This document shows, in pieces, positions 1 through 64,000 of a DNA stretch of 64,000 nt. Under the pieces are notes generated by a model, which saw only the letters and a list, made by a program, of their open reading frames with translations, was not told where the DNA came from and did not search any database. Within the stretch, counting starts at the first letter, position 1, and every line of letters starts with the position of its first letter. The position numbers and the translations under genes are program-made. The DNA comes from Rhizobium sp. 9140 (GTDB lineage: Bacteria; Pseudomonadota; Alphaproteobacteria; Rhizobiales; Rhizobiaceae), in NCBI RefSeq assembly GCF_900067135.1, contig NZ_FJUR01000003.1:62001-126000 (forward strand). The letters run 5' to 3'.

Positions 1-1
1 T

Positions 2-1768
2 GCTGCGTTTCGGGCAATCACCGATCGTATCGGCTACGCCGAACTCGAAACCGTATATCGCCAGCGCGAGCAATGGATGCGCGACGCTTCGCTCGATCTC
101 GCCCGCGGCAACATCGCCAAGGCTGTCGAGTCCTACAGTGCAAACGGTCGGATGATGGCATCGACCTTGAAGTCGCAAGCCGTCGAAAACCTAATCTCCG
201 ATTGGAACCGCGACTACGATCCAGCCCGGTCCTCTCTAATCCTCGCCCACCTTCGCCGCGACGTGCGGATGCTTAATGCCCTGGCGCGCGCCAAGCTAGT
301 CGAGCGCGGACTTGTCGATGGCGGTCACGTCTTCAAGACGGAAGACGGCATCCGTCATTTTGCCGCTGGCGACCAGATCGTCTTCTTGAAGAATGAAGGC
401 TCGTTGGGCGTCAAGAACGGCATGCTGGCCAAGGTCGTGGAAGCCGCCCCGGGGCGTATCGTTGCCGAAATCGGCGAAGGCGAACATCGCAAAGTTATCA
501 GCGTAGAGCAGCGGTTCTATAACAACGTCGATCATGGATATGCGACGACGATCCATAAGAGCCAGGGAGCGACCGTCGACAGGGTCAAGGTTCTGGCCTC
601 GCTCTCCCTCGACCGTCACCTGACCTATGTGGCAATGACCCGTCATCGGGAGGATCTCGGCGTCTATTATGGTTCGCGATCCTTCGCCAAGGCGGGTGGC
701 CTGGCCGAGCTTCTATCGCGGAAGAACTCCAAGGAAACGACGCTCGACTACGAGAGGGGCGCCTTCTATCGCGCGGCCCTTCGTTTCGCCGACGCGCGCG
801 GCATGCATCTGGTCAACGTCGCGCGCACCCTCGTTCGCGACCGCCTCGACTGGACCGTTCGCCAAAAACAGAAGCTCGTCAATCTCACCGCCCGCCTGGC
901 GACGATCGGCGCACAGCTCGGTCTCAAGGGCCCGAATACCCAAATGACCCCGAACCCCGTCATGGAGGCAAAGCCAATGGTGTCAGGCATCACCACGTTC
1001 CCGAAATCGATCGACCATGCCGTTGAGGATCGCCTAGTCGCCGATCCGGGTTTGAAGAAGCAATGGCAGGAGGTCACGGCACGCTTTACCCAGGTCTTCG
1101 CCGAGCCGGAGACCGCGTTCAAGGCGGTCAATGTCGACGCCATGCTGAAAGATCCGGCAAGAGCGCAGACAACGCTTGCGAAGATCGCAGCTGAGCCGGA
1201 AAGGTTTGGAGCGCTCAAGGGCAAAACCGGCATCTTCGCCAGAGCGAATGAGAAGGCGGCGCGCGACACGGCGCTTGTCAACGCGCCTGCCCTGGTGCGA
1301 AACCTCGAGCGCTATGTGACGGCGCGCGTCGAGGCGGAGCGCAAGCATGAAGCGCAAGAGCGGGCAATCCGTCTCAAGGTCTCCGTCGACATCCCTGCCC
1401 TCTCTCCATCGGCCAGGCAGACGCTGGATAGGATCCGCGATGCGATCGATCGCAACGATCTTCCTGCCGGTCTCGAATATGCGCTGGCCGAGAAGATGGT
1501 CAAAGCGGAACTGGAGGGGTTTGCCAAGGCTGTGTCCGAGCGTTTCGGAGAACGCAGCCTGCTGCCGATCTCGGCAAAAGATGCAAACGGCGAGACCTTC
1601 CACAAATTGACGGCCGGGATGAACCCTTCGCAAAAAAGCGAAGTGCAGTCGGCGTGGAACAGCATGCGCACGGTGCAGCAGATCGCCGCGCACGAGCGCA
1701 CCACGCTGGCATTGAAGCAGGCTGAAACAGCGCGGCAAACCCAGACAAAGGGGCTTTCCCTCAAATGA
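2..1768 (+). CDS. traA: TraA relaxase/helicase, C-terminal part (5' end outside window)
   Basis: The reading frame is open from base 2, so this is the C-terminal ~588 residues of a much larger protein. It carries late superfamily-1 helicase motifs: TIHKSQGATVDRV (motif V-like) and LTYVAMTRHRE (motif VI-like), followed by a long charged region typical of the Ti/rhizobial TraA tail. TraA nicks oriT and unwinds the transferred strand; the relaxase domain itself lies outside the window. The stop codon overlaps the traF start (ATGA), which indicates translational coupling in a traAFBH operon. Identification rests on the motifs plus the traF-traB-traH order downstream. Confidence 0.93.
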   Translation, partial: AAFRAITDRIGYAELETVYRQREQWMRDASLDLARGNIAKAVESYSANGRMMASTLKSQAVENLISDWNRDYDPARSSLILAHLRRDVRMLNALARAKLVERGLVDGGHVFKTEDGIRHFAAGDQIVFLKNEGSLGVKNGMLAKVVEAAPGRIVAEIGEGEHRKVISVEQRFYNNVDHGYATTIHKSQGATVDRVKVLASLSLDRHLTYVAMTRHREDLGVYYGSRSFAKAGGLAELLSRKNSKETTLDYERGAFYRAALRFADARGMHLVNVARTLVRDRLDWTVRQKQKLVNLTARLATIGAQLGLKGPNTQMTPNPVMEAKPMVSGITTFPKSIDHAVEDRLVADPGLKKQWQEVTARFTQVFAEPETAFKAVNVDAMLKDPARAQTTLAKIAAEPERFGALKGKTGIFARANEKAARDTALVNAPALVRNLERYVTARVEAERKHEAQERAIRLKVSVDIPALSPSARQTLDRIRDAIDRNDLPAGLEYALAEKMVKAELEGFAKAVSERFGERSLLPISAKDANGETFHKLTAGMNPSQKSEVQSAWNSMRTVQQIAAHERTTLALKQAETARQTQTKGLSLK

Positions 1769-2331
1769 TCATGATGATGCTTGAAGGTGGCACGGTGCCT
1801 CGTCAACGTCGCCGCGCCTGCTTCACGTTATCCGTGGCCGCCGGTCTGTTGATCGTCCTCTTTGCGGCCGGTTGGGTTGGTGGTCTGCGCATCAACACGA
1901 CGCCCAGTGAGCCGCTCGGCCTCTGGCGCATCGTTCCTCTCAACCGCTCGGTCCGATCCGGGGAAACGGTTTTCGTGTGCCCGCCTGACAATACTGCTAC
2001 GCGCGAGGCGAGGCAGCGCGGATATCTCCGTCCGGGACTTTGCCCCGGTGGGTTCGGACCGTTGATCAAGACCGTCATCGCGGTGGCGGGACAGCGCGTG
2101 GACGTCACCGATCGTCTCGCCATTGATGGCGTGCCGATCCCCGGATCCCGCATCATAGAGAAGGATGCACAGGGGCGATCTCTTCGGCACGATCAAAGCG
2201 GGATGGTGCGAGCCGGAGAGGTGTATCTGCACTCCGACTTCATCGGCTCCTGGGATTCCCGGTATTTTGGGCCGGTGCCTGTTTCAGGCATGCTCGGTCT
2301 GGCGCAAGAGGTGTTGACCTATGCCCCGTGA
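1765..2331 (+). CDS. traF: TraF conjugal transfer peptidase (S26 signal-peptidase-like)
   Basis: 188 residues. An N-terminal membrane segment (about residues 19-35) is followed by NTTPSEPLGLWRI, matching the region of the catalytic serine in RP4 TraF. A lysine in PLIKTVIAVAGQRVDV fits the general base, and LHSDFIGSWDSRYFGPV resembles the conserved C-terminal box of S26 peptidases. In the RP4 family this periplasmic enzyme matures or cyclises the TrbC pilin; trbC is in this window. The first ATG overlaps the traA stop, and a later ATG or GTG a few codons in could be the real start. It overlaps traB by 11 bases. Confidence 0.93.
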   Translation: MIMMMLEGGTVPRQRRRACFTLSVAAGLLIVLFAAGWVGGLRINTTPSEPLGLWRIVPLNRSVRSGETVFVCPPDNTATREARQRGYLRPGLCPGGFGPLIKTVIAVAGQRVDVTDRLAIDGVPIPGSRIIEKDAQGRSLRHDQSGMVRAGEVYLHSDFIGSWDSRYFGPVPVSGMLGLAQEVLTYAP

Positions 2332-3487
2332 GATCGTGATCACGGCCGTTCTCGTCCCGCTTGCCGTGGTGGTCGGTACGATCGGCTGGAGCGGCCAGGC
2401 GGCCCTACTGCCTGCGGCAACCTTCTTCCCGCTTCTGTGGGCGCGATCACCAACGCGGATCGCAGCGGCCCTCGTCGCGGCCGGCTATTTCCTGGCGGCG
2501 TCACGGGGTTTGCCATCCGGCGTCGCACAGTTCTTTGCTGCGGATCTCTGGGTCGGCCTCAGTTTCTGGGTCGCGGCGGCATCGTCTTTCGTTGCTGTCC
2601 ATGCGGCGCTTTGGACGATGCGGTCGGGCTCGGCAAAATCAGCACGCTATCTGCTCATCTTGGCTCTCACCGGTCTGCCGCCACTCGGCATCACAGGCTG
2701 GGCGCATCCGCTGACGGCGGCCGGCATACTGTTTCCAGAATGGGGATGGTGGGGGCTTCTCGCGTTGACAGCCGGCCTGATCGGTCTCGTAACCCGGATC
2801 GGGCCGGCTATCGCCATTGCCCTGTCAGGTCTATGGCTTTGGTCCGCCGCATCGGGGACAAATCAGATTCTACCGGAGGGGTGGCGTGGTGTCGACCTTG
2901 AAATGGGCGCGAGTCTCGGCCGCGATCAATCCCTTCGACTTCAACGTGACCTGGTGACGGCTGTTCGGCAGGCTGCCGGAACACGAGAGACCGTCGTCGT
3001 GCTTCCCGAGAGCACACTGGGCTTTTGGACGCCAACGCTTGAACGTTTCTGGCGGAATGAGGTGCAAGAAACGCACGTGACTGTAGTCGCCGGCGCGGCG
3101 GTCGTCGATGCGGTTGGCTACGACAACGTCATGGTGGCCATCGATGCGCATGGGGGGCGTGTCCTCTATCGCGAGCGCATGCCTGTTCCGGTTTCGATGT
3201 GGCGTCCATGGGAGCGATGGACAGGAGAGACTGGCGGCGCCCGCGCCAACCTCTTGGCCAATCCTGTCGTCGAGGTCGCGGGCCGAAAGATCGCGCCTCT
3301 TATCTGCTACGAGCAGCTCGTACTGTGGCCCATTCTCCAGTCGATGCTACACCGACCCGACGCGATCGTTTTGATCGGCAATGGCTGGTGGACGACGGGT
3401 GGCAACATCGTCGCCATCCAGCGCGCGAGCGCCAAAGCCTGGTCCGCCCTGTTCGGCGTCCCCCTTGTGATTTCCTTCAATACCTGA
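2321..3487 (+). CDS. traB: TraB conjugal transfer protein (nitrilase/Lnt-like)
   Basis: 388 residues. The N-terminal half is a string of hydrophobic segments (about residues 1-175). The C-terminal half is a carbon-nitrogen-hydrolase-like domain with VVLPESTLGFWTP (Glu), RERMPVPVSMWRPWERW (basic residue) and ICYEQL (Cys), laid out as in apolipoprotein N-acyltransferase. This matches TraB of Ti and rhizobial plasmids, which accompanies TraF and TraH. Its exact biochemical role is not settled. It starts inside the end of traF, so it is translationally coupled. Confidence 0.92.
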   Translation: MPREIVITAVLVPLAVVVGTIGWSGQAALLPAATFFPLLWARSPTRIAAALVAAGYFLAASRGLPSGVAQFFAADLWVGLSFWVAAASSFVAVHAALWTMRSGSAKSARYLLILALTGLPPLGITGWAHPLTAAGILFPEWGWWGLLALTAGLIGLVTRIGPAIAIALSGLWLWSAASGTNQILPEGWRGVDLEMGASLGRDQSLRLQRDLVTAVRQAAGTRETVVVLPESTLGFWTPTLERFWRNEVQETHVTVVAGAAVVDAVGYDNVMVAIDAHGGRVLYRERMPVPVSMWRPWERWTGETGGARANLLANPVVEVAGRKIAPLICYEQLVLWPILQSMLHRPDAIVLIGNGWWTTGGNIVAIQRASAKAWSALFGVPLVISFNT

Positions 3488-3504
3488 ACTTTGGAGCCTT
3501 CGTC

Positions 3505-4116
3505 ATGGATGCTGCCTTTATCGCGGAATGCGCCGATCCCTCGCTGAAACCCGCCATCGTCGAGCATTTCGTAGCCGCTGTCGGTCCGGGCGATCCGCTG
3601 GCCGTCACCGTCAAAGCCGGAGGGCGGCTCATCCTTGTACCAAAACCGAAGACGCCCGACGAGGCTATGGAGATCATACGCCAGTATGTCGGGCAGGCCG
3701 TCGTGCGTGTGGGCCTTACACAGTTCCCGGCGGGTGTCGGCGTGAAGGACGCATCCGAGCTGAAACCAGATCTGATGGAGCCTTGCGAAAATCTTCGCAT
3801 GGGGACGAAGATGTTTTCAAAGATCATGCGCATCGTTTCACAGTGGTATGGCAACCCAACGAGCAAAGAGGTGCTTCCACAGATCTTCGAAGATGCCGTT
3901 TACGCCTGGAACACCGGCCAGTTCGAGGGGCAAAGCGTGTTTCAGGCGCAGGATCCAGGAGGAACAATCGTCGATCGGAAGGAAGTTTCTTCGGATGCCG
4001 CGGACAAACCTGCGGATGCTAACCCCTCCCAGAGCGAAGGGGAGCCCCTAGACGAAAAAGAGGTTGGGACTGCGGGAATTCGGGTCGATTTGTCCCGGAT
4101 CGGTGGGCAGAAGTAG
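3505..4116 (+). CDS. traH: TraH conjugal transfer protein
   Basis: 203 residues from the ATG that begins MDAAFIAECADP; the frame is open further upstream, but this start matches Ti-plasmid TraH and lies 17 bases after traB. Several blocks (CADPSLKPAIV near the start, VRVGLTQFPAGVGV, EPCENLRMGTKMF, AYAWNTG-like end) resemble the layout of VirB1-type lytic transglycosylases, but the usual ESG catalytic motif is not seen. Position and sequence make TraH secure; the muramidase-like relationship is inference. The C-terminal ~50 residues are polar and probably disordered. It is the last gene of the plus-strand traAFBH run. Confidence 0.9.
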   Translation: MDAAFIAECADPSLKPAIVEHFVAAVGPGDPLAVTVKAGGRLILVPKPKTPDEAMEIIRQYVGQAVVRVGLTQFPAGVGVKDASELKPDLMEPCENLRMGTKMFSKIMRIVSQWYGNPTSKEVLPQIFEDAVYAWNTGQFEGQSVFQAQDPGGTIVDRKEVSSDAADKPADANPSQSEGEPLDEKEVGTAGIRVDLSRIGGQK

Positions 4117-4148
4117 TGCTGGATCCGACTTCGAGGACAGGTAAAATA

Positions 4149-4769
4149 TCAGGGATCAGGTTCGACAATTGCGACATTGAGGTCGTTTAGTATATCAGCC
4201 AGACCCGGCGCGCGGATCAGCTTCGTCGTGCGGACCGCCTTCAGTTTTCCAATAGCTCGATCGAACAGTGCAAGGTTGGTGTGGCCGTTGAGCCGAGACG
4301 GGTAGATGATGCCGTCCACCTGGCTGTCGTGTTCATTGAAGGCGACCGCCCACTTCCGTGCGAGGGATTGCTTTGAGCCCTTCGCGACATCCGTCGGCAC
4401 ACCCATCTTGATCGGCCCGTCGTCTCGAAGATCGACCATCATCAGCGGATTGATGACCTCGATCTCTGCGAAATTGCGGTCGTACAATTCGGATTCAGCT
4501 ATCGGCAGGTCGCCGAGGACCCCATCGCGTTGATCGCGCAAGACGGCTTCGAGAAAGCACACCTTCACCGTATCGCCCAAATAGAGCACCCCGAACCGGT
4601 TTGCGAATTTGCGCCGGCGTGGGTCGCTGAAACGGCTCGGCGTTTTACCGAAGCCCAGTGGATCAGGGTAGGTGCCCAGATAGATGCGACCGAACCGAAG
4701 TCCGGCTGCGACCGTATGCAGGTGAAGGCTTGCATTTGCAAAGCCGGGAGGCGGCAGAGTACGTGCCAT
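4149..4769 (-). CDS. RES-domain toxin
   Basis: 206 residues. RES-family blocks are visible: RFSDPRRRKFANRFGVLYLG (about residues 45-65), a VCFLEAVLRDQ block with the conserved Glu, and DGIIYPSRLNGHTNLALF near residues 155-172. Characterised RES toxins consume NAD+ and stop growth until neutralised by a partner with a C-terminal toxin-binding domain. Its ATG directly abuts the stop of the upstream gene at 4770, the usual antitoxin-then-toxin order. It probably acts as a plasmid addiction module. Confidence 0.88.
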   Translation of the reverse strand: MARTLPPPGFANASLHLHTVAAGLRFGRIYLGTYPDPLGFGKTPSRFSDPRRRKFANRFGVLYLGDTVKVCFLEAVLRDQRDGVLGDLPIAESELYDRNFAEIEVINPLMMVDLRDDGPIKMGVPTDVAKGSKQSLARKWAVAFNEHDSQVDGIIYPSRLNGHTNLALFDRAIGKLKAVRTTKLIRAPGLADILNDLNVAIVEPDP

Positions 4770-5525
4770 TCAGCGGAAATCTCGACCAATGCTCTCGACA
4801 ACCTCGAGCGCTTGCTCGGTCCGTCCCCGCTCCAATGCCTCGCGACCTGTCAGTCCGTCCAGCTCTCCGTGGGGCTGGACCAGGAACCGGTAAACCGCCC
4901 AGGCTCCGCCCAGTCGCTCGTGGAGCGCTGCAAGCGCTGCAAACGGCTTGCCATCGGCATCGATCTGCCAATCCGGGAAGCGAAAGCCGCGTTTCGCGCC
5001 ATCCAGCCCCAATACCAGTCCGGTCTGGCGCTTTGAATTCACCGTTACCCTTGTCGTGCCAAGCAGCTTGGCGAATTCGTCGGCATTCAGCATGTCAGTG
5101 CCGCTGAGGACCTCAGCAGCCTTTATGCGTCCCCGCGCCCGTGCGGCCACCAACGCCTGCTCCAATTCCGGATCCAGTGCATCGTTCTCCTCTACGACAG
5201 GCACCGTTGTCATTTCCACCGCCTCAACGGGAGTGACAACCATCTCACCTTCGGAATCGACATCGACACGGAAGCTGACCGGGTGGCCAGCAGAACGGCT
5301 TTTTGCGATCGCCTGACCGTATTCCTGGAGGAGCGCCTTGACGCGATTGGGATTGCCGGTCAGCGCTTTTGAGGCATTGTCCGGGATCTTGATCTTGAAG
5401 GCGGCTGTCCCCTTTGCAAGCGGGGCCGCCGCTGTCGTCAGGAAAAAAGCCATGGGTTCAGCGCCCGTTTTGTCGCGCCTGCTCGAACCGTCGCGTATGC
5501 TGGTTTTCGACTTCAGAGATGCCAT
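4770..5525 (-). CDS. Xre/MbcA/ParS-type antitoxin for the RES toxin
   Basis: 251 residues. A polar N-terminal ~70 residues precedes an acidic middle and a HTH-like section (MLNADEFAKLLGTTRVTVNS, about residues 142-162). The C-terminus has the toxin-binding features WQIDADGKPFAALAALHERL and GREALERGRTEQALEVVESI. The ATG at 5525 has a strong GGAGGG Shine-Dalgarno nine bases upstream. It is longer than most Xre antitoxins of this class because of the N-terminal extension. The pair is expected to be autoregulated; direct repeats just upstream are candidate operators. Confidence 0.86.
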   Translation of the reverse strand: MASLKSKTSIRDGSSRRDKTGAEPMAFFLTTAAAPLAKGTAAFKIKIPDNASKALTGNPNRVKALLQEYGQAIAKSRSAGHPVSFRVDVDSEGEMVVTPVEAVEMTTVPVVEENDALDPELEQALVAARARGRIKAAEVLSGTDMLNADEFAKLLGTTRVTVNSKRQTGLVLGLDGAKRGFRFPDWQIDADGKPFAALAALHERLGGAWAVYRFLVQPHGELDGLTGREALERGRTEQALEVVESIGRDFR

Positions 5526-5561
5526 GTCTCACCCTCCGTTCGGAGATCTATATATGGCAAG

Positions 5562-5589
5562 GTTGGTTAAGTTCGTCAAGTTGGTAAAG
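5562..5589. promoter_or_regulatory. Direct repeats upstream of the RES/Xre operon (candidate operator)
   Basis: GTTGGTTAAG (5562-5571) recurs as GTTGGTAAAG (5580-5589), start-to-start 18 bases. They lie 37-64 bases upstream of the antitoxin ATG, beside a minus-strand TTGACG that could be the -35 and an AT-rich TATATA stretch (about 5548-5556) that could be the -10. The placement fits autoregulation by the Xre-type antitoxin. No direct evidence of binding. Confidence 0.4.
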
Positions 5590-5662
5590 CCGTAGTGCTC
5601 CTGATCTTCTGTGTCCTGATTGCGGCTACGTGGACGACTGCGGAGTGATCGACGACAATCAT
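5576..5662 (-). pseudogene. vapC remnant (first codons of a PIN toxin)
   Basis: A 28-codon frame starts with ATG at 5662, overlapping the vapB stop (ATGA). It begins MIVVDHSAVV, very like the canonical VapC start MIVVDTSALV, in which the Asp is a metal ligand of the PIN active site. After about 13 residues the similarity is lost and a stop follows at 5576. The rest of the roughly 130-residue toxin is missing, replaced by the upstream region of the RES/Xre operon. Confidence 0.7.
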
Positions 5663-5910
5663 GGTTGATGCAGGTCGTCGAGGATTTCTTTCGGGGATGA
5701 TGTATCAAGCAGCGGTAGGGCAGAAACCTTTTCCCCGATCGCTGTCATCTGTTCGACGGTCATGCGATGTCTCACAGGCAGGTCGCCGAAAACCCCGAGG
5801 GCCTGAGCTTCACGTTCGAGGGCAGCGCGTATGATATCGTCCGGTCTGCGCCCGACACGGGCCGCAATTTCCCGGGCAAGCTGTTCGGTGTCGTGGGTAA
5901 GCTGCAACAT
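5659..5910 (-). CDS. vapB: VapB-family antitoxin (Rv0623/PSK type), orphan
   Basis: 83 residues. MLQLTHDTEQLAREIAARVG then RRPDDIIRAALERE is the ribbon-helix-helix-like N-terminus of the Rv0623/PSK transcription-factor antitoxins. The tail (about residues 40-83) would wrap a VapC toxin. Only a short vapC stub follows, so the antitoxin appears to have lost its partner. It may still repress its own promoter or neutralise a VapC encoded elsewhere. Confidence 0.83.
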   Translation of the reverse strand: MLQLTHDTEQLAREIAARVGRRPDDIIRAALEREAQALGVFGDLPVRHRMTVEQMTAIGEKVSALPLLDTSSPKEILDDLHQP

Positions 5911-6215
5911 GGGTTCGCTCTAAATGGGTCCTTCCATGTAAAGCATTTCGCAAAACAATGACAGATTTCTGCTCAGGGGCCATGAAGCTGAGATCGCTTG
6001 GCCAATTGTGAGCTGACACGTTTTCCGCGAGTAAACAAAATCCGTGGTTTGCAATTCCGAGAAAACGATTTAGAAAACCATTCCATCATGGTCAACTTAC
6101 GCGATTGAATATGCTTCATTCTTTACCAGGTCACTGTTCGCGCGCGTCGCGGTCCCTCTGACTGCCGACGCACTTCGCCACCGCGGAACGGGTGCGATTT
6201 ACAGGGAGAGTATGG
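5911..6215. other. Intergenic region between divergent vapB and traR
   Basis: No gene seen. The stretch is AT-richer than its surroundings near 6040-6120 and must hold the vapB promoter (minus) and the traR promoter (plus). An AGGGAGAG ribosome-binding site lies at about 6201-6208, before the traR ATG at 6216. I did not find a convincing tra-box palindrome here. Confidence 0.5.
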
Positions 6216-6920
6216 ATGACAAACTGGGTCGAGAAACTGCTGGATATCACTGTGATCGGAAACGATCAGTCCATGGTCAAGGGCGCACTGGCCAATCTTG
6301 CTGATCGGTTCGATTTTGTGGGCTATGCCTTCGTCAACATTCGTCCTGGGCAGACCTATGCGGTCTCCAACTACGATATCGACTGGCAGAAAATCTATGA
6401 CACGCTGGACTACCGGTTCATCGATCCGGTCATGCGGCAGGCCCAGCTGATAAGGCGCGCTTTCGCCTGGTCCGGCGAAGCCGACAAGAGCTCGCTGTCC
6501 AAAAAGCAGAAAAACTTCTTTTCGAAAGCCGCTGATTTCAACATTCGCTCGGGCGTTTCCATCCCGGTCGCCACCGCCAACGGTGCCATGTCCATGCTGA
6601 CCTTTGCATCGGCGAAGCCTTCGCTTGCCAGTGATATGGAGATCGATGCGATTATGGCCGCATCAGCGGTCGCCCAGCTTCATACGCGTCTTGAGCACAT
6701 GCGTGTCACGCCCTCCATCGAGGAAAAGATTGTCCTGACGCCGAAGCAGGTGAACTACATTCGCTGGCTGTCGCTTGGCAAAACCGTCGAGGTGATCGCT
6801 GAACTAGAGCAGGCAAAGTATGCTGGCGTCCGCTCTGCGATTGACGATGTCAGAACGCGCTACAATCTGGCCAATCATGCACAGGTGGTGGCTTTGGCCA
6901 TCCGACGCGGCCTGATTTAG
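6216..6920 (+). CDS. traR: TraR, LuxR-family quorum-sensing activator of conjugation
   Basis: 234 residues starting MTNWVEKLLDIT; this ATG follows AGGGAGAG, so it is preferred to the ATG 24 bases upstream. The N-terminal autoinducer domain keeps the TraR pocket pattern: NYDIDWQKIYD (Trp and Tyr), RFIDPV (Asp) and AFAWSGE (Trp). The C-terminal HTH contains LTPKQVNYIRWLSLGKTVEVIAEL and ends LAIRRGLI like Ti TraR. With acyl-homoserine lactone bound it should activate the tra and trb operons; TraM, encoded just downstream on the other strand, should inhibit it. Confidence 0.93.
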   Translation: MTNWVEKLLDITVIGNDQSMVKGALANLADRFDFVGYAFVNIRPGQTYAVSNYDIDWQKIYDTLDYRFIDPVMRQAQLIRRAFAWSGEADKSSLSKKQKNFFSKAADFNIRSGVSIPVATANGAMSMLTFASAKPSLASDMEIDAIMAASAVAQLHTRLEHMRVTPSIEEKIVLTPKQVNYIRWLSLGKTVEVIAELEQAKYAGVRSAIDDVRTRYNLANHAQVVALAIRRGLI

Positions 6921-6934
6921 GCTGATCCGGCGGG

Positions 6935-7234
6935 TCAGGTTTTGGGCGTATAGCCCAGAATGTGCAGCAGGGTGGTCAGCGCCGACATTTGCGCGTGCAT
7001 CCTGATGGTTGCTTCGAGATAGGCAATATGGGTATCGCTAACAAGCTCCTTACCGGCTTTAACGTCAGCCGGCAGTTCATTGAACAGATTTTCTGCCTGC
7101 TCCAACAGTTCGCGATGTTCGCGGATTGCATCGATCGTGAGACGCTCGACGAGCGGTGACGGAAGCCCATGCAGGAGGCCTACCAGCGGCTTCAGATCGA
7201 CTGCCTCGCCATTCAATCGGTCGTCGGCGTCCAT
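6935..7234 (-). CDS. traM: TraM, TraR anti-activator
   Basis: 99 residues from the ATG at 7234, preceded by GGGAG; the frame is open further upstream, but the sequence MDADDRLNGEAVDLKPLVGL aligns with Ti TraM starts. The body is helical, with LTIDAIREHRELLEQAENLF in the middle and MHAQMSALTTLLHILGY near the end, a pattern characteristic of TraM. TraM binds TraR and prevents DNA binding, setting the quorum threshold. It converges on traR with only 14 bases between the stop codons. Confidence 0.92.
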   Translation of the reverse strand: MDADDRLNGEAVDLKPLVGLLHGLPSPLVERLTIDAIREHRELLEQAENLFNELPADVKAGKELVSDTHIAYLEATIRMHAQMSALTTLLHILGYTPKT

Positions 7235-7295
7235 GTTCAACTCCCAAAACAGGAATGCGCGGTGCGCCCCCGCATAGTTCCTGACCCCTGGCGAT

Positions 7296-7464
7296 CGGGG
7301 AGTTTGTAACCGAGCACACTCAGCCCATGGACCTTTAGTTCCGAGGAACCTGGACATACGTCCACGGCTCCCCGACCATAGGTCGAGGAATCTGGCGCCC
7401 TAACGGCGGGCACCAAACCGGTGTGCTTCGGGTTACAAAGCCCGGAGGCAGCGCGTACTGCCTC
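7296..7464. ncRNA. Highly structured intergenic element (candidate RNA)
   Basis: A long inverted repeat closes the element: TTTGTAACCGAGCACAC (7303-7319) against GTGTGCTTCGGGTTACAAA (7421-7439), extended outward by CGGG/CCCG. Inside lie several small hairpins: GTTC/GAAC (7339-7350), TGGAC/GTCCA (7351-7364), CGACC/GGTCG (7374-7386) and GCC/GGC near 7398-7408. A near-perfect 12-base direct repeat CGAGGAAYCTGG sits at 7342 and 7384. A further perfect hairpin, GAGGCAG/CTGCCTC, occupies 7445-7464. I recognise no known family. It could be a leader of traM, an independent small RNA, or a DNA cruciform site; the strand is undetermined. Confidence 0.5.
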
Positions 7465-7787
7465 ACCAGCGCTTATAGCGACCTAACCTTGTTCGCGCCA
7501 CCGCAGATTTGTTGGCGTACTGGGTCGGCTCGCGGCCAACGCTTGAAGAAGGAACCTAGAGTCGTTGTCGCTTTTGTGTCCAAAATGAAACGCGGAGATC
7601 GACCAATAGTCGAACTAAATTAACCTCTGCATCGCGAGGCCCTTTCTCGTCGAGAAGTTGCGTTTGAAACGCGAAAGCAATCAGGCTACAGCACGATCCC
7701 TTGAAGTTCTGCATCGCCGCCGAACTCGTTTGGCTGATCATTCGATCTCTGCGGCGGATTGTCAGTCCGCCGTGTTGGAAACGTATA
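7465..7787. promoter_or_regulatory. cinR-type gene upstream region with leader hairpin
   Basis: No gene supported between 7465 and 7787. A perfect 7-base inverted repeat CGGCGGA/TCCGCCG (7752-7758 and 7766-7772) sits 15 bases before the proposed TTG start of the LuxR gene and could influence its transcription or translation. Confidence 0.35.
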
Positions 7788-8507
7788 TTGACAGGATCTT
7801 TCGCCGATTTTTCTGACGTCAGGGAGCGCCTTGCAAAGACGGGCGCGGTGACCGAGGCGCTCCATTTGATACAGTCGTTTTATCACGTCGATTTCATTAC
7901 CTACCATCTCGCTTCGACGGTGATTGGTGATTTTGACGCCCCGTTCGTGCGCACGACCTACCCGGATGCGTGGGTATCCACTTATCTGTTGAAGGGCTAT
8001 GTCACCATCGATCCTGTTGCGCGCGAGGGCTTTCTGCGCCAGTTGCCATTCGATTGGCGAGAACTCGAAGTCGCACCCGAGATGCTGATGTTTCTGGAAG
8101 ACGCAACACGCCATGGGATCGGCCGCTTTGGCTTCTCCATCCCTATAACGGATAAAGCCGGCCGTCGCGCCATCCTCTCTTTGAATTCGAACGCCTCCGC
8201 CGAAGACTGGGAGGATCTGGTGGATGCTCATCGGAGTGAATGGGTCGATCTCGCGTATCTCGTCCACCAGATGGCCGTGTTCGAGCTACATGGAGCGAGC
8301 GATCCGATCCCGGTCTTGAGTCCGCGGGAACGTGAGTGCCTCTACTGGAGCGCGCTCGGCAAGGATTACAAGGATATCGCGCTTATTCTCGGCCTATCCC
8401 ATCACACGACCCGCAGCTACATCAAGTCGGCGAGGACGAAACTTGGTTGCGCCACGATCTCGGCGGCGGCCACTCTTGCCCTGAAGCTGCGCGTGATCAC
8501 GATATGA
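7788..8507 (+). CDS. cinR: CinR-like LuxR-family regulator
   Basis: About 239 residues from a TTG at 7788; the frame is open back to 7701 and the start is uncertain. The sequence follows rhizobial CinR closely: FITYHLAS, FVRTTYPDAWVS, LKGYVTIDPV, QLPFDWREL, then a C-terminal HTH LSPRERECLYWSALGKDYKD with GLSHHTTRSYIKSARTKLGC. It is a quorum-sensing regulator expected to act with the adjacent traI product. Just upstream, a different frame reads GTG-LETYIDRIF and then stops, so a one-base frameshift near 7800 is possible. Confidence 0.85.
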   Translation: MTGSFADFSDVRERLAKTGAVTEALHLIQSFYHVDFITYHLASTVIGDFDAPFVRTTYPDAWVSTYLLKGYVTIDPVAREGFLRQLPFDWRELEVAPEMLMFLEDATRHGIGRFGFSIPITDKAGRRAILSLNSNASAEDWEDLVDAHRSEWVDLAYLVHQMAVFELHGASDPIPVLSPRERECLYWSALGKDYKDIALILGLSHHTTRSYIKSARTKLGCATISAAATLALKLRVITI

Positions 8508-8535
8508 GCCGACCGCCAGCCAGACTTTGACAATA

Positions 8536-8563
8536 CCCGCATATGGGCTTGAGCATATGCGGG
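8536..8563. promoter_or_regulatory. Inverted repeat upstream of traI (candidate LuxR-type box)
   Basis: Perfect 10-base arms CCCGCATATG (8536-8545) and CATATGCGGG (8554-8563) are separated by 8 bases. It lies 29 bases after the cinR-type stop and 61 bases before the traI start. No T-tract follows, which argues against an intrinsic terminator. The placement fits an operator controlling traI, but the sequence differs from the trbB palindrome. Confidence 0.45.
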
Positions 8564-8624
8564 AATATCTGGCTTCCCCGGGAGGCGGCATCTTCCAGCC
8601 ATCATCAACAGCTGGAGATAAACT

Positions 8625-9287
8625 TTGTTCATTCTGGTTCAGGCGCATCAGTACACCCGTTATAAGTCTCTCATGGATCAGGCATTTCGCCTGCGCAAAC
8701 GTGTGTTTCACGATCAACTCGGTTGGGCCGTGACAATCGACGGTGATTGCGAGCGCGACGAGTACGATGTTCTGCGGCCAGCTTACCTGATGTGGTGCAA
8801 TGATCGCGCGGATCGCCTTTATGGAACGCTGCGGCTGATGCCAACCACCGGCCCAACGCTTCTCTACGACGTCTTCTATAACACGTTTGCGGGTGCAAAC
8901 CTGATTGCACCTGGAATCTACGAAGGGACGCGAATGTGCCTCGATGAGGAAATACTCTCCGAGGACTTTCCGAACCTGGAAACGGGCAAGGCTTTCGGCA
9001 TGCTGTTGCTGGCGTTGTGCGAATGCGGATTGTCTCACGGTATCGAGACGCTTGTCTCGAACTACGAGCCGCACCTGGCGCGCGTCTATCGTCGGGCGGG
9101 GCTCACCGTTGAAGAGGTTGGCCGTGCGGACGGCTATGGTCGCTCTCCGGTTTGCTGCGGTATCTTCGAAGTTTCAGAGGAAGTTCGCATGCGCATGCAG
9201 CAGACGCTTGGTGTCGCGGCTCCCCTTTATGCAGGATATCGGCCGCGCAAAATTGCGGACAGCGAGACCGTGCGCATATCGGCCTGA
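8625..9287 (+). CDS. traI: TraI acyl-homoserine-lactone synthase (LuxI family)
   Basis: 220 residues from a TTG start with GGAG 7 bases upstream; no earlier ATG or GTG fits. LuxI landmarks are in order: FRLRKRVFHDQLGW, ERDEYDVLRP, YGTLRLMPT and YEGTRMCLDEE, covering the conserved Arg, Phe, Trp, Asp, Glu residues that bind S-adenosylmethionine and acyl-ACP. Its product should be the signal for TraR and/or the CinR-like regulator. In Ti plasmids traI heads the trb operon; here it is separate and converges on trbI, with 40 bases between stops. Confidence 0.93.
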   Translation: MFILVQAHQYTRYKSLMDQAFRLRKRVFHDQLGWAVTIDGDCERDEYDVLRPAYLMWCNDRADRLYGTLRLMPTTGPTLLYDVFYNTFAGANLIAPGIYEGTRMCLDEEILSEDFPNLETGKAFGMLLLALCECGLSHGIETLVSNYEPHLARVYRRAGLTVEEVGRADGYGRSPVCCGIFEVSEEVRMRMQQTLGVAAPLYAGYRPRKIADSETVRISA

Positions 9288-9327
9288 CCCAGGAATTGGC
9301 CAAAGGGCGGTTGCGGCAACGTGTGCC

Positions 9328-10623
9328 TCAACCGCCATAATTTCCGGGAAATACAATATCCTGGTCGACAAGAACGTTGAACTTGTAGCCCGGTCGGATC
9401 TGGATGGTGGGCTGAACATTCAGGTTCTTGGAAATCGTCTGCTCCGCGACGCGGCCGAAGGTCTCCGCAAAGTTCCTGCGTGCCGCGTCAGAGGCTGTAT
9501 CCTGTGTGGCGAGGGTGGAACTCTCGGGAACTGCCATATCGATGCCAGTACCAATCAGTGCAACAAGCGCCGCCGAACCGAAGGTGCGGAAATAATGATT
9601 ATTGACCTTGTCGGAAAACCCGCCATAGCCCTGCGAGTCCGTTCCAGCCATGCCGCCGATCTGCAAAGTCGAGCCATTCGGGAAGATGACATCCGTCCAG
9701 ACAACCAGGACGCGGCTTTGGCCAAACGAGACCTTGCTGTCATAGCGTCCGAGTAATTTGGTACCCTGCGGAATGAGAAGAAAATGTCCTGTGGCGCTGT
9801 CGTAGATGTGCTGGCTCACCTGCGCTGTAATCCGGCCCGGCAAATCGGAGATGATGCCGGTAATCATGGTCGCGGGGATGACGGAGCCGCGCTTCAGTTC
9901 ATAGCGTGACTGTTGGGGTACAACCTGGTTCGGCAGGTAGCCGAGATCCTTGATGTCGGCGTTGAAGAAATCTTCCTTCGAAGTCTGTCCGTTCGGATCG
10001 GCATTCTGACCCATCAAACCCGATTTCATGGCCGCCGCATAGAGATCGGAGGCACCGTTATTGGTGGTTGGCTGCCGGTCTGTTGTCCTGGTGTCGCTGG
10101 GCACATTTCCCAGCTCCGAGATTTTGACCTTCAGCGGCGAGTCAAAGGCAGTGGCACGCGCCTGAAGGCTGGCCATCCGCTGTCGCTGCTGTTCACGCAG
10201 GACTTGTTCGCGCTGCTCGCGGCGAAGTCGGGCCAACCATTCTTCTTCCGACTCCATTTGCGGTCGGCGCTCTTCCCGTGCTTGCTGCTTTATCTGCTCT
10301 TCTTCAATCGGCTTGGCTTCCACCTTTGTCCGGGTTGTGGGCGTGGGTTGGAATACGGACTGCTCTTCGCGATCCCCGATGATGCCGTCTTTCACCCCGC
10401 GCTTGATCTGATCAGCGAAGGTCGAGGCCGGGACGTTCGAGCCTGCTTCATCCGGAATTCTGTCGCCGAACCGCAGTCCCCTGGATGAGATGCCGTAGAC
10501 AAGGACACAGGCGACGACGACTGTGATACCGATGCCAAAGAACACCGGCAGGCGATTGAGCCGTTTCATGCCCTTTTCCTGCGAGGTGATGCTCGGATTG
10601 CCGAGCTGGAGCGACTGGACCAT
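9328..10623 (-). CDS. trbI: TrbI, VirB10-like core-complex protein
   Basis: 431 residues. A short cytoplasmic N-terminus is followed by one membrane helix (LPVFFGIGITVVVACVLVYG, about residues 25-45). A long charged, Glu/Arg/Gln-rich linker (residues ~110-170) leads to the VirB10 beta-barrel domain with VIPATMITGIISDLPGRI and LLIPQGTKLLGRYD. It spans the envelope and links the inner-membrane ATPases to the outer-membrane channel. It is the last gene of the trb operon. Confidence 0.95.
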   Translation of the reverse strand: MVQSLQLGNPSITSQEKGMKRLNRLPVFFGIGITVVVACVLVYGISSRGLRFGDRIPDEAGSNVPASTFADQIKRGVKDGIIGDREEQSVFQPTPTTRTKVEAKPIEEEQIKQQAREERRPQMESEEEWLARLRREQREQVLREQQRQRMASLQARATAFDSPLKVKISELGNVPSDTRTTDRQPTTNNGASDLYAAAMKSGLMGQNADPNGQTSKEDFFNADIKDLGYLPNQVVPQQSRYELKRGSVIPATMITGIISDLPGRITAQVSQHIYDSATGHFLLIPQGTKLLGRYDSKVSFGQSRVLVVWTDVIFPNGSTLQIGGMAGTDSQGYGGFSDKVNNHYFRTFGSAALVALIGTGIDMAVPESSTLATQDTASDAARRNFAETFGRVAEQTISKNLNVQPTIQIRPGYKFNVLVDQDIVFPGNYGG

Positions 10624-10635
10624 ATCTGCCTCTCC

Positions 10636-11079
10636 TCAGTTTCGCTTCATTAATGAGAGCGGGCTCGCCGGCGTGGCGCCGCCTGATGACACGGAATAGG
10701 CCCGCCCAAGCTCGAGTGTCTGGCTGGAAAGTCTCGCCAGCACCTGTCCGTCAACGTCGATCAACGAATATGCCAGCTCGATCGGTTTGGCGGTGTCTTT
10801 CAAGGAGCGCGCGTTGTCATCCGTCACGACAGTGAACCCCCACCCCTTCAACGCGGCCTTGAGCGCGGTCGCGAAATCCGATGTGTCGTTGTGAAGCCTG
10901 ATCGGCGTGGCGGTTGACCCTGCCTGCTCGGCATAACGTCCAGCTATGTCGCCGGCGATCGCGCTTGCGGCGGGGCCTGTTACCGTCGAAGGCGCGGCGC
11001 TCGTCGTGAGCGCGTCAGTTCCGGTCTGGCAACCAGAGAGAAGAACGGCAGCGACAAAAGGAAAAAGGCAAAGGCGCAT
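10636..11079 (-). CDS. trbH: TrbH lipoprotein
   Basis: 147 residues. It begins MRLCLFPFVAAVLLSGCQTG, a signal peptide with a clear lipobox (LSGC, cleavage before Cys17). The remainder is a small periplasmic domain. Position between trbG and trbI and the size match TrbH of Ti and RP4 systems, functionally comparable to VirB7-class lipoproteins. Its stop is 12 bases from the trbI start. Confidence 0.9.
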   Translation of the reverse strand: MRLCLFPFVAAVLLSGCQTGTDALTTSAAPSTVTGPAASAIAGDIAGRYAEQAGSTATPIRLHNDTSDFATALKAALKGWGFTVVTDDNARSLKDTAKPIELAYSLIDVDGQVLARLSSQTLELGRAYSVSSGGATPASPLSLMKRN

Positions 11080-11082
11080 CGA

Positions 11083-11913
11083 TCAGCCTCCCCGCCGGAT
11101 AGTGATTTTCTGCTGACGCCAGCCGACGCCCGAAACGAGGACAGCCTTGTCGATGTTGTAATCGACAATCATCATGTCGTTCTTCATCCGGTAGTTTACG
11201 ATCCGGTTTTGCCCGCCAGAGACCACGAAGAGGACCGGCGCATCCTGACCGGAGAGTGTTCGCGGAAATTGTATGTAGGTTTTCTGTCCATCTGAATAGA
11301 CGCGCTTCGGCTTCCAGGGCGCGCTGCCACTCAGTGAATAGGCGAAGGCAAGTTGCTCGGGCGGCACGCCGCCGTCGGAATTGGTCATCGTCTGAATACG
11401 AGCATTGATGTCGGACAATCTCGTCGCGGCCTCTTCCGGATACTCGAAGCCGACGCGGGCCATGTACTGGTTCGGGTGCGATTTGAGCTGGATATGATAG
11501 GTGCGTCTTGAGGTCGTCACCACCATCGACGTCACCAGACCCGCCTCAGACGGTTTGACGATCAGGTGAATTGCCTGGCCCCCTGCAGCACCGGATGTGG
11601 CCGGCTCGATCTTCCAGCGTACCGTGTCCCCGACAAGCACGTCGCGCACAATCTCCCCACCCTGAAGCTCGATGTCGCAGACCTGTAAAGGTGAGCAGAC
11701 GACAGAAGGCTGCGTCTCACCGAACAGGAAGATGACTTTTCCGTCGGCTCCCGTCGTCACCAAGCCTCGCTGCCCGCGCCACTTGTTGGATAGCGTGGTT
11801 CCCTTAGCCTCATTCGTCGTCAGGTTCTGGGTAAAGCCCGTTGTCGTCGCCGTGATCAAAAGCGCAAGTGCGGTCATGCAGCAAATCGCTGCCCGATCTA
11901 ACCTTGTATTCAT
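11083..11913 (-). CDS. trbG: TrbG, VirB9-like outer-membrane channel protein
   Basis: 276 residues. An N-terminal signal peptide ([20 protein letters not shown]...) precedes a VirB9/CagX-type body: [39 protein letters not shown] and the C-terminal [14 protein letters not shown]. It forms the outer-membrane core complex with TrbI and TrbH. It is 3 bases from trbH. Confidence 0.94.
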
Positions 11914-11928
11914 TGAAGTCCCCTGCCC

Positions 11929-12591
11929 TTACAGTTGCGCGGTCCAGTCGAAGTCCTTGACATAGAGGCCGATCGGATTGAGCCGGATCGTTGCCTCGTC
12001 CAGGGGCGCGGTGATCGCCACCGTGGCTATGCCGCGAAATCGGCGTGTCGCGATTTCCTTGCCCTTGCGGTCCCGTTCGTACTCAGTCCAGTCGATTTGA
12101 TAGGTCTGGTTCGACAGCGCGACGATGTTGTTCACCTCGATGGCGACGGTCGCATTCACGGCCTTTTCGAATGGCGAGTTGCCGCGGAACCAGGCATTGA
12201 TCTTCTGGGTTGACGGATCGCTCGTCCTGAGAAGCGCATAGGTCCTGTCGATGTATTGCTTCTGGACGACAGCGTCGGGCGTAATGGAGCGGAAACTGGT
12301 GATAAATCCGCCGAGCGTGGCCCGGATGACTCGGGCGTCGGCATATTCGATCTGCTGCGGAAATCCTGCCGATACGGTGTTTCCGAGCTTGTCGACCTCG
12401 ACGATGTAGGGAACGAGCTTCACTTGCGTGCTCAGATATAATGAATAACCAAAACCGATCACCGCCATGCCGAGGCTCAAGATACCGACCATCCGCCATG
12501 CCGAGGCCGCCCTCACGTAAGAGCCGTATCGTTCCGACCATTCCTGCCTCGCGGCAATGTACGGGTTCTCCGGGGCGCGTTGCGCTGCCAT
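11929..12591 (-). CDS. trbF: TrbF, VirB8-like inner-membrane protein
   Basis: 220 residues. A cytoplasmic N-terminus ([19 protein letters not shown]) is followed by one membrane helix (about residues 33-53), then a VirB8-type periplasmic domain with [19 protein letters not shown] and [16 protein letters not shown] blocks, and [13 protein letters not shown] near residue 170. It contacts core and inner-membrane components of the type IV secretion system. Confidence 0.94.
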
Positions 12592-12612
12592 AATGTTTTC
12601 CCTGTCTTGAAT

Positions 12613-13794
12613 TTACGGTTTGTCTTGTCGTTCCGGCGGTTGAGCGGTTGAGGCTCCTTTGCCACGAGCCTGGTCGAGCTTCGCGTTCGCCAGGCCAAGG
12701 ATGGAGCCGGCATAGGCACCGGGCGACCCAATCGCCTTCTCCTTGGCTGCGGATCCTGCGGCCTGCCCGGCCGAGCCAAGGCCTGCACCCACTCCGCGAA
12801 TAGCCGCTCCTCCAAAGGATGATCCGGCGGCCCGCGCCGCTTGACCTGCTGCAAATCCTGCTCCGGCCGCACCTGCGGCCAGGAAGGCTCCGCCAGTCGC
12901 GAAAGACGCCGCCTGCCCACCGTGCTGAATGGCTTCCATCCCGCCGGAAACAGACGCCCCCTGAACGACGCCCTGCATGATGTTTGGAACATACATCGCG
13001 ATGATAAACACAACGACCGAGATGCCGGCGATCGCAAGTGTCGTGATGAACTGGTCGGTCTCGGCGGTTGGGGCCTGAGCAAGTCCCAAGAGGACACCGG
13101 AGCCGATTTTAGCGATCATGACCAACGCCATGAGCTTCATGCCAACGCCGAAAGCATAAACGAGATATCGGACAGCAAAGTCCTTGGTGAACGAGGATCC
13201 ACCGAGGCCGAGCATAATCATTCCCGCGAGTAGGCCGACATACATCTCGACCATCACAGCCACGAAAATCGCTGCCACCAGCGAGAAGCAGATCACAACA
13301 ATACCCATGGCGAGAACGGCTGCGATCGCAAGAGCATTATCCTCGAAGACACCGAACTTGGCCTGTTCCGACATCTGCGAAGCGACACGGATACCCGCAT
13401 CGAACACCTCCGCGGGCGAAGCTGACCCACTACCGGCCCCGATCTGATAGAGACTATCGACAACAGCTTTGGCAAACGTTGGTCCCTGGGTCAAAACAAA
13501 GGCAAAAAAACCGATGAACATGATCCTCCGCACAAGCTCTGCGAACCAGCTGTCGAGGGATGCCGACTGAATGGCGAGCCACACTGCGGCAATCCCCACC
13601 TCTATTCCGGCGAGGATCCAGAACAGAGACCTTGCCGCATCCATGATGGTTGTTTCCCAGCCCTTGGCAGCGGAAGAAACCTGATTTTCAAGCTCCGTGA
13701 GGACTTGGCCCTGCTGTGCAAACGCTGGGCCGGCCAGCATAAGGCAGGCAAGGCCGGTTGCAAAAAGCATCAACTCGATCCGTGCCCTCACCAT
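12613..13794 (-). CDS. trbL: TrbL, VirB6-like polytopic membrane protein
   Basis: 393 residues from the ATG at 13794 (MVRARIELMLFATG). It has a signal-like first helix, then five or more hydrophobic segments between residues ~45 and 250, and a Gly/Ala-rich tail with repeated GAAG/AAG motifs ending in a polar stretch. This is the TrbL/VirB6 layout. The start overlaps the end of trbK by 7 bases; the longer open frame to 14007 runs through trbK and trbJ and is not used. Confidence 0.93.
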   Translation of the reverse strand: MVRARIELMLFATGLACLMLAGPAFAQQGQVLTELENQVSSAAKGWETTIMDAARSLFWILAGIEVGIAAVWLAIQSASLDSWFAELVRRIMFIGFFAFVLTQGPTFAKAVVDSLYQIGAGSGSASPAEVFDAGIRVASQMSEQAKFGVFEDNALAIAAVLAMGIVVICFSLVAAIFVAVMVEMYVGLLAGMIMLGLGGSSFTKDFAVRYLVYAFGVGMKLMALVMIAKIGSGVLLGLAQAPTAETDQFITTLAIAGISVVVFIIAMYVPNIMQGVVQGASVSGGMEAIQHGGQAASFATGGAFLAAGAAGAGFAAGQAARAAGSSFGGAAIRGVGAGLGSAGQAAGSAAKEKAIGSPGAYAGSILGLANAKLDQARGKGASTAQPPERQDKP

Positions 13795-13970
13795 CTTGGA
13801 CGCATTTCCTGGCCCTTTTCGATCGGGGGCAGGTCCTTTTTCACACCGAAAAATTTCTCGCTCTTTTTGGATGAGGATCTCTCGTCGGACTTCATGATGA
13901 ATACCGTTGCTGCTGACACTGATGCCGCCGCGACCAAAAGCGCGATAGCAATGACGATCGCGCGGCTCAC
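13788..13970 (-). CDS. trbK: TrbK (entry-exclusion-type small membrane protein)
   Basis: 60 residues from a GTG that overlaps the trbJ stop (GTGA). One hydrophobic segment (AIVIAIALLVAAASVSAATVFI) precedes a basic polar region with SKKSEKFFGVKK. Unlike RP4 TrbK it lacks a lipobox cysteine. It ends GQEMRPRW, almost the same last residues as TrbJ (GQKMEPRW). Position between trbJ and trbL is that of trbK in Ti plasmids. Confidence 0.85.
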   Translation of the reverse strand: MSRAIVIAIALLVAAASVSAATVFIMKSDERSSSKKSEKFFGVKKDLPPIEKGQEMRPRW

Positions 13971-14770
13971 CAGCGGGGCTCCATCTTCTGACCGTCGGGG
14001 ACGGCACTGGTGTCGGCGTTGAAGAACTTTTCCCGCCGAGCTTGTGCCAGATCCTTGTCGGTCTGCTCGCTTTGCAGCCACGTCCCCATCATCGTCATTT
14101 GCTGGGAGACGAGACCACGCAGCTTTTGCATTTGCCCAACCTGTTGCGCCGCAATTTCGTGGCCGACCTGCAGAGCTTTCATTTGGCCATCGGCCGTTTC
14201 CGACATGTTTCGGAGGGAGCGCATCGTATCCTCCTCGCTGTCGAACTGGTCAGCCGTCAGGCTTGCAGCCTTGAGCGTGCTGGCGATGGTGTCGCGGTTG
14301 GTATCTGACCAACGGGCATAGTTCGAGGATAGGTCCGTCCCGTTGGCGGCGGCAGTCTGAAGATCAGCATAGGATTGAAAGCGCTGTTTCAGCACATCAT
14401 CTGCGCTCCCCATCGAGAAAGAGATGCTCTGTCCCTGATCGATGATATCCCGCAGCCGGTTGAGGTCGTTTTCGACTTGGCCCCAGATGTGATCGGGCAG
14501 CTGCGCCGTGTTTTGCAGCATGTTTTCGTAGATGTTCAGCTGGTTCTGGATCTGCTCGGCCAACTGGCTGATCTGTGTCAGCTGATTGTCGACTTGCAGG
14601 CCGGAGCTTTTAAGGAGGTCGACGAGCTGTGCATTGTTGGCAAGCTGTGTCCACTCGGTTGCGGCGCCCGTCGCTGAGCCGGCAAATGCTGGTGCCGAAG
14701 CGCAGACTGCAAAAGCTGCCACGACAGCGGTCGCGGATTTTCTTTTGAGCGATAGGATATGGTCAAGCAT
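13967..14770 (-). CDS. trbJ: TrbJ, VirB5-like pilus-associated protein
   Basis: 267 residues from the ATG at 14770, which overlaps the trbE end by 8 bases. A signal peptide ending ...SAPAFA (about residue 30) precedes a long helical body with LTQISQLAEQIQNQLNIYENM, typical of TrbJ/VirB5. The C-terminus ends in GQKMEPRW. It is probably a minor pilus-tip or adhesion component. Confidence 0.93.
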   Translation of the reverse strand: MLDHILSLKRKSATAVVAAFAVCASAPAFAGSATGAATEWTQLANNAQLVDLLKSSGLQVDNQLTQISQLAEQIQNQLNIYENMLQNTAQLPDHIWGQVENDLNRLRDIIDQGQSISFSMGSADDVLKQRFQSYADLQTAAANGTDLSSNYARWSDTNRDTIASTLKAASLTADQFDSEEDTMRSLRNMSETADGQMKALQVGHEIAAQQVGQMQKLRGLVSQQMTMMGTWLQSEQTDKDLAQARREKFFNADTSAVPDGQKMEPRW

Positions 14771-17201
14771 AGCGATTGATCCCTCTTTCATTGAGCCATT
14801 GGGTTGGCCAGTCTTTGCCGAAGGTTGAGAGAAGTTCCCGGATCCGAGCGAGGTCGGCTTTGCCGGAAGCACCGACGAAGGAGAGGGTGAGCGGCCCCAG
14901 CGCCATATCGAAAAGGCGGCGTCCGTCCGGCGACGTCACGTAATATTCACGCTTTGGAATGGCGGTTGCGACGATTTCAATCTGGCGAGGATTGAAGCCG
15001 ATACGCTCATAAAATTCTCGTGTCCCGGATTCCCGAGCCGCACCGTTCGGGAGGCAGATCTTGGTTGGGCAAGACTCCTTCAGGACATCGATGATGCCCG
15101 AACGTTCTGCGTCCGAAATTGACTGGGTGGCGAGAACGACAGCGCAGTTTGCCTTTCGTAACACCTTCAGCCACTCGCGGATCTTGTCGCGGAACACCGG
15201 GTGGCCGAGCATCAGCCAAGCCTCATCGAGAATGATGAGGCTTGGTGTCCCCGTGAGCCGTTTTTCGATCCGGCGAAACAGATAGGTCAGCACGGGGACG
15301 AGATTTCGCTCGCCCATATTCATCAGTTGCTCGATCTCGAAGCACTGGAACAGACCGAGGGTTAGCGAATCCCGTTCAGCGTCGAGAAGCTGGCCCATGG
15401 GGCCGTCAACAGTGTAGTGGTGCAACGCGTCCTTGATCTCCCGCATCTGCACGCCGCTCACAAAATCCGACAGCGACCGGCCTGGCGCCCCCGCCATCAA
15501 ACCGATCTGCCGAGATATGGCGTTTCGGTGGTCCGGGGTGACCGTGACACCCTGCAGGGAGACGAGTGTTTCGATCCATTCGGAAGCCCAGGCGCGGTCG
15601 GTATCGGTCGAGAGGTCGGAGAGAGGGCAAAAGGCAAGCCTAGCCCCCTCCCCTGCCTCGCCGCCGATTTCGTAATGATTGCCATCCACGGCCAGCGTAA
15701 GCGGAAGGATGGAGTTGCCTTTGTCGAAGGCGAAAACCTGCGCACCCTCATACCGGCGAAATTGCGCTGCGATGAGCGCGAGAAGCGTTGACTTGCCGGA
15801 ACCGGTTGGTCCGAAAATAAGCGTATGCCCGACATCATCCACGTGAAGGTTCAGTCGGAAGGGTGACGATCCGGAAGCCACCTGTGTCAGTGGCGGCGCG
15901 TCGGGTGGATAGAACGGGCAGGGCGCAAGCGGACTGCCCGACCAGACGGAATTGAGGGGGATCAGGTCAGCGAGGTTGCGGGTGTTTATCAGCGGTTCCC
16001 GGATGTTGCAGTACCAGTTGCCTGGCAGGCTCCCGAGGAACGCGTCCGTCGCATTCAACGTCTCGATCCGCGCGCCAAATCCTTCAGCCTGGATCAACCT
16101 TCGAACGGACTCGGCTTTATCGGCAAGCTTTTCTCTGCTCTCGTCGAATAGGATGATCACCGGCGTGTAATAGCCATAAGCGACCAGCTGCGAAGAAGCC
16201 TCGGCGATCGCGTCTTCAGTTTCCGCGACCATGGCCATTGCGTCCTGGTCAACCGATCGGCTCTGCGTCTGGAAGAGCTGGTCGAAAAAGGGCCGTACCT
16301 TCTGCTGCCATTTCTTGCGCGTGCGCTCCAACCGCTGTTTGGCTTCCTCAGCATCCAGAAAGATGAAGCGCGACGACCAGCGGTAGGTGAGCGGCAAGAG
16401 ATCGAGGCTATTCAAGATACCTGGCCAGCTCTCGGCCGGCAAACCGTCGATCGCAATCGCGCTGAGGAACCGGTTTTCTACTTTCGGGGTGAGGCCGTGC
16501 TCCAGCTCCGCGGTCGCCAGCCAATCCAAATACATCGGAATTTCAGGCAGACGGACTGGGTGGTTTTCACCGGTGATGCAGAACCGGATGAACTGGAACA
16601 GCTCATCGTAGCGGGCAATGCGGGTGCCACCGCGTTCCGGCACCTCACGCGTCCGCATACGCTCGATTGAGATGACGTTGCCGAGGTACTGCTCGATCTC
16701 TCGGGTAGAGCGCCTGAAACTGTCGAGCACTGTGTCGGCATAGGTCGCCGTCCGGCTCTCAGTGTCCGAGTAGATATAACGCGTGACGCCAGATCGCCGG
16801 CGCTCGGGAGGGCGATATGTCAGGACGAGCGCATGCCGGCTCTCGAAATGCCCGCGCTCTTGTTCGAAGTGCTTGCGCCGCTCATCATCGATCATTCGAG
16901 TGACAGCATCGGGGAAATGACTGCGTTCCGCAGAAGGATAGTCAGTCGTTGGGATGCGCACGGCCTCGACCTGGATCATCCAGCCGGAACCTAGCCGTGA
17001 AAGGATCGTATTGATCTGACGGGACAGATCGTTGCGCTCGAAATCCGTGGCGCTCTCGGAGTCAGGGCCGGCAAAATACCACCCCGCCATGAGACTTCCG
17101 TCCTTGAGAAGAATGGTCCCATTGTCGACCAGTCCGGCATAGGGCACGAGATCGGCGAACGACGGTGCAGACGGGCGAAGGGAACGCAAAGCGACCATCA
17201 T
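14763..17201 (-). CDS. trbE: TrbE, VirB4-like transfer ATPase
   Basis: 812 residues from ATGATG at 17201/17198, with AGAGG just upstream. Walker A is GPTGSGKST (about residue 440), Walker B is LIILDEAWLML, and VLATQSISDAERSG follows, all typical of the VirB4/TrbE C-terminal ATPase. The N-terminal domain (DLVPYAGLVDNGTILLKDGS) also fits. It powers pilus assembly and substrate transfer at the inner membrane. The gap to trbD is 7 bases. Confidence 0.96.
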   Translation of the reverse strand: MMVALRSLRPSAPSFADLVPYAGLVDNGTILLKDGSLMAGWYFAGPDSESATDFERNDLSRQINTILSRLGSGWMIQVEAVRIPTTDYPSAERSHFPDAVTRMIDDERRKHFEQERGHFESRHALVLTYRPPERRRSGVTRYIYSDTESRTATYADTVLDSFRRSTREIEQYLGNVISIERMRTREVPERGGTRIARYDELFQFIRFCITGENHPVRLPEIPMYLDWLATAELEHGLTPKVENRFLSAIAIDGLPAESWPGILNSLDLLPLTYRWSSRFIFLDAEEAKQRLERTRKKWQQKVRPFFDQLFQTQSRSVDQDAMAMVAETEDAIAEASSQLVAYGYYTPVIILFDESREKLADKAESVRRLIQAEGFGARIETLNATDAFLGSLPGNWYCNIREPLINTRNLADLIPLNSVWSGSPLAPCPFYPPDAPPLTQVASGSSPFRLNLHVDDVGHTLIFGPTGSGKSTLLALIAAQFRRYEGAQVFAFDKGNSILPLTLAVDGNHYEIGGEAGEGARLAFCPLSDLSTDTDRAWASEWIETLVSLQGVTVTPDHRNAISRQIGLMAGAPGRSLSDFVSGVQMREIKDALHHYTVDGPMGQLLDAERDSLTLGLFQCFEIEQLMNMGERNLVPVLTYLFRRIEKRLTGTPSLIILDEAWLMLGHPVFRDKIREWLKVLRKANCAVVLATQSISDAERSGIIDVLKESCPTKICLPNGAARESGTREFYERIGFNPRQIEIVATAIPKREYYVTSPDGRRLFDMALGPLTLSFVGASGKADLARIRELLSTFGKDWPTQWLNERGINRYA

Positions 17202-17208
17202 TGCACCT

Positions 17209-17508
17209 CTAAAAACGCCGCCACGGCGTAGACGTGGGCAGGTAGTGATGCCGGTAGCGCAAATGCCGCACGTAGACATGACGCATGAGGGGATCGGATT
17301 TTGCCATCATGCGCAGTGCGCCGACGATCACGAACCAGATGGCGATGCCGAACAGCGCTGAATACAGGGTGAGCACGACGAAGATCAGGATGATCGCCAC
17401 CAGCCCTGTGAAAAGCAGGAGCTCTCGGTCTGCCCCCATCAGCAGATTCGGTCGTGAAAGAGCGCGGTGAATGCGATTGCGTTGGAGAGCGGAATGCGGC
17501 TCACCCAT
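17209..17508 (-). CDS. trbD: TrbD, VirB3-like membrane protein
   Basis: 99 residues from the ATG at 17508 ([20 protein letters not shown]), overlapping trbC by 8 bases. Two adjacent hydrophobic segments (about residues 32-67) are followed by a basic His/Arg/Tyr-rich tail ([14 protein letters not shown]). This is the standard TrbD/VirB3 layout. Confidence 0.93.
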
Positions 17509-17893
17509 TGGCCCCCTCCCCTCTTGCAACGGACATCGGCTGGGAAACGGTCCCTGGCAAACTTGTGGCAGTGATGCCGATCGACGCGCCGGTCGCACCG
17601 AACAGTCCGACAATCGTCGTCGCCCCCAGCAGGATACCGGCGACCAGTACGATGTAGACGAGGCGTCGCGCGAAATCGTTGAGCTCGCCGCCGAAGATCA
17701 GCATTCCGCCGGCGATCGCCATGGCGGCGAGGGCAATTGCTCCTGCGACTGGCCCAGTGATGGATTCCTGAATCTGTTCAAGCGGCCCCTCCCAGGGGAG
17801 ACTTCCACCGGAACTGGCGAGGGCGGGCGCGGCAACGGCTGTGCAAAACAACGCAGCGAGCAGTCCGAGGCGAAAGGAGCGATTATGCAGCAT
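17501..17893 (-). CDS. trbC: TrbC, VirB2-like conjugative pilin
   Basis: 130 residues from the ATG at 17893; an ATG at 17905 is an alternative. A signal peptide ending ...[15 protein letters not shown] is followed by two hydrophobic helices ([17 protein letters not shown] and [13 protein letters not shown]). It is the pilus subunit, probably processed by the S26-like TraF encoded at 1765-2331. It overlaps the end of trbB by 11 bases. Confidence 0.94.
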
Positions 17894-18848
17894 GAATGTC
17901 CTCATCAATTTGAGCGTAATGTTCGGTCTGGTAGCGGCTACCGCTGAAGCCCTCGACATTGATGACTTCTCGTACCCGTCTCCCCCTCCCCGCGCGCTCG
18001 ATCGAGATGACAAGATCAACGGCCTCGCCGATCACAGCCTGCATCGGCTGCTGACTGACCTCGGCGGTCAGTTGCTCTAGGCGACGCAGGGCGGACATGG
18101 CGGTATTGGAGTGGACGGTGGTGACGCCACCGGGATGGCCCGTATTCCAGGCTTTCAGCAGCGTCAGTGCGGCGCCATCGCGGACTTCGCCAACGATGAT
18201 GCGGTCGGGACGGAGGCGCATGGTGCTCTTGAGCAACCGCGCCATATCGATCGTGTCACTGGTATGCAGGCACACTGCATTCTCTGCCGCACACCTGATT
18301 TCCGCAGTATCTTCAAGAATGACCATGCGGTCATCCGGTGCTGAAGCTATGATTTCGGCAATCACGGCATTGGCCAGTGTCGTTTTGCCCGAACCCGTTC
18401 CCCCGGCGATCACGATGTTTAGCCGGTTCGCAATCGCGCTCCTAATCACTGTAGCTTGTGCCTCCGTCATCACCTTGTCAGCGATGTAGTCGTCGAGTGG
18501 AATTAGCCTGGAGGCTCTTCGCCTGATCGTGAAGGTTGGCGACGCTACGATTGGAGGCAGCAGTCCTTCAAAGCGGTGCCCTCCAATAGGGAGCTCGCCG
18601 GAGATGATCGGCCGTCCGTCGTCCGCCTCGGATTGGAGAGCGTGTGCGACGGAGCCAATGATTGTTTCCGCAGCTGTCGCAGCCATCTCACCCGCAGGCG
18701 CAATACCCTGCCCTAACCGCTCGATGAAAACTTTGCCGTCCGGGTTGAGCATGATCTCGACGACCCCAGGGTCGTCGAGGGCAATACATAGACGATCGCC
18801 CAGTGCTTCTTGAAGCTTGCGCACAAGGCGGGAATGCGACTGAAGCAT
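17883..18848 (-). CDS. trbB: TrbB, VirB11-like secretion ATPase
   Basis: 321 residues from the ATG at 18848 with GAGGAG upstream. Walker [10 protein letters not shown] (about residue 150), ILEDTAEI, the Walker B-like [14 protein letters not shown] and the [12 protein letters not shown] box identify a VirB11/GspE ATPase. As first gene of trbBCDEJKLFGHI it marks the operon head, with a candidate tra box about 65 bases upstream. Confidence 0.95.
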
Positions 18849-19215
18849 TGCAGCTTTCTCCTCGCTGATTGATTTGCGGGAGAAAAAAGCGGGACGGCAC
18901 CAAGCTGTCCACGTACAAATTTGTACCTCGCGATTCTCTGTCGTTTCCTGCACGGTGGCGCAAGTTGGAGAGACGGCCTGTCGGCGTCTTGGATATTTCC
19001 GAACAGATTGTGAGGGAAAGAAATTTTGGGCGGGAATTTATACTAGGCTAAAACTCTGGAAACGTTGAAAAAAAGGCGCGAACAGTTTGTTGCATCAAAG
19101 TGCGTTAAGGTTTTGTTAACCCTATTTCTCTTGCGGACAGACGGGAATCATGCGCTATCTTCAGACGGCAATAGCGCGTCTGACGCTGATAAACCGTCTT
19201 GAACCTGAGGCTAAA
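18849..19215. other. Divergent trbB/repA regulatory region
   Basis: No gene seen. It contains the candidate tra box, then an AT-rich stretch (about 19020-19130) with a run of A at 19069-19075 and the small inverted repeat GTTAA/TTAAC (19104-19108, 19116-19120), plausibly part of the repA promoter. Sharing this region could let quorum sensing affect both transfer and copy number, as in Ti plasmids. Confidence 0.45.
18911..18928 (-). promoter_or_regulatory. Candidate tra box upstream of trbB
   Basis: A perfect 14-base palindrome, GTACAAATTTGTAC (18913-18926), sits in the trbB/repA divergent region. Its length and symmetry resemble the 18-base TraR operator of Ti plasmids, although the core sequence differs. 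It lies 65 bases before the trbB ATG, a suitable distance for an activator site next to a -35. Confidence 0.6.
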
Positions 19216-20424
19216 GTGAACGTGATCGACAGGCACATCAGTAGGGCAGCAACGTCCGCACATATTACGCAGCGCGCGGAAGCTCTATCCGCGAGACTCC
19301 GTGCGGTCGGTGAACGCGCCTTTCCCCCGACCGCGCAGAAGTCGCTTCGGTCGTTCACCTCTGGGGAGGTAGCCGAGATCGTTGGTGTTTCGGATGGCTA
19401 CCTGCGCCAACTCTCCCTAGATGGCCTCGGCCCGGCACCTGATATCGGGACCGGTGGCCGACGCTCCTATACACTTGAACAAATCAATGGCTTGCGGCAG
19501 TACCTCGCCGAGGCACGCCCTAAGGAAGCGGCGCGTTTCTGGCCCCGTCGCCGGGAGGGTGAAAAACTTCAAATCATCACAGTCGCCAACTTTAAGGGTG
19601 GCTCGGCCAAGACCACGACATCTCTATATCTCGCGCAGGGTCTGGCGCTCCAGGGTTATCGAGCCCTTGCCATAGATCTTGATCCCCAGGCCTCGCTCTC
19701 CGCGATGTTTGGTTATCAGCCGGAATTCGATGTTGCGGAGAATACCACGATATACGGCGCCATCCGGTATGATGACCAGCGTGTGGCGATGAAAGATGTG
19801 ATCCGCAAGACCTACTTCACGGGCATCAGCATCGTTCCCGGCAATCTGGAGCTGATGGAGTTTGAGCATCAGACCCCGCGATTTATGCTCCAAAACCGAG
19901 GACGGCCAGAAGATTTGTTTTTCAGGCGTGTTGCAAGCGCCATTGATCAGGTCAAAGACGAGTACGACATTGTCGTTGTTGACTGCCCTCCTCAGCTTGG
20001 CTTCCTCACCATGGGTGCTCTGAATGCAGCGACAGGAATGATTGTCACCGTCCACCCACAAATGGTGGACGTAGCTTCCATGAGCCAATTTCTCCTAATG
20101 ACCTCCGATCTTGTCTCCGTAATCGAAGAGGCGGGAGGTAAGCTCGACTATGATTTTCTGAGGTTCCTTGTGACCCGCCATGATCCCCGAGATGTACCTG
20201 AACAGGAAATCGTCGGTTTACTTCGGGATGTATTCGGTACCGATGTGATGGCTGCGGCAGCATGGAAATCGACCGCAATTGCTAATGCCGGTTTGACCAA
20301 GCAATCTCTTTACGAGTTGTCGCGTGGTGCGGTCGGTCGATCGACCTATGATCGAGCGATGGAATCCATTAGTGCAGTGAATCACGAAGCTGTCGGCCTA
20401 ATCAATGAAGTGTGGGGTAGATGA
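19216..20424 (+). CDS. repA: RepA plasmid partitioning ATPase (ParA family)
   Basis: 402 residues from the GTG at 19216, which has TGAGG five bases upstream; an ATG at 19150 would add 22 residues. An N-terminal MerR-like HTH (FTSGEVAEIVGVSDGYLRQL) precedes the deviant Walker A ANFKGGSAKTTT (about residue 125-137) and VVVDCPPQLGFLT. RepA represses the repABC operon and drives segregation with RepB. First gene of the replicon. Confidence 0.94.
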   Translation: MNVIDRHISRAATSAHITQRAEALSARLRAVGERAFPPTAQKSLRSFTSGEVAEIVGVSDGYLRQLSLDGLGPAPDIGTGGRRSYTLEQINGLRQYLAEARPKEAARFWPRRREGEKLQIITVANFKGGSAKTTTSLYLAQGLALQGYRALAIDLDPQASLSAMFGYQPEFDVAENTTIYGAIRYDDQRVAMKDVIRKTYFTGISIVPGNLELMEFEHQTPRFMLQNRGRPEDLFFRRVASAIDQVKDEYDIVVVDCPPQLGFLTMGALNAATGMIVTVHPQMVDVASMSQFLLMTSDLVSVIEEAGGKLDYDFLRFLVTRHDPRDVPEQEIVGLLRDVFGTDVMAAAAWKSTAIANAGLTKQSLYELSRGAVGRSTYDRAMESISAVNHEAVGLINEVWGR

Positions 20425-20461
20425 TGGTGCTCCACTCTCAAAAGAATCAATCGCTTAACTT

Positions 20462-20477
20462 GTTGTCAGCTGACGAC
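20462..20477. repeat. parS-like site between repA and repB
   Basis: GTTGTCAGCTGACGAC differs by one base from the perfect palindrome GTTGTCAGCTGACAAC, which fits the repABC centromere consensus GTTNNCNGCNGNNAAC. It lies in the repA-repB spacer, a known location for parS in this family, and is matched by a second copy after repC. Confidence 0.8.
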
Positions 20478-20527
20478 GTGATGTCGTCGGTGCTAGTAGT
20501 TAAACGTTCTGATTGGGGAAATGATAG

Positions 20528-21532
20528 ATGAGCAAACGAACTCAGTCAGTCCGCAATCTCTTTGCCGCAGGGCCTGATGAGGCGCCGACCGCTGACACAC
20601 GTCAACCAATGCAGCGCGTAGCGTCAGGAGCGGTTCGGTCGTTGAAGGACACTTTTTCGGAAGTTGAGAGGGACTACGAAGAACTCAAGCAAAAAGTTGC
20701 TGACGGCGCTCTTCCGATTGACCTCGATCCGTCTCTTATCGACCCATCCCCTTTCGCCGATCGTTTTGCGGATCAGGATGCTTCGGCTGTCGAAGCTCTC
20801 AAAGCCTCTTTCCTTGAGCACGGGCAAGAAATACCAATTCTAGTACGGGCTCATCCCACTGAGATTGGCCGTTATCAGATTTCTTATGGCCATCGTCGCG
20901 TACGAGCTGCCACTGAGCTTGGTCTTAAGGTCAAGGCTTACGTGCGCGAACTTAGTGACGATCGCCTTGTTGTCGCACAAGGCATTGAAAATTCAGCCCG
21001 TGAAGATCTTACCTTTATAGAGCGTTCAATGTTCGCGCTGAAACTCGAGGAAGGCGGGTTTGAGCGGACCCTCATTCAAACCGCTTTGTCGGTTGATCGG
21101 CAGGAAGCATCCAAGCTCATCAACGTAGGCCGCGCTGTTCCAGGTTGGCTGGCCGAAGCGATCGGCCGGGCTCCGAAGATAGGTCGGCCGCGGTGGCAAG
21201 AGCTTGCTGACGGTCTGAAAAATGTACGAGCGGAAAGCAAAGCGCGTAAGGCTACAACTGACAAGTCGTTTGGTCACAAGACTTCGGATGATCGCTTTAT
21301 CGCGGTTCTTCGCGCGATAAAGGCGATCGATAGACCGAGCGCGGAAAAGACGCCGGTACTTTCCGCAAAGTCTGCCGAGGGTACTCAGATCGCTACCCTC
21401 GCGGTCTCCGGCAGGGTTTGTAAAATTGAGATTGATAGAGATCGGGACGAGGCGTTTGCCAAGTTCGTGATGGATCGAATTCCTGATCTTTACGAGAACT
21501 TCCGGCAGACCGAGCCCGGATCCGAAGGTTAG
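20528..21532 (+). CDS. repB: RepB centromere-binding protein (ParB family)
   Basis: 334 residues starting MSKRTQSVRNLFAAG. The ParB/Sulfiredoxin-like section includes LKASFLEHGQEIPILVR and YGHRRVRAATELGLKV (about residues 97-142), with a HTH region around residues 180-215. RepB binds parS and partners RepA. It is 103 bases after repA, with a parS-like site in that gap. Confidence 0.94.
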   Translation: MSKRTQSVRNLFAAGPDEAPTADTRQPMQRVASGAVRSLKDTFSEVERDYEELKQKVADGALPIDLDPSLIDPSPFADRFADQDASAVEALKASFLEHGQEIPILVRAHPTEIGRYQISYGHRRVRAATELGLKVKAYVRELSDDRLVVAQGIENSAREDLTFIERSMFALKLEEGGFERTLIQTALSVDRQEASKLINVGRAVPGWLAEAIGRAPKIGRPRWQELADGLKNVRAESKARKATTDKSFGHKTSDDRFIAVLRAIKAIDRPSAEKTPVLSAKSAEGTQIATLAVSGRVCKIEIDRDRDEAFAKFVMDRIPDLYENFRQTEPGSEG

Positions 21533-21552
21533 AAAAGGAAGAAACCGCAAAA

Positions 21553-21605
21553 GAAAAAGGCCCCCAAACGTTGCCGTCGTGGAAGCCTCTCTCATTGGTC
21601 TAAGC
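21553..21605 (-). ncRNA. ctRNA (antisense RNA regulating repC)
   Basis: In the repB-repC gap the minus strand has a good promoter: TTGACT (21640-21635), a 17-base spacer, then GATTCT (21617-21612). It also has an intrinsic terminator, AGGCTTCC paired with GGGGGCCT (21588-21581 and 21565-21558) followed by a T-tract. The transcript is predicted to run from about 21605 to 21553. repABC plasmids carry such an antisense RNA here that limits repC expression and sets copy number and incompatibility. The ends are approximate. Confidence 0.72.
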
Positions 21606-21700
21606 AGCCTGAGAATCGCATTTCCATGAATCCCAGTCAATAGTCTTTGGCACCGATTTGGTGAGCTGATTCCCTTTGCCGATCGAAAGGTGAAAGAAAA

Positions 21701-22912
21701 ATGCAAAGTGGAAGTGTAACGACGCCATTCGGGCGGCGGCCGATGACGCTTGCCTTGGTCAGGGCCCAATTCCAGACAGCGGACATTCGCAAGGGAAAAG
21801 TTGCGGACAAGTGGAAAGTATACCGTGACGCCTGCGAAGCGCGCGCGCTACTTGGCCTGCGCGATAGGGCGCTTGCTGTGCTCAACGCTCTCCTGTCGTT
21901 TTATCCAGAGACGGACCTCAGCGAAGATGCGAACCTTGTGGTCTTTCCGTCTAATGCTCAACTGAGCGCACGAGCGAACGGCATCGCGGGCACGACACTG
22001 AGAGAGAACTTGGCTGTATTGGTGGGTGCCGGGCTGATAAATCGTAACGACAGCCCCAATGGTAAACGCTACGTGAGACGTGGCAAGGACGGCGAGGTGG
22101 AGACAGCATATGGGTTCAGTCTTGCCCCCTTGCTTGCGAGGGCGGAAGAACTCGCTCTCATGGCGCAGCGGGTGGCCGATGAGGCACGACGCTTCAAGGT
22201 AGTTAAGGAGCGGACGACTATCGCGCGCAGGGACGTGCGTAAGCTTATCGCGGCTGCTGTTGAAGATGGTGCGCCTGGCGACTGGGCGACGATGGAGACA
22301 ATCTACATCGGGGCCGTAGCAAGGCTTAGGACCGCCAAGTCGATTGAGGCCGTTGAATCCATCCTGGACGAACTAGTACTCTTGCGCGAAGACGTGCTCA
22401 GCATATTGGAAAGCAACATCTTTTCACAAAAAACCGCTACCAATGACAACGGAATCCGTCAGCACATACAGAATTCAAATACCGAATCTATAAATGAATT
22501 TGAACCTAGCTCCGAAAAAGAGCGGGGCGAGAGACCGATGTTAAAATCAGACCGACTGGCCGAGCCGCTAAAGAGTTTCCCTATTGGTTTGGTGATGCGA
22601 GCATGCCCTGAAATTGCGGCCTATGCGCCTGGAGGCCAGGTCCAGAGTTGGAGGGACTTGATGTCCGCCGCAGTCGTGGTTCGGTCGACCTTGGGAGTAA
22701 GCGCTTCAGCTTATCAGGATGCTTGCGAGGCAATGGGCGCCGAGAATGCGGCCGTCGCGATGGCAGCGATACTTGAGCGAGCTGGGCACATCAATTCCGC
22801 TGGTGGCTATCTCCGCGATCTCACCTCCAGAACGCGCCGCGGTGAATTTTCGCTCGGCCCGATGATAATGGCGCTTTTGAAAGCGAACTCTGGCGGGGCT
22901 ATAAGTGCATGA
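21701..22912 (+). CDS. repC: RepC replication initiator
   Basis: 403 residues starting MQSGSVTTPFGRRPMTLALV. RepC-family blocks include LLGLRDRALAVLNALLSFYP, VVFPSNAQLSARANGI and, near the C-terminus, CEAMGAENAAVAMAAILERA with GGYLRDLTSRTRRGEFSL. RepC is the essential initiator and normally acts on an origin inside its own gene. It starts 168 bases after repB, downstream of the ctRNA. Confidence 0.95.
   Translation: MQSGSVTTPFGRRPMTLALVRAQFQTADIRKGKVADKWKVYRDACEARALLGLRDRALAVLNALLSFYPETDLSEDANLVVFPSNAQLSARANGIAGTTLRENLAVLVGAGLINRNDSPNGKRYVRRGKDGEVETAYGFSLAPLLARAEELALMAQRVADEARRFKVVKERTTIARRDVRKLIAAAVEDGAPGDWATMETIYIGAVARLRTAKSIEAVESILDELVLLREDVLSILESNIFSQKTATNDNGIRQHIQNSNTESINEFEPSSEKERGERPMLKSDRLAEPLKSFPIGLVMRACPEIAAYAPGGQVQSWRDLMSAAVVVRSTLGVSASAYQDACEAMGAENAAVAMAAILERAGHINSAGGYLRDLTSRTRRGEFSLGPMIMALLKANSGGAISA
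22400..22510. other. AT-rich stretch in repC, probable oriV
   Basis: This part of repC is distinctly AT-rich compared with flanking sequence and encodes a polar, low-conservation linker (NIFSQKTATNDNGI onward). In characterised repABC plasmids the origin maps to an AT-rich region in the repC coding sequence. The assignment is by analogy; no iterons were seen. Confidence 0.45.
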
Positions 22913-23256
22913 TGTCCCCGATATCAGGAGCTTTAGGAAGCCGTCGATTGTAGTCAGCTGACAACAAACTAACCCCCTGTTGCAGCTAAGGTTTCTTAAT
23001 CACCTGCGAGGTCCAGATCAGGACTCAAAACAGAAGTTTGCAACTGAAATAGACGAACGTATTCCGAAATCAGTACTAGTGGTCCTCCTTTCCGCCGCGC
23101 GGTAGAGTAGTTAGAAGCTTCAGCCTTGCTTTGGGAAACAGCGCGGCGAGTTGCGGCTTGAGCATGACGTTCGTTTACCAGCTCGTTTTCCTAACGCCAC
23201 GGAAATACAGCTTCAGTGAACATGCTGCCATCACCGTACGGAGGACGACGGTGCCC
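22913..23256. other. Intergenic region after repC
   Basis: About 340 bases with no supported gene, apart from the parS-like site. A 29-codon minus-strand frame beginning MLKPQLAALFPKARL (about 23162-23073) is visible but too short to identify. Confidence 0.4.
22950..22965. repeat. Second parS-like site downstream of repC
   Basis: GTAGTCAGCTGACAAC differs at one position from the palindrome GTTGTCAGCTGACAAC and shares the GTCAGCTGAC core with the site at 20462-20477. It lies 38 bases after the repC stop, another known parS location in repABC plasmids. Confidence 0.78.
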
Positions 23257-24417
23257 TCATAATAATCGCGTAGCCCGGCCGCTCCGACGCGTTGCGTTGT
23301 TGTAGTAGCTTGACGCCTGCTGTACCGATCGGTGGCGCGACTGCTCCATCGCCTCCGGCAAAGGAACGCCTCGGTTTGCGGCTTCGGTCAAATAGCCCGA
23401 CCGTAACCCGTACGCGGAAAACTCCCCCGCCTCCAGCCCGGCCATCGTCGCCCGCTGTTTGACAATATCGTTGATCGCCTTCGGATCGAGCGCCCGACGG
23501 GAAACATTCCCCCAGCGATCAATCGCCGGAAACACACTGCCACTTTCAATCTTGGCGGCAACAAGCCAAGCGTTCAGGGCATCAACCGGCCGGCCGGTCA
23601 GGTAGACAACCTCATCGCTGTCGCCGCTGCTGGTCTTTGTGCGGCCTAGATGGATTGACAGCGAGAGCAGGGGAGCCCCGCCCTCAACCGCGATCGGCGG
23701 CTCAGCCGTCAACTGTTCTCTGCGCAGCCCGGCAATCTCGCTGCGACGGCGCCCACCCGACGCAAAGCCAACCATCAGGATGGCCCGATCACGGAGGTCA
23801 CGAAGGCTTTCGCCGGCACAAGTGGCCAGCATTTTTGCCATGATGTCGCCGGTGACCGACTTGGCGCTCTTGCGGCGGCGTTGGCGTGGCACGGCACGAA
23901 CGGCGAGCCGGATCGCGGACTTGAGGGCAGGTGAGGCGAAAGCGCCGTCGAGACCGCGCCACTTAGTCAGTGTCGACCAGTGGGCCAGACGCCGGCGCAC
24001 GGTATCGGGCGCGTGCGGCCCGGTTGATCGGAGAAAGCCGACATCTCGAAGGGCCTGGTCAACCTCAGCCGGCATGCCATGGTCCGGATCGGTTTCGCGC
24101 CTCGCTGGGTCCCAGAGGTGATGGGCGACAAACTTGAGGAGCAGCGCCTCGGGCGCCGGCCAGGGAAGGGCGCCGCCAGTCGCGGCATGCGACCAGGCTT
24201 CGAGATAACCGAGATCGGAGGTCAATGCCCGCAGCGTATTCTCACCCATACCTTCGTTGATCAGATGACGCAGGGTCTCCACGTCCTGGTCGGTCAGGAT
24301 TTCGGCAAGCTTGTCACGTCGGTCGATCGGCAGCACCGACGCGATGGTGTCGAGCTGTTCGGCGCGGTTTAAAACATTCTGGGTGACAGACGATACCCAC
24401 AAGGTCTTTTTCGTCAT
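23257..24417 (-). CDS. Tyrosine recombinase/integrase
   Basis: 386 residues. The catalytic domain has the first Arg in GGRRRSEIAGL, a box II AYGLRSGYLTEA, then SRHRSVQQASSYYNN with the late His and the nucleophilic Tyr. The first His of the usual HxxR is Tyr here. The N-terminal SAM-like domain occupies about residues 30-170. It is transcribed divergently from the phd-like gene. It may resolve plasmid multimers or be the remnant of an integrated element. Confidence 0.82.
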   Translation of the reverse strand: MTKKTLWVSSVTQNVLNRAEQLDTIASVLPIDRRDKLAEILTDQDVETLRHLINEGMGENTLRALTSDLGYLEAWSHAATGGALPWPAPEALLLKFVAHHLWDPARRETDPDHGMPAEVDQALRDVGFLRSTGPHAPDTVRRRLAHWSTLTKWRGLDGAFASPALKSAIRLAVRAVPRQRRRKSAKSVTGDIMAKMLATCAGESLRDLRDRAILMVGFASGGRRRSEIAGLRREQLTAEPPIAVEGGAPLLSLSIHLGRTKTSSGDSDEVVYLTGRPVDALNAWLVAAKIESGSVFPAIDRWGNVSRRALDPKAINDIVKQRATMAGLEAGEFSAYGLRSGYLTEAANRGVPLPEAMEQSRHRSVQQASSYYNNATRRSGRATRLL

Positions 24418-24494
24418 GGGACATGTCCAATGCTAAACGTGCGTTTGCAAAACTTACGGAAAGCACGTATATTCCGGAACAAAGGAGTTCTGCC

Positions 24495-24773
24495 ATGACC
24501 TCGACCGTGACAGCAGCAGCCGTTTCCAAGAATTTTGGCGCCTATCAGGATGCCGCAGTCCGCGAGCCGGTGATTATCACCAAGAACGGCCGGCCGCGCA
24601 CGGTTCTGATCGCCTATGAGGACTATCTGCGTCTGGCCAAACGCGACCGTCGCGTGGATCTCACCACGGCGATGAGTGACGATGAACTTGCCGTCATTGA
24701 AGCGTCGCAGATGGAGCCGGGTCTCGATCAGCTCAACGCCGAACTGCTGACGGGCAAACATGCTGCCGACTGA
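24495..24773 (+). CDS. Phd/YefM-family antitoxin
   Basis: 92 residues from the ATG at 24495, preceded by AAAGGAG; the open frame extends upstream to 24423 but lacks a ribosome-binding site there. TVTAAAVSKNFGAYQDAA and PVIITKNGRPRTVLIAYEDY match the Phd/YefM DNA-binding N-terminus. The C-terminal tail should bind the toxin encoded by the overlapping next gene (14 bases overlap). Confidence 0.86.
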   Translation: MTSTVTAAAVSKNFGAYQDAAVREPVIITKNGRPRTVLIAYEDYLRLAKRDRRVDLTTAMSDDELAVIEASQMEPGLDQLNAELLTGKHAAD

Positions 24774-25191
24774 ACCAGAAGTCGGTTGGGTCTTTCGTTA
24801 TTCCTATCTCTGGCATTGGCAGCATCTCGAAGGCCGGGAGGAGGGCGACAAGGACCGTCCGGCGCTGGTGTTGGCGATTGTCGCGGCCCTGGACGATGGC
24901 ACGCCCGCAGTCCGTGTCCTGCCGACAACGCACTCGCCGCCCTCTGATCCGAGTGAAGCGATCGAAATCCCGCCGGCGACAAAACGGCGTCTTGGACTGG
25001 ACGACGAACGATCCTGGATTATCCTGACGGAAAGCAACCGGTTTGTCTGGTTGGGACCGGATGTCCGGCCCGTTGACAGCGAAACAGGCTACCTTGGCCC
25101 TTTGCCACCGGCATTGTTCAACGGGATCAAGCGCCGCTTTGTCGAACTGGCGCGCGGCAAGCGTCATCGCGCCACGGCCCGCAGCGAGTAG
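24760..25191 (+). CDS. PemK/MazF-like putative toxin
   Basis: 143 residues. The section GDKDRPALVLAIVAALDDG and VRVLPTTHSPP resembles the PemK/MazF-type beta-barrel start (KxRPxLVL), and the gene overlaps a Phd-type antitoxin. The rest (RSWIILTESNRFVWLGPDVRP) is conserved-looking but divergent. It is probably an endoribonuclease-type or related growth inhibitor; the family call is moderate, the pairing is strong from context. Confidence 0.65.
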   Translation: MLPTEPEVGWVFRYSYLWHWQHLEGREEGDKDRPALVLAIVAALDDGTPAVRVLPTTHSPPSDPSEAIEIPPATKRRLGLDDERSWIILTESNRFVWLGPDVRPVDSETGYLGPLPPALFNGIKRRFVELARGKRHRATARSE

Positions 25192-25532
25192 CGGATTAGC
25201 TGCGGTCGCGCACCTTGGCTGGCCGCGTCTTTGATCCGCAATATCGAGCAAAATGGGTCCTTTGTGACCGTCCTTGCGCCCAATTTTACTTGTCGATTGG
25301 CCCGATTGAGCGGAATACATTTCGTTGTAATAATATCTCTTTTGATCGTCGAAGTTCACCGGAATCTTCCCGGTCGGCAGGAATGCCAATACCGACCATT
25401 GCGGCCTTCGCTAAAATTTTACGAAAAATTTAGGTTAATTGACGGTTTCCATATTGGGCCGTTCCATTGCAACCGCAGATCAGTAAGTTAGGTGGCATCA
25501 GCCTTTGCCATGAAACTTCTGGAGCGTTGCGC
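25192..25532. other. Intergenic region before the acyltransferase gene
   Basis: About 340 bases without a supported gene, AT-richer in 25400-25445. It presumably holds the acyltransferase promoter; no clear operator or terminator was recognised. Confidence 0.4.
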
Positions 25533-26747
25533 ATGACCATGCTTGCCACAAGTAACAATTCGCATGCGGATGGCCTTCCGTGGCACTCGCAGGCGAGCGC
25601 CGTGGCAACTGGTACACGGATGGTTGGCCCCGACATTCTGCGCTCACTGGCGATCTTGCTGGTGATGCTCGTCCACTTGCCGCTGAACGCCACCCCCGGC
25701 GTATTGGTGACTGTCCGCGAGTATGGTTGGCTCGGCGTTGATATCTTCTTTGTGCTCAGCGGCTACCTGATCGGCACGCAACTGTTCAAGGAAGTTACGC
25801 GCACGGGAGCAGTTGATTTCAAATCGTTTTATCTCCGCCGTGCGTTCCGCATCTTCCCGGCCTTCTTCGTGGTCCTTGGCATTTACGCCTTAGTTCCAGT
25901 CCTTCGCGACAATCCGGCGATGCAGCCTCTCTGGAAATTCGCGACCTTCACGGTCAATCTCGGGTTCGATCCGAGGGAGGGCAACGCTTTTTCTCAGGCA
26001 TGGACACTTGCCGTCGAAGAGCAGTTCTATCTCGTCCTGCCTTTGCTGGTTCTCCTCCTATATAAGCGCATTGGAACGGGATGGGTGCTTGCCCTCGCAG
26101 GACTGCTGATGCTCGTTGGTGTGGTGCTGCGTTACGCGATCTGGGATATCCAGGTTGGCACCCTTGTCGCAGAAGGCCAGTTCCGCCCCGCCTTTGCAAC
26201 ATACCTCCGAGATGTCTACTACCCAACATATACCCGTCTCGATGGCCTGCTGTTCGGCGTGGTGCTTGCGAGCGCCCGCTTCTTTAAGCCAGAACTTTAC
26301 AGGCAGTATCTGTCGCCGAAGGTCACGATACCCTCAGGTCTGATCTTTGTGATCTTAGCGCTCATCTGCTTTAGTGATCGGGGACCTCTTGCAGGACAAG
26401 GCATATTTCCGGTGTTTCAGGCGCCACTCGGCGCGGTCGCGGGCTTTCCGCTGATCTCGATCGGCATTGCACTTCTGTTCTGCGCCATGCTCGATCTTGA
26501 GCACATTCTAAGCCGCTGGCCCGTTCCAGGTGCAGCTCTCGTAGCGACTCTCTCCTACAGCCTTTACCTGACGCACAAGTCCGTCTTTCACGTCACGCGC
26601 CTGGTTGTCGGAGAGGAGAATCTGCAAGGCAGCTTTGGCTTTGTTGTCTACCTGATCGCAAGCTTTGTTGTCGCAGTCGTTCTCTGGTTTTTCGTAGAGC
26701 GAACATTCCTGCATCTTCGGGATAAAATGCTGTCGTCGTCGCAATAA
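25533..26747 (+). CDS. Acyltransferase 3 (OafA/YrhL-like) membrane protein
   Basis: 404 residues from the ATG at 25533. The first helix carries PDILRSLAILLVMLVHLPLN, with the conserved His, and GVDIFFVLSGYLIGTQLF follows, both diagnostic of acyltransferase-3 proteins. FYLRRAFRIFPAFF and AWTLAVEEQFYLVLPLLVLL complete the signature, with about ten membrane segments in all. It should O-acylate a surface polysaccharide or related carbohydrate. No glycosyltransferase neighbours are present, so the acceptor is unknown. Confidence 0.9.
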   Translation: MTMLATSNNSHADGLPWHSQASAVATGTRMVGPDILRSLAILLVMLVHLPLNATPGVLVTVREYGWLGVDIFFVLSGYLIGTQLFKEVTRTGAVDFKSFYLRRAFRIFPAFFVVLGIYALVPVLRDNPAMQPLWKFATFTVNLGFDPREGNAFSQAWTLAVEEQFYLVLPLLVLLLYKRIGTGWVLALAGLLMLVGVVLRYAIWDIQVGTLVAEGQFRPAFATYLRDVYYPTYTRLDGLLFGVVLASARFFKPELYRQYLSPKVTIPSGLIFVILALICFSDRGPLAGQGIFPVFQAPLGAVAGFPLISIGIALLFCAMLDLEHILSRWPVPGAALVATLSYSLYLTHKSVFHVTRLVVGEENLQGSFGFVVYLIASFVVAVVLWFFVERTFLHLRDKMLSSSQ

Positions 26748-27378
26748 ACCTCGTGCTTACTTGATCGCGAAACTCTAAATGCAGCCCCACCAGACTCGAA
26801 ATGCGACGGCGGACGGGCATCCTGACGTAAGTCGCATGAAGCGCGTGCTGGCGGTCATCTGCGGCGGAAATGCCCGAAAATAAGGAGATCAGAGGAGGGG
26901 AAGAGCACGAAGGCCTGTATGAGGGAAAAGGCTATGGAGGAATCTATGCTCATCGGCAGGGGAGGGCTTGCTACGGATGGCTCGCATTACAGCGACGCTT
27001 CCGCTGAACCTCGCCGAAATCTGCCCGAAAGGTCGGAAAACCAAGCGTTTCCGGTCATCCAGGCCGACTGACACGCTGATTTGCGGGGAGAAATCAATCA
27101 CCTCCGATAAGCATTACTTATCGGAGGTGAGCCACCGCGGGCACATTAATGAGAAGTACGGAACCGTATTGGCCCTATAGCTTTCGCTTAACGAATCATT
27201 TACCATAGATTCAATGCCTTACGATCTTGCCAAATTATCCATCCAGAGCCTGCTGCGGCCGATCTCCGAGGCCGCCGTCTGTGGTTTTTAGCTCCCGATT
27301 TCAATTGAAACGCTAAGCGAGAATTCCGACATCAAAATCTCCCCTTACAATTTCACGCGGAGGAGGGGAGGGGGCCAG
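26748..27378. other. Long intergenic region between acyltransferase and recombinase
   Basis: About 630 bases with no supported gene. A short frame at 26983-27180 (MARITATLPLNLAEICPKGR) has no recognised relative. The notable content is the perfect inverted repeat at 27098-27130. The 27180-27300 part is AT-rich. Confidence 0.4.
27098..27130. repeat. Inverted-repeat site left of the recombinase gene
   Basis: Perfect 14-base arms TCACCTCCGATAAG (27098-27111) and CTTATCGGAGGTGA (27117-27130) enclose a 5-base centre. The inner 8 bases of each arm (TCCGATAA) recur in the site at 28533-28557 with the same 5-base centre size. The two sites flank the recombinase gene, which suggests binding or crossover sites for it. 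Confidence 0.6.
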
Positions 27379-28512
27379 CTAAAGCCCTGAAGCCTTGGTC
27401 AAATTCACGCGGAACCGATCACGTCGTCTCTGATATCTGCGGGTCATCTCCGCGGAAGCATGGCCAAGCTGTTTTTGGACGTAGCGTTCGTCGACCTCGG
27501 CCGAGGAGGCAAGGCCAGCGCGAAGGGAATGACCGGAGAACTTGAAGGCGCGCTCGATCTCGCTGAGATCGCCGCGAACGCCTGCGGCCATTGCGGCCCG
27601 CTTCACAAGCCGCGCCACCTCTTTGTCGTTCAGACGCTCCGAGCCAACAGCCTTCCCTTGCCCCGTGACGCGGCGAAAGAGGGGGCCATGGGCCAGCTTG
27701 GCGAACTTGATCCAGGTCTCGATCGCGGCGACTGGACACGTCGCATCAGACGAGCCACGACCCACCTCGACCTCTCGCCACCCAGTCTTGCCGCGCAGGG
27801 TGACAAGCATGCCCTTGTCGAGGATCTCAATCCAGCCTCGGCCGTCCTCAGTCTGATCTGCCTTTAGATCGAGGCCGACAATTTCGGAACGACGGAGGCC
27901 GCCGGCAAAACCGATGAGCAACATGGCACGATCGCGCAGGCCGCGCAGCGAACCGCGGTCGAGCGTCTCGACCATGGCGATGATATCTTCGGCCATGACC
28001 GCCTCCTTCTGCACCGGCGGCCTGGCATGGCTGTTGCGGATCCCGGCCATAACGGTGGCGATGTGCCTGTCTTTACGATCAAGCGAGAGCGCGCGCTGGG
28101 CATAATTCCAGGATAGCGAGGAGAGTCGTCGTTCGATGGTTGAGACGGAGTTGGCCTTGGCGCCCCGTTCAGCTGTGCCGGAAGCGCAGGCGGTGATGTA
28201 GAGCCCGACGGTTTGCGGGTGTGGCGGGAGCGGAGCCAGATTGGACCGCCGACACCAAGCGGCAAAATGCTTCCAGTCCGAAGCGTAAGCCTTGCGGGTA
28301 TTGGCGGAGCTGGCGGCTTCGACATAACCCCGGGCGCGATCAGCAAGGCTTGCGAGATGGGCGGGCGTCTGGTCCTGAACGGCGAGAGAGGGGAGGGGGC
28401 TGTCGCCCGACACCTCCGGCGCGGAAACATCACCGCCGGAGGCTGTGCTGAGAGACGGCGCTGAGGTCTCCTCGACGTGAATTTCGCTGTTCTGCTCGAT
28501 GATTTGGGCCAT
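27379..28512 (-). CDS. Tyrosine recombinase/integrase with full catalytic set
   Basis: 377 residues. A low-complexity N-terminal ~50 residues precedes a core-binding domain (NTRKAYASDWKHFAAWCRR). The catalytic domain has Arg in GGLRRSEIVGL, GHSLRAGLASSA (His, Arg), QLGHASAEMTRRYQRR (His, Tyr). This matches plasmid-borne rhizobial site-specific integrases. A second inverted-repeat site sits 21-45 bases upstream of its start, so it may regulate itself or recombine there. Confidence 0.9.
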   Translation of the reverse strand: MAQIIEQNSEIHVEETSAPSLSTASGGDVSAPEVSGDSPLPSLAVQDQTPAHLASLADRARGYVEAASSANTRKAYASDWKHFAAWCRRSNLAPLPPHPQTVGLYITACASGTAERGAKANSVSTIERRLSSLSWNYAQRALSLDRKDRHIATVMAGIRNSHARPPVQKEAVMAEDIIAMVETLDRGSLRGLRDRAMLLIGFAGGLRRSEIVGLDLKADQTEDGRGWIEILDKGMLVTLRGKTGWREVEVGRGSSDATCPVAAIETWIKFAKLAHGPLFRRVTGQGKAVGSERLNDKEVARLVKRAAMAAGVRGDLSEIERAFKFSGHSLRAGLASSAEVDERYVQKQLGHASAEMTRRYQRRRDRFRVNLTKASGL

Positions 28513-28532
28513 TTCTCTATAATGAGCATTAT

Positions 28533-28557
28533 GTCCGATAATGCAAGATTATCGGAC
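28533..28557. repeat. Inverted-repeat site in the recombinase promoter region
   Basis: Perfect 10-base arms GTCCGATAAT and ATTATCGGAC around a 5-base centre (GCAAG). It shares TCCGATAA-N7-TTATCGGA architecture with the site at 27098-27130. It lies between the divergent recombinase and DUF1403 genes and could be a recombination core, an operator, or both. Confidence 0.6.
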
Positions 28558-28634
28558 GTTTTTATGTGACGACGGGCACGGCGGTTTATATAGTTCTGTG
28601 TTGTCAAAAGCGCCGTTTGAAGTTAGCGTGTGAC

Positions 28635-29588
28635 ATGGCTTCACGACCCCGTACCTTACCCGATTTGCCACCGACCTTCCCACCCGTGCCGGACTGGGCG
28701 CGCGCCGCCGGCGCCCGCCAAGCCGCCGGAGACGCCGAGCTTTTCGCCGGTGCTGCGCTTGGCAGCATTCACCAGATCGCCCGTGGCCACCATCCCCTGG
28801 GCCAGCTTTGGCGCCAGCGTCTGGCGCTTCAATCGGCGGAAGCGGTCGTCCGCCTGCAGGGCCGCACGGAAGATGCGGCGGCGCTGCGCGATCATCTCTA
28901 CCTGACCCGGCCCGGCGACGATCCCGGTCCCGCCGGCCGGATCCTGCAGGCCTGGCGGGCGCTGGGACGGGGATCGTCACTTGGGCCAGTATCACTCAAC
29001 GCCGAATGGCTGGTGATCTTCGCCGATCTGTTGTCGCTCACTATCGACGCACCGGCGCAGGAGGCCATCGACAATGCCCTGGCGGCGAGCGTCGGAACCA
29101 GGAACCCGATCGAGGCGGCGAGCGCGACGGTCGCAACCAGCCTGACTCTGCGTCCTGACAGCCGCCCGCTGGCGCTCTGGCTCGCCGATGCGGTACTTGC
29201 CCGGCGTCTGAACTGGCCAGTTCCCGTGCCGCTGCTGGCCGCGCATCTGAAGCGGGATGACTTGCGTTTCGCCGGCGGTCCGCGTGCCGATCCGCAACGG
29301 TGGCAGACCGCCTGTGCCTTTGCCTACGGGCGAGGGGCGACAGCGGCTTTCGATCTCTACGCTGATCTGGCACGGCGCGCGCACCGACTGCTGGCCCTGG
29401 CACCGCAATTGCGCAGCAAGGATGCCGACGCCATGGTGGCGATCCTGATCAGCGAAGATGCACAGGCAGCTCAGACCGGCCGGACAGTAAGCGACCGCTC
29501 GAGCCGGCGCCTGTTCGAGCGGCTGGTTGCACTCGGAGGCGTGCGCGAACTGACGGGACGTCCGACGTTCCGGCTTTATGGATTGTAA
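28635..29588 (+). CDS. DUF1403 family protein
   Basis: 317 residues from the ATG at 28635; the frame is open upstream to 28566. Recognisable DUF1403 features are PDWARAAGARQAAGDAELFAGAAL, LWRQRLALQSAEAVVRLQGR and the block EDAAALRDHLYLTRPGDDPGPAGR. It is soluble and Ala/Arg/Leu-rich with no catalytic motif I can name. Function is unknown; such genes are often next to recombinases on rhizobial plasmids. It ends 43 bases before the first IS21-family element. Confidence 0.7.
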   Translation: MASRPRTLPDLPPTFPPVPDWARAAGARQAAGDAELFAGAALGSIHQIARGHHPLGQLWRQRLALQSAEAVVRLQGRTEDAAALRDHLYLTRPGDDPGPAGRILQAWRALGRGSSLGPVSLNAEWLVIFADLLSLTIDAPAQEAIDNALAASVGTRNPIEAASATVATSLTLRPDSRPLALWLADAVLARRLNWPVPVPLLAAHLKRDDLRFAGGPRADPQRWQTACAFAYGRGATAAFDLYADLARRAHRLLALAPQLRSKDADAMVAILISEDAQAAQTGRTVSDRSSRRLFERLVALGGVRELTGRPTFRLYGL

Positions 29589-29763
29589 CCCACACCACCT
29601 TGGATAAGGGAGGGAACTGCGATGAAGAAACTGTCAACGGCGGAGTAAAATCCTGCCACGCGGCGGCGCAAAAGTCGGCCACTTGTGGCGCGCGCATGAG
29701 ACCGCCGGGAGGGCTTAGGCCCGAGCGGGGGTCTCATGCGCGCGTTGCGATTTTCGAAGGGCG

Positions 29764-30522
29764 TCAGCCGGCCTTTCGGGCGCGGCTTTGGGCGAGACGA
29801 TAGCTGTCGCCGTTCATCTCGAGGATGCTGACGTGATGGGTGATGCGGTCGAGCAAAGCGCCGGTCAGGCGCTCGGACCCCAAGGTTTCCGTCCATTCGT
29901 CAAAAGGAAGGTTGCTGGTGATCAGGGTCGCGCCTCGCTCGTATCGTTGCGAGATCAGCTCGAACAGCAATTCCGCGCCGGTCTTTGACAGCGGCACGAA
30001 GCCCAGTTCATCGATGATCAACAGCTGGTAGGCGGCCATCTGCTTCTGGAACCGGATGAGACGCCGCTCGTCGCGCGCCTCCATCATCTCGCTGACCAGT
30101 GCGGCCGCTGTCGTGAACCCAACGGACAGGCCCTTCTGGCAGGCGGCCAGGCCGAGGCCGAGCGCCACATGGGTCTTGCCCGTGCCGCTGGGGCCGAGAG
30201 CGATAACGTTCTCCCTGCGCTCGATCCATTCGCAGCGCGCCAGTTCCAGCACCTGCATCCTGTTCAGCTTTGGGATGGCGGCGAAGTCGAAACTGTCGAG
30301 GCTTTTGACGACCGGGAACCTGGCCGCCTTGATGCGACGCTCGACCTTGCGACGGTCCCGTTCGATCATCTCCCGCTCGGCAAGCCGGGTGAGGTATCCG
30401 ACATGATCGACGCCTTCGGTGGCGCACAGCCGGGCCAGCTTCTGGTACTCGCGCTGGAAACTCGGCAGCTTCAGGGTTTTGAGATAATGGGTGAGAAGGA
30501 TCTCGGGTGCTTGGGTGTTCAT
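29764..30522 (-). CDS. istB: IstB helper ATPase of IS21 (copy 1)
   Basis: 252 residues from the ATG at 30522, overlapping the istA stop (ATGA). Walker A is GPSGTGKTH and Walker B LLIIDELGFVPL, typical of the AAA+ IstB helper that selects target DNA. N-terminus MNTQAPEILLTHYLKTLKLP is the usual IstB start. Confidence 0.96.
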   Translation of the reverse strand: MNTQAPEILLTHYLKTLKLPSFQREYQKLARLCATEGVDHVGYLTRLAEREMIERDRRKVERRIKAARFPVVKSLDSFDFAAIPKLNRMQVLELARCEWIERRENVIALGPSGTGKTHVALGLGLAACQKGLSVGFTTAAALVSEMMEARDERRLIRFQKQMAAYQLLIIDELGFVPLSKTGAELLFELISQRYERGATLITSNLPFDEWTETLGSERLTGALLDRITHHVSILEMNGDSYRLAQSRARKAG

Positions 30523-32015
30523 GCGACTTCTCCCGCATCCGACGACAGGAGACGCATATACGCCTTCGCCGATGTCGTCTCGACCGTCGCCCTCGGCAAA
30601 TACGGGTAGATGGACAGGTCCAGTCTGGGCGGCCGGCGTTCCACCCGGCACAGGATCAGATGCTTGACGGCGTCAAAGCCAATGGCGCCAAGCTGGATCG
30701 CCTGCTTCACCGCCGCATGCAGATCGGCGAGTTCGAAGCTCTCCAGCAGGCGGAGGACCTGCACGTACTCACGCCGGCCGTGTTTGGCCATGCGGCCTTC
30801 CATCAACCGGCGCAGCGTAGCGAACTCTTGCGGCAAGTCCCAGCCCTGGAGGGGCGCTGCCTGATCCAGCGAATTGATCTTCTGCTCGATCAGCGGCAGG
30901 TAATGGACAGGATCGAAGACGACGTCTTCCCGTTCCCAGCACCGAGGATGGCGGGCGATGATCTCGCCACGGCCACCAATGACCACTTCGTTGACATAGC
31001 CGCGCACCCACACATCCTGATGGCCATAGGCGACCGGGACGGAATAGTCGTTGGTCTTGTAGCGCACCAGCGACTGCGCCGTCACCTTGGCACTTGCCTG
31101 GTCGCAGGCATCAAATGGCGAGGCTGGCAAGGCGCGCATGGCAGCCAGATCGCGCCGCAAGCGCTCGCCGATCGTCTCGCTCTCGCCGCGCAGCCTGTCG
31201 CGCTGGCGCTTCCGGCACTGCTCCTCCAGAAAGGTGTTGAACGCCTCCCATGTCGCAAACTGCGGGATCGGTACCATGAAGTTGCGCCGGGCATAGCCGA
31301 CGAGACCCTCGACGTTCCCCTTGTCGTTGCCCTTGCCGGGACGGCCATAGCGATCCCGGATAAGGTAGTGGGACAGGAAGCCGCTGAACAACGTCGCGCG
31401 CTTGCGGGTGCCGTCAGGCAAAATCTTCGCCACCAGGCAACGGTCGTTGTCGTAGACGATCGATTGCGGCACGGCGCCGAAGAAAGCGAACGCATGGACA
31501 TGGCCATCGACCCAGGCCTCGGCCACTGCCGCCGGATAGGCCCGCACGTAGCAGCCGTCGCTGTGCGGAAGGTCGAGCACGAAGAAATGCGCCTTCTGCT
31601 CGACACCGCCGATGACCACCATCGCCTCACCGAAATCGGCCTGCGCATGGCCGGGCGGATGCGACAGCGGCACGAACACTTCCTGGCGGCGCTGATCCCG
31701 CTCGCGCATGTAATCCTTGATGATCGTATAGCCGCCAGTGAACCCGCATTCGTCTCGAAGCCGGTCAAACACCCGCTTGGCCGTATGGCGCTGCTTGCGC
31801 GGCACTTGTCTGTCTTCGTCCAGCCAGTGATCGATCGTCGAGACAAACGCATCCAGCTTGGGCCGCCGGATCGGTGATTGTCGCTGATAGCCAGGTGGCG
31901 TCGAATAGGACAGCATCTTGGAAACGCTGTCGCGCGATATGTTGAAATGCTTTGCAGCCTGACGCCGGCTCATGCCTTCCGAGCAAGCCAGTCGAACCTT
32001 CAGATATAATTCCAC
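30519..32015 (-). CDS. istA: IstA transposase of IS21 (copy 1)
   Basis: 498 residues. An N-terminal HTH (MSRRQAAKHFNISRDSVSKM) is followed by the DDE integrase core: HAQADFGEAMVVIGG, SIVYDNDRCLV and a later Glu region around YGRPGKGNDKGNVEGLVGYA, plus a basic C-terminus. It is intact. Confidence 0.96.
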   Translation of the reverse strand: MELYLKVRLACSEGMSRRQAAKHFNISRDSVSKMLSYSTPPGYQRQSPIRRPKLDAFVSTIDHWLDEDRQVPRKQRHTAKRVFDRLRDECGFTGGYTIIKDYMRERDQRRQEVFVPLSHPPGHAQADFGEAMVVIGGVEQKAHFFVLDLPHSDGCYVRAYPAAVAEAWVDGHVHAFAFFGAVPQSIVYDNDRCLVAKILPDGTRKRATLFSGFLSHYLIRDRYGRPGKGNDKGNVEGLVGYARRNFMVPIPQFATWEAFNTFLEEQCRKRQRDRLRGESETIGERLRRDLAAMRALPASPFDACDQASAKVTAQSLVRYKTNDYSVPVAYGHQDVWVRGYVNEVVIGGRGEIIARHPRCWEREDVVFDPVHYLPLIEQKINSLDQAAPLQGWDLPQEFATLRRLMEGRMAKHGRREYVQVLRLLESFELADLHAAVKQAIQLGAIGFDAVKHLILCRVERRPPRLDLSIYPYLPRATVETTSAKAYMRLLSSDAGEVA

Positions 32016-32139
32016 GGTATAGATCCCCAGGCCCTCCTGCGCTCATTGCAGAAGAGAAATAGGTGGCCGACTTTTACGCCGCCCGAAGCGGGACAATCCC
32101 GCCGCTACCGTGGTCTAATTTTGCACCGCCGCTCTCAGC

Positions 32140-33222
32140 TTTTCGGAAGTCTTCGATCGCGAGCGCATCGGGATCTTCTTTGATCATTCGGTTATCGCCC
32201 CTGACAAACATATCGCGGCACGTTTGCGCGAAGCCGAACGTCTGGCCGAGCGCTTGGGCGTTCGGGTGTTCCGCGCTGGTGAAGGCATCAGTCATGTCGT
32301 CGCGCTAGAAGAGGGCTGGTACGAGCCTGGCACCATCGTCGTCGGTTCGGATTCTCACACCTGTACAGGTGGCGCAACGCAGTGCTTAGCATTGGGGATG
32401 GGGGCATCAGACTGCACAGCGGCGATGGTGACCGGAGAGACTTGGCTACGTGTCCCGGAAACCGTCTGGATAAACGTCCTCGGTCGTCCGGGCTCGGCTG
32501 CCCGCGCGCGTGACGTTGCACTTTTTGCCTTGGCGGAAAACACCCAGCTTCCATTTCTGTACAAGGCGGTTGAATGGACCGGGGAGTGGTTCAGCGAGCT
32601 AGGTCTCGACTCATGCGCCAGCGTTGCGAACCTCGGTGTGGAAATGGGCGCCAAATGCACGTTCCTTCCGCCGGGTGTTGGACGCCCGAGCAACATGCAG
32701 CCCATCAACCTGCCGGCCGCCGATGATCCCCGTGTCATCAGTTTGAACATCGACGGTTTGCCCCCGATGATATCGAAGCCGCATTCACCAGGTAACGCTG
32801 TGCCGATCAGCGAATGCGAGGGCCTGCAAATCAACTATGTCTTTATAGGCACCTGTACGAACGGGAGACTTGAAGACATTGCAGAAGCGGCTGAGGTGCT
32901 TGGTGGCGCCAAGGTTCGGGCGGGCGTTCAATGTCTTGTCACTCCAGGCTCACAGCGCGTTTATCTCGAAGCGATGGAGCTCGGATATATCACCAAACTC
33001 GTGCGAGCAGGCGCAATCATTTCGCCTCCGGGATGCAGTGCGTGTCTCGGGACCCAAGGCAGCATCCCCGCGTCTGGCGACCGCGTCCTTTCCACCATGA
33101 ACCGGAATTTCCTAGGGCGGATGGGGAATCCGGAGGCGGAAATCTATCTGGCCTCCCCTCTCGTCGCGGCTCACACCGCTATCCGCGGCGAGCTGCCCAA
33201 GCTTTCGGAGTTGACCTCATGA
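32140..33222 (+). pseudogene. leuC-like aconitase-family large subunit, 5' truncated by IS21
   Basis: The frame is homologous immediately from the IS edge (EVFDRERIGIFFDHSVIAPDKH) through GSDSHTCTGGATQCLALGMGASD and VFIGTCTNGRLEDIAEAAEVL to the C-terminus, with the Fe-S Cys residues (SDSHTC region, GTCTN, SPPGCSACLG). The N-terminal 50-60 residues are missing. The first usable start is a TTG at 32224, inside the domain. The family is 3-isopropylmalate dehydratase/homoaconitase; its neighbours suggest a role in a phosphonate version of the TCA steps. Its stop overlaps the small-subunit start. Confidence 0.85.
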
Positions 33223-33734
33223 CTGTACTTACCCTTTTGCGCGTCCGGAAGATCGACCGCGTCATTTCGACGGACGACATCATTCCCGGCCGATACAAAC
33301 ATATGTTCACCGACACAAACGAGCTTGCCAAGCATGTGTTCGAGAACATTTTTCCTGGGCTGGCCGCAACTTTCCGGCCAAGGGATGTCATTTGCAGCAG
33401 CACAACCTTTGGGATCGGTAGCTCTCGAGAGCAGGCGGTCAGTTCCCTTTTCGCCGCCGGCATCAACGCGGTGATTGCACCCAGCTTTGGCCGCATCTTC
33501 TTTCGGAACGCCTGGAATCTCGGACTGATAGCGATCGAAGTTGCTGACCTGCAGGTTTCGGAGGGCGACGTTATCTCTGTCGACCTCCATTCCGGCCAGG
33601 TCGCGGGCGCCGTCCGTCCCGCAAACTTCTCACCGCCGCCAGCCCGCATGCTTGAAATGATCAACGCTGGCGGCCTCTTGCCATTGATTGCAACGCGTTT
33701 TGCTGCGCAAGGAAGAATTCAGCTCGGAGGTTAA
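33219..33734 (+). CDS. leuD-like aconitase-family small subunit
   Basis: 171 residues from the ATG at 33219 (ATGA overlap with the large subunit). ISTDDIIPGRYKHMFTD, the TTFGIGSSREQA block and IAPSFGRIFFRNAWNLGLI are the LeuD swivel-domain signatures. It normally works with the large subunit, which is truncated here, so the hydro-lyase is probably dead. Confidence 0.9.
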   Translation: MTVLTLLRVRKIDRVISTDDIIPGRYKHMFTDTNELAKHVFENIFPGLAATFRPRDVICSSTTFGIGSSREQAVSSLFAAGINAVIAPSFGRIFFRNAWNLGLIAIEVADLQVSEGDVISVDLHSGQVAGAVRPANFSPPPARMLEMINAGGLLPLIATRFAAQGRIQLGG

Positions 33735-33739
33735 CAGAA

Positions 33740-34678
33740 ATGACGATAGGAAATCGAATCCTGCCAGAGAAGCGGCGGGCCAAGCTTCAACAGCTCCTGT
33801 CTGCGGGCGCATTGGTGCGGGCAATCGAGGCGCACAGTGGAATCTCCGCCCTCATATCTAGCGAAACGTCGGGGGTCGGAAATGGCCACGAAGGCCGCCG
33901 CTTCGACGCGCTCTGGCTCTCCAGTCTGACCAGTTCTGCGGCCCGCGCGCTGCCGGACATGGAGCTCTATGCGCTGGAGCGCCGGCTGGAGCTGGTGGAC
34001 GAAATTTTGAGTGCGACCTCCAAGCCGTTGATTGTCGACGGCGATACAGGCGGGGATCCCACTGCGTTCGAGTATCTCTGCGCTCGCCTTGAATCCGCGG
34101 GTGTCAGTGCCGTCGTCATTGAAGACAAGCAGCACCCCAAACGCAACAGCCTCTCTTTGAGTTCAACCCACGTTCTCGAGGATCCCGTCACGTTCGGCCA
34201 AAAGATCTATCGCGGGCGCGAGGCTCTTCTGTCCGAAGATTTCCGGATATTTGCCCGTTTGGAGAGCTTGATCGCCGGCGAAACGGTCGAGGACGCTCTG
34301 CGGCGCGCACGAGTCTACCTGGAACACGGCGCCCACGGTGTCATGATTCATTCGAAGGAACGCGGGCCTACCAGCGTCTTTGAGTTCCTGGATCGCTTCC
34401 GCGGTGAGGGTTTTACCCAGCCGGTGATCTGCGTACCCACGACCTACAACAATGTGCGGGCGCAGGATCTTCATGCACGAGGCGCGAGTATCGTTATTCA
34501 CGCAAACCATCTTTTGCGCGCCTCCCACTTCGCCATGCGTCAGATCTGCATGTCTTTGCTCGAAAACGACAGATCAATGGAAGCCGACAATATCATCACC
34601 CCCGTCGCGGAAATCTTCCGAGAAGTTGGTTACGACGCCGCGCTGGCCAGAGACGCCGCCAGGGACAGCGCAAGCTGA
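33740..34678 (+). CDS. Phosphoenolpyruvate mutase (PEP mutase family)
   Basis: 312 residues. The isocitrate-lyase/PEP-mutase barrel shows EAHSGISALI, DALWLSSLTSSAAR, PLIVDGDTGGDP, the diagnostic loop VVIEDKQHPKRNSL (EDKxxPKxNS), ARLESLIAGETVEDALRRA, MIHSKERGP, VPTTYNN and IHANHLLRAS, close to characterised PEP mutases. Asn in the KRNS motif favours mutase over phosphonopyruvate hydrolase. It would isomerise PEP to phosphonopyruvate, the entry step to nearly all natural phosphonates. No phosphonopyruvate decarboxylase gene follows. A short insert (SGVGNGHEGRR, about residues 44-54) is unusual. Confidence 0.85.
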   Translation: MTIGNRILPEKRRAKLQQLLSAGALVRAIEAHSGISALISSETSGVGNGHEGRRFDALWLSSLTSSAARALPDMELYALERRLELVDEILSATSKPLIVDGDTGGDPTAFEYLCARLESAGVSAVVIEDKQHPKRNSLSLSSTHVLEDPVTFGQKIYRGREALLSEDFRIFARLESLIAGETVEDALRRARVYLEHGAHGVMIHSKERGPTSVFEFLDRFRGEGFTQPVICVPTTYNNVRAQDLHARGASIVIHANHLLRASHFAMRQICMSLLENDRSMEADNIITPVAEIFREVGYDAALARDAARDSAS

Positions 34679-34687
34679 CGAACGCGC

Positions 34688-35740
34688 ATGGATATCTTGA
34701 TCCTGGACGGGGACGGTATAGGCCCTGAGATAGCCGCCTCTTGCGCTGACATCCTCGTTTATTTGAACAAGGAACGCGACCTTGGGCTCACACTGGAGCG
34801 CCGCGCGCTGGGACTGGCGACGCTTGCTAAAGAGGGCTCAACTCTTCCCTCGTCCGTCCGCAGTGCGGCAGAAGCCGCGGACGGAATTGTGCTCGCGCCC
34901 CTTTCAACCTTCAGCTACCCCACTGCTGAACTCGGTGGGGTCAACGCATCTGCTGAATTCCGCACGGGGCTTGATCTCTTCGCCAATTTTCGACCTTGTC
35001 GGAGCCGTAAAAAATTCGACCGATCGGTTGACGTCGACCTAGTTGTCGTCCGTGAGAACACGGAAGGATTCTATGCCTGTCGCACGATGCACGCCGGATC
35101 GGGAGAATTCATGCCCGATCCAGACACCGCGTTTGCATTGCGTAAGATTACATCCGCCGCCAGCGCCGCCATCGCGCATGAGGCCCTGCAACTCGCATCG
35201 GCGCGCCGCAAGAAGTTGGCGGTAATTCACAAGGCCAATGTTCTGAAACTCTCGGACGCATTGTTTCTGCAGGCGGTGCGCTCGGCGGCGATGGACTTTG
35301 AGGACGTCATTATTGAGGAATTACTGGTCGATACAGCGGCCGCGCTTTTAGTCCGCGATCCCGGGCAATTCGATGTTCTGCTCACGACCAACATGTTCGG
35401 CGATATCCTTTCCAATGAAGCAGCCGAGATCGCTGGAGGGTTGGGCATGGCACCCTCACTCAATGCCGGTAACGAACGTGCCATGGCGCAAGCCGCACAC
35501 GGATCGGCCCCTGACATCGCGGGACAAAACAGGGCCAACCCGACAGGACTTATCCTCTCGAGTGCAATGCTGCTCGATTGGCTCGGCCGGCGGGCAAAAC
35601 GAGACGATCTTATCGATGCGGCGAAAGCGATCGAGATAGCGATCGATTTGACGCTGGCAGAGACAGGCATGTGTACCCCTGACCAGGGCGGAAGCGCCAC
35701 AACCTCTCAATTCACCCATTCCGTCATTCAGAAATTGTAA
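34688..35740 (+). CDS. Isocitrate/isopropylmalate dehydrogenase-family enzyme
   Basis: 350 residues. ILDGDGIGPEIAASC at the start, VVVRENTEGFYACRT (phosphoserine-loop/Tyr region), AVIHKANVLKLSDALF (catalytic Lys), LLTTNMFGDILSNEAAEIAGG (metal-binding Asp) and AAHGSAPDIAGQNRANPTGL. It catalyses NAD(P)-dependent oxidative decarboxylation of a 2-hydroxyacid next to a carboxylate. In the FR-900098 pathway a homologue converts 3-phosphonomethylmalate to 2-oxo-4-phosphonobutyrate, which fits the neighbours. It starts 9 bases after the PEP mutase gene. Confidence 0.88.
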   Translation: MDILILDGDGIGPEIAASCADILVYLNKERDLGLTLERRALGLATLAKEGSTLPSSVRSAAEAADGIVLAPLSTFSYPTAELGGVNASAEFRTGLDLFANFRPCRSRKKFDRSVDVDLVVVRENTEGFYACRTMHAGSGEFMPDPDTAFALRKITSAASAAIAHEALQLASARRKKLAVIHKANVLKLSDALFLQAVRSAAMDFEDVIIEELLVDTAAALLVRDPGQFDVLLTTNMFGDILSNEAAEIAGGLGMAPSLNAGNERAMAQAAHGSAPDIAGQNRANPTGLILSSAMLLDWLGRRAKRDDLIDAAKAIEIAIDLTLAETGMCTPDQGGSATTSQFTHSVIQKL

Positions 35741-35752
35741 GCGAGGCGCGTC

Positions 35753-37003
35753 ATGAACAAAAAGGCCATCCGTCAAATGTTCATGGCCTTTGCGGTCTTT
35801 GCTGGAGCTCCAGGACCCACAATGAGCCAAGAACAAACGGATGCGCTCGACCGCGCCTCAAAGCAGCTAGTGGAACCATTCCTACAGGCCACACGAAAGA
35901 TGGTGGAGATTGAATCTCCTTCGCTGGACGCAACTGGCATCCATGCAATGGAGGTTGAATTGGAGTCCCAGGCACGTGAGATCGGTGCGGAGATTGAGCT
36001 CATCCCTGCCAGCACCGGGCCGGGAAATAACGTGGTTGCAAGATGGCGAGGTCAGGGCAAGACGAACATTCTGTTGGTTTCCCATATGGACACGGTATAT
36101 CCGGCAGGAATTCTGCAAACCTTTCCATGGCGAGAGGAGGTAAGTCGGATCTACGGGCCTGGCGTCCTCGATGACAAAGGTGGCATTGCAATGGCGCTGA
36201 TGGCCGTCCGCCTGCTTCGGGAGGCGGGACGGGATGCGTACGGGACAGTGACCCTGTTAAGCACAACGGACGAGGAGAAGCAGTCGGCGGGATCAAAGGA
36301 GCTCATCAGGTCGCTTGCGCAAGAACATGATGTCGCCTTCGTCCTTGAATTCGGCACTCCGGATGATCGCATCGTGCTCTCACGCAAGGGCATCGGCTAC
36401 TTCCGGTTGGACGTCCTTGGCAAAGCTGCGCATGCAGGCGCGGAGCCGGAAAAGGGATGCAATGCCGTGACTGAGATTGCCTTCCAGATTCTGCAGATGA
36501 GGCAATTGGAGCGGCCGGAGCTGAGCACATCATTCAATTTCACGATTCTGAACGGCGGCGAGCGGAGCAATATCATTCCCGCTCAGGCGAAGGCCCAGGC
36601 AGACGTGCGTGTTCTGGATCCCAGCGAATTCGACCGTCTCGAAAGCGACGCGGCTCAACTGGCCGCTACGAAACAGCTCTTTGCCTGCTCACAGGTGCGG
36701 ACATCGCTGGAACGCGGGCGCCCTCCATTCCCTTCGACCGATAAAACCGCGAGATTGGTGGAAATGGCGCAGGGCATCTATCGTGAAATCGACATGGACC
36801 TAAGAACGGAGGCCAGCGGGGCTGGGACAGACGGAAATTACACCGCTGCAGCCGGAACAACGACACTCGACGGACTTGGACCTGTAGGTGGCGGCGCTCA
36901 CACAGCTGGCGAGAAGTATATTGAACGGGCGCTTATCGCACCACGCATCTACCTGCTGGCGCGATTGATCGAAGAAGTTTCCCGCGAAAGTTTTTCAAAG
37001 TGA
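35753..37003 (+). CDS. M20-family metallopeptidase (glutamate carboxypeptidase-like), probably exported
   Basis: 416 residues. A short hydrophobic N-terminus (FMAFAVFAGAPGPTMS) may be a signal peptide. The dinuclear zinc pattern is visible: LLVSHMDTVYPAG (His, Asp), YGPGVLDDKGGIAMAL (Asp), LLSTTDEEKQSAGS (Glu-Glu), VLEFGTPDD and GGGAHTAGEKY (final His). Glutamate-carboxypeptidase-type enzymes cleave C-terminal acidic residues. Placed 12 bases after the dehydrogenase gene, it may process a peptide or amide derivative of the pathway product. Its 3' end overlaps the convergent lysR by 55 bases. Confidence 0.87.
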   Translation: MNKKAIRQMFMAFAVFAGAPGPTMSQEQTDALDRASKQLVEPFLQATRKMVEIESPSLDATGIHAMEVELESQAREIGAEIELIPASTGPGNNVVARWRGQGKTNILLVSHMDTVYPAGILQTFPWREEVSRIYGPGVLDDKGGIAMALMAVRLLREAGRDAYGTVTLLSTTDEEKQSAGSKELIRSLAQEHDVAFVLEFGTPDDRIVLSRKGIGYFRLDVLGKAAHAGAEPEKGCNAVTEIAFQILQMRQLERPELSTSFNFTILNGGERSNIIPAQAKAQADVRVLDPSEFDRLESDAAQLAATKQLFACSQVRTSLERGRPPFPSTDKTARLVEMAQGIYREIDMDLRTEASGAGTDGNYTAAAGTTTLDGLGPVGGGAHTAGEKYIERALIAPRIYLLARLIEEVSRESFSK

Positions 37004-37884
37004 TCGCCTTTCTGGTTCGATGATTGAGCGAATTCGTGAGCCGCGTCCGTTAGCCAAGTGCAAAATGTGACGGACTTCTTGTTGCGCTGTCTACGCCGCA
37101 AGGCGACATACGTTTGGCCGCTGTCTGTAAAGCCAAATGGAGCGACCAGCCTGCCAGCCGCAATATCGTCAGCGACAAGCGGCCACGGCGCGATACAGAT
37201 GCCCAAACCCGCCACAGCAGCTTCGAGCATGAAGTAGAAATGTTCGAATTCCGTTCCGTGCTCGGCATCAACCTTCACGCTTGATCGAGCGATCCAATTT
37301 TCCCAAGCTGATTGGCGGGTTTGCGTACGCAGAAGAGGCAATGTGAAAATGTTCTCCCGCTGCAAATTCAGGTTTGCCGCGTGAACGGGTCCAAACTTCT
37401 CTGCGAATAAGGGAAACACCTCGCAGTCCTCGGGCCACGGCTCCTGGCCCACACGAATTGCGACGTCAAAACGTTCGCGCGAGAAATCAACCGGTGAGTC
37501 CGCCGTGCTTAAACGGACGTCGATCGATCCGTGATCGGCCCGGAAGCGATGAAGTCGTGGGATTAACCATTTCATCAAGAAAGTACCAAGGCAGGAGACG
37601 TCTAACGATCCGGATTCGGCATCTGTCACGAGGCGAACCGTCGAATCAATTTGATCAAAGGCGGCACTCAGGCCCGGAATTAAAGTCTTGCCTGCGTCAG
37701 TGAGTTTAGGGGCATGCTTCGGTCCCTCGAACAATGGCGTGCCTAGAAGCTCTTCCAAATGTTGGATTTGGCGGCTGACTGCACTGTGGGTCACATTTAG
37801 TTCTTCCGCCGCAAGCTTCATCAGACCCAAGCGACCTGCCGCCTCGAAAGCACGAAGGGCATTAAGTGAAGGCAATCGGCGCAT
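36949..37884 (-). CDS. LysR-family regulator (GcvA-like)
   Basis: 311 residues. The N-terminal winged HTH reads PSLNALRAFEAAGRLGLMKL, LNVTHSAVSRQIQHLEELLG; the C-terminal periplasmic-binding-like domain includes FDVAIRVGQEPWPED and GLGICIAPWPLVADDI. It converges on the peptidase gene and may regulate the phosphonate-like block or the upstream DUF1127/EamA genes. Confidence 0.92.
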   Translation of the reverse strand: MRRLPSLNALRAFEAAGRLGLMKLAAEELNVTHSAVSRQIQHLEELLGTPLFEGPKHAPKLTDAGKTLIPGLSAAFDQIDSTVRLVTDAESGSLDVSCLGTFLMKWLIPRLHRFRADHGSIDVRLSTADSPVDFSRERFDVAIRVGQEPWPEDCEVFPLFAEKFGPVHAANLNLQRENIFTLPLLRTQTRQSAWENWIARSSVKVDAEHGTEFEHFYFMLEAAVAGLGICIAPWPLVADDIAAGRLVAPFGFTDSGQTYVALRRRQRNKKSVTFCTWLTDAAHEFAQSSNQKGDHFEKLSRETSSINRASR

Positions 37885-37987
37885 ATGTTCGTATTCCTCA
37901 CATAGTTATTTCGAAGAAATCGATTATCTGCAGGGGTTTAGGGCGCTACAGACATACATGTATTGGAGAAAATTGCGAGTCCTGGAT

Positions 37988-38149
37988 ATGAATGGTCTCC
38001 TCACTTGGTCGATAAAAGTTCTCGCGCGGTGGGCCGATCGGTCTCGTCAGCGCAGATATCTAGCGGACCTTGAGCATTACCAACTCACCGACATAGGGAT
38101 CTCGTCCGAACAACGACGCTGCGAATGCGCGAAATGGTTTTGGCGATAG
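37988..38149 (+). CDS. DUF1127 small protein
   Basis: 53 residues from the ATG at 37988. The C-terminal RRYLADLEHYQLTDIGISSEQRRCECAKWFWR is the DUF1127 pattern (L..L....L.DIG.S......E..K.FWR), a short Arg-rich domain common in Rhizobiales and linked to phosphate and carbon regulation via RNA in Agrobacterium. An ATG at 37958 is an alternative start. Confidence 0.78.
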   Translation: MNGLLTWSIKVLARWADRSRQRRYLADLEHYQLTDIGISSEQRRCECAKWFWR

Positions 38150-38220
38150 TTCCGTGAAATTAAGCACCTTACGGATTACGCGATAAACGGCTCAAACTAT
38201 CAAATGAAAAAATAGTAACA

Positions 38221-39090
38221 ATGACTTTTGCAGCCATTTTCCTTGTTGTTCTAGCAGCTCTTGTTCACGCAACGTGGAACTTGCTGTCTAAACGTGCGTC
38301 ATCTGTCGGCCCGACCTTTGTGTTCGCTTATAATTTCGTTGCGTGCGTTGCGTATGCACCTTGGGTCATTTACTTGATCGCGCGACAAACTATTCAATGG
38401 GACTGGTCAGTGGTTGGTTTTATTGTATGCAGCGGTTTGATCCATCTCGCCTATAGTTTGTCTCTTCAGCGTGGATATCAAAAGGCGGACTTCTCAGTCG
38501 TCTATCCCGTTGCTCGGGGAACTGGGCCAATGCTGTCAACTTTCGGTGCCATACTACTTCTTGGCGAGCGCCCTCCTATCCAGGTCATTGCCGGTCTCAT
38601 GGCTGTTGTTGGCGGGATTGCGTTGATTGCAACGCAGGGCAGGCTCGAAGCTTTTCGTAAACCTGGAGGTCTGACCGGTATAAAGTGGGGAACGACAACT
38701 GGCGGACTAATTGCATCTTATACTGTGGTTGATGCCTATGCGGTGAAAGCCCTTGGAATAGCTCCCGTAGTATTGGACTGGTTTTCCAATCTTCTGCGTT
38801 TTTTTCTCCTCGCTCCACTGGTGATTGCTGATCCTGGCCGGGCTAGAGCCGCGATGCGCGGATACTGGCTGCTGGCAGTTGGCGTAGGACTGCTATCTCC
38901 GCTCTCCTATATTCTGATCCTAACCGCGCTAAATATGGGTGCCCCGCTCAGCATAGTGGCACCGATGCGCGAAATGTCCATGATGATCGGAGCTGTAATG
39001 GGGATGGTCATCCTACGCGAATCCGTTGGGCTGTGGCGTATTGTTGGATGTGCGGTTCTTGTCCTAGGTGTTGTTTTGCTGACGTCGTGA
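38221..39090 (+). CDS. EamA/DMT-family transporter
   Basis: 289 residues and about ten hydrophobic helices in two EamA repeats (VLAALVHATWNLLSKRAS in the first; a second starting about residue 155). GERPPIQVIAGLMAVVGGIAL and RESVGLWRIVGCAVLVLGV close each half in typical fashion. These carriers often export small metabolites; export of a phosphonate product would fit but is not shown. The start is immediately after AAAAATAGTAACA with no clear Shine-Dalgarno. Confidence 0.88.
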   Translation: MTFAAIFLVVLAALVHATWNLLSKRASSVGPTFVFAYNFVACVAYAPWVIYLIARQTIQWDWSVVGFIVCSGLIHLAYSLSLQRGYQKADFSVVYPVARGTGPMLSTFGAILLLGERPPIQVIAGLMAVVGGIALIATQGRLEAFRKPGGLTGIKWGTTTGGLIASYTVVDAYAVKALGIAPVVLDWFSNLLRFFLLAPLVIADPGRARAAMRGYWLLAVGVGLLSPLSYILILTALNMGAPLSIVAPMREMSMMIGAVMGMVILRESVGLWRIVGCAVLVLGVVLLTS

Positions 39091-39237
39091 ACCACAGTCG
39101 CCACGCAAGCTCTAGAGTGCTAACTCCACCGACATCCCTCGTTGTCGGGCCCCACTCTTTACAAGTACGTCATTCGTGCAAAAGCAGCGGAGTACGAACT
39201 TTCAAGAATCGGCTCCTCGCAGAGATCGCGAGTAGGG

Positions 39238-39612
39238 CTAGCTTGTAGCACGATGCTCGCGGTTGGTTTGGCCGACGCGGCTTGCCCGAGCTACCCCGTG
39301 TTCGACCAGGCAATCGATTATTTCGGCATAGTCAGCCGTTGCCTTCGCGTACATGCTGATGTTGGTGAAGCCCGGAATGGTGTTCACCTCGTTGACGACG
39401 AATGTCATATCCGGCGTCAGGTTGACACGCGCATGCTATCGCAGCCGAGAGCCCTGAACGCCAGGGCGGCCATGTCGCGCGTTCGCGCTTCCACCTGTGG
39501 CGGCGGCGCCGTCGGCACTTTGAGCGCAGCCCCGTCCTCATCGAGGTATTTTGCGTAATAGCTGTTGAACCCATGGGTTTCTGCCGAAGCGATCTCGCCG
39601 GGGATTTCAGCA
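39238..39612 (-). pseudogene. ddl: D-alanine--D-alanine ligase C-terminal fragment, frameshifted
   Basis: Read on the minus strand, GEIASAETHGFNSYYAKYLD leads through ALAFRALGCDSM in one frame. After a frame break near 39435 it continues as LTPDMTFVVNEVNTIPGFTN, ISMYAKATADYAEIIDCLVE and stops at 39238. These are the ATP-grasp C-terminal motifs of Ddl (NEVNTxPGFT). Both the N-terminal two thirds and frame continuity are missing. It is a decayed fragment next to the AbiE promoter. Confidence 0.82.
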
Positions 39613-39688
39613 TTTGCTGAACATAACTCGTGGAGTGAAATAAGTTGACAAATTTCACCGGTTTGGCCATTTTCAGCAGATGCTGAAA
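39606..39688 (+). promoter_or_regulatory. abiEi promoter with two palindromic operators, apparently leaderless
   Basis: Two copies of TTCAGCA-NN-TGCTGAA lie at 39606-39621 and 39672-39687, the second spanning the abiEi start codon. Between them is a consensus -35 TTGACA (39645-39650). A 17-base spacer places a weak -10 CATTTT at 39668-39673, so transcription would begin at about 39680, the A of the ATG. No Shine-Dalgarno is present. Characterised AbiEi proteins repress their promoter through paired inverted repeats. Confidence 0.68.
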
Positions 39689-40756
39689 ACTATTAACGAA
39701 GTGAACGAGCTAGAGGACCAGGCGACTGAAGCGATCACCGCACTGTTGCACGCTGTCCCTTTCGTTCAGATGATGAAAGTCGAACAGGCGCCATCAAATT
39801 CTGGTTTCGACATTCTTGTTGAACTCAGTTGGGAAGGGCATAGCCGCTTTCTCGCCTGCGAAGTCAAAGCTCAAGGGCAGCCGCGGCATGTGCGCGCGGC
39901 GCTCCTTCAACTTCGCAAGACTGCGAAAATGTTTGATCCGCGGGCGATGCCGATCTTCATCGCACCATATATATCTCCCGAAGCGCAAGCGCTCTGCAAT
40001 GAGTTTGAAGTAGGATATCTCGACCTGGTCGGAAATGCGCGGATCGTCTTCGATACCGTCTTTATCGAGCGTCGGGTCGACACGAAGCCGCCTGCCATTC
40101 AGCGAAGCCTGAAATCCATCTTCAAGCCAAAATCCGCGCAGGTTTTGAGAGTGCTCCTCCGCGATCCGGATCGCGCATGGCGCGTGGCGGATCTCGCCCA
40201 CACCGCAGAGGTAAGTCTCGGACATGTCAGCAACGTTCGCAGCGAGCTGGTGGATCGGGAATGGGCAGAGGTCGCAGATGACGGCCTGCGGTTGTCGCGC
40301 CCCGACGCGCTGCTGGATGCCTGGCGCGACGCTTATGAACCACCGCCCGGCGAACGCATGGGCTTCTATACAACACTCCATGGCCAATCTCTGGAGGACG
40401 CGGCGCGGGGTGTTCTCAGCGTAAGGAGTGATGGGCGGAACGCGATTTTCGCATCCTTTTCGGCGGCGCATTGGCTGGCGCCTTACGGGCGGGTAGCGAC
40501 CCAATATTTTTACGCGGATCCCGCCGGACTGACGGCCTTGCGCACTGCTCTCAAACTGTCACCCGCGACATCGGGGGCAAATATCGTGGTCACTGTTCTG
40601 AAGGACCATGGCCTATTCAATGACGCCACCGAGCCTGCTCCGGGAGTTGTCTGTACAAGCCCAGTACAAACTTATCTCGATCTTGCCGTATCAGGAGAGC
40701 GCGGCGCCGAGGCGGCTGAACACCTCAGACAGGACCTTCTTACATGGCAAAGATAG
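39680..40756 (+). CDS. AbiEi-type antitoxin/repressor (type IV TA)
   Basis: 358 residues. The N-terminal ~120 residues look like a restriction-endonuclease-fold section (GFDILVELSWEGHSRFLACEVKAQG, then FEVGYLDLVGNARIVFD). A winged HTH (AQVLRVLLRDPDRAWRVADLA) and the AbiEi C-terminal domain (TSPVQTYLDLAVSGERGAEAAEHLR) follow. AbiEi proteins are antitoxins and autorepressors of AbiEii toxins. It overlaps the next gene by 13 bases. Confidence 0.83.
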   Translation: MLKTINEVNELEDQATEAITALLHAVPFVQMMKVEQAPSNSGFDILVELSWEGHSRFLACEVKAQGQPRHVRAALLQLRKTAKMFDPRAMPIFIAPYISPEAQALCNEFEVGYLDLVGNARIVFDTVFIERRVDTKPPAIQRSLKSIFKPKSAQVLRVLLRDPDRAWRVADLAHTAEVSLGHVSNVRSELVDREWAEVADDGLRLSRPDALLDAWRDAYEPPPGERMGFYTTLHGQSLEDAARGVLSVRSDGRNAIFASFSAAHWLAPYGRVATQYFYADPAGLTALRTALKLSPATSGANIVVTVLKDHGLFNDATEPAPGVVCTSPVQTYLDLAVSGERGAEAAEHLRQDLLTWQR

Positions 40757-41613
40757 TCACGCCCGACCCGCAGTCCGCCGCAGACTACGAGGACCGCACG
40801 ACAAAAGCTGTCAAAGGTGTCCTGGTTGAGATCGGGCAGATACTCGGCAGCTTCAAAGGAAAGTTCGCCGTGATCGGCGGTGCCGTTCCCTGGCTGCTTC
40901 TCGACAATGAGGACATGCCTCACGTTGGTACTCTTGATGTCGATCTTGGCCTGGATGCGGAAGCTCTCGGAGACGGCGAGTACGTGTCTCTGGTCGAGGC
41001 CTTGATGGGCCAGGGCTATAAGCAGCGTGAGGAGCTGCGGCGCTTCCAGCTCGTTCGCGAAGTACCGGTTGATGATGGTGGCGCGCCGATCGATATCGTC
41101 GTCGATTTCCTCATGCCCCGTGATGCGGAGATCGTCAAAAACCGTCCGCCGATCCTGAGCGATTTCGCTGTCCAGCGTGCCGACGGCGCGGATCTTGCCC
41201 TGCGTTTTTATCAGCTGGTCGCAATCACCGGCGATATGCCTGGCGGCGGCACCAATCGTGTCGAGGTCGCCGTCTGCTCTATTCCCGCATTGCTCGCCAT
41301 GAAAGGCTACGCCCTCAACGGCCGCCACAAGCAGAAAGATGCCTACGATATCTATTACAGCATCAGAAACTATCCCGATGGGATCGAGGCCCTGGCTGAA
41401 GCCTGCAAACCTTTGCTCGAAGAAAAGAGCGGCGCACAAGGCTATCAATATATCGCCGACAAGTTCGACGCGCTGGATGGTTACGGCGCAACGAGTGTTC
41501 GAAAATTCGTCGCGGAGACGGATATCCTTGACGGCCGCACGCCTGAGCAATGGCAGCAGGACGCGTTCGGTCAAATCGACGCGTGGCTGCGCGCCCTTGG
41601 TTTGCGAGAATGA
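40744..41613 (+). CDS. AbiEii-type nucleotidyltransferase toxin
   Basis: 289 residues. The nucleotidyltransferase core shows FAVIGGAVPWLLLD (GG motif), HVGTLDVDLGLDAE (DxD) and a third acidic position in PIDIVVDFLM, then SIPALLAMKGYALNGRHKQK and DAYDIYYSIRN as in AbiEii/MenA. Such toxins modify tRNA or other targets and give phage abortive infection. It is translationally coupled to abiEi. Confidence 0.85.
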   Translation: MAKIVTPDPQSAADYEDRTTKAVKGVLVEIGQILGSFKGKFAVIGGAVPWLLLDNEDMPHVGTLDVDLGLDAEALGDGEYVSLVEALMGQGYKQREELRRFQLVREVPVDDGGAPIDIVVDFLMPRDAEIVKNRPPILSDFAVQRADGADLALRFYQLVAITGDMPGGGTNRVEVAVCSIPALLAMKGYALNGRHKQKDAYDIYYSIRNYPDGIEALAEACKPLLEEKSGAQGYQYIADKFDALDGYGATSVRKFVAETDILDGRTPEQWQQDAFGQIDAWLRALGLRE

Positions 41614-41664
41614 CGTCGTTGAGGCGTTTGTGGGGCGAAATATAAAAAGACGATTGGGGGCAAT

Positions 41665-44625
41665 GTGGGAAATTCAGGATCGCGGTGGCTTCGATGGGAG
41701 CCACATATTCATGCACCGGGGACTGTGCTCAATGATCAGTTCAATGGCTCCGACAGCTGGGAGCAATACCTCGCCAAGATAGAGGCGGCGACGCCTGCAA
41801 TTCGCGCGCTTGGCGTGACCGACTACTATCTGCTCGACACATATGAACGCGTCCGTGAGGCGAAAGCTGGCGGCCGGCTCCCCGGTGTCGACCTGGTGTT
41901 CCCAAATGTGGAGCTGCGTCTCGCTTTCGGAACCGTCAAGGGCAATTGGGTCAACTGTCATCTTCTCGTCAACCCGAAGGATCCGGATCACGTAGGAGCG
42001 ACACAGCGTTTTCTCGCGCAGCTGACGTTCGAATATTCTGGCGATCGATTCACATGCACGCCCGACGAACTCATGCGCCTGGGATCGAAAATCGATCCCA
42101 CTCTTTCGGGACGGGCCGCGCTCGCGCGCGGTGCGACCCAGTTCAAAGTCAGCTTCGAACAGTTAAGCGAGCTCTACCGCGCCATCGACTGGGCCAGGAA
42201 CAACATCCTCATCGCGGTCGCGGGCAGCGAACATGACGGTACCTCCGGCATGCGAGGCGAATCCGAAGGCGCGCAGCGGCAGGAAGTGGAAAGGTTCGCT
42301 CACATCATCTTCGCGAGCAGCGCCAGCCAACGCGATTTCTGGCTCGGTCGCAAAAGCAGCGCAACTCCCGATGAAATTCGCGCCCGCTATGGTGCGCTCA
42401 AACCGTGTCTTCACGGCAGCGACGCCCATGAAACAGCAAAGATCGGCGCGCCTGACGGCGACCGCTATTCCTGGGTGAAAGGGGGGGCGCATTTCGACTC
42501 GCTCCGTCAGGCGGTCATCGATCCGGCCGGGCGGGCGTTCGTCGGAGCAGCACCCCCGATCCGCGCCACGCCCTCGCAGGTCATCTCCCGCGTTTCGATC
42601 CTTAACGCCCCCTGGGCTGCAACACCCATCATCGAGCTTAATCCCGGGCTTGTGGCAATCATCGGCGCGCGTGGATCCGGAAAGACGGCGCTTGCCGACG
42701 CAATCGCCGCCGGCTGCGACGCAGCCTCCGAACATCTCAGTCCGGCCTCGTTTCTCGTGCGCGCGGGCAATTTGCTGGAGGGAGCCAGTGTCCGGCTGGA
42801 TTGGGGCAGCGGCGATCCATCCGAGCGCAAACTGCTCGATTACGAATACGATGCCGATCTGGATGGCCGGTTCCCGCGAGCACGCTATCTTTCACAGAAG
42901 TTTGTCGAGGAACTTTGCTCGGCCGACGGTATGACAGACGCCCTGCTCGGTGAAATCGAACGGGTCATTTTCGAGGCTCACCCTGAAAAGGACGGAACTT
43001 TCCGTTTCGATCAGTTACTGGAACTCCGTGCCACCCGCTTTCGTCTTGCGCGCCAGCGCGAAGAGGAGGCGATTGCCACACTTTCAAACCAGATTGGACT
43101 GGAACGGGAAAAGCGGCGCCAAATTCCGGGCCTCACCCAGCAGATCGCCCAGAAGGAGCAGATCGTCAAAGGGCTGGAGACGGATCGAGACAAGCTGATT
43201 GTCAAAGGGAGCGAAGTTCGGGCCGAGCGGCTCACTGTCATTGCCAACGCGGCTGAGAAGGTGCGTTCTTTCGTGCGGTTCTTTACGAACCAGGAAACTA
43301 CGCTTCTCGCGTTGCAAGACGAGGTGAAGGCCTTTCGCCAGAACAAGGCGCCGGAGGCTCTGCGTCAAACCAAGTCAAGCTTCGTCGCTGCGCGGCTCGA
43401 AGATTCCGACTGGCAGGACTTCCTGCTGGAATATCACGGTAATGTCGATGCCGCTCTTGCGGCAAAGCTCAAAACCGCACGCGCGAATGCAGCAGGCTGG
43501 CGGGGTTCGGCTCCTGCGCCTCTCTCTGACCCCAACCTGTCCTACCTCGCGGACGATGCCGATCCGGAAAAGACCACACTTGCTGTGCTCGAGGCAGAAT
43601 CGGCGCGTCTGCAAGGATTGATCAATATTGATACCGAGACCGCGAACAAGTTTGGCGCTTTGGTCAGGCGCATCGCAGAAGAGAACACCCAGATCGAGAC
43701 CACACGCACGACGCTTGCCGATTGCCAAGGGGCATCCGAGCGGATGGCAAGCCTCAGCAAGCAACGGCGCGAAACCTATCTTCGTGTGTTCGAGTCGATT
43801 ATCGCCGAGGAACAGGTTCTGCGCGATCTCTACAGACCTTTGGTGGATAGATTGCAGGCAGCCAAGGGCACGTTGCAGAAGCTGTCATTCTCAGCTTCCC
43901 GGCACGCCGATGTGAAACAATGGGCTTTACTTGGCGAGAAACTTTTCGATCTGCGGCGCGCGGGCGACTTCAAGGGCAAGGGCTCGCTAGAGCAATGGGC
44001 CAACACTCACCTGCGAAAGGCTTGGGAAACAGGCGATGTCCCTGCCATAGACACGGCCATTCAGCATTTCACCGACGCCTGGCAGGAAGAGCTCCTCGCT
44101 GTCGCCAATGTGGCGAGCAATGATCAGGCGGCTTATCGAAGCTGGTTGGTGCGCTTTGCCAAATGGCTGTTTGGTACCGAGCATATCCAGATCGAGTACA
44201 GCATCGACTACGAGGGTACGGACATTACCAAACTCTCGCCCGGTACCCGTGGGATCGTCCTGCTCTTGCTCTACCTTGCGCTCGATGAGAGCGATCACCG
44301 GCCCTTGATCATTGATCAGCCGGAGGAGAACCTCGATCCGAAATCGATTTTTGACGAGCTTGTCAGCCTGTTTGTGACTGCCAAGGCCAAACGGCAGGTC
44401 ATAATGGTGACCCACAACGCTAATCTTGTGATCAACACCGACGCAGATCAGATCATCGTTGCGAACGCTGGACCGCACGGGCCTGGCGAGTTGCCCCCGA
44501 TCACTTATTTTTCCGGCGGCATGGAGGACGCCGATATGCGCCAGCAGGTGTGCGACATCCTTGAGGGAGGGGAGGAGGCGTTCAAGGAACGAGCTCGACG
44601 CCTGAGGGTGAGGCTGGAGCGTTAG
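41665..44625 (+). CDS. PHP-domain/SMC-like AAA ATPase (TrlF-like), putative defence effector
   Basis: 986 residues from a GTG with GGGGG just upstream. The N-terminal ~300 residues are PHP-like: WEPHIHAPGT, VAGSEHDGTSG and CLHGSDAHETAKIG give His/Asp metal ligands. The ATPase follows: Walker A IIGARGSGKTALADA (about residue 330), a long coiled-coil-rich middle (about 450-760), signature LSPGTRGIVLLLLYLAL, Walker B PLIIDQPEENLDPKS and the H-loop VMVTHNANLV. This fused hydrolase-SMC/RecF layout is typical of nucleic-acid-targeting defence proteins. It is 51 bases after the AbiEii gene, so probably in one operon. Confidence 0.82.
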   Translation: MGNSGSRWLRWEPHIHAPGTVLNDQFNGSDSWEQYLAKIEAATPAIRALGVTDYYLLDTYERVREAKAGGRLPGVDLVFPNVELRLAFGTVKGNWVNCHLLVNPKDPDHVGATQRFLAQLTFEYSGDRFTCTPDELMRLGSKIDPTLSGRAALARGATQFKVSFEQLSELYRAIDWARNNILIAVAGSEHDGTSGMRGESEGAQRQEVERFAHIIFASSASQRDFWLGRKSSATPDEIRARYGALKPCLHGSDAHETAKIGAPDGDRYSWVKGGAHFDSLRQAVIDPAGRAFVGAAPPIRATPSQVISRVSILNAPWAATPIIELNPGLVAIIGARGSGKTALADAIAAGCDAASEHLSPASFLVRAGNLLEGASVRLDWGSGDPSERKLLDYEYDADLDGRFPRARYLSQKFVEELCSADGMTDALLGEIERVIFEAHPEKDGTFRFDQLLELRATRFRLARQREEEAIATLSNQIGLEREKRRQIPGLTQQIAQKEQIVKGLETDRDKLIVKGSEVRAERLTVIANAAEKVRSFVRFFTNQETTLLALQDEVKAFRQNKAPEALRQTKSSFVAARLEDSDWQDFLLEYHGNVDAALAAKLKTARANAAGWRGSAPAPLSDPNLSYLADDADPEKTTLAVLEAESARLQGLINIDTETANKFGALVRRIAEENTQIETTRTTLADCQGASERMASLSKQRRETYLRVFESIIAEEQVLRDLYRPLVDRLQAAKGTLQKLSFSASRHADVKQWALLGEKLFDLRRAGDFKGKGSLEQWANTHLRKAWETGDVPAIDTAIQHFTDAWQEELLAVANVASNDQAAYRSWLVRFAKWLFGTEHIQIEYSIDYEGTDITKLSPGTRGIVLLLLYLALDESDHRPLIIDQPEENLDPKSIFDELVSLFVTAKAKRQVIMVTHNANLVINTDADQIIVANAGPHGPGELPPITYFSGGMEDADMRQQVCDILEGGEEAFKERARRLRVRLER

Positions 44626-44806
44626 TTTATTCATCCGTCTGCACGGGTGGTGGCATCCTGAGCCATGCTCAGTCTCTCCGAGCGGCAATGACGCACTCCG
44701 AGGCGCGGGAGTTCGGCCCGGGAAATCGAGGATTAGATCCCATCAAACCTGCGCCAAGCCTCTAATCCGGACCGGCATTTTGATAGGGATAGACCGGCTC
44801 CGCCGA

Positions 44807-45685
44807 CTAACTCGACAACAAGAAGCCAGCGAGTACCTCGTTGAAACGGTCTGGCGCCTCGATAAAGGAAAAGTGCGCCCCACCTTCATTCTCGTCGAAG
44901 ATGATCAGCTTTGATCCCGCGATCTGACTGTGAATCCACTTCTGCGAGCGAGCGTCGACATGACTGACACGGCCTCCCACGATGAGCGTTGGCCGGTCGA
45001 TCCGGGTAAGAATATCACTCCAGTCGATTGAGCAGTGATTGACGAAAAGGCTAGCGGCAAGCCGGGGATCCACCCTGAGGTTCTCCGCCAGCAGCCAATC
45101 CTTTAGCTCTGTCGGGATTTGTTTGGTCACCATTGAGTCGAGAAAGGCGCTTCGTGTTGCATGGCCATCGGCGCCCATGATTTGCTCAGCAATTGAAAGC
45201 ATGGTGGCGCTGTCAAAAAGGGCACCCGCATTGACCACATCCTCTTCGCTCATTCCGGGCTGGCGCATCACAGACGCCGGTTCATCAACGAAGACCAGGC
45301 GGTCAATCTGCCTGGTGCCGCACAGGTCGATCATTGCCCAGGCCACAGAGGCTCCCATCGACCACCCGACAATGTCAGCGCGTTCGATTTGCTCATGCTG
45401 CATCAGTTCCTGTACGTCGCGGGCGAACCGATAGATCCGATAACCATGCGTCGCATCGGGGGATTGACCATGCCCACGAAAGTCGAGTGCGATGACGCGC
45501 CGACTTTTTGATAGATGGACGATCTGATGCCGGAACATTGCCGCCGACTGCGACCAGCCGGGCAACAGGATCAGTGCTTTGCCTGATCCCTCATCGGTAT
45601 AGGCGAGTGTTGCCCCGTCTGTCAACGGCGGAGTAAAATCCTGCCACGCGGCGGCGCAAAAGTCGGCCACTTGTGGCGCGCGCAT
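44807..45685 (-). CDS. Alpha/beta hydrolase with IS-derived N-terminus
   Basis: 292 residues. The hydrolase body starts at DGATLAYTDEGSGKALILLPG and contains RVIALDFRGHGQSPD, the nucleophile elbow VGWSMGAS and a late DVDARS/GGAHFSFIEAP acid-His region. The first 22 residues (MRAPQVADFCAAAWQDFTPP...) are encoded by the left end of IS copy 2, so the native start was lost and replaced in frame. Only a few native residues appear missing; activity and expression depend on IS-borne signals. Substrate unknown. Confidence 0.8.
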   Translation of the reverse strand: MRAPQVADFCAAAWQDFTPPLTDGATLAYTDEGSGKALILLPGWSQSAAMFRHQIVHLSKSRRVIALDFRGHGQSPDATHGYRIYRFARDVQELMQHEQIERADIVGWSMGASVAWAMIDLCGTRQIDRLVFVDEPASVMRQPGMSEEDVVNAGALFDSATMLSIAEQIMGADGHATRSAFLDSMVTKQIPTELKDWLLAENLRVDPRLAASLFVNHCSIDWSDILTRIDRPTLIVGGRVSHVDARSQKWIHSQIAGSKLIIFDENEGGAHFSFIEAPDRFNEVLAGFLLSS

Positions 45686-45751
45686 GAGACCGCCGGGAGG
45701 GCTTAGGCCCGAGCGGGGGTCTCATGCGCGCGTTGCGATTTTCGAAGGGCG

Positions 45752-46510
45752 TCAGCCGGCCTTTCGGGCGCGGCTTTGGGCGAGACGATAGCTGTCGCCG
45801 TTCATCTCGAGGATGCTGACGTGATGGGTGATGCGGTCGAGCAAAGCGCCGGTCAGGCGCTCGGACCCCAAGGTTTCCGTCCATTCGTCAAAAGGAAGGT
45901 TGCTGGTGATCAGGGTCGCGCCTCGCTCGTATCGTTGCGAGATCAGCTCGAACAGCAATTCCGCGCCGGTCTTTGACAGCGGCACGAAGCCCAGTTCATC
46001 GATGATCAACAGCTGGTAGGCGGCCATCTGCTTCTGGAACCGGATGAGACGCCGCTCGTCGCGCGCCTCCATCATCTCGCTGACCAGTGCGGCCGCTGTC
46101 GTGAACCCAACGGACAGGCCCTTCTGGCAGGCGGCCAGGCCGAGGCCGAGCGCCACATGGGTCTTGCCCGTGCCGCTGGGGCCGAGAGCGATAACGTTCT
46201 CCCTGCGCTCGATCCATTCGCAGCGCGCCAGTTCCAGCACCTGCATCCTGTTCAGCTTTGGGATGGCGGCGAAGTCGAAACTGTCGAGGCTTTTGACGAC
46301 CGGGAACCTGGCCGCCTTGATGCGACGCTCGACCTTGCGACGGTCCCGTTCGATCATCTCCCGCTCGGCAAGCCGGGTGAGGTATCCGACATGATCGACG
46401 CCTTCGGTGGCGCACAGCCGGGCCAGCTTCTGGTACTCGCGCTGGAAACTCGGCAGCTTCAGGGTTTTGAGATAATGGGTGAGAAGGATCTCGGGTGCTT
46501 GGGTGTTCAT
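45752..46510 (-). CDS. istB: IstB helper ATPase of IS21 (copy 2)
   Basis: 252 residues and identical to the copy 1 protein, with Walker A GPSGTGKTH and Walker B LLIIDELGF. The start overlaps the istA stop. Confidence 0.96.
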   Translation of the reverse strand: MNTQAPEILLTHYLKTLKLPSFQREYQKLARLCATEGVDHVGYLTRLAEREMIERDRRKVERRIKAARFPVVKSLDSFDFAAIPKLNRMQVLELARCEWIERRENVIALGPSGTGKTHVALGLGLAACQKGLSVGFTTAAALVSEMMEARDERRLIRFQKQMAAYQLLIIDELGFVPLSKTGAELLFELISQRYERGATLITSNLPFDEWTETLGSERLTGALLDRITHHVSILEMNGDSYRLAQSRARKAG

Positions 46511-48003
46511 GCGACTTCTCCCGCATCCGACGACAGGAGACGCATATACGCCTTCGCCGATGTCGTCTCGACCGTCGCCCTCGGCAAATACGGGTAGATG
46601 GACAGGTCCAGTCTGGGCGGCCGGCGTTCCACCCGGCACAGGATCAGATGCTTGACGGCGTCAAAGCCAATGGCGCCAAGCTGGATCGCCTGCTTCACCG
46701 CCGCATGCAGATCGGCGAGTTCGAAGCTCTCCAGCAGGCGGAGGACCTGCACGTACTCACGCCGGCCGTGTTTGGCCATGCGGCCTTCCATCAACCGGCG
46801 CAGCGTAGCGAACTCTTGCGGCAAGTCCCAGCCCTGGAGGGGCGCTGCCTGATCCAGCGAATTGATCTTCTGCTCGATCAGCGGCAGGTAATGGACAGGA
46901 TCGAAGACGACGTCTTCCCGTTCCCAGCACCGAGGATGGCGGGCGATGATCTCGCCACGGCCACCAATGACCACTTCGTTGACATAGCCGCGCACCCACA
47001 CATCCTGATGGCCATAGGCGACCGGGACGGAATAGTCGTTGGTCTTGTAGCGCACCAGCGACTGCGCCGTCACCTTGGCACTTGCCTGGTCGCAGGCATC
47101 AAATGGCGAGGCTGGCAAGGCGCGCATGGCAGCCAGATCGCGCCGCAAGCGCTCGCCGATCGTCTCGCTCTCGCCGCGCAGCCTGTCGCGCTGGCGCTTC
47201 CGGCACTGCTCCTCCAGAAAGGTGTTGAACGCCTCCCATGTCGCAAACTGCGGGATCGGTACCATGAAGTTGCGCCGGGCATAGCCGACGAGACCCTCGA
47301 CGTTCCCCTTGTCGTTGCCCTTGCCGGGACGGCCATAGCGATCCCGGATAAGGTAGTGGGACAGGAAGCCGCTGAACAACGTCGCGCGCTTGCGGGTGCC
47401 GTCAGGCAAAATCTTCGCCACCAGGCAACGGTCGTTGTCGTAGACGATCGATTGCGGCACGGCGCCGAAGAAAGCGAACGCATGGACATGGCCATCGACC
47501 CAGGCCTCGGCCACTGCCGCCGGATAGGCCCGCACGTAGCAGCCGTCGCTGTGCGGAAGGTCGAGCACGAAGAAATGCGCCTTCTGCTCGACACCGCCGA
47601 TGACCACCATCGCCTCACCGAAATCGGCCTGCGCATGGCCGGGCGGATGCGACAGCGGCACGAACACTTCCTGGCGGCGCTGATCCCGCTCGCGCATGTA
47701 ATCCTTGATGATCGTATAGCCGCCAGTGAACCCGCATTCGTCTCGAAGCCGGTCAAACACCCGCTTGGCCGTATGGCGCTGCTTGCGCGGCACTTGTCTG
47801 TCTTCGTCCAGCCAGTGATCGATCGTCGAGACAAACGCATCCAGCTTGGGCCGCCGGATCGGTGATTGTCGCTGATAGCCAGGTGGCGTCGAATAGGACA
47901 GCATCTTGGAAACGCTGTCGCGCGATATGTTGAAATGCTTTGCAGCCTGACGCCGGCTCATGCCTTCCGAGCAAGCCAGTCGAACCTTCAGATATAATTC
48001 CAC
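46507..48003 (-). CDS. istA: IstA transposase of IS21 (copy 2)
   Basis: 498 residues and identical to the copy 1 protein: N-terminal HTH, DDE core, basic tail. Intact, so either copy could supply transposase to both. Confidence 0.96.
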   Translation of the reverse strand: MELYLKVRLACSEGMSRRQAAKHFNISRDSVSKMLSYSTPPGYQRQSPIRRPKLDAFVSTIDHWLDEDRQVPRKQRHTAKRVFDRLRDECGFTGGYTIIKDYMRERDQRRQEVFVPLSHPPGHAQADFGEAMVVIGGVEQKAHFFVLDLPHSDGCYVRAYPAAVAEAWVDGHVHAFAFFGAVPQSIVYDNDRCLVAKILPDGTRKRATLFSGFLSHYLIRDRYGRPGKGNDKGNVEGLVGYARRNFMVPIPQFATWEAFNTFLEEQCRKRQRDRLRGESETIGERLRRDLAAMRALPASPFDACDQASAKVTAQSLVRYKTNDYSVPVAYGHQDVWVRGYVNEVVIGGRGEIIARHPRCWEREDVVFDPVHYLPLIEQKINSLDQAAPLQGWDLPQEFATLRRLMEGRMAKHGRREYVQVLRLLESFELADLHAAVKQAIQLGAIGFDAVKHLILCRVERRPPRLDLSIYPYLPRATVETTSAKAYMRLLSSDAGEVA

Positions 48004-48145
48004 GGTATAGATCCCCAGGCCCTCCTGCGCTCATTGCAGAAGAGAAATAGGTGGCCGACTTTTACGCCGCCCGAAGCGGGACAATCCCGCCGCTACCGTG
48101 GTCTAATTTTGCACCGCCGCTCTCAGCAGACTACAACCGCGCGAA

Positions 48146-48613
48146 ATGCTGCTTCTTAGCCTCTCTGACCTGCGGGCGGAGATGCCAGAGGAATACTTTC
48201 ATAGCTTTTTTGCAACGAGCCAAATCGTAGACAAAATTGTTGTTATCGTGAGAACTGAACAGGAATCCCTGGCGCTCAACTTCTATCGATTTAAGGAGAG
48301 CGGCCCGTTCAACCGAAGCGAGGACACACTCCGAATACCCTTCTGGCGCGTCATCTCCCAGCTTGCGCTGATGCACTATACTGGCGGAAATGCTGCCCGG
48401 CTCCGCAGTCCTCTGAATTCGCTATCCAAGCGTGAGAAGGACATTTGCGAGGCGATGCTTATGGGACTGGCGTCGGATGCAATTGCCTGGAAGCTCAATA
48501 TTTCCGTCAATTCAGTAAAGACCTATCGGCAACGCGCTTACGAAAAATTGGGGATCAATTCGAAAGCTGCACTCTTCTCCCTCTGCAACCAGCAGAGCGC
48601 CTATAGCGACTGA
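48146..48613 (+). pseudogene. LuxR-family regulator, 5' truncated by IS21
   Basis: The 155-residue frame keeps a full C-terminal HTH (LNSLSKREKDICEAMLMGLA, ISVNSVKTYRQRAYEKLGI) but only part of an N-terminal domain. The frame is open to the IS boundary at 48127, with residues RLQPRE before the first ATG, so the original start was removed. It might still be made from the ATG at 48146. It lies upstream of, and may once have controlled, the monooxygenase genes. Confidence 0.75.
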
Positions 48614-48794
48614 AGCCGTCGTTTTCGCTTCATTCCCCAGACGTACCAGTCTTGGGCCTTGGGTTCGCTCAAGACATCGGGAGCGCTGAAAGGGGAACCT
48701 CCACGGGTTTCGTCACCTACTCCAGGGGACAGACCTGGCGCGCATCATCAGCCTATCATCTGATAATTCGAGCGGCGCCAAGGAGGAGGTAATT

Positions 48795-50423
48795 GTGAGA
48801 CCCGCAGGACGCAGCGAGACCGAGTCTCTCTATTTTCACTATCCATATTTCGATGCACCGGGGAAAGAAGCCCGTGACGCAAAGCGTGTTATCAAAGTGG
48901 CGATCGTCGGCGCCGGACCGGTTGGTATGACCGCTGCGCTCACCTTGGCAAGCCAGGGCGTCTCCTCTGTCGTCTTCGACAACAAATCCACGTTCAATGA
49001 CGGCAGCCGTGCGATTTGCGTTGCCCGCCCGAGCTATTACATTCTCGGCAGGCTCGGTATCGCCGCACCGTTCGTCGAAAAGGCACTCCCCTGGACGACT
49101 GGGCGATCATTCTATCGAGGAACACAAATCCTCGAATTCAAGATGCCGGACAGCGAAAATGAAAAGTTCCGGCCGATGTACAATATCCAGCAACAGTATA
49201 TCGAACAATTCCTATGGGAGGCTATCAAGGCTAACCCACTGATCGAAACCCGCTGGCAAAGTTCTGTGGATGAGATCGAGAATGCCGAGGATGGCCTTCG
49301 TCTCACGATCAAGGATCCAGATGGCATATATTCAGTCGATGCGGAATGGGTGCTTGCTTGCGACGGGGCGCGAAGTAGTATCCGCGCAAAGCGAGGGCTC
49401 CGGCTCCGAGGCCAGAACTTTGAGGGACGCTATGTCATCGCCGATGTTCAGATGGACCACGACTTTCCCACAATAAGAAGAGCGCTTTTCGATCCACGCT
49501 GCCGACCCGGGGGAACGGTGCTTATCCACCGGCAACCAGAGAATATCTGGCGGATTGACTATCAGCTTGAGGGACATGAGGAGACAGAAGAGGCGATCAA
49601 AGAAGAAGCCATCCGGGCAGGCGTTCAGGCCGTCCTTGATGAAATCGGCCATTCCGGACCATGGGAGCTCGAGTGGTGGAGCATCTATTCGGCCAACACG
49701 CTTGCGCTCGATGACTACCGCGACGGACGGGTATTTTTTGTCGGCGACAGCGCTCACATTGTGCCGATTTTTGGCGTTCGCGGCCTGAACAACGGCCTTG
49801 CAGACGCTGCCAATATTGGCTGGAAACTCGGCTGGGTTATCAATCAAAAAGCCGGCGCAGCACTGCTTGACACCTACTCGCCAGAACGCCGTGGCGCGAC
49901 GCTTGACGTCTTTGCCAACGCTTCCAAGACCGCTCGATTCATGACTCCCGGCACCTATGGTTGGCGCCTCATGCGTGATGCCGCGCTTTCACTCGCTCTC
50001 ACCCATTCGTTTGCGGGCGCCTTGGCCAATCCCCGCCAGATGACTGCCTACACCTACAATGGAAGCAAGGTAATCATCTCAGATGACGGGGACTTCACTG
50101 CGGGACCGGTGGCCGGATCCGCGTTCCAGGACGTCCGTCTCGATGACGGATATCTGTCCGAAAGACTGGGGAACGGTTTCACCGTGCTATGTTTTGACGA
50201 GAAGCTTGCTGCGCAGCTCGATGCCGCAATCGCTCCTGATGCAGACATCACAATCCTTTCGTTCTCCTGCTGCTCTCCGGTCGCAGAGGCCTACGGCGCG
50301 GTCAACGGAACCGTCTATCTCATACGGCCGGACACACATATCACCGGCCGGTGGCGTGAACCCAAATTGGCCACGGTTTTGGGCGCCTATTGCGTTGCAA
50401 CCTGCCAGCAGGGGGCTCTCTGA
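48795..50423 (+). CDS. FAD-dependent aromatic monooxygenase (PheA/MhpA-like)
   Basis: 542 residues from a GTG preceded by AAGGAGGAGG. The Rossmann FAD motif is VAIVGAGPVGMTAALTLASQG (about residues 34-53), WVLACDGARSSIR is the DG motif, and RVFFVGDSAHIVPIFGVRGLNNGLADA is the second FAD motif. These enzymes hydroxylate phenols or aromatic acids with NAD(P)H and O2. It overlaps the DUF2783 gene (TGATG). Confidence 0.88.
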   Translation: MRPAGRSETESLYFHYPYFDAPGKEARDAKRVIKVAIVGAGPVGMTAALTLASQGVSSVVFDNKSTFNDGSRAICVARPSYYILGRLGIAAPFVEKALPWTTGRSFYRGTQILEFKMPDSENEKFRPMYNIQQQYIEQFLWEAIKANPLIETRWQSSVDEIENAEDGLRLTIKDPDGIYSVDAEWVLACDGARSSIRAKRGLRLRGQNFEGRYVIADVQMDHDFPTIRRALFDPRCRPGGTVLIHRQPENIWRIDYQLEGHEETEEAIKEEAIRAGVQAVLDEIGHSGPWELEWWSIYSANTLALDDYRDGRVFFVGDSAHIVPIFGVRGLNNGLADAANIGWKLGWVINQKAGAALLDTYSPERRGATLDVFANASKTARFMTPGTYGWRLMRDAALSLALTHSFAGALANPRQMTAYTYNGSKVIISDDGDFTAGPVAGSAFQDVRLDDGYLSERLGNGFTVLCFDEKLAAQLDAAIAPDADITILSFSCCSPVAEAYGAVNGTVYLIRPDTHITGRWREPKLATVLGAYCVATCQQGAL

Positions 50424-50617
50424 TGGGCAACGACGGAATTGAAGCCATCTATGAAGCAATCGCTACAAAGATAGATGAGGTCGGCAAGGAACAGGTCGAG
50501 CTCTACTTGGCTAAACTGGCGCTTCTGCTTGCTGAGGCCGTGGGAAACCAACAGACTGCAATGCGATGTGTCTCGGACGCAGCTGCTTCCCTAATACCGG
50601 CAGCAGAAAGCTGGTAG
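50423..50617 (+). CDS. DUF2783-type small protein
   Basis: 64 residues (MGNDGIEAIYEAIATKIDEV...LAKLALLLAEAVGNQQTAM). The YEAI...L...L.LLLA..(V/I)G pattern and coupling to an FAD aromatic monooxygenase match the DUF2783 family, seen as a small partner of such enzymes. Role unknown. Confidence 0.68.
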   Translation: MGNDGIEAIYEAIATKIDEVGKEQVELYLAKLALLLAEAVGNQQTAMRCVSDAAASLIPAAESW

Positions 50618-50876
50618 GAAAGATAGGAGCCCGACGTAGTGTTCGCGACGACGCCGTTCGTTGCTCCCGCTCTCGACCGCTTTCCTGCCGGTCGGCTTGG
50701 CGGTTCACCGGGAACTTGCCGTTGGTTTAACTCACAGGGGCGGCAGGTCTGGAGGCCGACTTGGCCCGTTGGTTTTCGCCATTTCACACACGGTGTCCGA
50801 CATTGCTGCCAGCGGTATCGACTGCCGGAAAGCCACCATTATTGGATGCTCCACTTTGGTTGGAAAGGGAGACGCT

Positions 50877-51884
50877 ATGTCCATCCGACGGTTCGCACTC
50901 TTGCTTGTCCTTGGTATTCTCGTTGCAGGCACGGTCCACGCCCAGACGTGGCAGGACATCGATCCGATTTCCGCCGGTTGGTCGGCGGAGCGGCTCGAGG
51001 CAGCCCGGCTGCACTCGAAAGCACTCGGACCTACCGCGCTGATGATCGTCCAGGACGGACGGGTGGTCGCGCGGTGGGGCGACACCTCCAGGAAAGTGAA
51101 TATGGCATCCGTTCGCAAAAGCCTGCTCAGCGCTCTTTACGGCAGTGCGGTTGCCGAGGGTCGGGTCAATCTTTCGGCCCGCCTTTCCGAACTTGGTATT
51201 GACGACAATACTCCCAGCCTTACGGCCGAGGAGAAAACCGCGACAATTCGTGATCTGCTGATGTCGCGGTCGGGTATCTATCATCCTGCTGCCCACGAGA
51301 CTGCTGATATCAAGCGCAAGCGTCCCATACGCGGAAGTCACTCACCCGGGACGTTTTGGTTCTATAACAACTGGGACTTTAACGTTCTGGGGACGATTTA
51401 CCGACAACAGACCGGCGAGGACATCTTTATGAGCTTCGCGAACCGGATCGCTGGACCGATTGGTATGGAGGATTTCTCAGTCAAGGACGGCCGATACGAT
51501 CTCGAAAAGCTGTCCGAACATCCCGCCTATCCTATCCGGCTAAGCGCCCGCGATGCCGCGCGTTTTGGCCAGCTTTTCCTGAATGATGGGAGGTGGGGCG
51601 CAAAACAGATCATCCCGGCGTCTTGGGTCAGGGAATCGACGACTGCCTATTCGTGGGCAAAGCGGATACGGCAGGGCTATGGCTACATGTGGTGGACACT
51701 TCCGGAGGATACTTGGGGTCCGAATGCATTCTACGCTTCCGGCTACGGTGGACAGATTATCGCCGTCGTGCCGTCAAAACGGCTGGTGGCCGTGCAAACC
51801 GTAGATCTAAACCAGAACCCGAAGGGGGTTCGCACGAGCGCATTCGTCGACCTGCTAAAAGAGATCGCTGTCGCTTCCCCGTGA
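50877..51884 (+). CDS. Secreted serine hydrolase (beta-lactamase/esterase family)
   Basis: 335 residues from the ATG at 50877, with AAAGGGAG upstream. Signal peptide MSIRRFALLLVLGILVAGTVHA, then the SxxK motif MASVRKSLLSAL (about residue 80), YNNWDFN (YxN) and a late ASGYGGQIIAVVPSKR (third box). It is a penicillin-binding-protein-like hydrolase or esterase exported to the periplasm. It may cleave an ester feeding the monooxygenase upstream. Confidence 0.86.
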   Translation: MSIRRFALLLVLGILVAGTVHAQTWQDIDPISAGWSAERLEAARLHSKALGPTALMIVQDGRVVARWGDTSRKVNMASVRKSLLSALYGSAVAEGRVNLSARLSELGIDDNTPSLTAEEKTATIRDLLMSRSGIYHPAAHETADIKRKRPIRGSHSPGTFWFYNNWDFNVLGTIYRQQTGEDIFMSFANRIAGPIGMEDFSVKDGRYDLEKLSEHPAYPIRLSARDAARFGQLFLNDGRWGAKQIIPASWVRESTTAYSWAKRIRQGYGYMWWTLPEDTWGPNAFYASGYGGQIIAVVPSKRLVAVQTVDLNQNPKGVRTSAFVDLLKEIAVASP

Positions 51885-52325
51885 AGATGTGGTGACGCAC
51901 ATCTTATACAAGCGTCGCTCATGTTTTCAGCGTCCTGCGCACCTCCACTACCGCGGTCTCACCCCGTTGAGTGAAAAATTTCCTCTCTATTCTGGGCTTG
52001 CTTGGGCTATCGGAACGTGACCTAAGACGGCATCGAGTGATAGCTTCGGGAAACCAACAGATATTCCGGCTTGAACCTGGCCGGTCGACGCTACCGCCAT
52101 GCCAAGCCGGGCGCGACGCGGCGTAGCATCGCGCAGGCGCTGTAAATAACTTGGGGCACCCCATTAATTCAATCTTGAGGCATGCCCCCAATTTAGGGAC
52201 TTTGTCCGGTGCATCGCCACGCGGAGCAACTTTGACATCTTCTGTTCCTCTTTCGGATTTCTATAAAATTACAAAAATTGCATAAACGCTCGATCAAGTC
52301 CGGCCTCGCGGTCAAGGCTCTATAT
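51885..52325. other. Convergent intergenic region between serine hydrolase and tctA
   Basis: About 440 bases with no supported gene. An imperfect inverted repeat TTGGGGCA/TGCCCCCAA lies near 52150-52194 and may serve as a terminator. The last 100 bases are AT-rich. Confidence 0.35.
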
Positions 52326-53828
52326 TTAATCCTCCTGAAACGCTTGCTTGCGTCCTTTGCGCACTGACGGCAGCAGTACGGCGGCAAGCAGCACGAACGC
52401 AACGATCAGCAGCCCCGCGCTGACAGGACGGGTGATGAGCACGCTCGGATCGCCTTTCGAGAACAGCAAGGCGCGGCGGAGGAATTCCTCCATCATCGGG
52501 CCGAGGATGAACGCGAGCAGCATCGGTGCGGGTTCGGCATCAAATTTGCGAAAGACGTAGCCGACGACGCCGAACAGCGCCATCGCATAGACATCAAACG
52601 TGTTGTTGTTGACGCTGAAGACCCCGATCGCGCAGAACACGATGATGATCGGAAAGAGCAGGTGGTAGGGAATGGCGATCATCCTCACCCAGAGCCCAAT
52701 CAATGGCAGGTTAAGGACGAGCAGCATCAGGTTCCCGATCCACATGGAGACGATCAGGCCCCAAAACAGCGTCGGTTGTTCGGTCATGACCGACGGACCC
52801 GGCTGAACTCCCTGGATGATCATCGCGCCGATCATCAGCGCCATGACCGAGTTGGACGGCAGGCCCAGCGTCAGCATCGGGATGAAGGATGTCTGGGCGC
52901 CGGCATTGTTGGCCGCTTCCGGACCGGCGACACCCTCGATGGCGCCTTTGCCAAACTCTTCGGGACGCTTTGACAGCTTCTTTTCCAGTGAATAAGAACC
53001 GAAGGAAGCAAGCGCGGCACCACCGCCTGGCAGGATGCCAAGCAGAGAGCCAAGTGCCGTGCCGCGCAGGATTGGTGCAGTGATGCGCTTCCAGTCTTCC
53101 TTCGTCGGCATCAGCCCAGTCACGCGCTTTGTCATCACCGAGCGGTCGGCCTCATTTTCCAGATTGGCGATGATCTCACCCAGCCCGAAGACGCCCATGG
53201 CGATGACCACGAAATTCAGACCGTCCGAGAGAAGCGGCATATCAAACGTGTACCGCGGCACAGCGGAGTTGACGTCGGTTCCAACCATGCCCAGCAGGAG
53301 CCCCACAAGGATCATGCCGAGCGCATGCAGCAGCGGCCCGGATGCCATGACGATCGAGGCGATCAGGCCGAGAGCCATTAGCGAAAAATATTCTGCCGGG
53401 CCGAACTGCAACGCGACCGCTGCAAGAGCCGGCGCGAACACCGCGATAAGGATCGTCGAGATCGTTCCCGCAATGAAGGAGCCGATTGCCGCTGTCGACA
53501 GGGCGCGACCGGCATGGCCCTGACGAGCCATCTGGTAGCCATCGAGCGCTGTGACGACGGAGGATGGCTCACCTGGCAGGTTGACCAGAATAGCGGTCGT
53601 CGAACCACCATATTGTGCACCGTAGTAGATGCCGGCAAGCATGATCAGCGCCGCTTCCGGTGGAAGGCCGAAGGTGATCGGCAGCAGCATGGCGATGGTG
53701 GCAACCGGACCGAGGCCCGGAAGGACGCCGATCGCGGTACCCAGGAAAACGCCAACCAGGCAATAAAAAAGGTTGTACATCGTGCCGGCGACGGTCAGGC
53801 CGAGCCAGAGGTTTGCAAAGATATCCAT
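52326..53828 (-). CDS. tctA: TctA-family large permease subunit (tripartite tricarboxylate transporter)
   Basis: 500 residues from the ATG at 53828; the frame runs upstream through the tctB region and is not used. [57 protein letters not shown] and [20 protein letters not shown] are TctA signatures. There are about ten or eleven membrane helices. It forms the secondary carrier with TctB and the solute-binding protein. The tctB stop is 10 bases upstream. Confidence 0.95.
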
Positions 53829-53838
53829 CAGGCCAGCC

Positions 53839-54300
53839 TCAGTTTCTAAACCATTCACCAAAAATCGGCATGGGAAGGCCAAGACCCTCAACAAAAACGA
53901 CAACACAAAAGACGACGAGTGCCAGAAGCCCAAGTATCGCGCGGCCCTCCAGGCGAAAGCGTTCACTCGCGGCTGCGGAAATCAGGACCAGCAATGAGAG
54001 TGCTATCGCAAGGCCGGCGCGCTCAAGCAGAAAGCCAAAAGCGCAAACCGACAGGGTGACGAGGCCCAGCCCCTTCCAGTTGATGTCGCCGACCTGCGCC
54101 CCATCACGCAATATGCCGCGGCCGAGGGTGACTAGACCGAAAACGATCAGCAGGGAGGAGATGATTGTCGGAAAATAGCCGGGGCCCATACGGCCAGCGG
54201 AGCCGAAACTGTAATCTCGGGCGATGATGAACCCGGCGAGCCCGAGCGCCAAATAAATCGCTCCTATCCCAAAGTCCCGTTGGCCGCGTATCCGCATCAT
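53839..54300 (-). CDS. tctB: TctB-family small permease subunit
   Basis: 153 residues and four hydrophobic segments, with GSAGRMGPGYFPTIISSLLI, the conserved TctB block, near residue 33. Pairs with TctA. It is 24 bases after gntR. Confidence 0.92.
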   Translation of the reverse strand: MMRIRGQRDFGIGAIYLALGLAGFIIARDYSFGSAGRMGPGYFPTIISSLLIVFGLVTLGRGILRDGAQVGDINWKGLGLVTLSVCAFGFLLERAGLAIALSLLVLISAAASERFRLEGRAILGLLALVVFCVVVFVEGLGLPMPIFGEWFRN

Positions 54301-54324
54301 TTGTCTTCCTCCCTGATATAAAGA

Positions 54325-55428
54325 TCATTGTGGCGCGCGCTGGCCGCCAAGCGATGGACCAGGACGTTCCGTCATGGGCAGGAGCCGAAGACCGAAGGGC
54401 TCGTTCGGCTTCTGCCAGCGTTCGATAAGTCGGTCATAGACGCCATTGGCCTGGTCGGCGGCGCTGTATCCGATCACGTGAAAAAAGCCGCCGGCTTCCG
54501 GATCAAGGTCGGTGCGACCCAGCAGAATAACCGAGAGGTCGACAGGAATGGCCAGGGATTCCGCGCGCAGCAGCTCGTGGAACTTGGCGCCATCTTCAAT
54601 TCCCCAAATGACCAAGGCCCGACGCTTGGCTGGAGTGGCGACAGCCAGCGCCTCGCGAAGCGCAAGGATGGCTGTTTCCTCGTAGTCTTTGGGCGGCAGC
54701 TTCGCGATGCGGATCTCCGTTTGCAAGATCGACCGCAGGTCAGCGCGATCCTTCAGGATGCGCCAGCGATGAAGTCCCATTTCATTGGCAAGGAAGAAGC
54801 TGGACGTCGTCATGAGATGGATGCAGTCATGGCCGCTGACGAGCAGCCGGTCGATGGCAGCCTCGACAGACTGACCCCATTCGAAACCAACAGCATCAAT
54901 ATCGGTGCCCACCAACCAGGCGCCATCTACGATGATCGTATCGGTCTTTCGTCTGATCGCGGCAATCATGTCGATCGGCATCGTATCGAACGAGTTCTGT
55001 ACAACGCAGGCATCGAAGCGCGGCAGTGTCTGCAGGATCTGCTTGGCGTGTTCGGGGTCGGAGTAGCCGACTTCAAGCGTTATGTGTCCGGCGTCATTCA
55101 GGCGCCGCTGCAATTCTTCCAGCACGACGCGCCCACGCAGATTGTTCGACGAGCGCCTCAGCAGGATGACACTGCGCTGGGTGCGGCTGCTGCCGTCCGG
55201 GCGGCTTTCCTTCACTGGAGCAGCCTGACCGCCGGTGAAGAATGTCCCACGACCGACATGCGCCGCGATGAGACCCTCTTCTTTCAACACCTTGAGGGCA
55301 CGCTCGACATTCTGTTGGCTCAGCGAAAAGTCCTGCATTAGCCGCCGGACAGTGGGCACCCGCTCTCCCGGCGCTGCCGTCATGGCCACCGAACGAAGAT
55401 AGGATTGTAGGCGGGTAGTATCACTCAT
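54325..55428 (-). CDS. GntR-family regulator with LacI-like ligand domain
   Basis: 367 residues from the ATG at 55428. The N-terminal winged HTH has ERVPTVRRLMQDFSLSQQNVERALKVLKEEG, then a hinge and a periplasmic-binding-type domain (VVLEELQRRLNDAGHITLEV ... IIVDGAWLVGTDIDAVGFEW). First gene of the gntR-tctB-tctA run and divergent from tctC; it probably controls both through the palindromes between them. Confidence 0.88.
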   Translation of the reverse strand: MSDTTRLQSYLRSVAMTAAPGERVPTVRRLMQDFSLSQQNVERALKVLKEEGLIAAHVGRGTFFTGGQAAPVKESRPDGSSRTQRSVILLRRSSNNLRGRVVLEELQRRLNDAGHITLEVGYSDPEHAKQILQTLPRFDACVVQNSFDTMPIDMIAAIRRKTDTIIVDGAWLVGTDIDAVGFEWGQSVEAAIDRLLVSGHDCIHLMTTSSFFLANEMGLHRWRILKDRADLRSILQTEIRIAKLPPKDYEETAILALREALAVATPAKRRALVIWGIEDGAKFHELLRAESLAIPVDLSVILLGRTDLDPEAGGFFHVIGYSAADQANGVYDRLIERWQKPNEPFGLRLLPMTERPGPSLGGQRAPQ

Positions 55429-55440
55429 GACGGTTTCCTT

Positions 55441-55565
55441 TAGTACAATACAATACATATCGGCAAGAGAAAATCGCCGCACACCGCATTTACGCTTGAA
55501 AGTTGGGCGACAAAGGCCTACCAAGGCTTATCATAGCAAGCAGGCAAATACAATATATATTGTAC
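55441..55565. promoter_or_regulatory. GntR operators between gntR and tctC
   Basis: A perfect 16-base palindrome TACAATATATATTGTA lies at 55549-55564, just before the tctC ribosome-binding site. A related run with GTACAATA (55443-55450) and ACAATACAT follows the gntR start. Shared half-site TACAAT at both ends suggests the regulator binds and represses both promoters. Confidence 0.62.
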
Positions 55566-55578
55566 TGAGGAGGAGAAA

Positions 55579-56553
55579 ATGATGCTCAGAAGGAACTTTG
55601 TGCGTGCAGCGATTGCTGCCGCGGCTCTCGCAATCGCGCCAATCCCGGGGAGCGCGCAGGATTCCGGGCCAATCACGTTGCTCGTGGGCTATTCCGCCGG
55701 CGGCAGCGCCGACTATGCGGCGCGCGTCATGGCGCCGGAGCTGAGTAAGCGTCTCGGCCGCTCGGTCGTCGTCGAAAATGCGACAGGTGGCAGCGGCATG
55801 ATCGCCCTGCAGAAACTTGTCAACGGCAAGGTCGACGGCTCAACGCTCTATTACGGCGGGTTCGATACGGTGGCCGTGCCGATGCTCAACAAGTCGGTCA
55901 AGATCGACTGGAAGGAAGCAACGCTGCCGGTCGGCCGCACTGCGATCACGTCGATGGCGATCGTCGTACCGCAGGCATCGCCCTACAAGACGCTCGCGGA
56001 CCTCGTCGCCGCAGCAAAGGAAAACCCGGAAACCATCACCTACGGTTCGCCCGGCATCGGATCGGCCCAGCACTTCGTTGGCGAGATGGTCGGGCACCGC
56101 GCCGGCGTCAAGCTCGTGCATGCGCCTTATCGCGGCGGCACACAGGTTTCCAACGACCTGCTCGCAGGCGTCCTGGACTCCGCCATCCTGACGACCTCGA
56201 CCGCTCTAACCTTCGCGAAAGACGGGAAGATCCGCGTGCTGGCCGTCACCAGCGCAGAGCGTGCTGAGGCTCTGCCGGATGTTCCGGCCCTCACGGAAAT
56301 CGAGGGTTTCAGGGGCCTGGCGCTGCCGCTATGGCAGGGGTTGTTCGTCAAGGCGGGAACCGATGAGGCCAGCGCCAAGAAAATCAGCGATGCGATTACA
56401 GCGTCGCTGGAGATGGATGAGGTGAAGAAGCGCCTGGCCGATGCGGGGTTTGCCGCGGCGCCAATGTCAATGGGTGAATTCAACGGCTTCATCCAGACCC
56501 AGGCCGATACCTATCGGCAGATCATCACAGAGTCGGCCATTACTATCGAATAA
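55579..56553 (+). CDS. tctC: TctC/Bug-family periplasmic solute-binding protein
   Basis: 324 residues. Signal peptide (NFVRAAIAAAALAIAPIPGSAQ), then LLVGYSAGGSADYAARVMAPE, VVVENATGGSGMIA, YGSPGIGSAQHFVGEM and HAPYRGGTQVSNDLLAG, the Bug/TctC signatures. Binds a carboxylate for the TctAB permease. Start ATG preceded by GAGGAGGAG. It is expressed divergently from tctBA. Confidence 0.94.
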   Translation: MMLRRNFVRAAIAAAALAIAPIPGSAQDSGPITLLVGYSAGGSADYAARVMAPELSKRLGRSVVVENATGGSGMIALQKLVNGKVDGSTLYYGGFDTVAVPMLNKSVKIDWKEATLPVGRTAITSMAIVVPQASPYKTLADLVAAAKENPETITYGSPGIGSAQHFVGEMVGHRAGVKLVHAPYRGGTQVSNDLLAGVLDSAILTTSTALTFAKDGKIRVLAVTSAERAEALPDVPALTEIEGFRGLALPLWQGLFVKAGTDEASAKKISDAITASLEMDEVKKRLADAGFAAAPMSMGEFNGFIQTQADTYRQIITESAITIE

Positions 56554-56619
56554 TGCGCGCCTGGCGCTTCGGGTTCGTCCGGAGCGCATTTCTTCATCCA
56601 TACGAAATCTGGATTTGTC

Positions 56620-57945
56620 ATGACTGCAGGAATGTTCGACTCGTTTATCACCCGCCACTGGTTCAGCGCAGAGGCGAAGGAAATCTGGAGCGACCTTCAA
56701 ACCCTGCAGGCTTGGCTCGATGTCGAGGCGGCGCTTGCGCAGGCGCAGGGCCATCTCGGCGTCATTCCGGCGGACATGGTTCCGGTCATCGCCGAAGCTT
56801 GCCGGCATGAGCACTTCGACACCGAACGACTGAGCCGGGACATCGCGCACGCCCAGCATCCCTTCGTACCCGTTCTGCGTCAGCTGGAAGAATTCGCGGG
56901 CGAACCAGCGGCCGGGTTCATTCACTGGGGTGCCACTACCCAGAACATCTTCGACACCAGCATGGCTTTGCAGATGCGCCGCACGCAGGCGCTGATCGAC
57001 ACTACGCTTTCTGCGGCCGAAACCTCACTCAGTGAACTCGCCCTTGCGCATCGCGATACGCTGCAGGCGGGCCGCACGCATGGTCAGCATGCCCTGCCGA
57101 TGACCTTTGGCTTCAAGCTAACCGGCTGGTTGGAGGAGATCCGTCGTGACCGGCAGCGCCTGCGTGACCGCATCCGGCCTTCCTTCGTCGCCTGCCTTGG
57201 CGGCGCGATAGGCACCTTTGCTGCGATGGGTGACAAAGGCCCGGCGGTCGAAGCGGAGATGGCGACGATTCTCGATCTCGAGCCTGCTGTGTTGCCGATG
57301 CGCTCCTCCTTCGACCGCGCCAGCGATTATTTTTGCGCAATGGCACTGCTCGCGAAAACCGCAGAGAAGATAGCCCAGGACGTGGTTTTCATGCAGCGCA
57401 CCGAGATCGGCGAGGTTGAGGAAGCCTTCCACATGGGGAAGGTGGGCAGTTCCACTATGGCTCAGAAGCGCAACCCGTCCACCGCGCTGCTGCTGATCAG
57501 CCTCTGCGGCCTGCTCTCGGCCCGTCTGCCCCTGATCCTGGGTTCGATGGTCAGGATGGACGAGGGGGATTCCTCCGCCACCAATGTCGCAGATGTTGCG
57601 GTCCCGGAAATCGCCATTCTGGGCGCCTCGGTTGCCGAAACCCTGGCGCGTCTCGTCGCTGGACTCGTCGTTCATGTTGACGCCATGAAACGGAACGTGG
57701 AGATCACCAACGGATTGATCGTGTCTGAGGCGGCGATGATGCAGCTATCCGATCGTCTCGGCCGCCACAAGGCTCATCACATGCTCTATGAGGCGGCGCA
57801 GCGTTCGGTCATGACGGGCACGCCCTTTACGCAGGCCATCGCCGAACATCCGGAAATGGCAGGCCATGACATGGTGACCCTCGATATCGCAGACTATACG
57901 GGTCAATCCGCTGCTCTCACCGTGCGATTGAATGGAGCGCGCTAA
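56620..57945 (+). CDS. Fumarase/aspartase-superfamily lyase (PcaB/PurB-like)
   Basis: 441 residues. GRTHGQHALPMTFGFKLTGW and the superfamily signature VGSSTMAQKRNPSTALLL are clear; IHWGATTQNIFDTSMALQ is the first conserved block. Closest layout is 3-carboxy-cis,cis-muconate cycloisomerase/adenylosuccinate lyase. It is 66 bases after tctC, so it probably acts on the imported carboxylate by elimination or cycloisomerisation. Confidence 0.86.
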   Translation: MTAGMFDSFITRHWFSAEAKEIWSDLQTLQAWLDVEAALAQAQGHLGVIPADMVPVIAEACRHEHFDTERLSRDIAHAQHPFVPVLRQLEEFAGEPAAGFIHWGATTQNIFDTSMALQMRRTQALIDTTLSAAETSLSELALAHRDTLQAGRTHGQHALPMTFGFKLTGWLEEIRRDRQRLRDRIRPSFVACLGGAIGTFAAMGDKGPAVEAEMATILDLEPAVLPMRSSFDRASDYFCAMALLAKTAEKIAQDVVFMQRTEIGEVEEAFHMGKVGSSTMAQKRNPSTALLLISLCGLLSARLPLILGSMVRMDEGDSSATNVADVAVPEIAILGASVAETLARLVAGLVVHVDAMKRNVEITNGLIVSEAAMMQLSDRLGRHKAHHMLYEAAQRSVMTGTPFTQAIAEHPEMAGHDMVTLDIADYTGQSAALTVRLNGAR

Positions 57946-58138
57946 GTGACGCGACATGGTCGCCGTTCGATGGAAGTCAAGTACGGCTGTTTCGGCGCCC
58001 AGTACAAGTACAAGCGAACATTCTGCCTGAGGCCACGCAAGCCTCTGAAGAAGAGGCCGATTTCAGGCTGGTGCCGCTACACCAGTTACGGCAGTTCTGC
58101 ACACATCAGGCGCTGGTTTTGATCTAGTGGTAAATCCT

Positions 58139-59530
58139 TCAACGGTGTTCGCGCGGCAATCTCTGCAATTCATGAATCGACTTATACCCCTTTAGGCGTG
58201 CAGGCGCGAAGTGAGCTAATTTGGTATCCTCGGGCCGATTGCCTATCATGATCTCGGTAACTTCCTCGGCCAAGGCGGGAGCGAGCCCAAAGCCATGGCC
58301 ACTAAGACCAGCGACAAAAAGCAAGCCTTCGACACCTGCCGTTCCCACCGCAGGCAAAAAGTCTTGCGTCGTATCAATCAGCCCCGTCCACACGGCATCT
58401 AGTTCAAGCTCCGATGCAAGGGATGGAATCATATGAGCCAGGCGCGCAAGGCCGGCTTTCACAAAGCCGTCATTGGGAAGAAATTCAGCCCACTTGAATG
58501 GGCGAAGATCACGCCCGCGCCATACATCAGTCAAGTCTTCCAAGAGCGGTCGACCAATTTTTATGTTCATGGCACGACGATTGCTCCAAAAAGTAGGCAG
58601 AGTTGATATTGCTCCCCGCACATCTTCCCACCGAACGTGGACGTCAACATATCCACCCAGGCCGAATACGATGCGACCGCCGGCGTCCTGTCGAAAGCCT
58701 AGCTGGCCTACTTCCCACATTGTGCTTTCTGACAGTGGGGCGACTGGACGTGTCGCTGCCATTGTGGCAACCCCGGCGTGCGTGGGCAGAGCGATACCGG
58801 CCTTGGCGAGCAAGCGGCTAGTCCAGGCGCCTGTGGCGAGCAGCACCGCATTCGATTTGACATAACCTCGTTTGGTCTGCACACCTTTGACAGATTTATC
58901 GTTAATTGCGATTGAGGTGACGGGCGTTTGCTGGAAAAGCGCTATGCCGAGCTGATCGACGTGATCGAGGAGACTTCGCATCACCGCTTGGGGATCGGCT
59001 TGTCCGTCCCGTGGTGTAAATCCTCCGAACACGTAGCTCTTGGAAAGATGCGGACATAGTTTGTAAAGCTCTTCACCTCTGAGCTGGTGAAAATCGACAT
59101 CAAATCGCTCACCAACCCGGGCCCATTCAGTGACACGGTCAACATCACGCGCATTGGATGCCAGAGACACGTGACCGCTTCTTCGAAACGAAAGCTGCGG
59201 GCCTATTTTTTGAGAAAGTTCACCCCATAGCTCACTGGATCGGGCCATGAGAGCAACCTCCGCCTCATCGCGACCTTGGACCCGTATGAACCCGAGGTTG
59301 CGACCTGATTGACCTGAGCCGGCATTGGCTGCTTCAATGATGATCGGATGCAGTCCAGCCTGCTTCAAGCCGATTGCAGTCAGCAGGCCGATTATACCCG
59401 CGCCAACAACGATCACGTCTGCCGAGTTCGGCAGCGGATCAGAAGCTTCCGCTTGCTCGACAAGTATCGGAAGTCCTCTTCCATCGACACGTAACCCACG
59501 ATGTGGTGTCATATAAATCCAACCCCGCAT
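58139..59530 (-). CDS. FAD-dependent oxidoreductase (DAO family)
   Basis: 463 residues (an ATG at 59512, MTPHRGLRV, is an alternative start). Rossmann motif VIVVGAGIIGLLTAIGLKQAG near residue 39, GSGQSGRNLGFIRVQG just after, and a C-terminal FVAGLSGHGFGLAPALAEEV, typical of amino-acid or N-substituted amine oxidases. Substrate unknown. It is alone on this strand, between the lyase and the monooxygenase gene set. Confidence 0.88.
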   Translation of the reverse strand: MRGWIYMTPHRGLRVDGRGLPILVEQAEASDPLPNSADVIVVGAGIIGLLTAIGLKQAGLHPIIIEAANAGSGQSGRNLGFIRVQGRDEAEVALMARSSELWGELSQKIGPQLSFRRSGHVSLASNARDVDRVTEWARVGERFDVDFHQLRGEELYKLCPHLSKSYVFGGFTPRDGQADPQAVMRSLLDHVDQLGIALFQQTPVTSIAINDKSVKGVQTKRGYVKSNAVLLATGAWTSRLLAKAGIALPTHAGVATMAATRPVAPLSESTMWEVGQLGFRQDAGGRIVFGLGGYVDVHVRWEDVRGAISTLPTFWSNRRAMNIKIGRPLLEDLTDVWRGRDLRPFKWAEFLPNDGFVKAGLARLAHMIPSLASELELDAVWTGLIDTTQDFLPAVGTAGVEGLLFVAGLSGHGFGLAPALAEEVTEIMIGNRPEDTKLAHFAPARLKGYKSIHELQRLPREHR

Positions 59531-59669
59531 TCGGCAATTGATCAGGCCATGTCATTGTTTACTGTGATGTTCGGGCACCTCCAATAACCATAAATTGGGA
59601 CAACTCCTCATTCGCCAGTCGACCCAAAGGTACGCCGCGCGAAAGGTAGGCCGTTTGAAAGAAGGCAAG

Positions 59670-60485
59670 GTGAGCGAATTGAGATCCTGGGCATTTTACA
59701 CTGAACCCGAAAAATTGAAGGTTGCCGGCGTCGACGTTGCCTACCGGCGTAAGGGAAGCGGCGCGCCAGTTGTTTATTTCCACGGCGCGGGCCTAACGCG
59801 GCGGTGGCTGCCCTTTTATGATGCAATGGCCGCTCACGCCGATGTCATTGTTCCCGAGCATCCCGGATTCGGTGACACTCCGATGCCTGATTGGCTTGAG
59901 GATTTTGATGACATCAACCTGCACTACGAGCAGTTTTTCGATGAACTGGGCCTCGACCGCTTCCACTTGGTCGGACATTCGTTGGGCGGCTGGATGGCTG
60001 CCCATTACGCGGTCTTCTTTTCACGTCGGTTATCGAGCTTACAATTGATAACCCCGGCGGGACTTCGCGGGAGCTTGCTGAACGATCCTTTCAGGCAGAC
60101 TGGCGAAGAAGCCCTGGAGCGGGTGTTCAACGGGGAGGCTCACGCATATCCGGAATATCTCGAGGGCGACGAACGCGTTGAGCAACTGGTGCAGGACTAT
60201 GCTGAACTCACCGCCCAGGCTCGGCTGATGTGGAACCCTCGCTACGATCCTCGCCTTGAGCGTCGGTTGGCACGGGTAAGAACACCAACCCGCGTGATAA
60301 CCGTTGATGAAGACCGGATCATGAGCGCCGATGTCGCGTTGCAGTACGCCAGTCTTATTCCGGGGGCTGAAACCGCCAAGATACATGGCTCGACCCGCGC
60401 AACATCCCACGTTCCCTATGTGCAAGAGCCAGAGGCACTAGCGAGCCTGGTTCTTGAATTCGTCAATCGACACTCCGAGGCGTGA
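59670..60485 (+). CDS. Alpha/beta hydrolase
   Basis: 271 residues from a GTG with GAAGG upstream; the frame also allows a TTG at 59595. Oxyanion-hole motif VVYFHGAGLTRRW, VIVPEHPGFGDTPMPD, nucleophile elbow LVGHSLGGWMAAH, late Asp in RVITVDEDRIM and His in ATSHVPYVQEP. First gene of a plus-strand set ending in a CoA-transferase; a hydrolase of ring-opened or esterified intermediates. Confidence 0.85.
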   Translation: MSELRSWAFYTEPEKLKVAGVDVAYRRKGSGAPVVYFHGAGLTRRWLPFYDAMAAHADVIVPEHPGFGDTPMPDWLEDFDDINLHYEQFFDELGLDRFHLVGHSLGGWMAAHYAVFFSRRLSSLQLITPAGLRGSLLNDPFRQTGEEALERVFNGEAHAYPEYLEGDERVEQLVQDYAELTAQARLMWNPRYDPRLERRLARVRTPTRVITVDEDRIMSADVALQYASLIPGAETAKIHGSTRATSHVPYVQEPEALASLVLEFVNRHSEA

Positions 60486-60487
60486 CC

Positions 60488-61804
60488 ATGAATAAGTTAG
60501 AGTTCTACCTCAACAATGGCGGTAAATACAGCTTCATTCCACGCCGCGAGAAACTGTCGAAATCGATCTTTATCAGTACTTCCACCAAGTACTTCGACCC
60601 CATCCGCGGGCAGAGAGTTATCGAAGACTTTTTGGACAACATGGTGCTGGGTGAACAACTCGGTTTCGATGGCCTCCTCGTGCTCGAGCAGCACGGTGGT
60701 CCAAATGCCGTGACAGGTCAGTCGATCGTCATGACAAGCGCCTTGGCGGCAAGGACCAAAAACATCAGGGTAGGGGCGGTGGGTCCTATCATGAACACCT
60801 ACCTTTCTCCCATGAGATATGCGGAGGAGGTTGCTGCGCTGGATTATTTGTCTCGCGGACGCTTCTTCTTCGGTATGCCGGTCGGTATCGGACCAAATTA
60901 TCACGCGCTGGGTATCGATCCTACGCGTGCACGTGAGCGCCTGCGAGAAGGACATGACCTCATGAAGAAGGCCTTCATGGAAGAAGGACCTTTCGAATGG
61001 GATGGCAAGTTCTTCAAAGTCCCATATGCGAACCTGTGGCCCAAGCCGCTGCAAAAGCCGCATCCGGAAATATGGGTGCCGGCCGTGGGTTCAAAAGACT
61101 CACTGAAGTTCGCGGCCGACAACCATTACACGTATCTGGCAATTCTCGTGCCGCGTCCGGTGCTTCTCCGGAACATTAAGACATTTCGTGACATGTGTGA
61201 GGAGGCTGGCTATACGGCGGACCCGACACAGGTCGTCGCCACCGCCACGGTTCATGTGGCCGAGACCGACAAACAGGCACGGCTTGAGGTTGAGGCCCAT
61301 TTCATGTCGATGCTTCAAAACTCCTTTGGCTCGCCTTTCCACGATTCATTCCCGCCGGGACACGTCACTTCACAGTCCCTTCGCGGGATGATGAGTGGGG
61401 GCTATAGAGCCAAAGAGATTTCTGAAACAACTTTCGAGGAAGCCGTTGCCGATCGATCTATAATTTGCGGCTCACCCGACACAGTTGCTGAGCAGATTGA
61501 AGAACTGACCTCGGCCATGGGGGCAGGGCGTCTTGTTGTCAACTGTGATGGCTGGACCGCCCCGGCTTGGCTCACGCGGAAGAATATGACGATCTTCGCG
61601 GAAGAGGTCATCCCGCGGTTTCGTGCTCCTGGTGGGAAGCCCATCTGGGATAACAACAACTCGCAGGCTTGGAATACGACCAGTGAGTACGGTGCAAGGG
61701 TCGAGGAGCCGTTGGCGCGTCCGACCGTCCGCCTCGCGGATTCGGGGGTGGTTGATATCCGCACAGCGCATATTGAAGAGCTTAGGAAACCACTTGAACC
61801 ATGA
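60488..61804 (+). CDS. Luciferase-like (LLM class) flavin-dependent monooxygenase
   Basis: 438 residues from the ATG at 60488 with GAGG upstream; 2 bases after the hydrolase stop. LVLEQHGGPNAV, RTKNIRVGAVGPIMNTY, RYAEEVAALDYLSRGRFFFG and PHPEIWVPAVGS follow the bacterial luciferase-like TIM barrel. It needs reduced flavin, probably supplied by the flavin reductase encoded at 62765. The C-terminal ~60 residues extend beyond the usual domain. Confidence 0.9.
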   Translation: MNKLEFYLNNGGKYSFIPRREKLSKSIFISTSTKYFDPIRGQRVIEDFLDNMVLGEQLGFDGLLVLEQHGGPNAVTGQSIVMTSALAARTKNIRVGAVGPIMNTYLSPMRYAEEVAALDYLSRGRFFFGMPVGIGPNYHALGIDPTRARERLREGHDLMKKAFMEEGPFEWDGKFFKVPYANLWPKPLQKPHPEIWVPAVGSKDSLKFAADNHYTYLAILVPRPVLLRNIKTFRDMCEEAGYTADPTQVVATATVHVAETDKQARLEVEAHFMSMLQNSFGSPFHDSFPPGHVTSQSLRGMMSGGYRAKEISETTFEEAVADRSIICGSPDTVAEQIEELTSAMGAGRLVVNCDGWTAPAWLTRKNMTIFAEEVIPRFRAPGGKPIWDNNNSQAWNTTSEYGARVEEPLARPTVRLADSGVVDIRTAHIEELRKPLEP

Positions 61805-61839
61805 CGCCAGATTTCGATCAATGCGGAGGACGAGCGGTG

Positions 61840-62235
61840 ATGGCAGAGAAACTAATACGTGGTTTCTGGGCGGCTTTTGAAAAAGACGCTGTTTCCGACC
61901 TGGAGAGTTTTTTTACCGCTGATTACGTTCGGCATTCTCCTCAGGCTGACATAAGCCGGGATGATTTCCTCACCGTCATCCGCGACAGGGCTCGCGCATT
62001 TCCGGATTTGAAGACTGTTATCCTCGACGTTGTCGAGGATAAGGACAAGATCGCCTATCGTTGGGAATCTCACGGCACTCACCAGTGCACATTTATGAAT
62101 GTGCCTCCGACGGGCAGAACGGTCAGGGTGAGCGGGATAACCATTAGCCGTATTTCAGGGGGGAAAATTGCCGAGGATTGGAGCAGTTGGCAAAATTCCG
62201 ATGTTCTCCATGGCATGAGCGTTTTTCCGATCTGA
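61840..62235 (+). CDS. SnoaL-like/ester cyclase family protein
   Basis: 131 residues from the ATG at 61840, preceded by GGAGGA; an ATG at 61801 overlapping the upstream stop is an alternative. FWAAFEKDAVSDLESFFTADYVRHSP, then KIAYRWESHGTH and RVSGITISRISGGKIAEDWSSWQ, is the SnoaL-like fold pattern. Such proteins cyclise, isomerise or bind intermediates; the role here is open. Confidence 0.82.
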   Translation: MAEKLIRGFWAAFEKDAVSDLESFFTADYVRHSPQADISRDDFLTVIRDRARAFPDLKTVILDVVEDKDKIAYRWESHGTHQCTFMNVPPTGRTVRVSGITISRISGGKIAEDWSSWQNSDVLHGMSVFPI

Positions 62236-62262
62236 TTTTCGAATAACAAATGGAGCATATAG

Positions 62263-62550
62263 ATGAGTATTACCGTCGTGGTCTCGATCAAGGGCACGTC
62301 AGTGGAGAAGATCCGTGAAGTTGCGACTGCACGTCCGGACTTGAGTGAAGCGCTCGGCACCCTCCTCAAAAAACACGGTGTGATCAGTCATAAGCGCTAC
62401 CACAACGGAGACGACATCCTTGATATCGACGAGTGGGAAAGCGAAGAAGGGTTTCAGAACTTTCTTACAGAAGCACGCCCGCTGATCGACGAACTCGCGC
62501 GGTTAAGGGGTTCAGAGACGCCGACCGACAAGGTCTGGTTTCCGCTCTAA
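62263..62550 (+). CDS. Small dimeric alpha/beta-barrel protein (ABM/EthD-like)
   Basis: 95 residues. Ferredoxin-like pattern: beta (TVVVSIKG), helix (EKIREVATARPDLSEALGTL), HKRYHNGDDILDIDEWESEEG and a helix before the final VWFPL. Resembles antibiotic-biosynthesis-monooxygenase-like barrels that act in oxygenative clusters. Family call is moderate. Confidence 0.6.
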   Translation: MSITVVVSIKGTSVEKIREVATARPDLSEALGTLLKKHGVISHKRYHNGDDILDIDEWESEEGFQNFLTEARPLIDELARLRGSETPTDKVWFPL

Positions 62551-62764
62551 CAGGGTTCGCTGCTCGAGAAACAGCGCTGCCACACTTGGCGCGTTTTGTA
62601 GTGCCTTCCGAGGTCGGCTCCAAACAATATTACCAGCGCTCGCATTATCGAGTGCGGCGGCATCGATGCCAGATCAGCTTCCCGATAAAAACTTTGCACC
62701 CGCTGCAGGCGATCTGGAGCCGGTGATTCCAAGCAGAACTGTACGTCGCCAGGAGGGATTTCAC

Positions 62765-63256
62765 ATGGCCGAAATCGAATTGACGGAAGCATTGAAGGGG
62801 TTCCATCGGAGCTTTCCCACGGGCGTTACCATTGTGGCTACGTCTACCGAAGGTTCTCCCTTCGGACTCGCTGTGAACGCCTTTTGCAGCGTCTCCCTCG
62901 ATCCGCCCATGGTGATGGTATGTGTGAAGGCTACGTCCTCCACTTATGAAAAGCTATTCTCGGGAGACAGGCTCGGTGTCAGCATCTTGGCAAACGACCA
63001 GGCGCAAGTCGTCGGAGTGTTTGCGAAATCTGGCATCGATAAGTTCGCACAGGTGAAGTGGTCACCGGGTGAAACCGGCGCGCCGTTGATTGACGGCGCC
63101 TCAGCACAACTTGAATTCCATGTTACCAGTCGGATGCTGGCGGGCACCCACGCGATATTCGTCGGTGAGGTTACTCACGCCAGCTTTTCGGGAACGCCCC
63201 CCCTTATTTACGTAGGGGGCAGTTTGTTTGATGGTGGACAGTTGGTCCCGGTCTGA
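62765..63256 (+). CDS. Flavin reductase (FMN/FAD, two-component monooxygenase partner)
   Basis: 163 residues from the ATG at 62765 with CAGGAGGG upstream. FHRSFPTGVTIVATSTEGSP, NAFCSVSLDPPMVMVCV, LGVSILANDQAQV and THAIFVGEV are the flavin-reductase-like domain signatures (HpaC/RutF type). It should supply reduced flavin to the LLM monooxygenase at 60488. Confidence 0.92.
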   Translation: MAEIELTEALKGFHRSFPTGVTIVATSTEGSPFGLAVNAFCSVSLDPPMVMVCVKATSSTYEKLFSGDRLGVSILANDQAQVVGVFAKSGIDKFAQVKWSPGETGAPLIDGASAQLEFHVTSRMLAGTHAIFVGEVTHASFSGTPPLIYVGGSLFDGGQLVPV

Positions 63257-63438
63257 CTTTGAGCGCGGCTCGGGCAGGGCGGCGCCGACGATCTCAAAGC
63301 AGGGCTGAATTTTCGCCGGACGGGCATTTTGCTTGGTCTGTATGACGACCTTAACAATACAGCGCCGTAATTTGCGTTGTGGCTCGTTAAATTCATCGTA
63401 AAGGGCGTCTCTGGAACGCCCCTGTTCGGGAGGAGAGT

Positions 63439-64000
63439 ATGGAAAAAGTTCGCGCGAGCGCCGTCGAGGCATTAGCGGAGTTGCTGCATGACGACATGAC
63501 AATCATGGCTGGCGGTTTCGGCCTTTGCGGTATTCCGGAGGCGCTTATCGGTGCCGTTCGCCTGTCTGGCGTACAGAATCTGACCGTCATTTCCAACAAT
63601 GCCGGCATCGATGGCACAGGACTTGGTATTCTCCTTGAGACACGCCAGATCCGCAAAATGATTTCGTCCTACGTCGGGGAGAACAAGCTTTTTGCTCAGC
63701 AGTATTTGTCGGGAGAACTTCAAGTTGAGTTTAATCCCCAAGGAACTCTCGCAGAACGCATTCGCGCAGGTGGTGCCGGCGTTCCTGCCTTCTTCACCAG
63801 GACTGGTTACGGGACGCAAATAGCCGAAGGAAAACCTGTTCAGGAATTCGATGGCGATCATTACATTATGGAGCGCGCCCTTTATGCGGATCTCGCCCTT
63901 GTGCACGCCTACAAGGGCGACGAGGAAGGCAATCTCGTCTACCGCAAGACTGCCCGCAATTTCAATCCGGTCATGGCGACGGCGGCACAAGTCACGGTAG
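63439..64000 (+). CDS. 3-oxoacid CoA-transferase subunit A (3' end outside window)
   Basis: 187 residues visible, from the ATG at 63439 with AGGAGAG upstream; the frame is open to the window end. [53 protein letters not shown] and [20 protein letters not shown] are SCOT/PcaI subunit A signatures. It activates an organic acid from succinyl- or acetyl-CoA, the final step before beta-oxidation-like cleavage. The 182-base gap upstream suggests its own promoter. Confidence 0.93.

What the first reader, a model, noticed from the sequence alone, without database searches (positions are those of the whole stretch)
32140..37003. Partial phosphonate-biosynthesis block with TCA-like chemistry (PEP mutase plus leuC/leuD- and ICDH-like enzymes)
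Seen: leuC-like, leuD-like, PEP-mutase (EDKQHPKRNS motif) and isocitrate/isopropylmalate-dehydrogenase-like genes run consecutively, with overlaps or gaps under 15 bases, then an M20 peptidase. Known: in the FR-900098 route, PEP mutase, a phosphonomethylmalate synthase, an aconitase and an ICDH-like enzyme make 2-oxo-4-phosphonobutyrate; pantaphos uses PEP mutase with leuC/leuD-like proteins. Inferred: this is the remaining part of a rhizobial plasmid phosphonate pathway, whose citrate-synthase-like step lay upstream and was lost at the IS21 insertion. LysR and EamA genes nearby could regulate and export the product.
Basis: partly seen in the sequence, partly recalled or inferred. Interest (0 to 1): 0.82.

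Follow-up and report, generated by a model that had tools for sequence, protein, structure and literature searches.

The report
Broken phosphonate pathway on rhizobial plasmid
This plasmid-like DNA carries the remains of a pathway that probably made carbon-phosphorus compounds by copying Krebs-cycle chemistry; a key step is missing where a jumping gene sits, but a nearly identical plasmid still has it, and some relatives add enzymes that hint at unknown mimics of phosphate metabolites.

Summary
The observation and most of the interpretation hold. Window 32138-37003 carries leuC' (5' end missing), leuD, a PEP mutase, an isocitrate/isopropylmalate-dehydrogenase-like gene and an M20 peptidase in one tight run. 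The mutase keeps 12 of 12 checked active-site residues and lies apart from phosphonopyruvate hydrolases in a tree. Agrobacterium tumefaciens plasmid pAtCFBP6625a has the same DNA (one mismatch in 13,482 bases), but where the window has an IS21 copy it keeps 3,928 bases including a homocitrate-synthase-like gene that groups with HvrC-type phosphonomethylmalate synthases, apart from NifV. The same gene order is intact in Bradyrhizobium japonicum and Halomonas. Best reading: an inactivated FR-900098-like upper pathway to 2-oxo-4-phosphonobutyrate, with LeuCD in place of a single-chain aconitase. Substrates and products are inferred; none was measured.

The parts
29632..32137 (-). IS21-family element, copy 1 (istA/istB-type ORFs on minus strand); its right end abuts truncated leuC
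   Evidence: stands where CP039912 has 3,928 other bases; no target duplication seen
32138..33222 (+). leuC-like (aconitase/IPM dehydratase large subunit) lacking about its first 50 codons
33219..33734 (+). leuD-like small subunit
33740..34678 (+). PEP mutase (EDKQHPKRNS)
34688..35740 (+). isocitrate/isopropylmalate-dehydrogenase-like enzyme with GDILSN (N243) in place of GDILSD; proposed phosphonomethylmalate dehydrogenase
35753..37003 (+). M20 peptidase (NF004788 glutamate carboxypeptidase subfamily, over cut-off), 12 bases after the dehydrogenase; role unknown
   Evidence: no match in the 9 relative loci searched
36949..37884 (-). LysR-family regulator (GcvA-like), convergent with the M20 gene
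   Evidence: no match in the 9 relative loci searched
38221..39090 (+). EamA/DMT permease, candidate exporter
   Evidence: related permeases in L076 (43-45%), L110 (32%) and L015 (28%) PMM-synthase loci
45620..48125 (-). IS21-family element, copy 2, 100% identical, same orientation as copy 1

Best explanation
The block is the inactivated remnant of a plasmid-borne phosphonate pathway. In the intact form PEP mutase turns PEP into phosphonopyruvate; a homocitrate-synthase-like PMM synthase pulls this forward by condensing it with acetyl-CoA to 2-phosphonomethylmalate; LeuCD isomerises it to 3-phosphonomethylmalate (isocitrate-like); and the dehydrogenase oxidatively decarboxylates that to 2-oxo-4-phosphonobutyrate, the methylene isostere of 3-phosphohydroxypyruvate, which a cellular transaminase could convert to 2-amino-4-phosphonobutyrate (phosphoserine isostere). 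In the window the synthase and the 5' end of leuC are gone at an IS21 copy, so the pathway should be dead. Shown: gene content, collinearity with intact relatives, the loss, the active-site residues and the clades. Inferred: every substrate and product, the fate after 2-oxo-4-phosphonobutyrate, and the roles of M20, LysR and EamA.
For: Same DNA intact in CP039912 (one mismatch in 13,482 bases) with an HMGL+HCS_D2 gene before leuC. That gene: 100/100 clade of 11 with HvrC, a flavophos-type cluster's synthase and others, apart from 3 NifV/homocitrate synthase rows. PEP mutase: TIGR02320 290.5 bits versus 141 for the hydrolase and 76 for the methylisocitrate lyase model, residues, tree. Same order in L004 and L015; same five genes in L098. 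Chemistry precedent: FrbABCDE plus a cellular transaminase make nhpSer = 2-amino-4-phosphonobutyrate in E. coli (PMC10141581, passages); PMM synthase steps in PMC7858074 (section 13) and PMC12871164 (abstract and introduction, section 4, figure legends).
Against: The mutase scores under the TIGR02320 equivalog cut-off (290.5 < 319.55) and the synthase under the nifV cut-off (404 < 463), so curated models name neither. A protein with hydrolase-type residues (L006) lies inside the window's side of the tree. LeuCD could stop at the dehydrated phosphonomethylmaleate, as proposed for pantaphos. The Asn-for-Asp change in the dehydrogenase could mean altered chemistry rather than normal oxidative decarboxylation. 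Most mutases close enough to be fetched are not in such a set: 3 of 80 loci hold synthase, leuC and leuD (many loci are short). No product or activity was measured.
Confidence: 0.8

Rival explanations
1. Pantaphos-type pathway: LeuCD only dehydrates 2-phosphonomethylmalate to phosphonomethylmaleate, and the dehydrogenase does something else or nothing in the pathway.
For: LeuCD next to the synthase is the pantaphos arrangement (PMC7858074 section 13). L016 and L076 have synthase, LeuCD and mutase without a match to this dehydrogenase.
Against: No relative of the Pantoea HvrB or HvrF proteins in L005 or the window; the mutase is not in the HvrA group; a dehydrogenase of a distinct subfamily is tightly linked in L005, L004 and L015.
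Confidence: 0.1
2. Catabolic or hydrolytic locus: the mutase-like enzyme is a phosphonopyruvate hydrolase, lyase or oxaloacetate decarboxylase and the block degrades something.
For: The superfamily contains such enzymes; a dehydrogenase relative with GDILSD (L118) sits in a catabolic-looking locus; L006 on the window's side of the mutase tree has hydrolase-type residues.
Against: EDKX5NS motif, L48/N122-type residues, tree and family scores; a PMM-synthase-clade gene in each of the three collinear relatives.
Confidence: 0.04
3. Non-phosphonate 2-oxoacid chain elongation (homocitrate or leucine type) with a hitch-hiking mutase.
For: Synthase, LeuC, LeuD and dehydrogenase are homologues of leucine/homocitrate pathway enzymes.
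Against: The synthase clade holds HvrC and the flavophos-type synthase and excludes the NifV rows; the mutase sits inside the run between leuD and the dehydrogenase in three collinear loci.
Confidence: 0.04

Closest known systems
FR-900098 upper pathway (FrbA-E, Streptomyces rubellomurinus)
   Same: PEP mutase, PMM synthase, aconitase-type isomerase, isocitrate-dehydrogenase-like enzyme; product 2-oxo-4-phosphonobutyrate then 2-amino-4-phosphonobutyrate (PMC10141581 and PMC13302981, passages)
   Different: two-subunit LeuCD instead of an aconitase FrbA (single chain is recalled); one dehydrogenase instead of FrbB plus FrbE; the frb sequences themselves were not at hand, but the mutase of a Streptomyces AcnA-type cluster lies in the other group of the tree; later frb genes were not searched for
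Pantaphos hvr cluster (Pantoea)
   Same: PEP mutase (43%), PMM synthase (61% to L005), LeuC (53%), LeuD (47%)
   Different: the hvr stretch has HvrB, a methyltransferase and MFS gene and no match to this dehydrogenase; this block has the dehydrogenase and no HvrB relative
Flavophos cluster (Burkholderia) and Pseudomonas fosfomycin route
   Same: PMM synthase clade; DMT permease related to the window's EamA (32%)
   Different: no relative of L110's 8442-9194 gene or of its 3-keto-5-aminohexanoate cleavage protein here; that route goes to 3-oxo-4-phosphonobutanoate (PMC12871164, introduction)
Phosphinothricin tripeptide steps (phosphinomethylmalate isomerase Pmi)
   Same: aconitase-like step on a malate with a P-C bond (recalled chemistry; the enzyme is named in a passage of PMC12723261)
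   Different: phosphinate, not phosphonate; not compared by sequence

Membership tests
PEP mutase | EDKX5NS motif (stated in a passage of PMC12723261) | tested here: met
   EDKQHPKRNS
PEP mutase | Mytilus active-site residues, unlike the hydrolases | tested here: met
   12 of 12 positions identical to Mytilus; the four hydrolase rows differ at 2. Residue roles are recalled.
PEP mutase | tree position apart from hydrolases | tested here: met
   100/100 split from the group holding the hydrolases; that group also holds three mutases, and L006 with hydrolase-type residues lies on the window's side
PEP mutase | NCBIfam TIGR02320 equivalog cut-off | tested here: not met
   290.5 against 319.55 bits; still the best-scoring of 5 families
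FR-900098-type upper pathway | PMM synthase present | tested here: not met
   absent at the window locus and no close copy in the own genome; present in intact relative L005
FR-900098-type upper pathway | isocitrate-dehydrogenase-like gene in cluster | tested here: met
FR-900098-type upper pathway | aconitase FrbA as a single chain (single chain recalled) | tested here: not met
   LeuC plus LeuD instead
FR-900098-type upper pathway | makes 2-oxo-4-phosphonobutyrate | not testable with these tools
   needs enzyme assays and 31P NMR
Pantaphos (hvr) | HvrB flavin monooxygenase | tested here: not met
   no tblastn match (E<=1e-5) of L007 HvrB in window or L005
Flavophos/Psf route | flavophos-cluster genes at L110 8442-9194 (that it is the PsfC counterpart is assumed) and 9247-10146 | tested here: not met
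   no match (E<=1e-5) in window or L005

The most novel reading that the evidence does not exclude
The window's block belongs to a wider pathway family that mirrors serine and glycolytic metabolism with P-CH2 in place of P-O. 2-oxo-4-phosphonobutyrate is the methylene isostere of 3-phosphohydroxypyruvate. A Streptomyces scopuliridis AcnA-type cluster carries a relative of the unknown protein, prs and GAPDH-II too. The Agrobacterium branch would stop at the phosphohydroxypyruvate or phosphoserine isostere. The dehydrogenase subfamily (Asn for Asp) is the marker of the LeuCD-type family.
Probability: 0.3. Interest if true: 0.82.

Novelty: new variant of a known kind. Interest (0 to 1): 0.6.

Why it matters
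Phosphonates of this route include an antimalarial (FR-900098) and a plant toxin (pantaphos). A LeuCD-plus-dehydrogenase version on plasmids of plant-associated bacteria, with a recognisable dehydrogenase signature, gives a way to find such clusters, and the relatives with glycolysis-like enzymes would be a source of stable mimics of central metabolites. The window shows how an insertion element can cost such a pathway its driving step.

Tried and rejected
Hydrolase, lyase and decarboxylase readings of the mutase: set aside on residues, scores and tree. NifV/homocitrate synthase reading of the lost gene: set aside on the tree (long branches among the outgroups, so only the 100/100 clade is used). 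Pantaphos and flavophos marker genes: not found. Structure of the shared unknown protein: model with mean pLDDT 34, discarded, no fold search made; profile comparison with GAPDH-II gave probability 9.5, inconclusive. An alignment of four synthases was not used further. A link of GAPDH-II and 2-hydroxyacid dehydrogenase to phosphonates is weakened by plasmids with GAPDH-II and no mutase annotated in the stretch read: Acidovorax with hydroxyacid dehydrogenase and ribose-phosphate pyrophosphokinase, Methylocystis and Rhodococcus near metal pumps. 37 plasmid records match GAPDH-II (25 listed); B. japonicum and S. scopuliridis are the two among the listed that I know as PMM-synthase records. The exporter idea is weak because EamA relatives are common: L085, a mutase locus without a synthase match, has one too (32%), and the window's EamA is under the TIGR03340 cut-off (124.8 against 288.15). 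MocR-like gene upstream in L005: only an aminotransferase-type part is open, no full regulator frame was seen; not used. Genome surveys gave few relatives: mutase at E<=1e-40 in 4 of 394 genomes of the family (own included), at E<=1e-60 in 1 of 397 of the order (own only) and 4 of 398 of the phylum (own included), at E<=1e-70 in 0 of 246 of one other family (the tool notes that an empty answer without a positive shows nothing); the window DNA matched in 2 of 7 genomes of the genus, one of them the own, the other only over a dehydrogenase stretch at 67%.
Full report
What is there. ORF, Pfam and NCBIfam results confirm the gene run. leuC' is open from the IS21 boundary to 33222, leuD is 33219-33734, PEP mutase 33740-34678, dehydrogenase 34688-35740, M20 peptidase 35753-37003, then LysR (minus) and EamA. 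The window is part of a 163,068-base contig of a seven-contig genome. Window 8000 to about 22500 matches trb and rep regions of rhizobial and related plasmids, so a plasmid is likely.

The lost step. A. tumefaciens pAtCFBP6625a (CP039912, L005) matches window 28453-29631 at 98.8% and 32138-45619 at 99.99% (one differing base, at 36914). Between these stretches the window has a 2,506-base IS21 element and CP039912 has 3,928 bases. Those hold most of a small hypothetical gene, an scpB gene, a MocR-like aminotransferase gene, a 380-aa HMGL plus HCS_D2 protein, and about the first 50 codons of leuC. A second identical IS21 copy at 45620-48125 stands where CP039912 has 8,744 bases (30811-39554), after which the window again matches at 100% to its end. 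Neither copy shows a target duplication, as would be expected if deletions came with IS21 activity or recombination between copies; which one is inference. The own genome has no close synthase: the best of three matches is 33%.

Identity of the enzymes. The mutase matches TIGR02320 at 290.5 bits (cut-off 319.55), the hydrolase model at 141 and methylisocitrate lyase at 76. Aligned to Mytilus PEP mutase, all 12 checked positions are identical, while Variovorax hydrolase and three rhizobial proteins (two annotated as hydrolase) differ at two, F and T (residue roles recalled). In a 38-row tree the window lies in a 31-row group separated at 100/100 from a 7-row group. The latter holds the four hydrolase rows, and also the Mytilus, 5unc and S. 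scopuliridis mutases, so the split is not mutase against hydrolase. The window lies in a 17-row group (100/97) with the mutases of L004, L015, L016, L076 and L098, and also with L006, which has hydrolase-type residues. The L005 synthase falls in an 11-row clade (100/100) with Pantoea HvrC, the synthase of a flavophos-type Burkholderia stagnalis cluster and others, outside three NifV/homocitrate synthases. One of the 11, Bradyrhizobium 62B (L100), has no mutase annotated in the 25 kb read.

Intact relatives. Of 80 loci kept (of 104) from a genome scan with the mutase alignment, 3 hold synthase, leuC and leuD (L015, L016, L076) and 1 of these also the dehydrogenase (L015); many loci are short contigs. 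With plasmid records and a genome of the window's family, synthase-leuC-leuD-pepM-dehydrogenase is collinear in L005, L004 (B. japonicum) and L015 (Halomonas), and L098 (genome G055) has the same genes with three others between pepM and dehydrogenase.

Dehydrogenase signature. The window, L004, L015 and L098 enzymes have GD[IV]LSN (window N243). Three other relatives (L104, L117, L118; only L118 was seen with its annotated neighbours) and three PDB homologues have Asp, and the Streptomyces one has Ser. Among the best 120 homologues (of 7,998 at E<=1e-30), 31 have Asn and 89 Asp. The 12 whose longest-contig length equals that of a mutase hit are all Asn, against 19 of the other 108. A tree of 130 rows needs two changes, so this marks a clade. 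That this Asp serves the metal site in the family is recalled.

Beyond the window. L004, L015 and L098 also carry a type II GAPDH over the PRK04207 cut-off with an SCNTTGL motif, a 2-hydroxyacid dehydrogenase whose best model is phosphoglycerate dehydrogenase (below cut-off), and a shared unknown protein of 259-295 aa. L015 adds triosephosphate isomerase; L004 adds prs, a phosphoribosyltransferase and a ribulose-phosphate epimerase. The S. scopuliridis plasmid with AcnA, synthase, mutase and dehydrogenase has a relative of the unknown protein (29% over 120 residues, E 4e-6), prs and GAPDH-II. The Halomonas versions of these proteins match nothing in L005's 38.9-kb stretch or the window, and GAPDH-II has no match in the own genome; the rest of CP039912 was not checked apart from the listed rows. 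Because 2-oxo-4-phosphonobutyrate is phosphohydroxypyruvate with CH2 for O, these enzymes are those expected for making isosteres of 3-phosphoglycerate and glyceraldehyde phosphate. A rival is that they are self-resistance copies, as lumazine synthase is in flavophos (PMC12871164, abstract). GAPDH-II also occurs on plasmids without a mutase annotated nearby, once with a hydroxyacid dehydrogenase and a ribose-phosphate pyrophosphokinase, which weakens the link.

Literature. Seen: PMC12871164 (abstract and introduction, section 4, figure legends), PMC7858074 (passages and section 13), PMC10141581 (passages), PMC13302981 (passages) and PMC12723261 (passages). PMC12871164 says that gene cluster families 2 and 6-9 have unknown products putatively via 2-phosphonomethylmalate; this cluster may be among them, which I could not check. 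My searches listed no paper whose title or shown abstract start describes this cluster in rhizobia or the GAPDH-linked version; most listed papers I did not open, and the library lacks most subscription journals.

Verdict. The window holds a disabled member of an FR-900098-like upper pathway with LeuCD, whose intact form exists on a near-identical plasmid. The product is inferred, not shown.

Noticed in passing
L102 (CP144779, 8,749 bases), 1-7083: A Candidatus Stammera capleta (insect symbiont) plasmid carries relatives of Pantoea hvr genes: PEP mutase, HvrB, HvrC, LeuC, LeuD, methyltransferase and a transporter (29%). In each of the mutase and synthase plasmid searches 22 records have an organism name beginning with Candidatus. 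A paper search for Stammera with phosphon* found none.
   Followed up: partly
L006 9992-10909 (Agrobacterium vitis pAvCG78a): A protein placed inside the window's mutase group but with the two hydrolase-type residues (F and T), next to citryl-CoA lyase and a CoA transferase; possibly an independent change of function. Its exact placement is weakly supported.
   Followed up: partly
45620-48125: Second identical IS21 copy; to its right the window resumes the CP039912 sequence after 8,744 bases that hold, among others, aminotransferase, acetolactate-synthase-like and aldehyde dehydrogenase genes.
   Followed up: yes
L100 12001-13158 (Bradyrhizobium sp. 62B plasmid p1): A PMM-synthase-clade gene without an annotated mutase in the stretch read, near a PhnF-type regulator, an ABC transporter and two methyltransferases.
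   Followed up: no
39680-44625: Three ORFs (358, 289 and 986 aa) in a row; by eye the first two resemble an AbiE-type pair and the last a PHP/ATPase protein; no search was made.
   Followed up: no
L110 (Burkholderia stagnalis plas2) 6983-12307: Flavophos-type gene set on a plasmid: PEP mutase, lumazine synthase, 3-keto-5-aminohexanoate cleavage protein, DMT transporter and a PMM-synthase-clade gene.
   Followed up: partly
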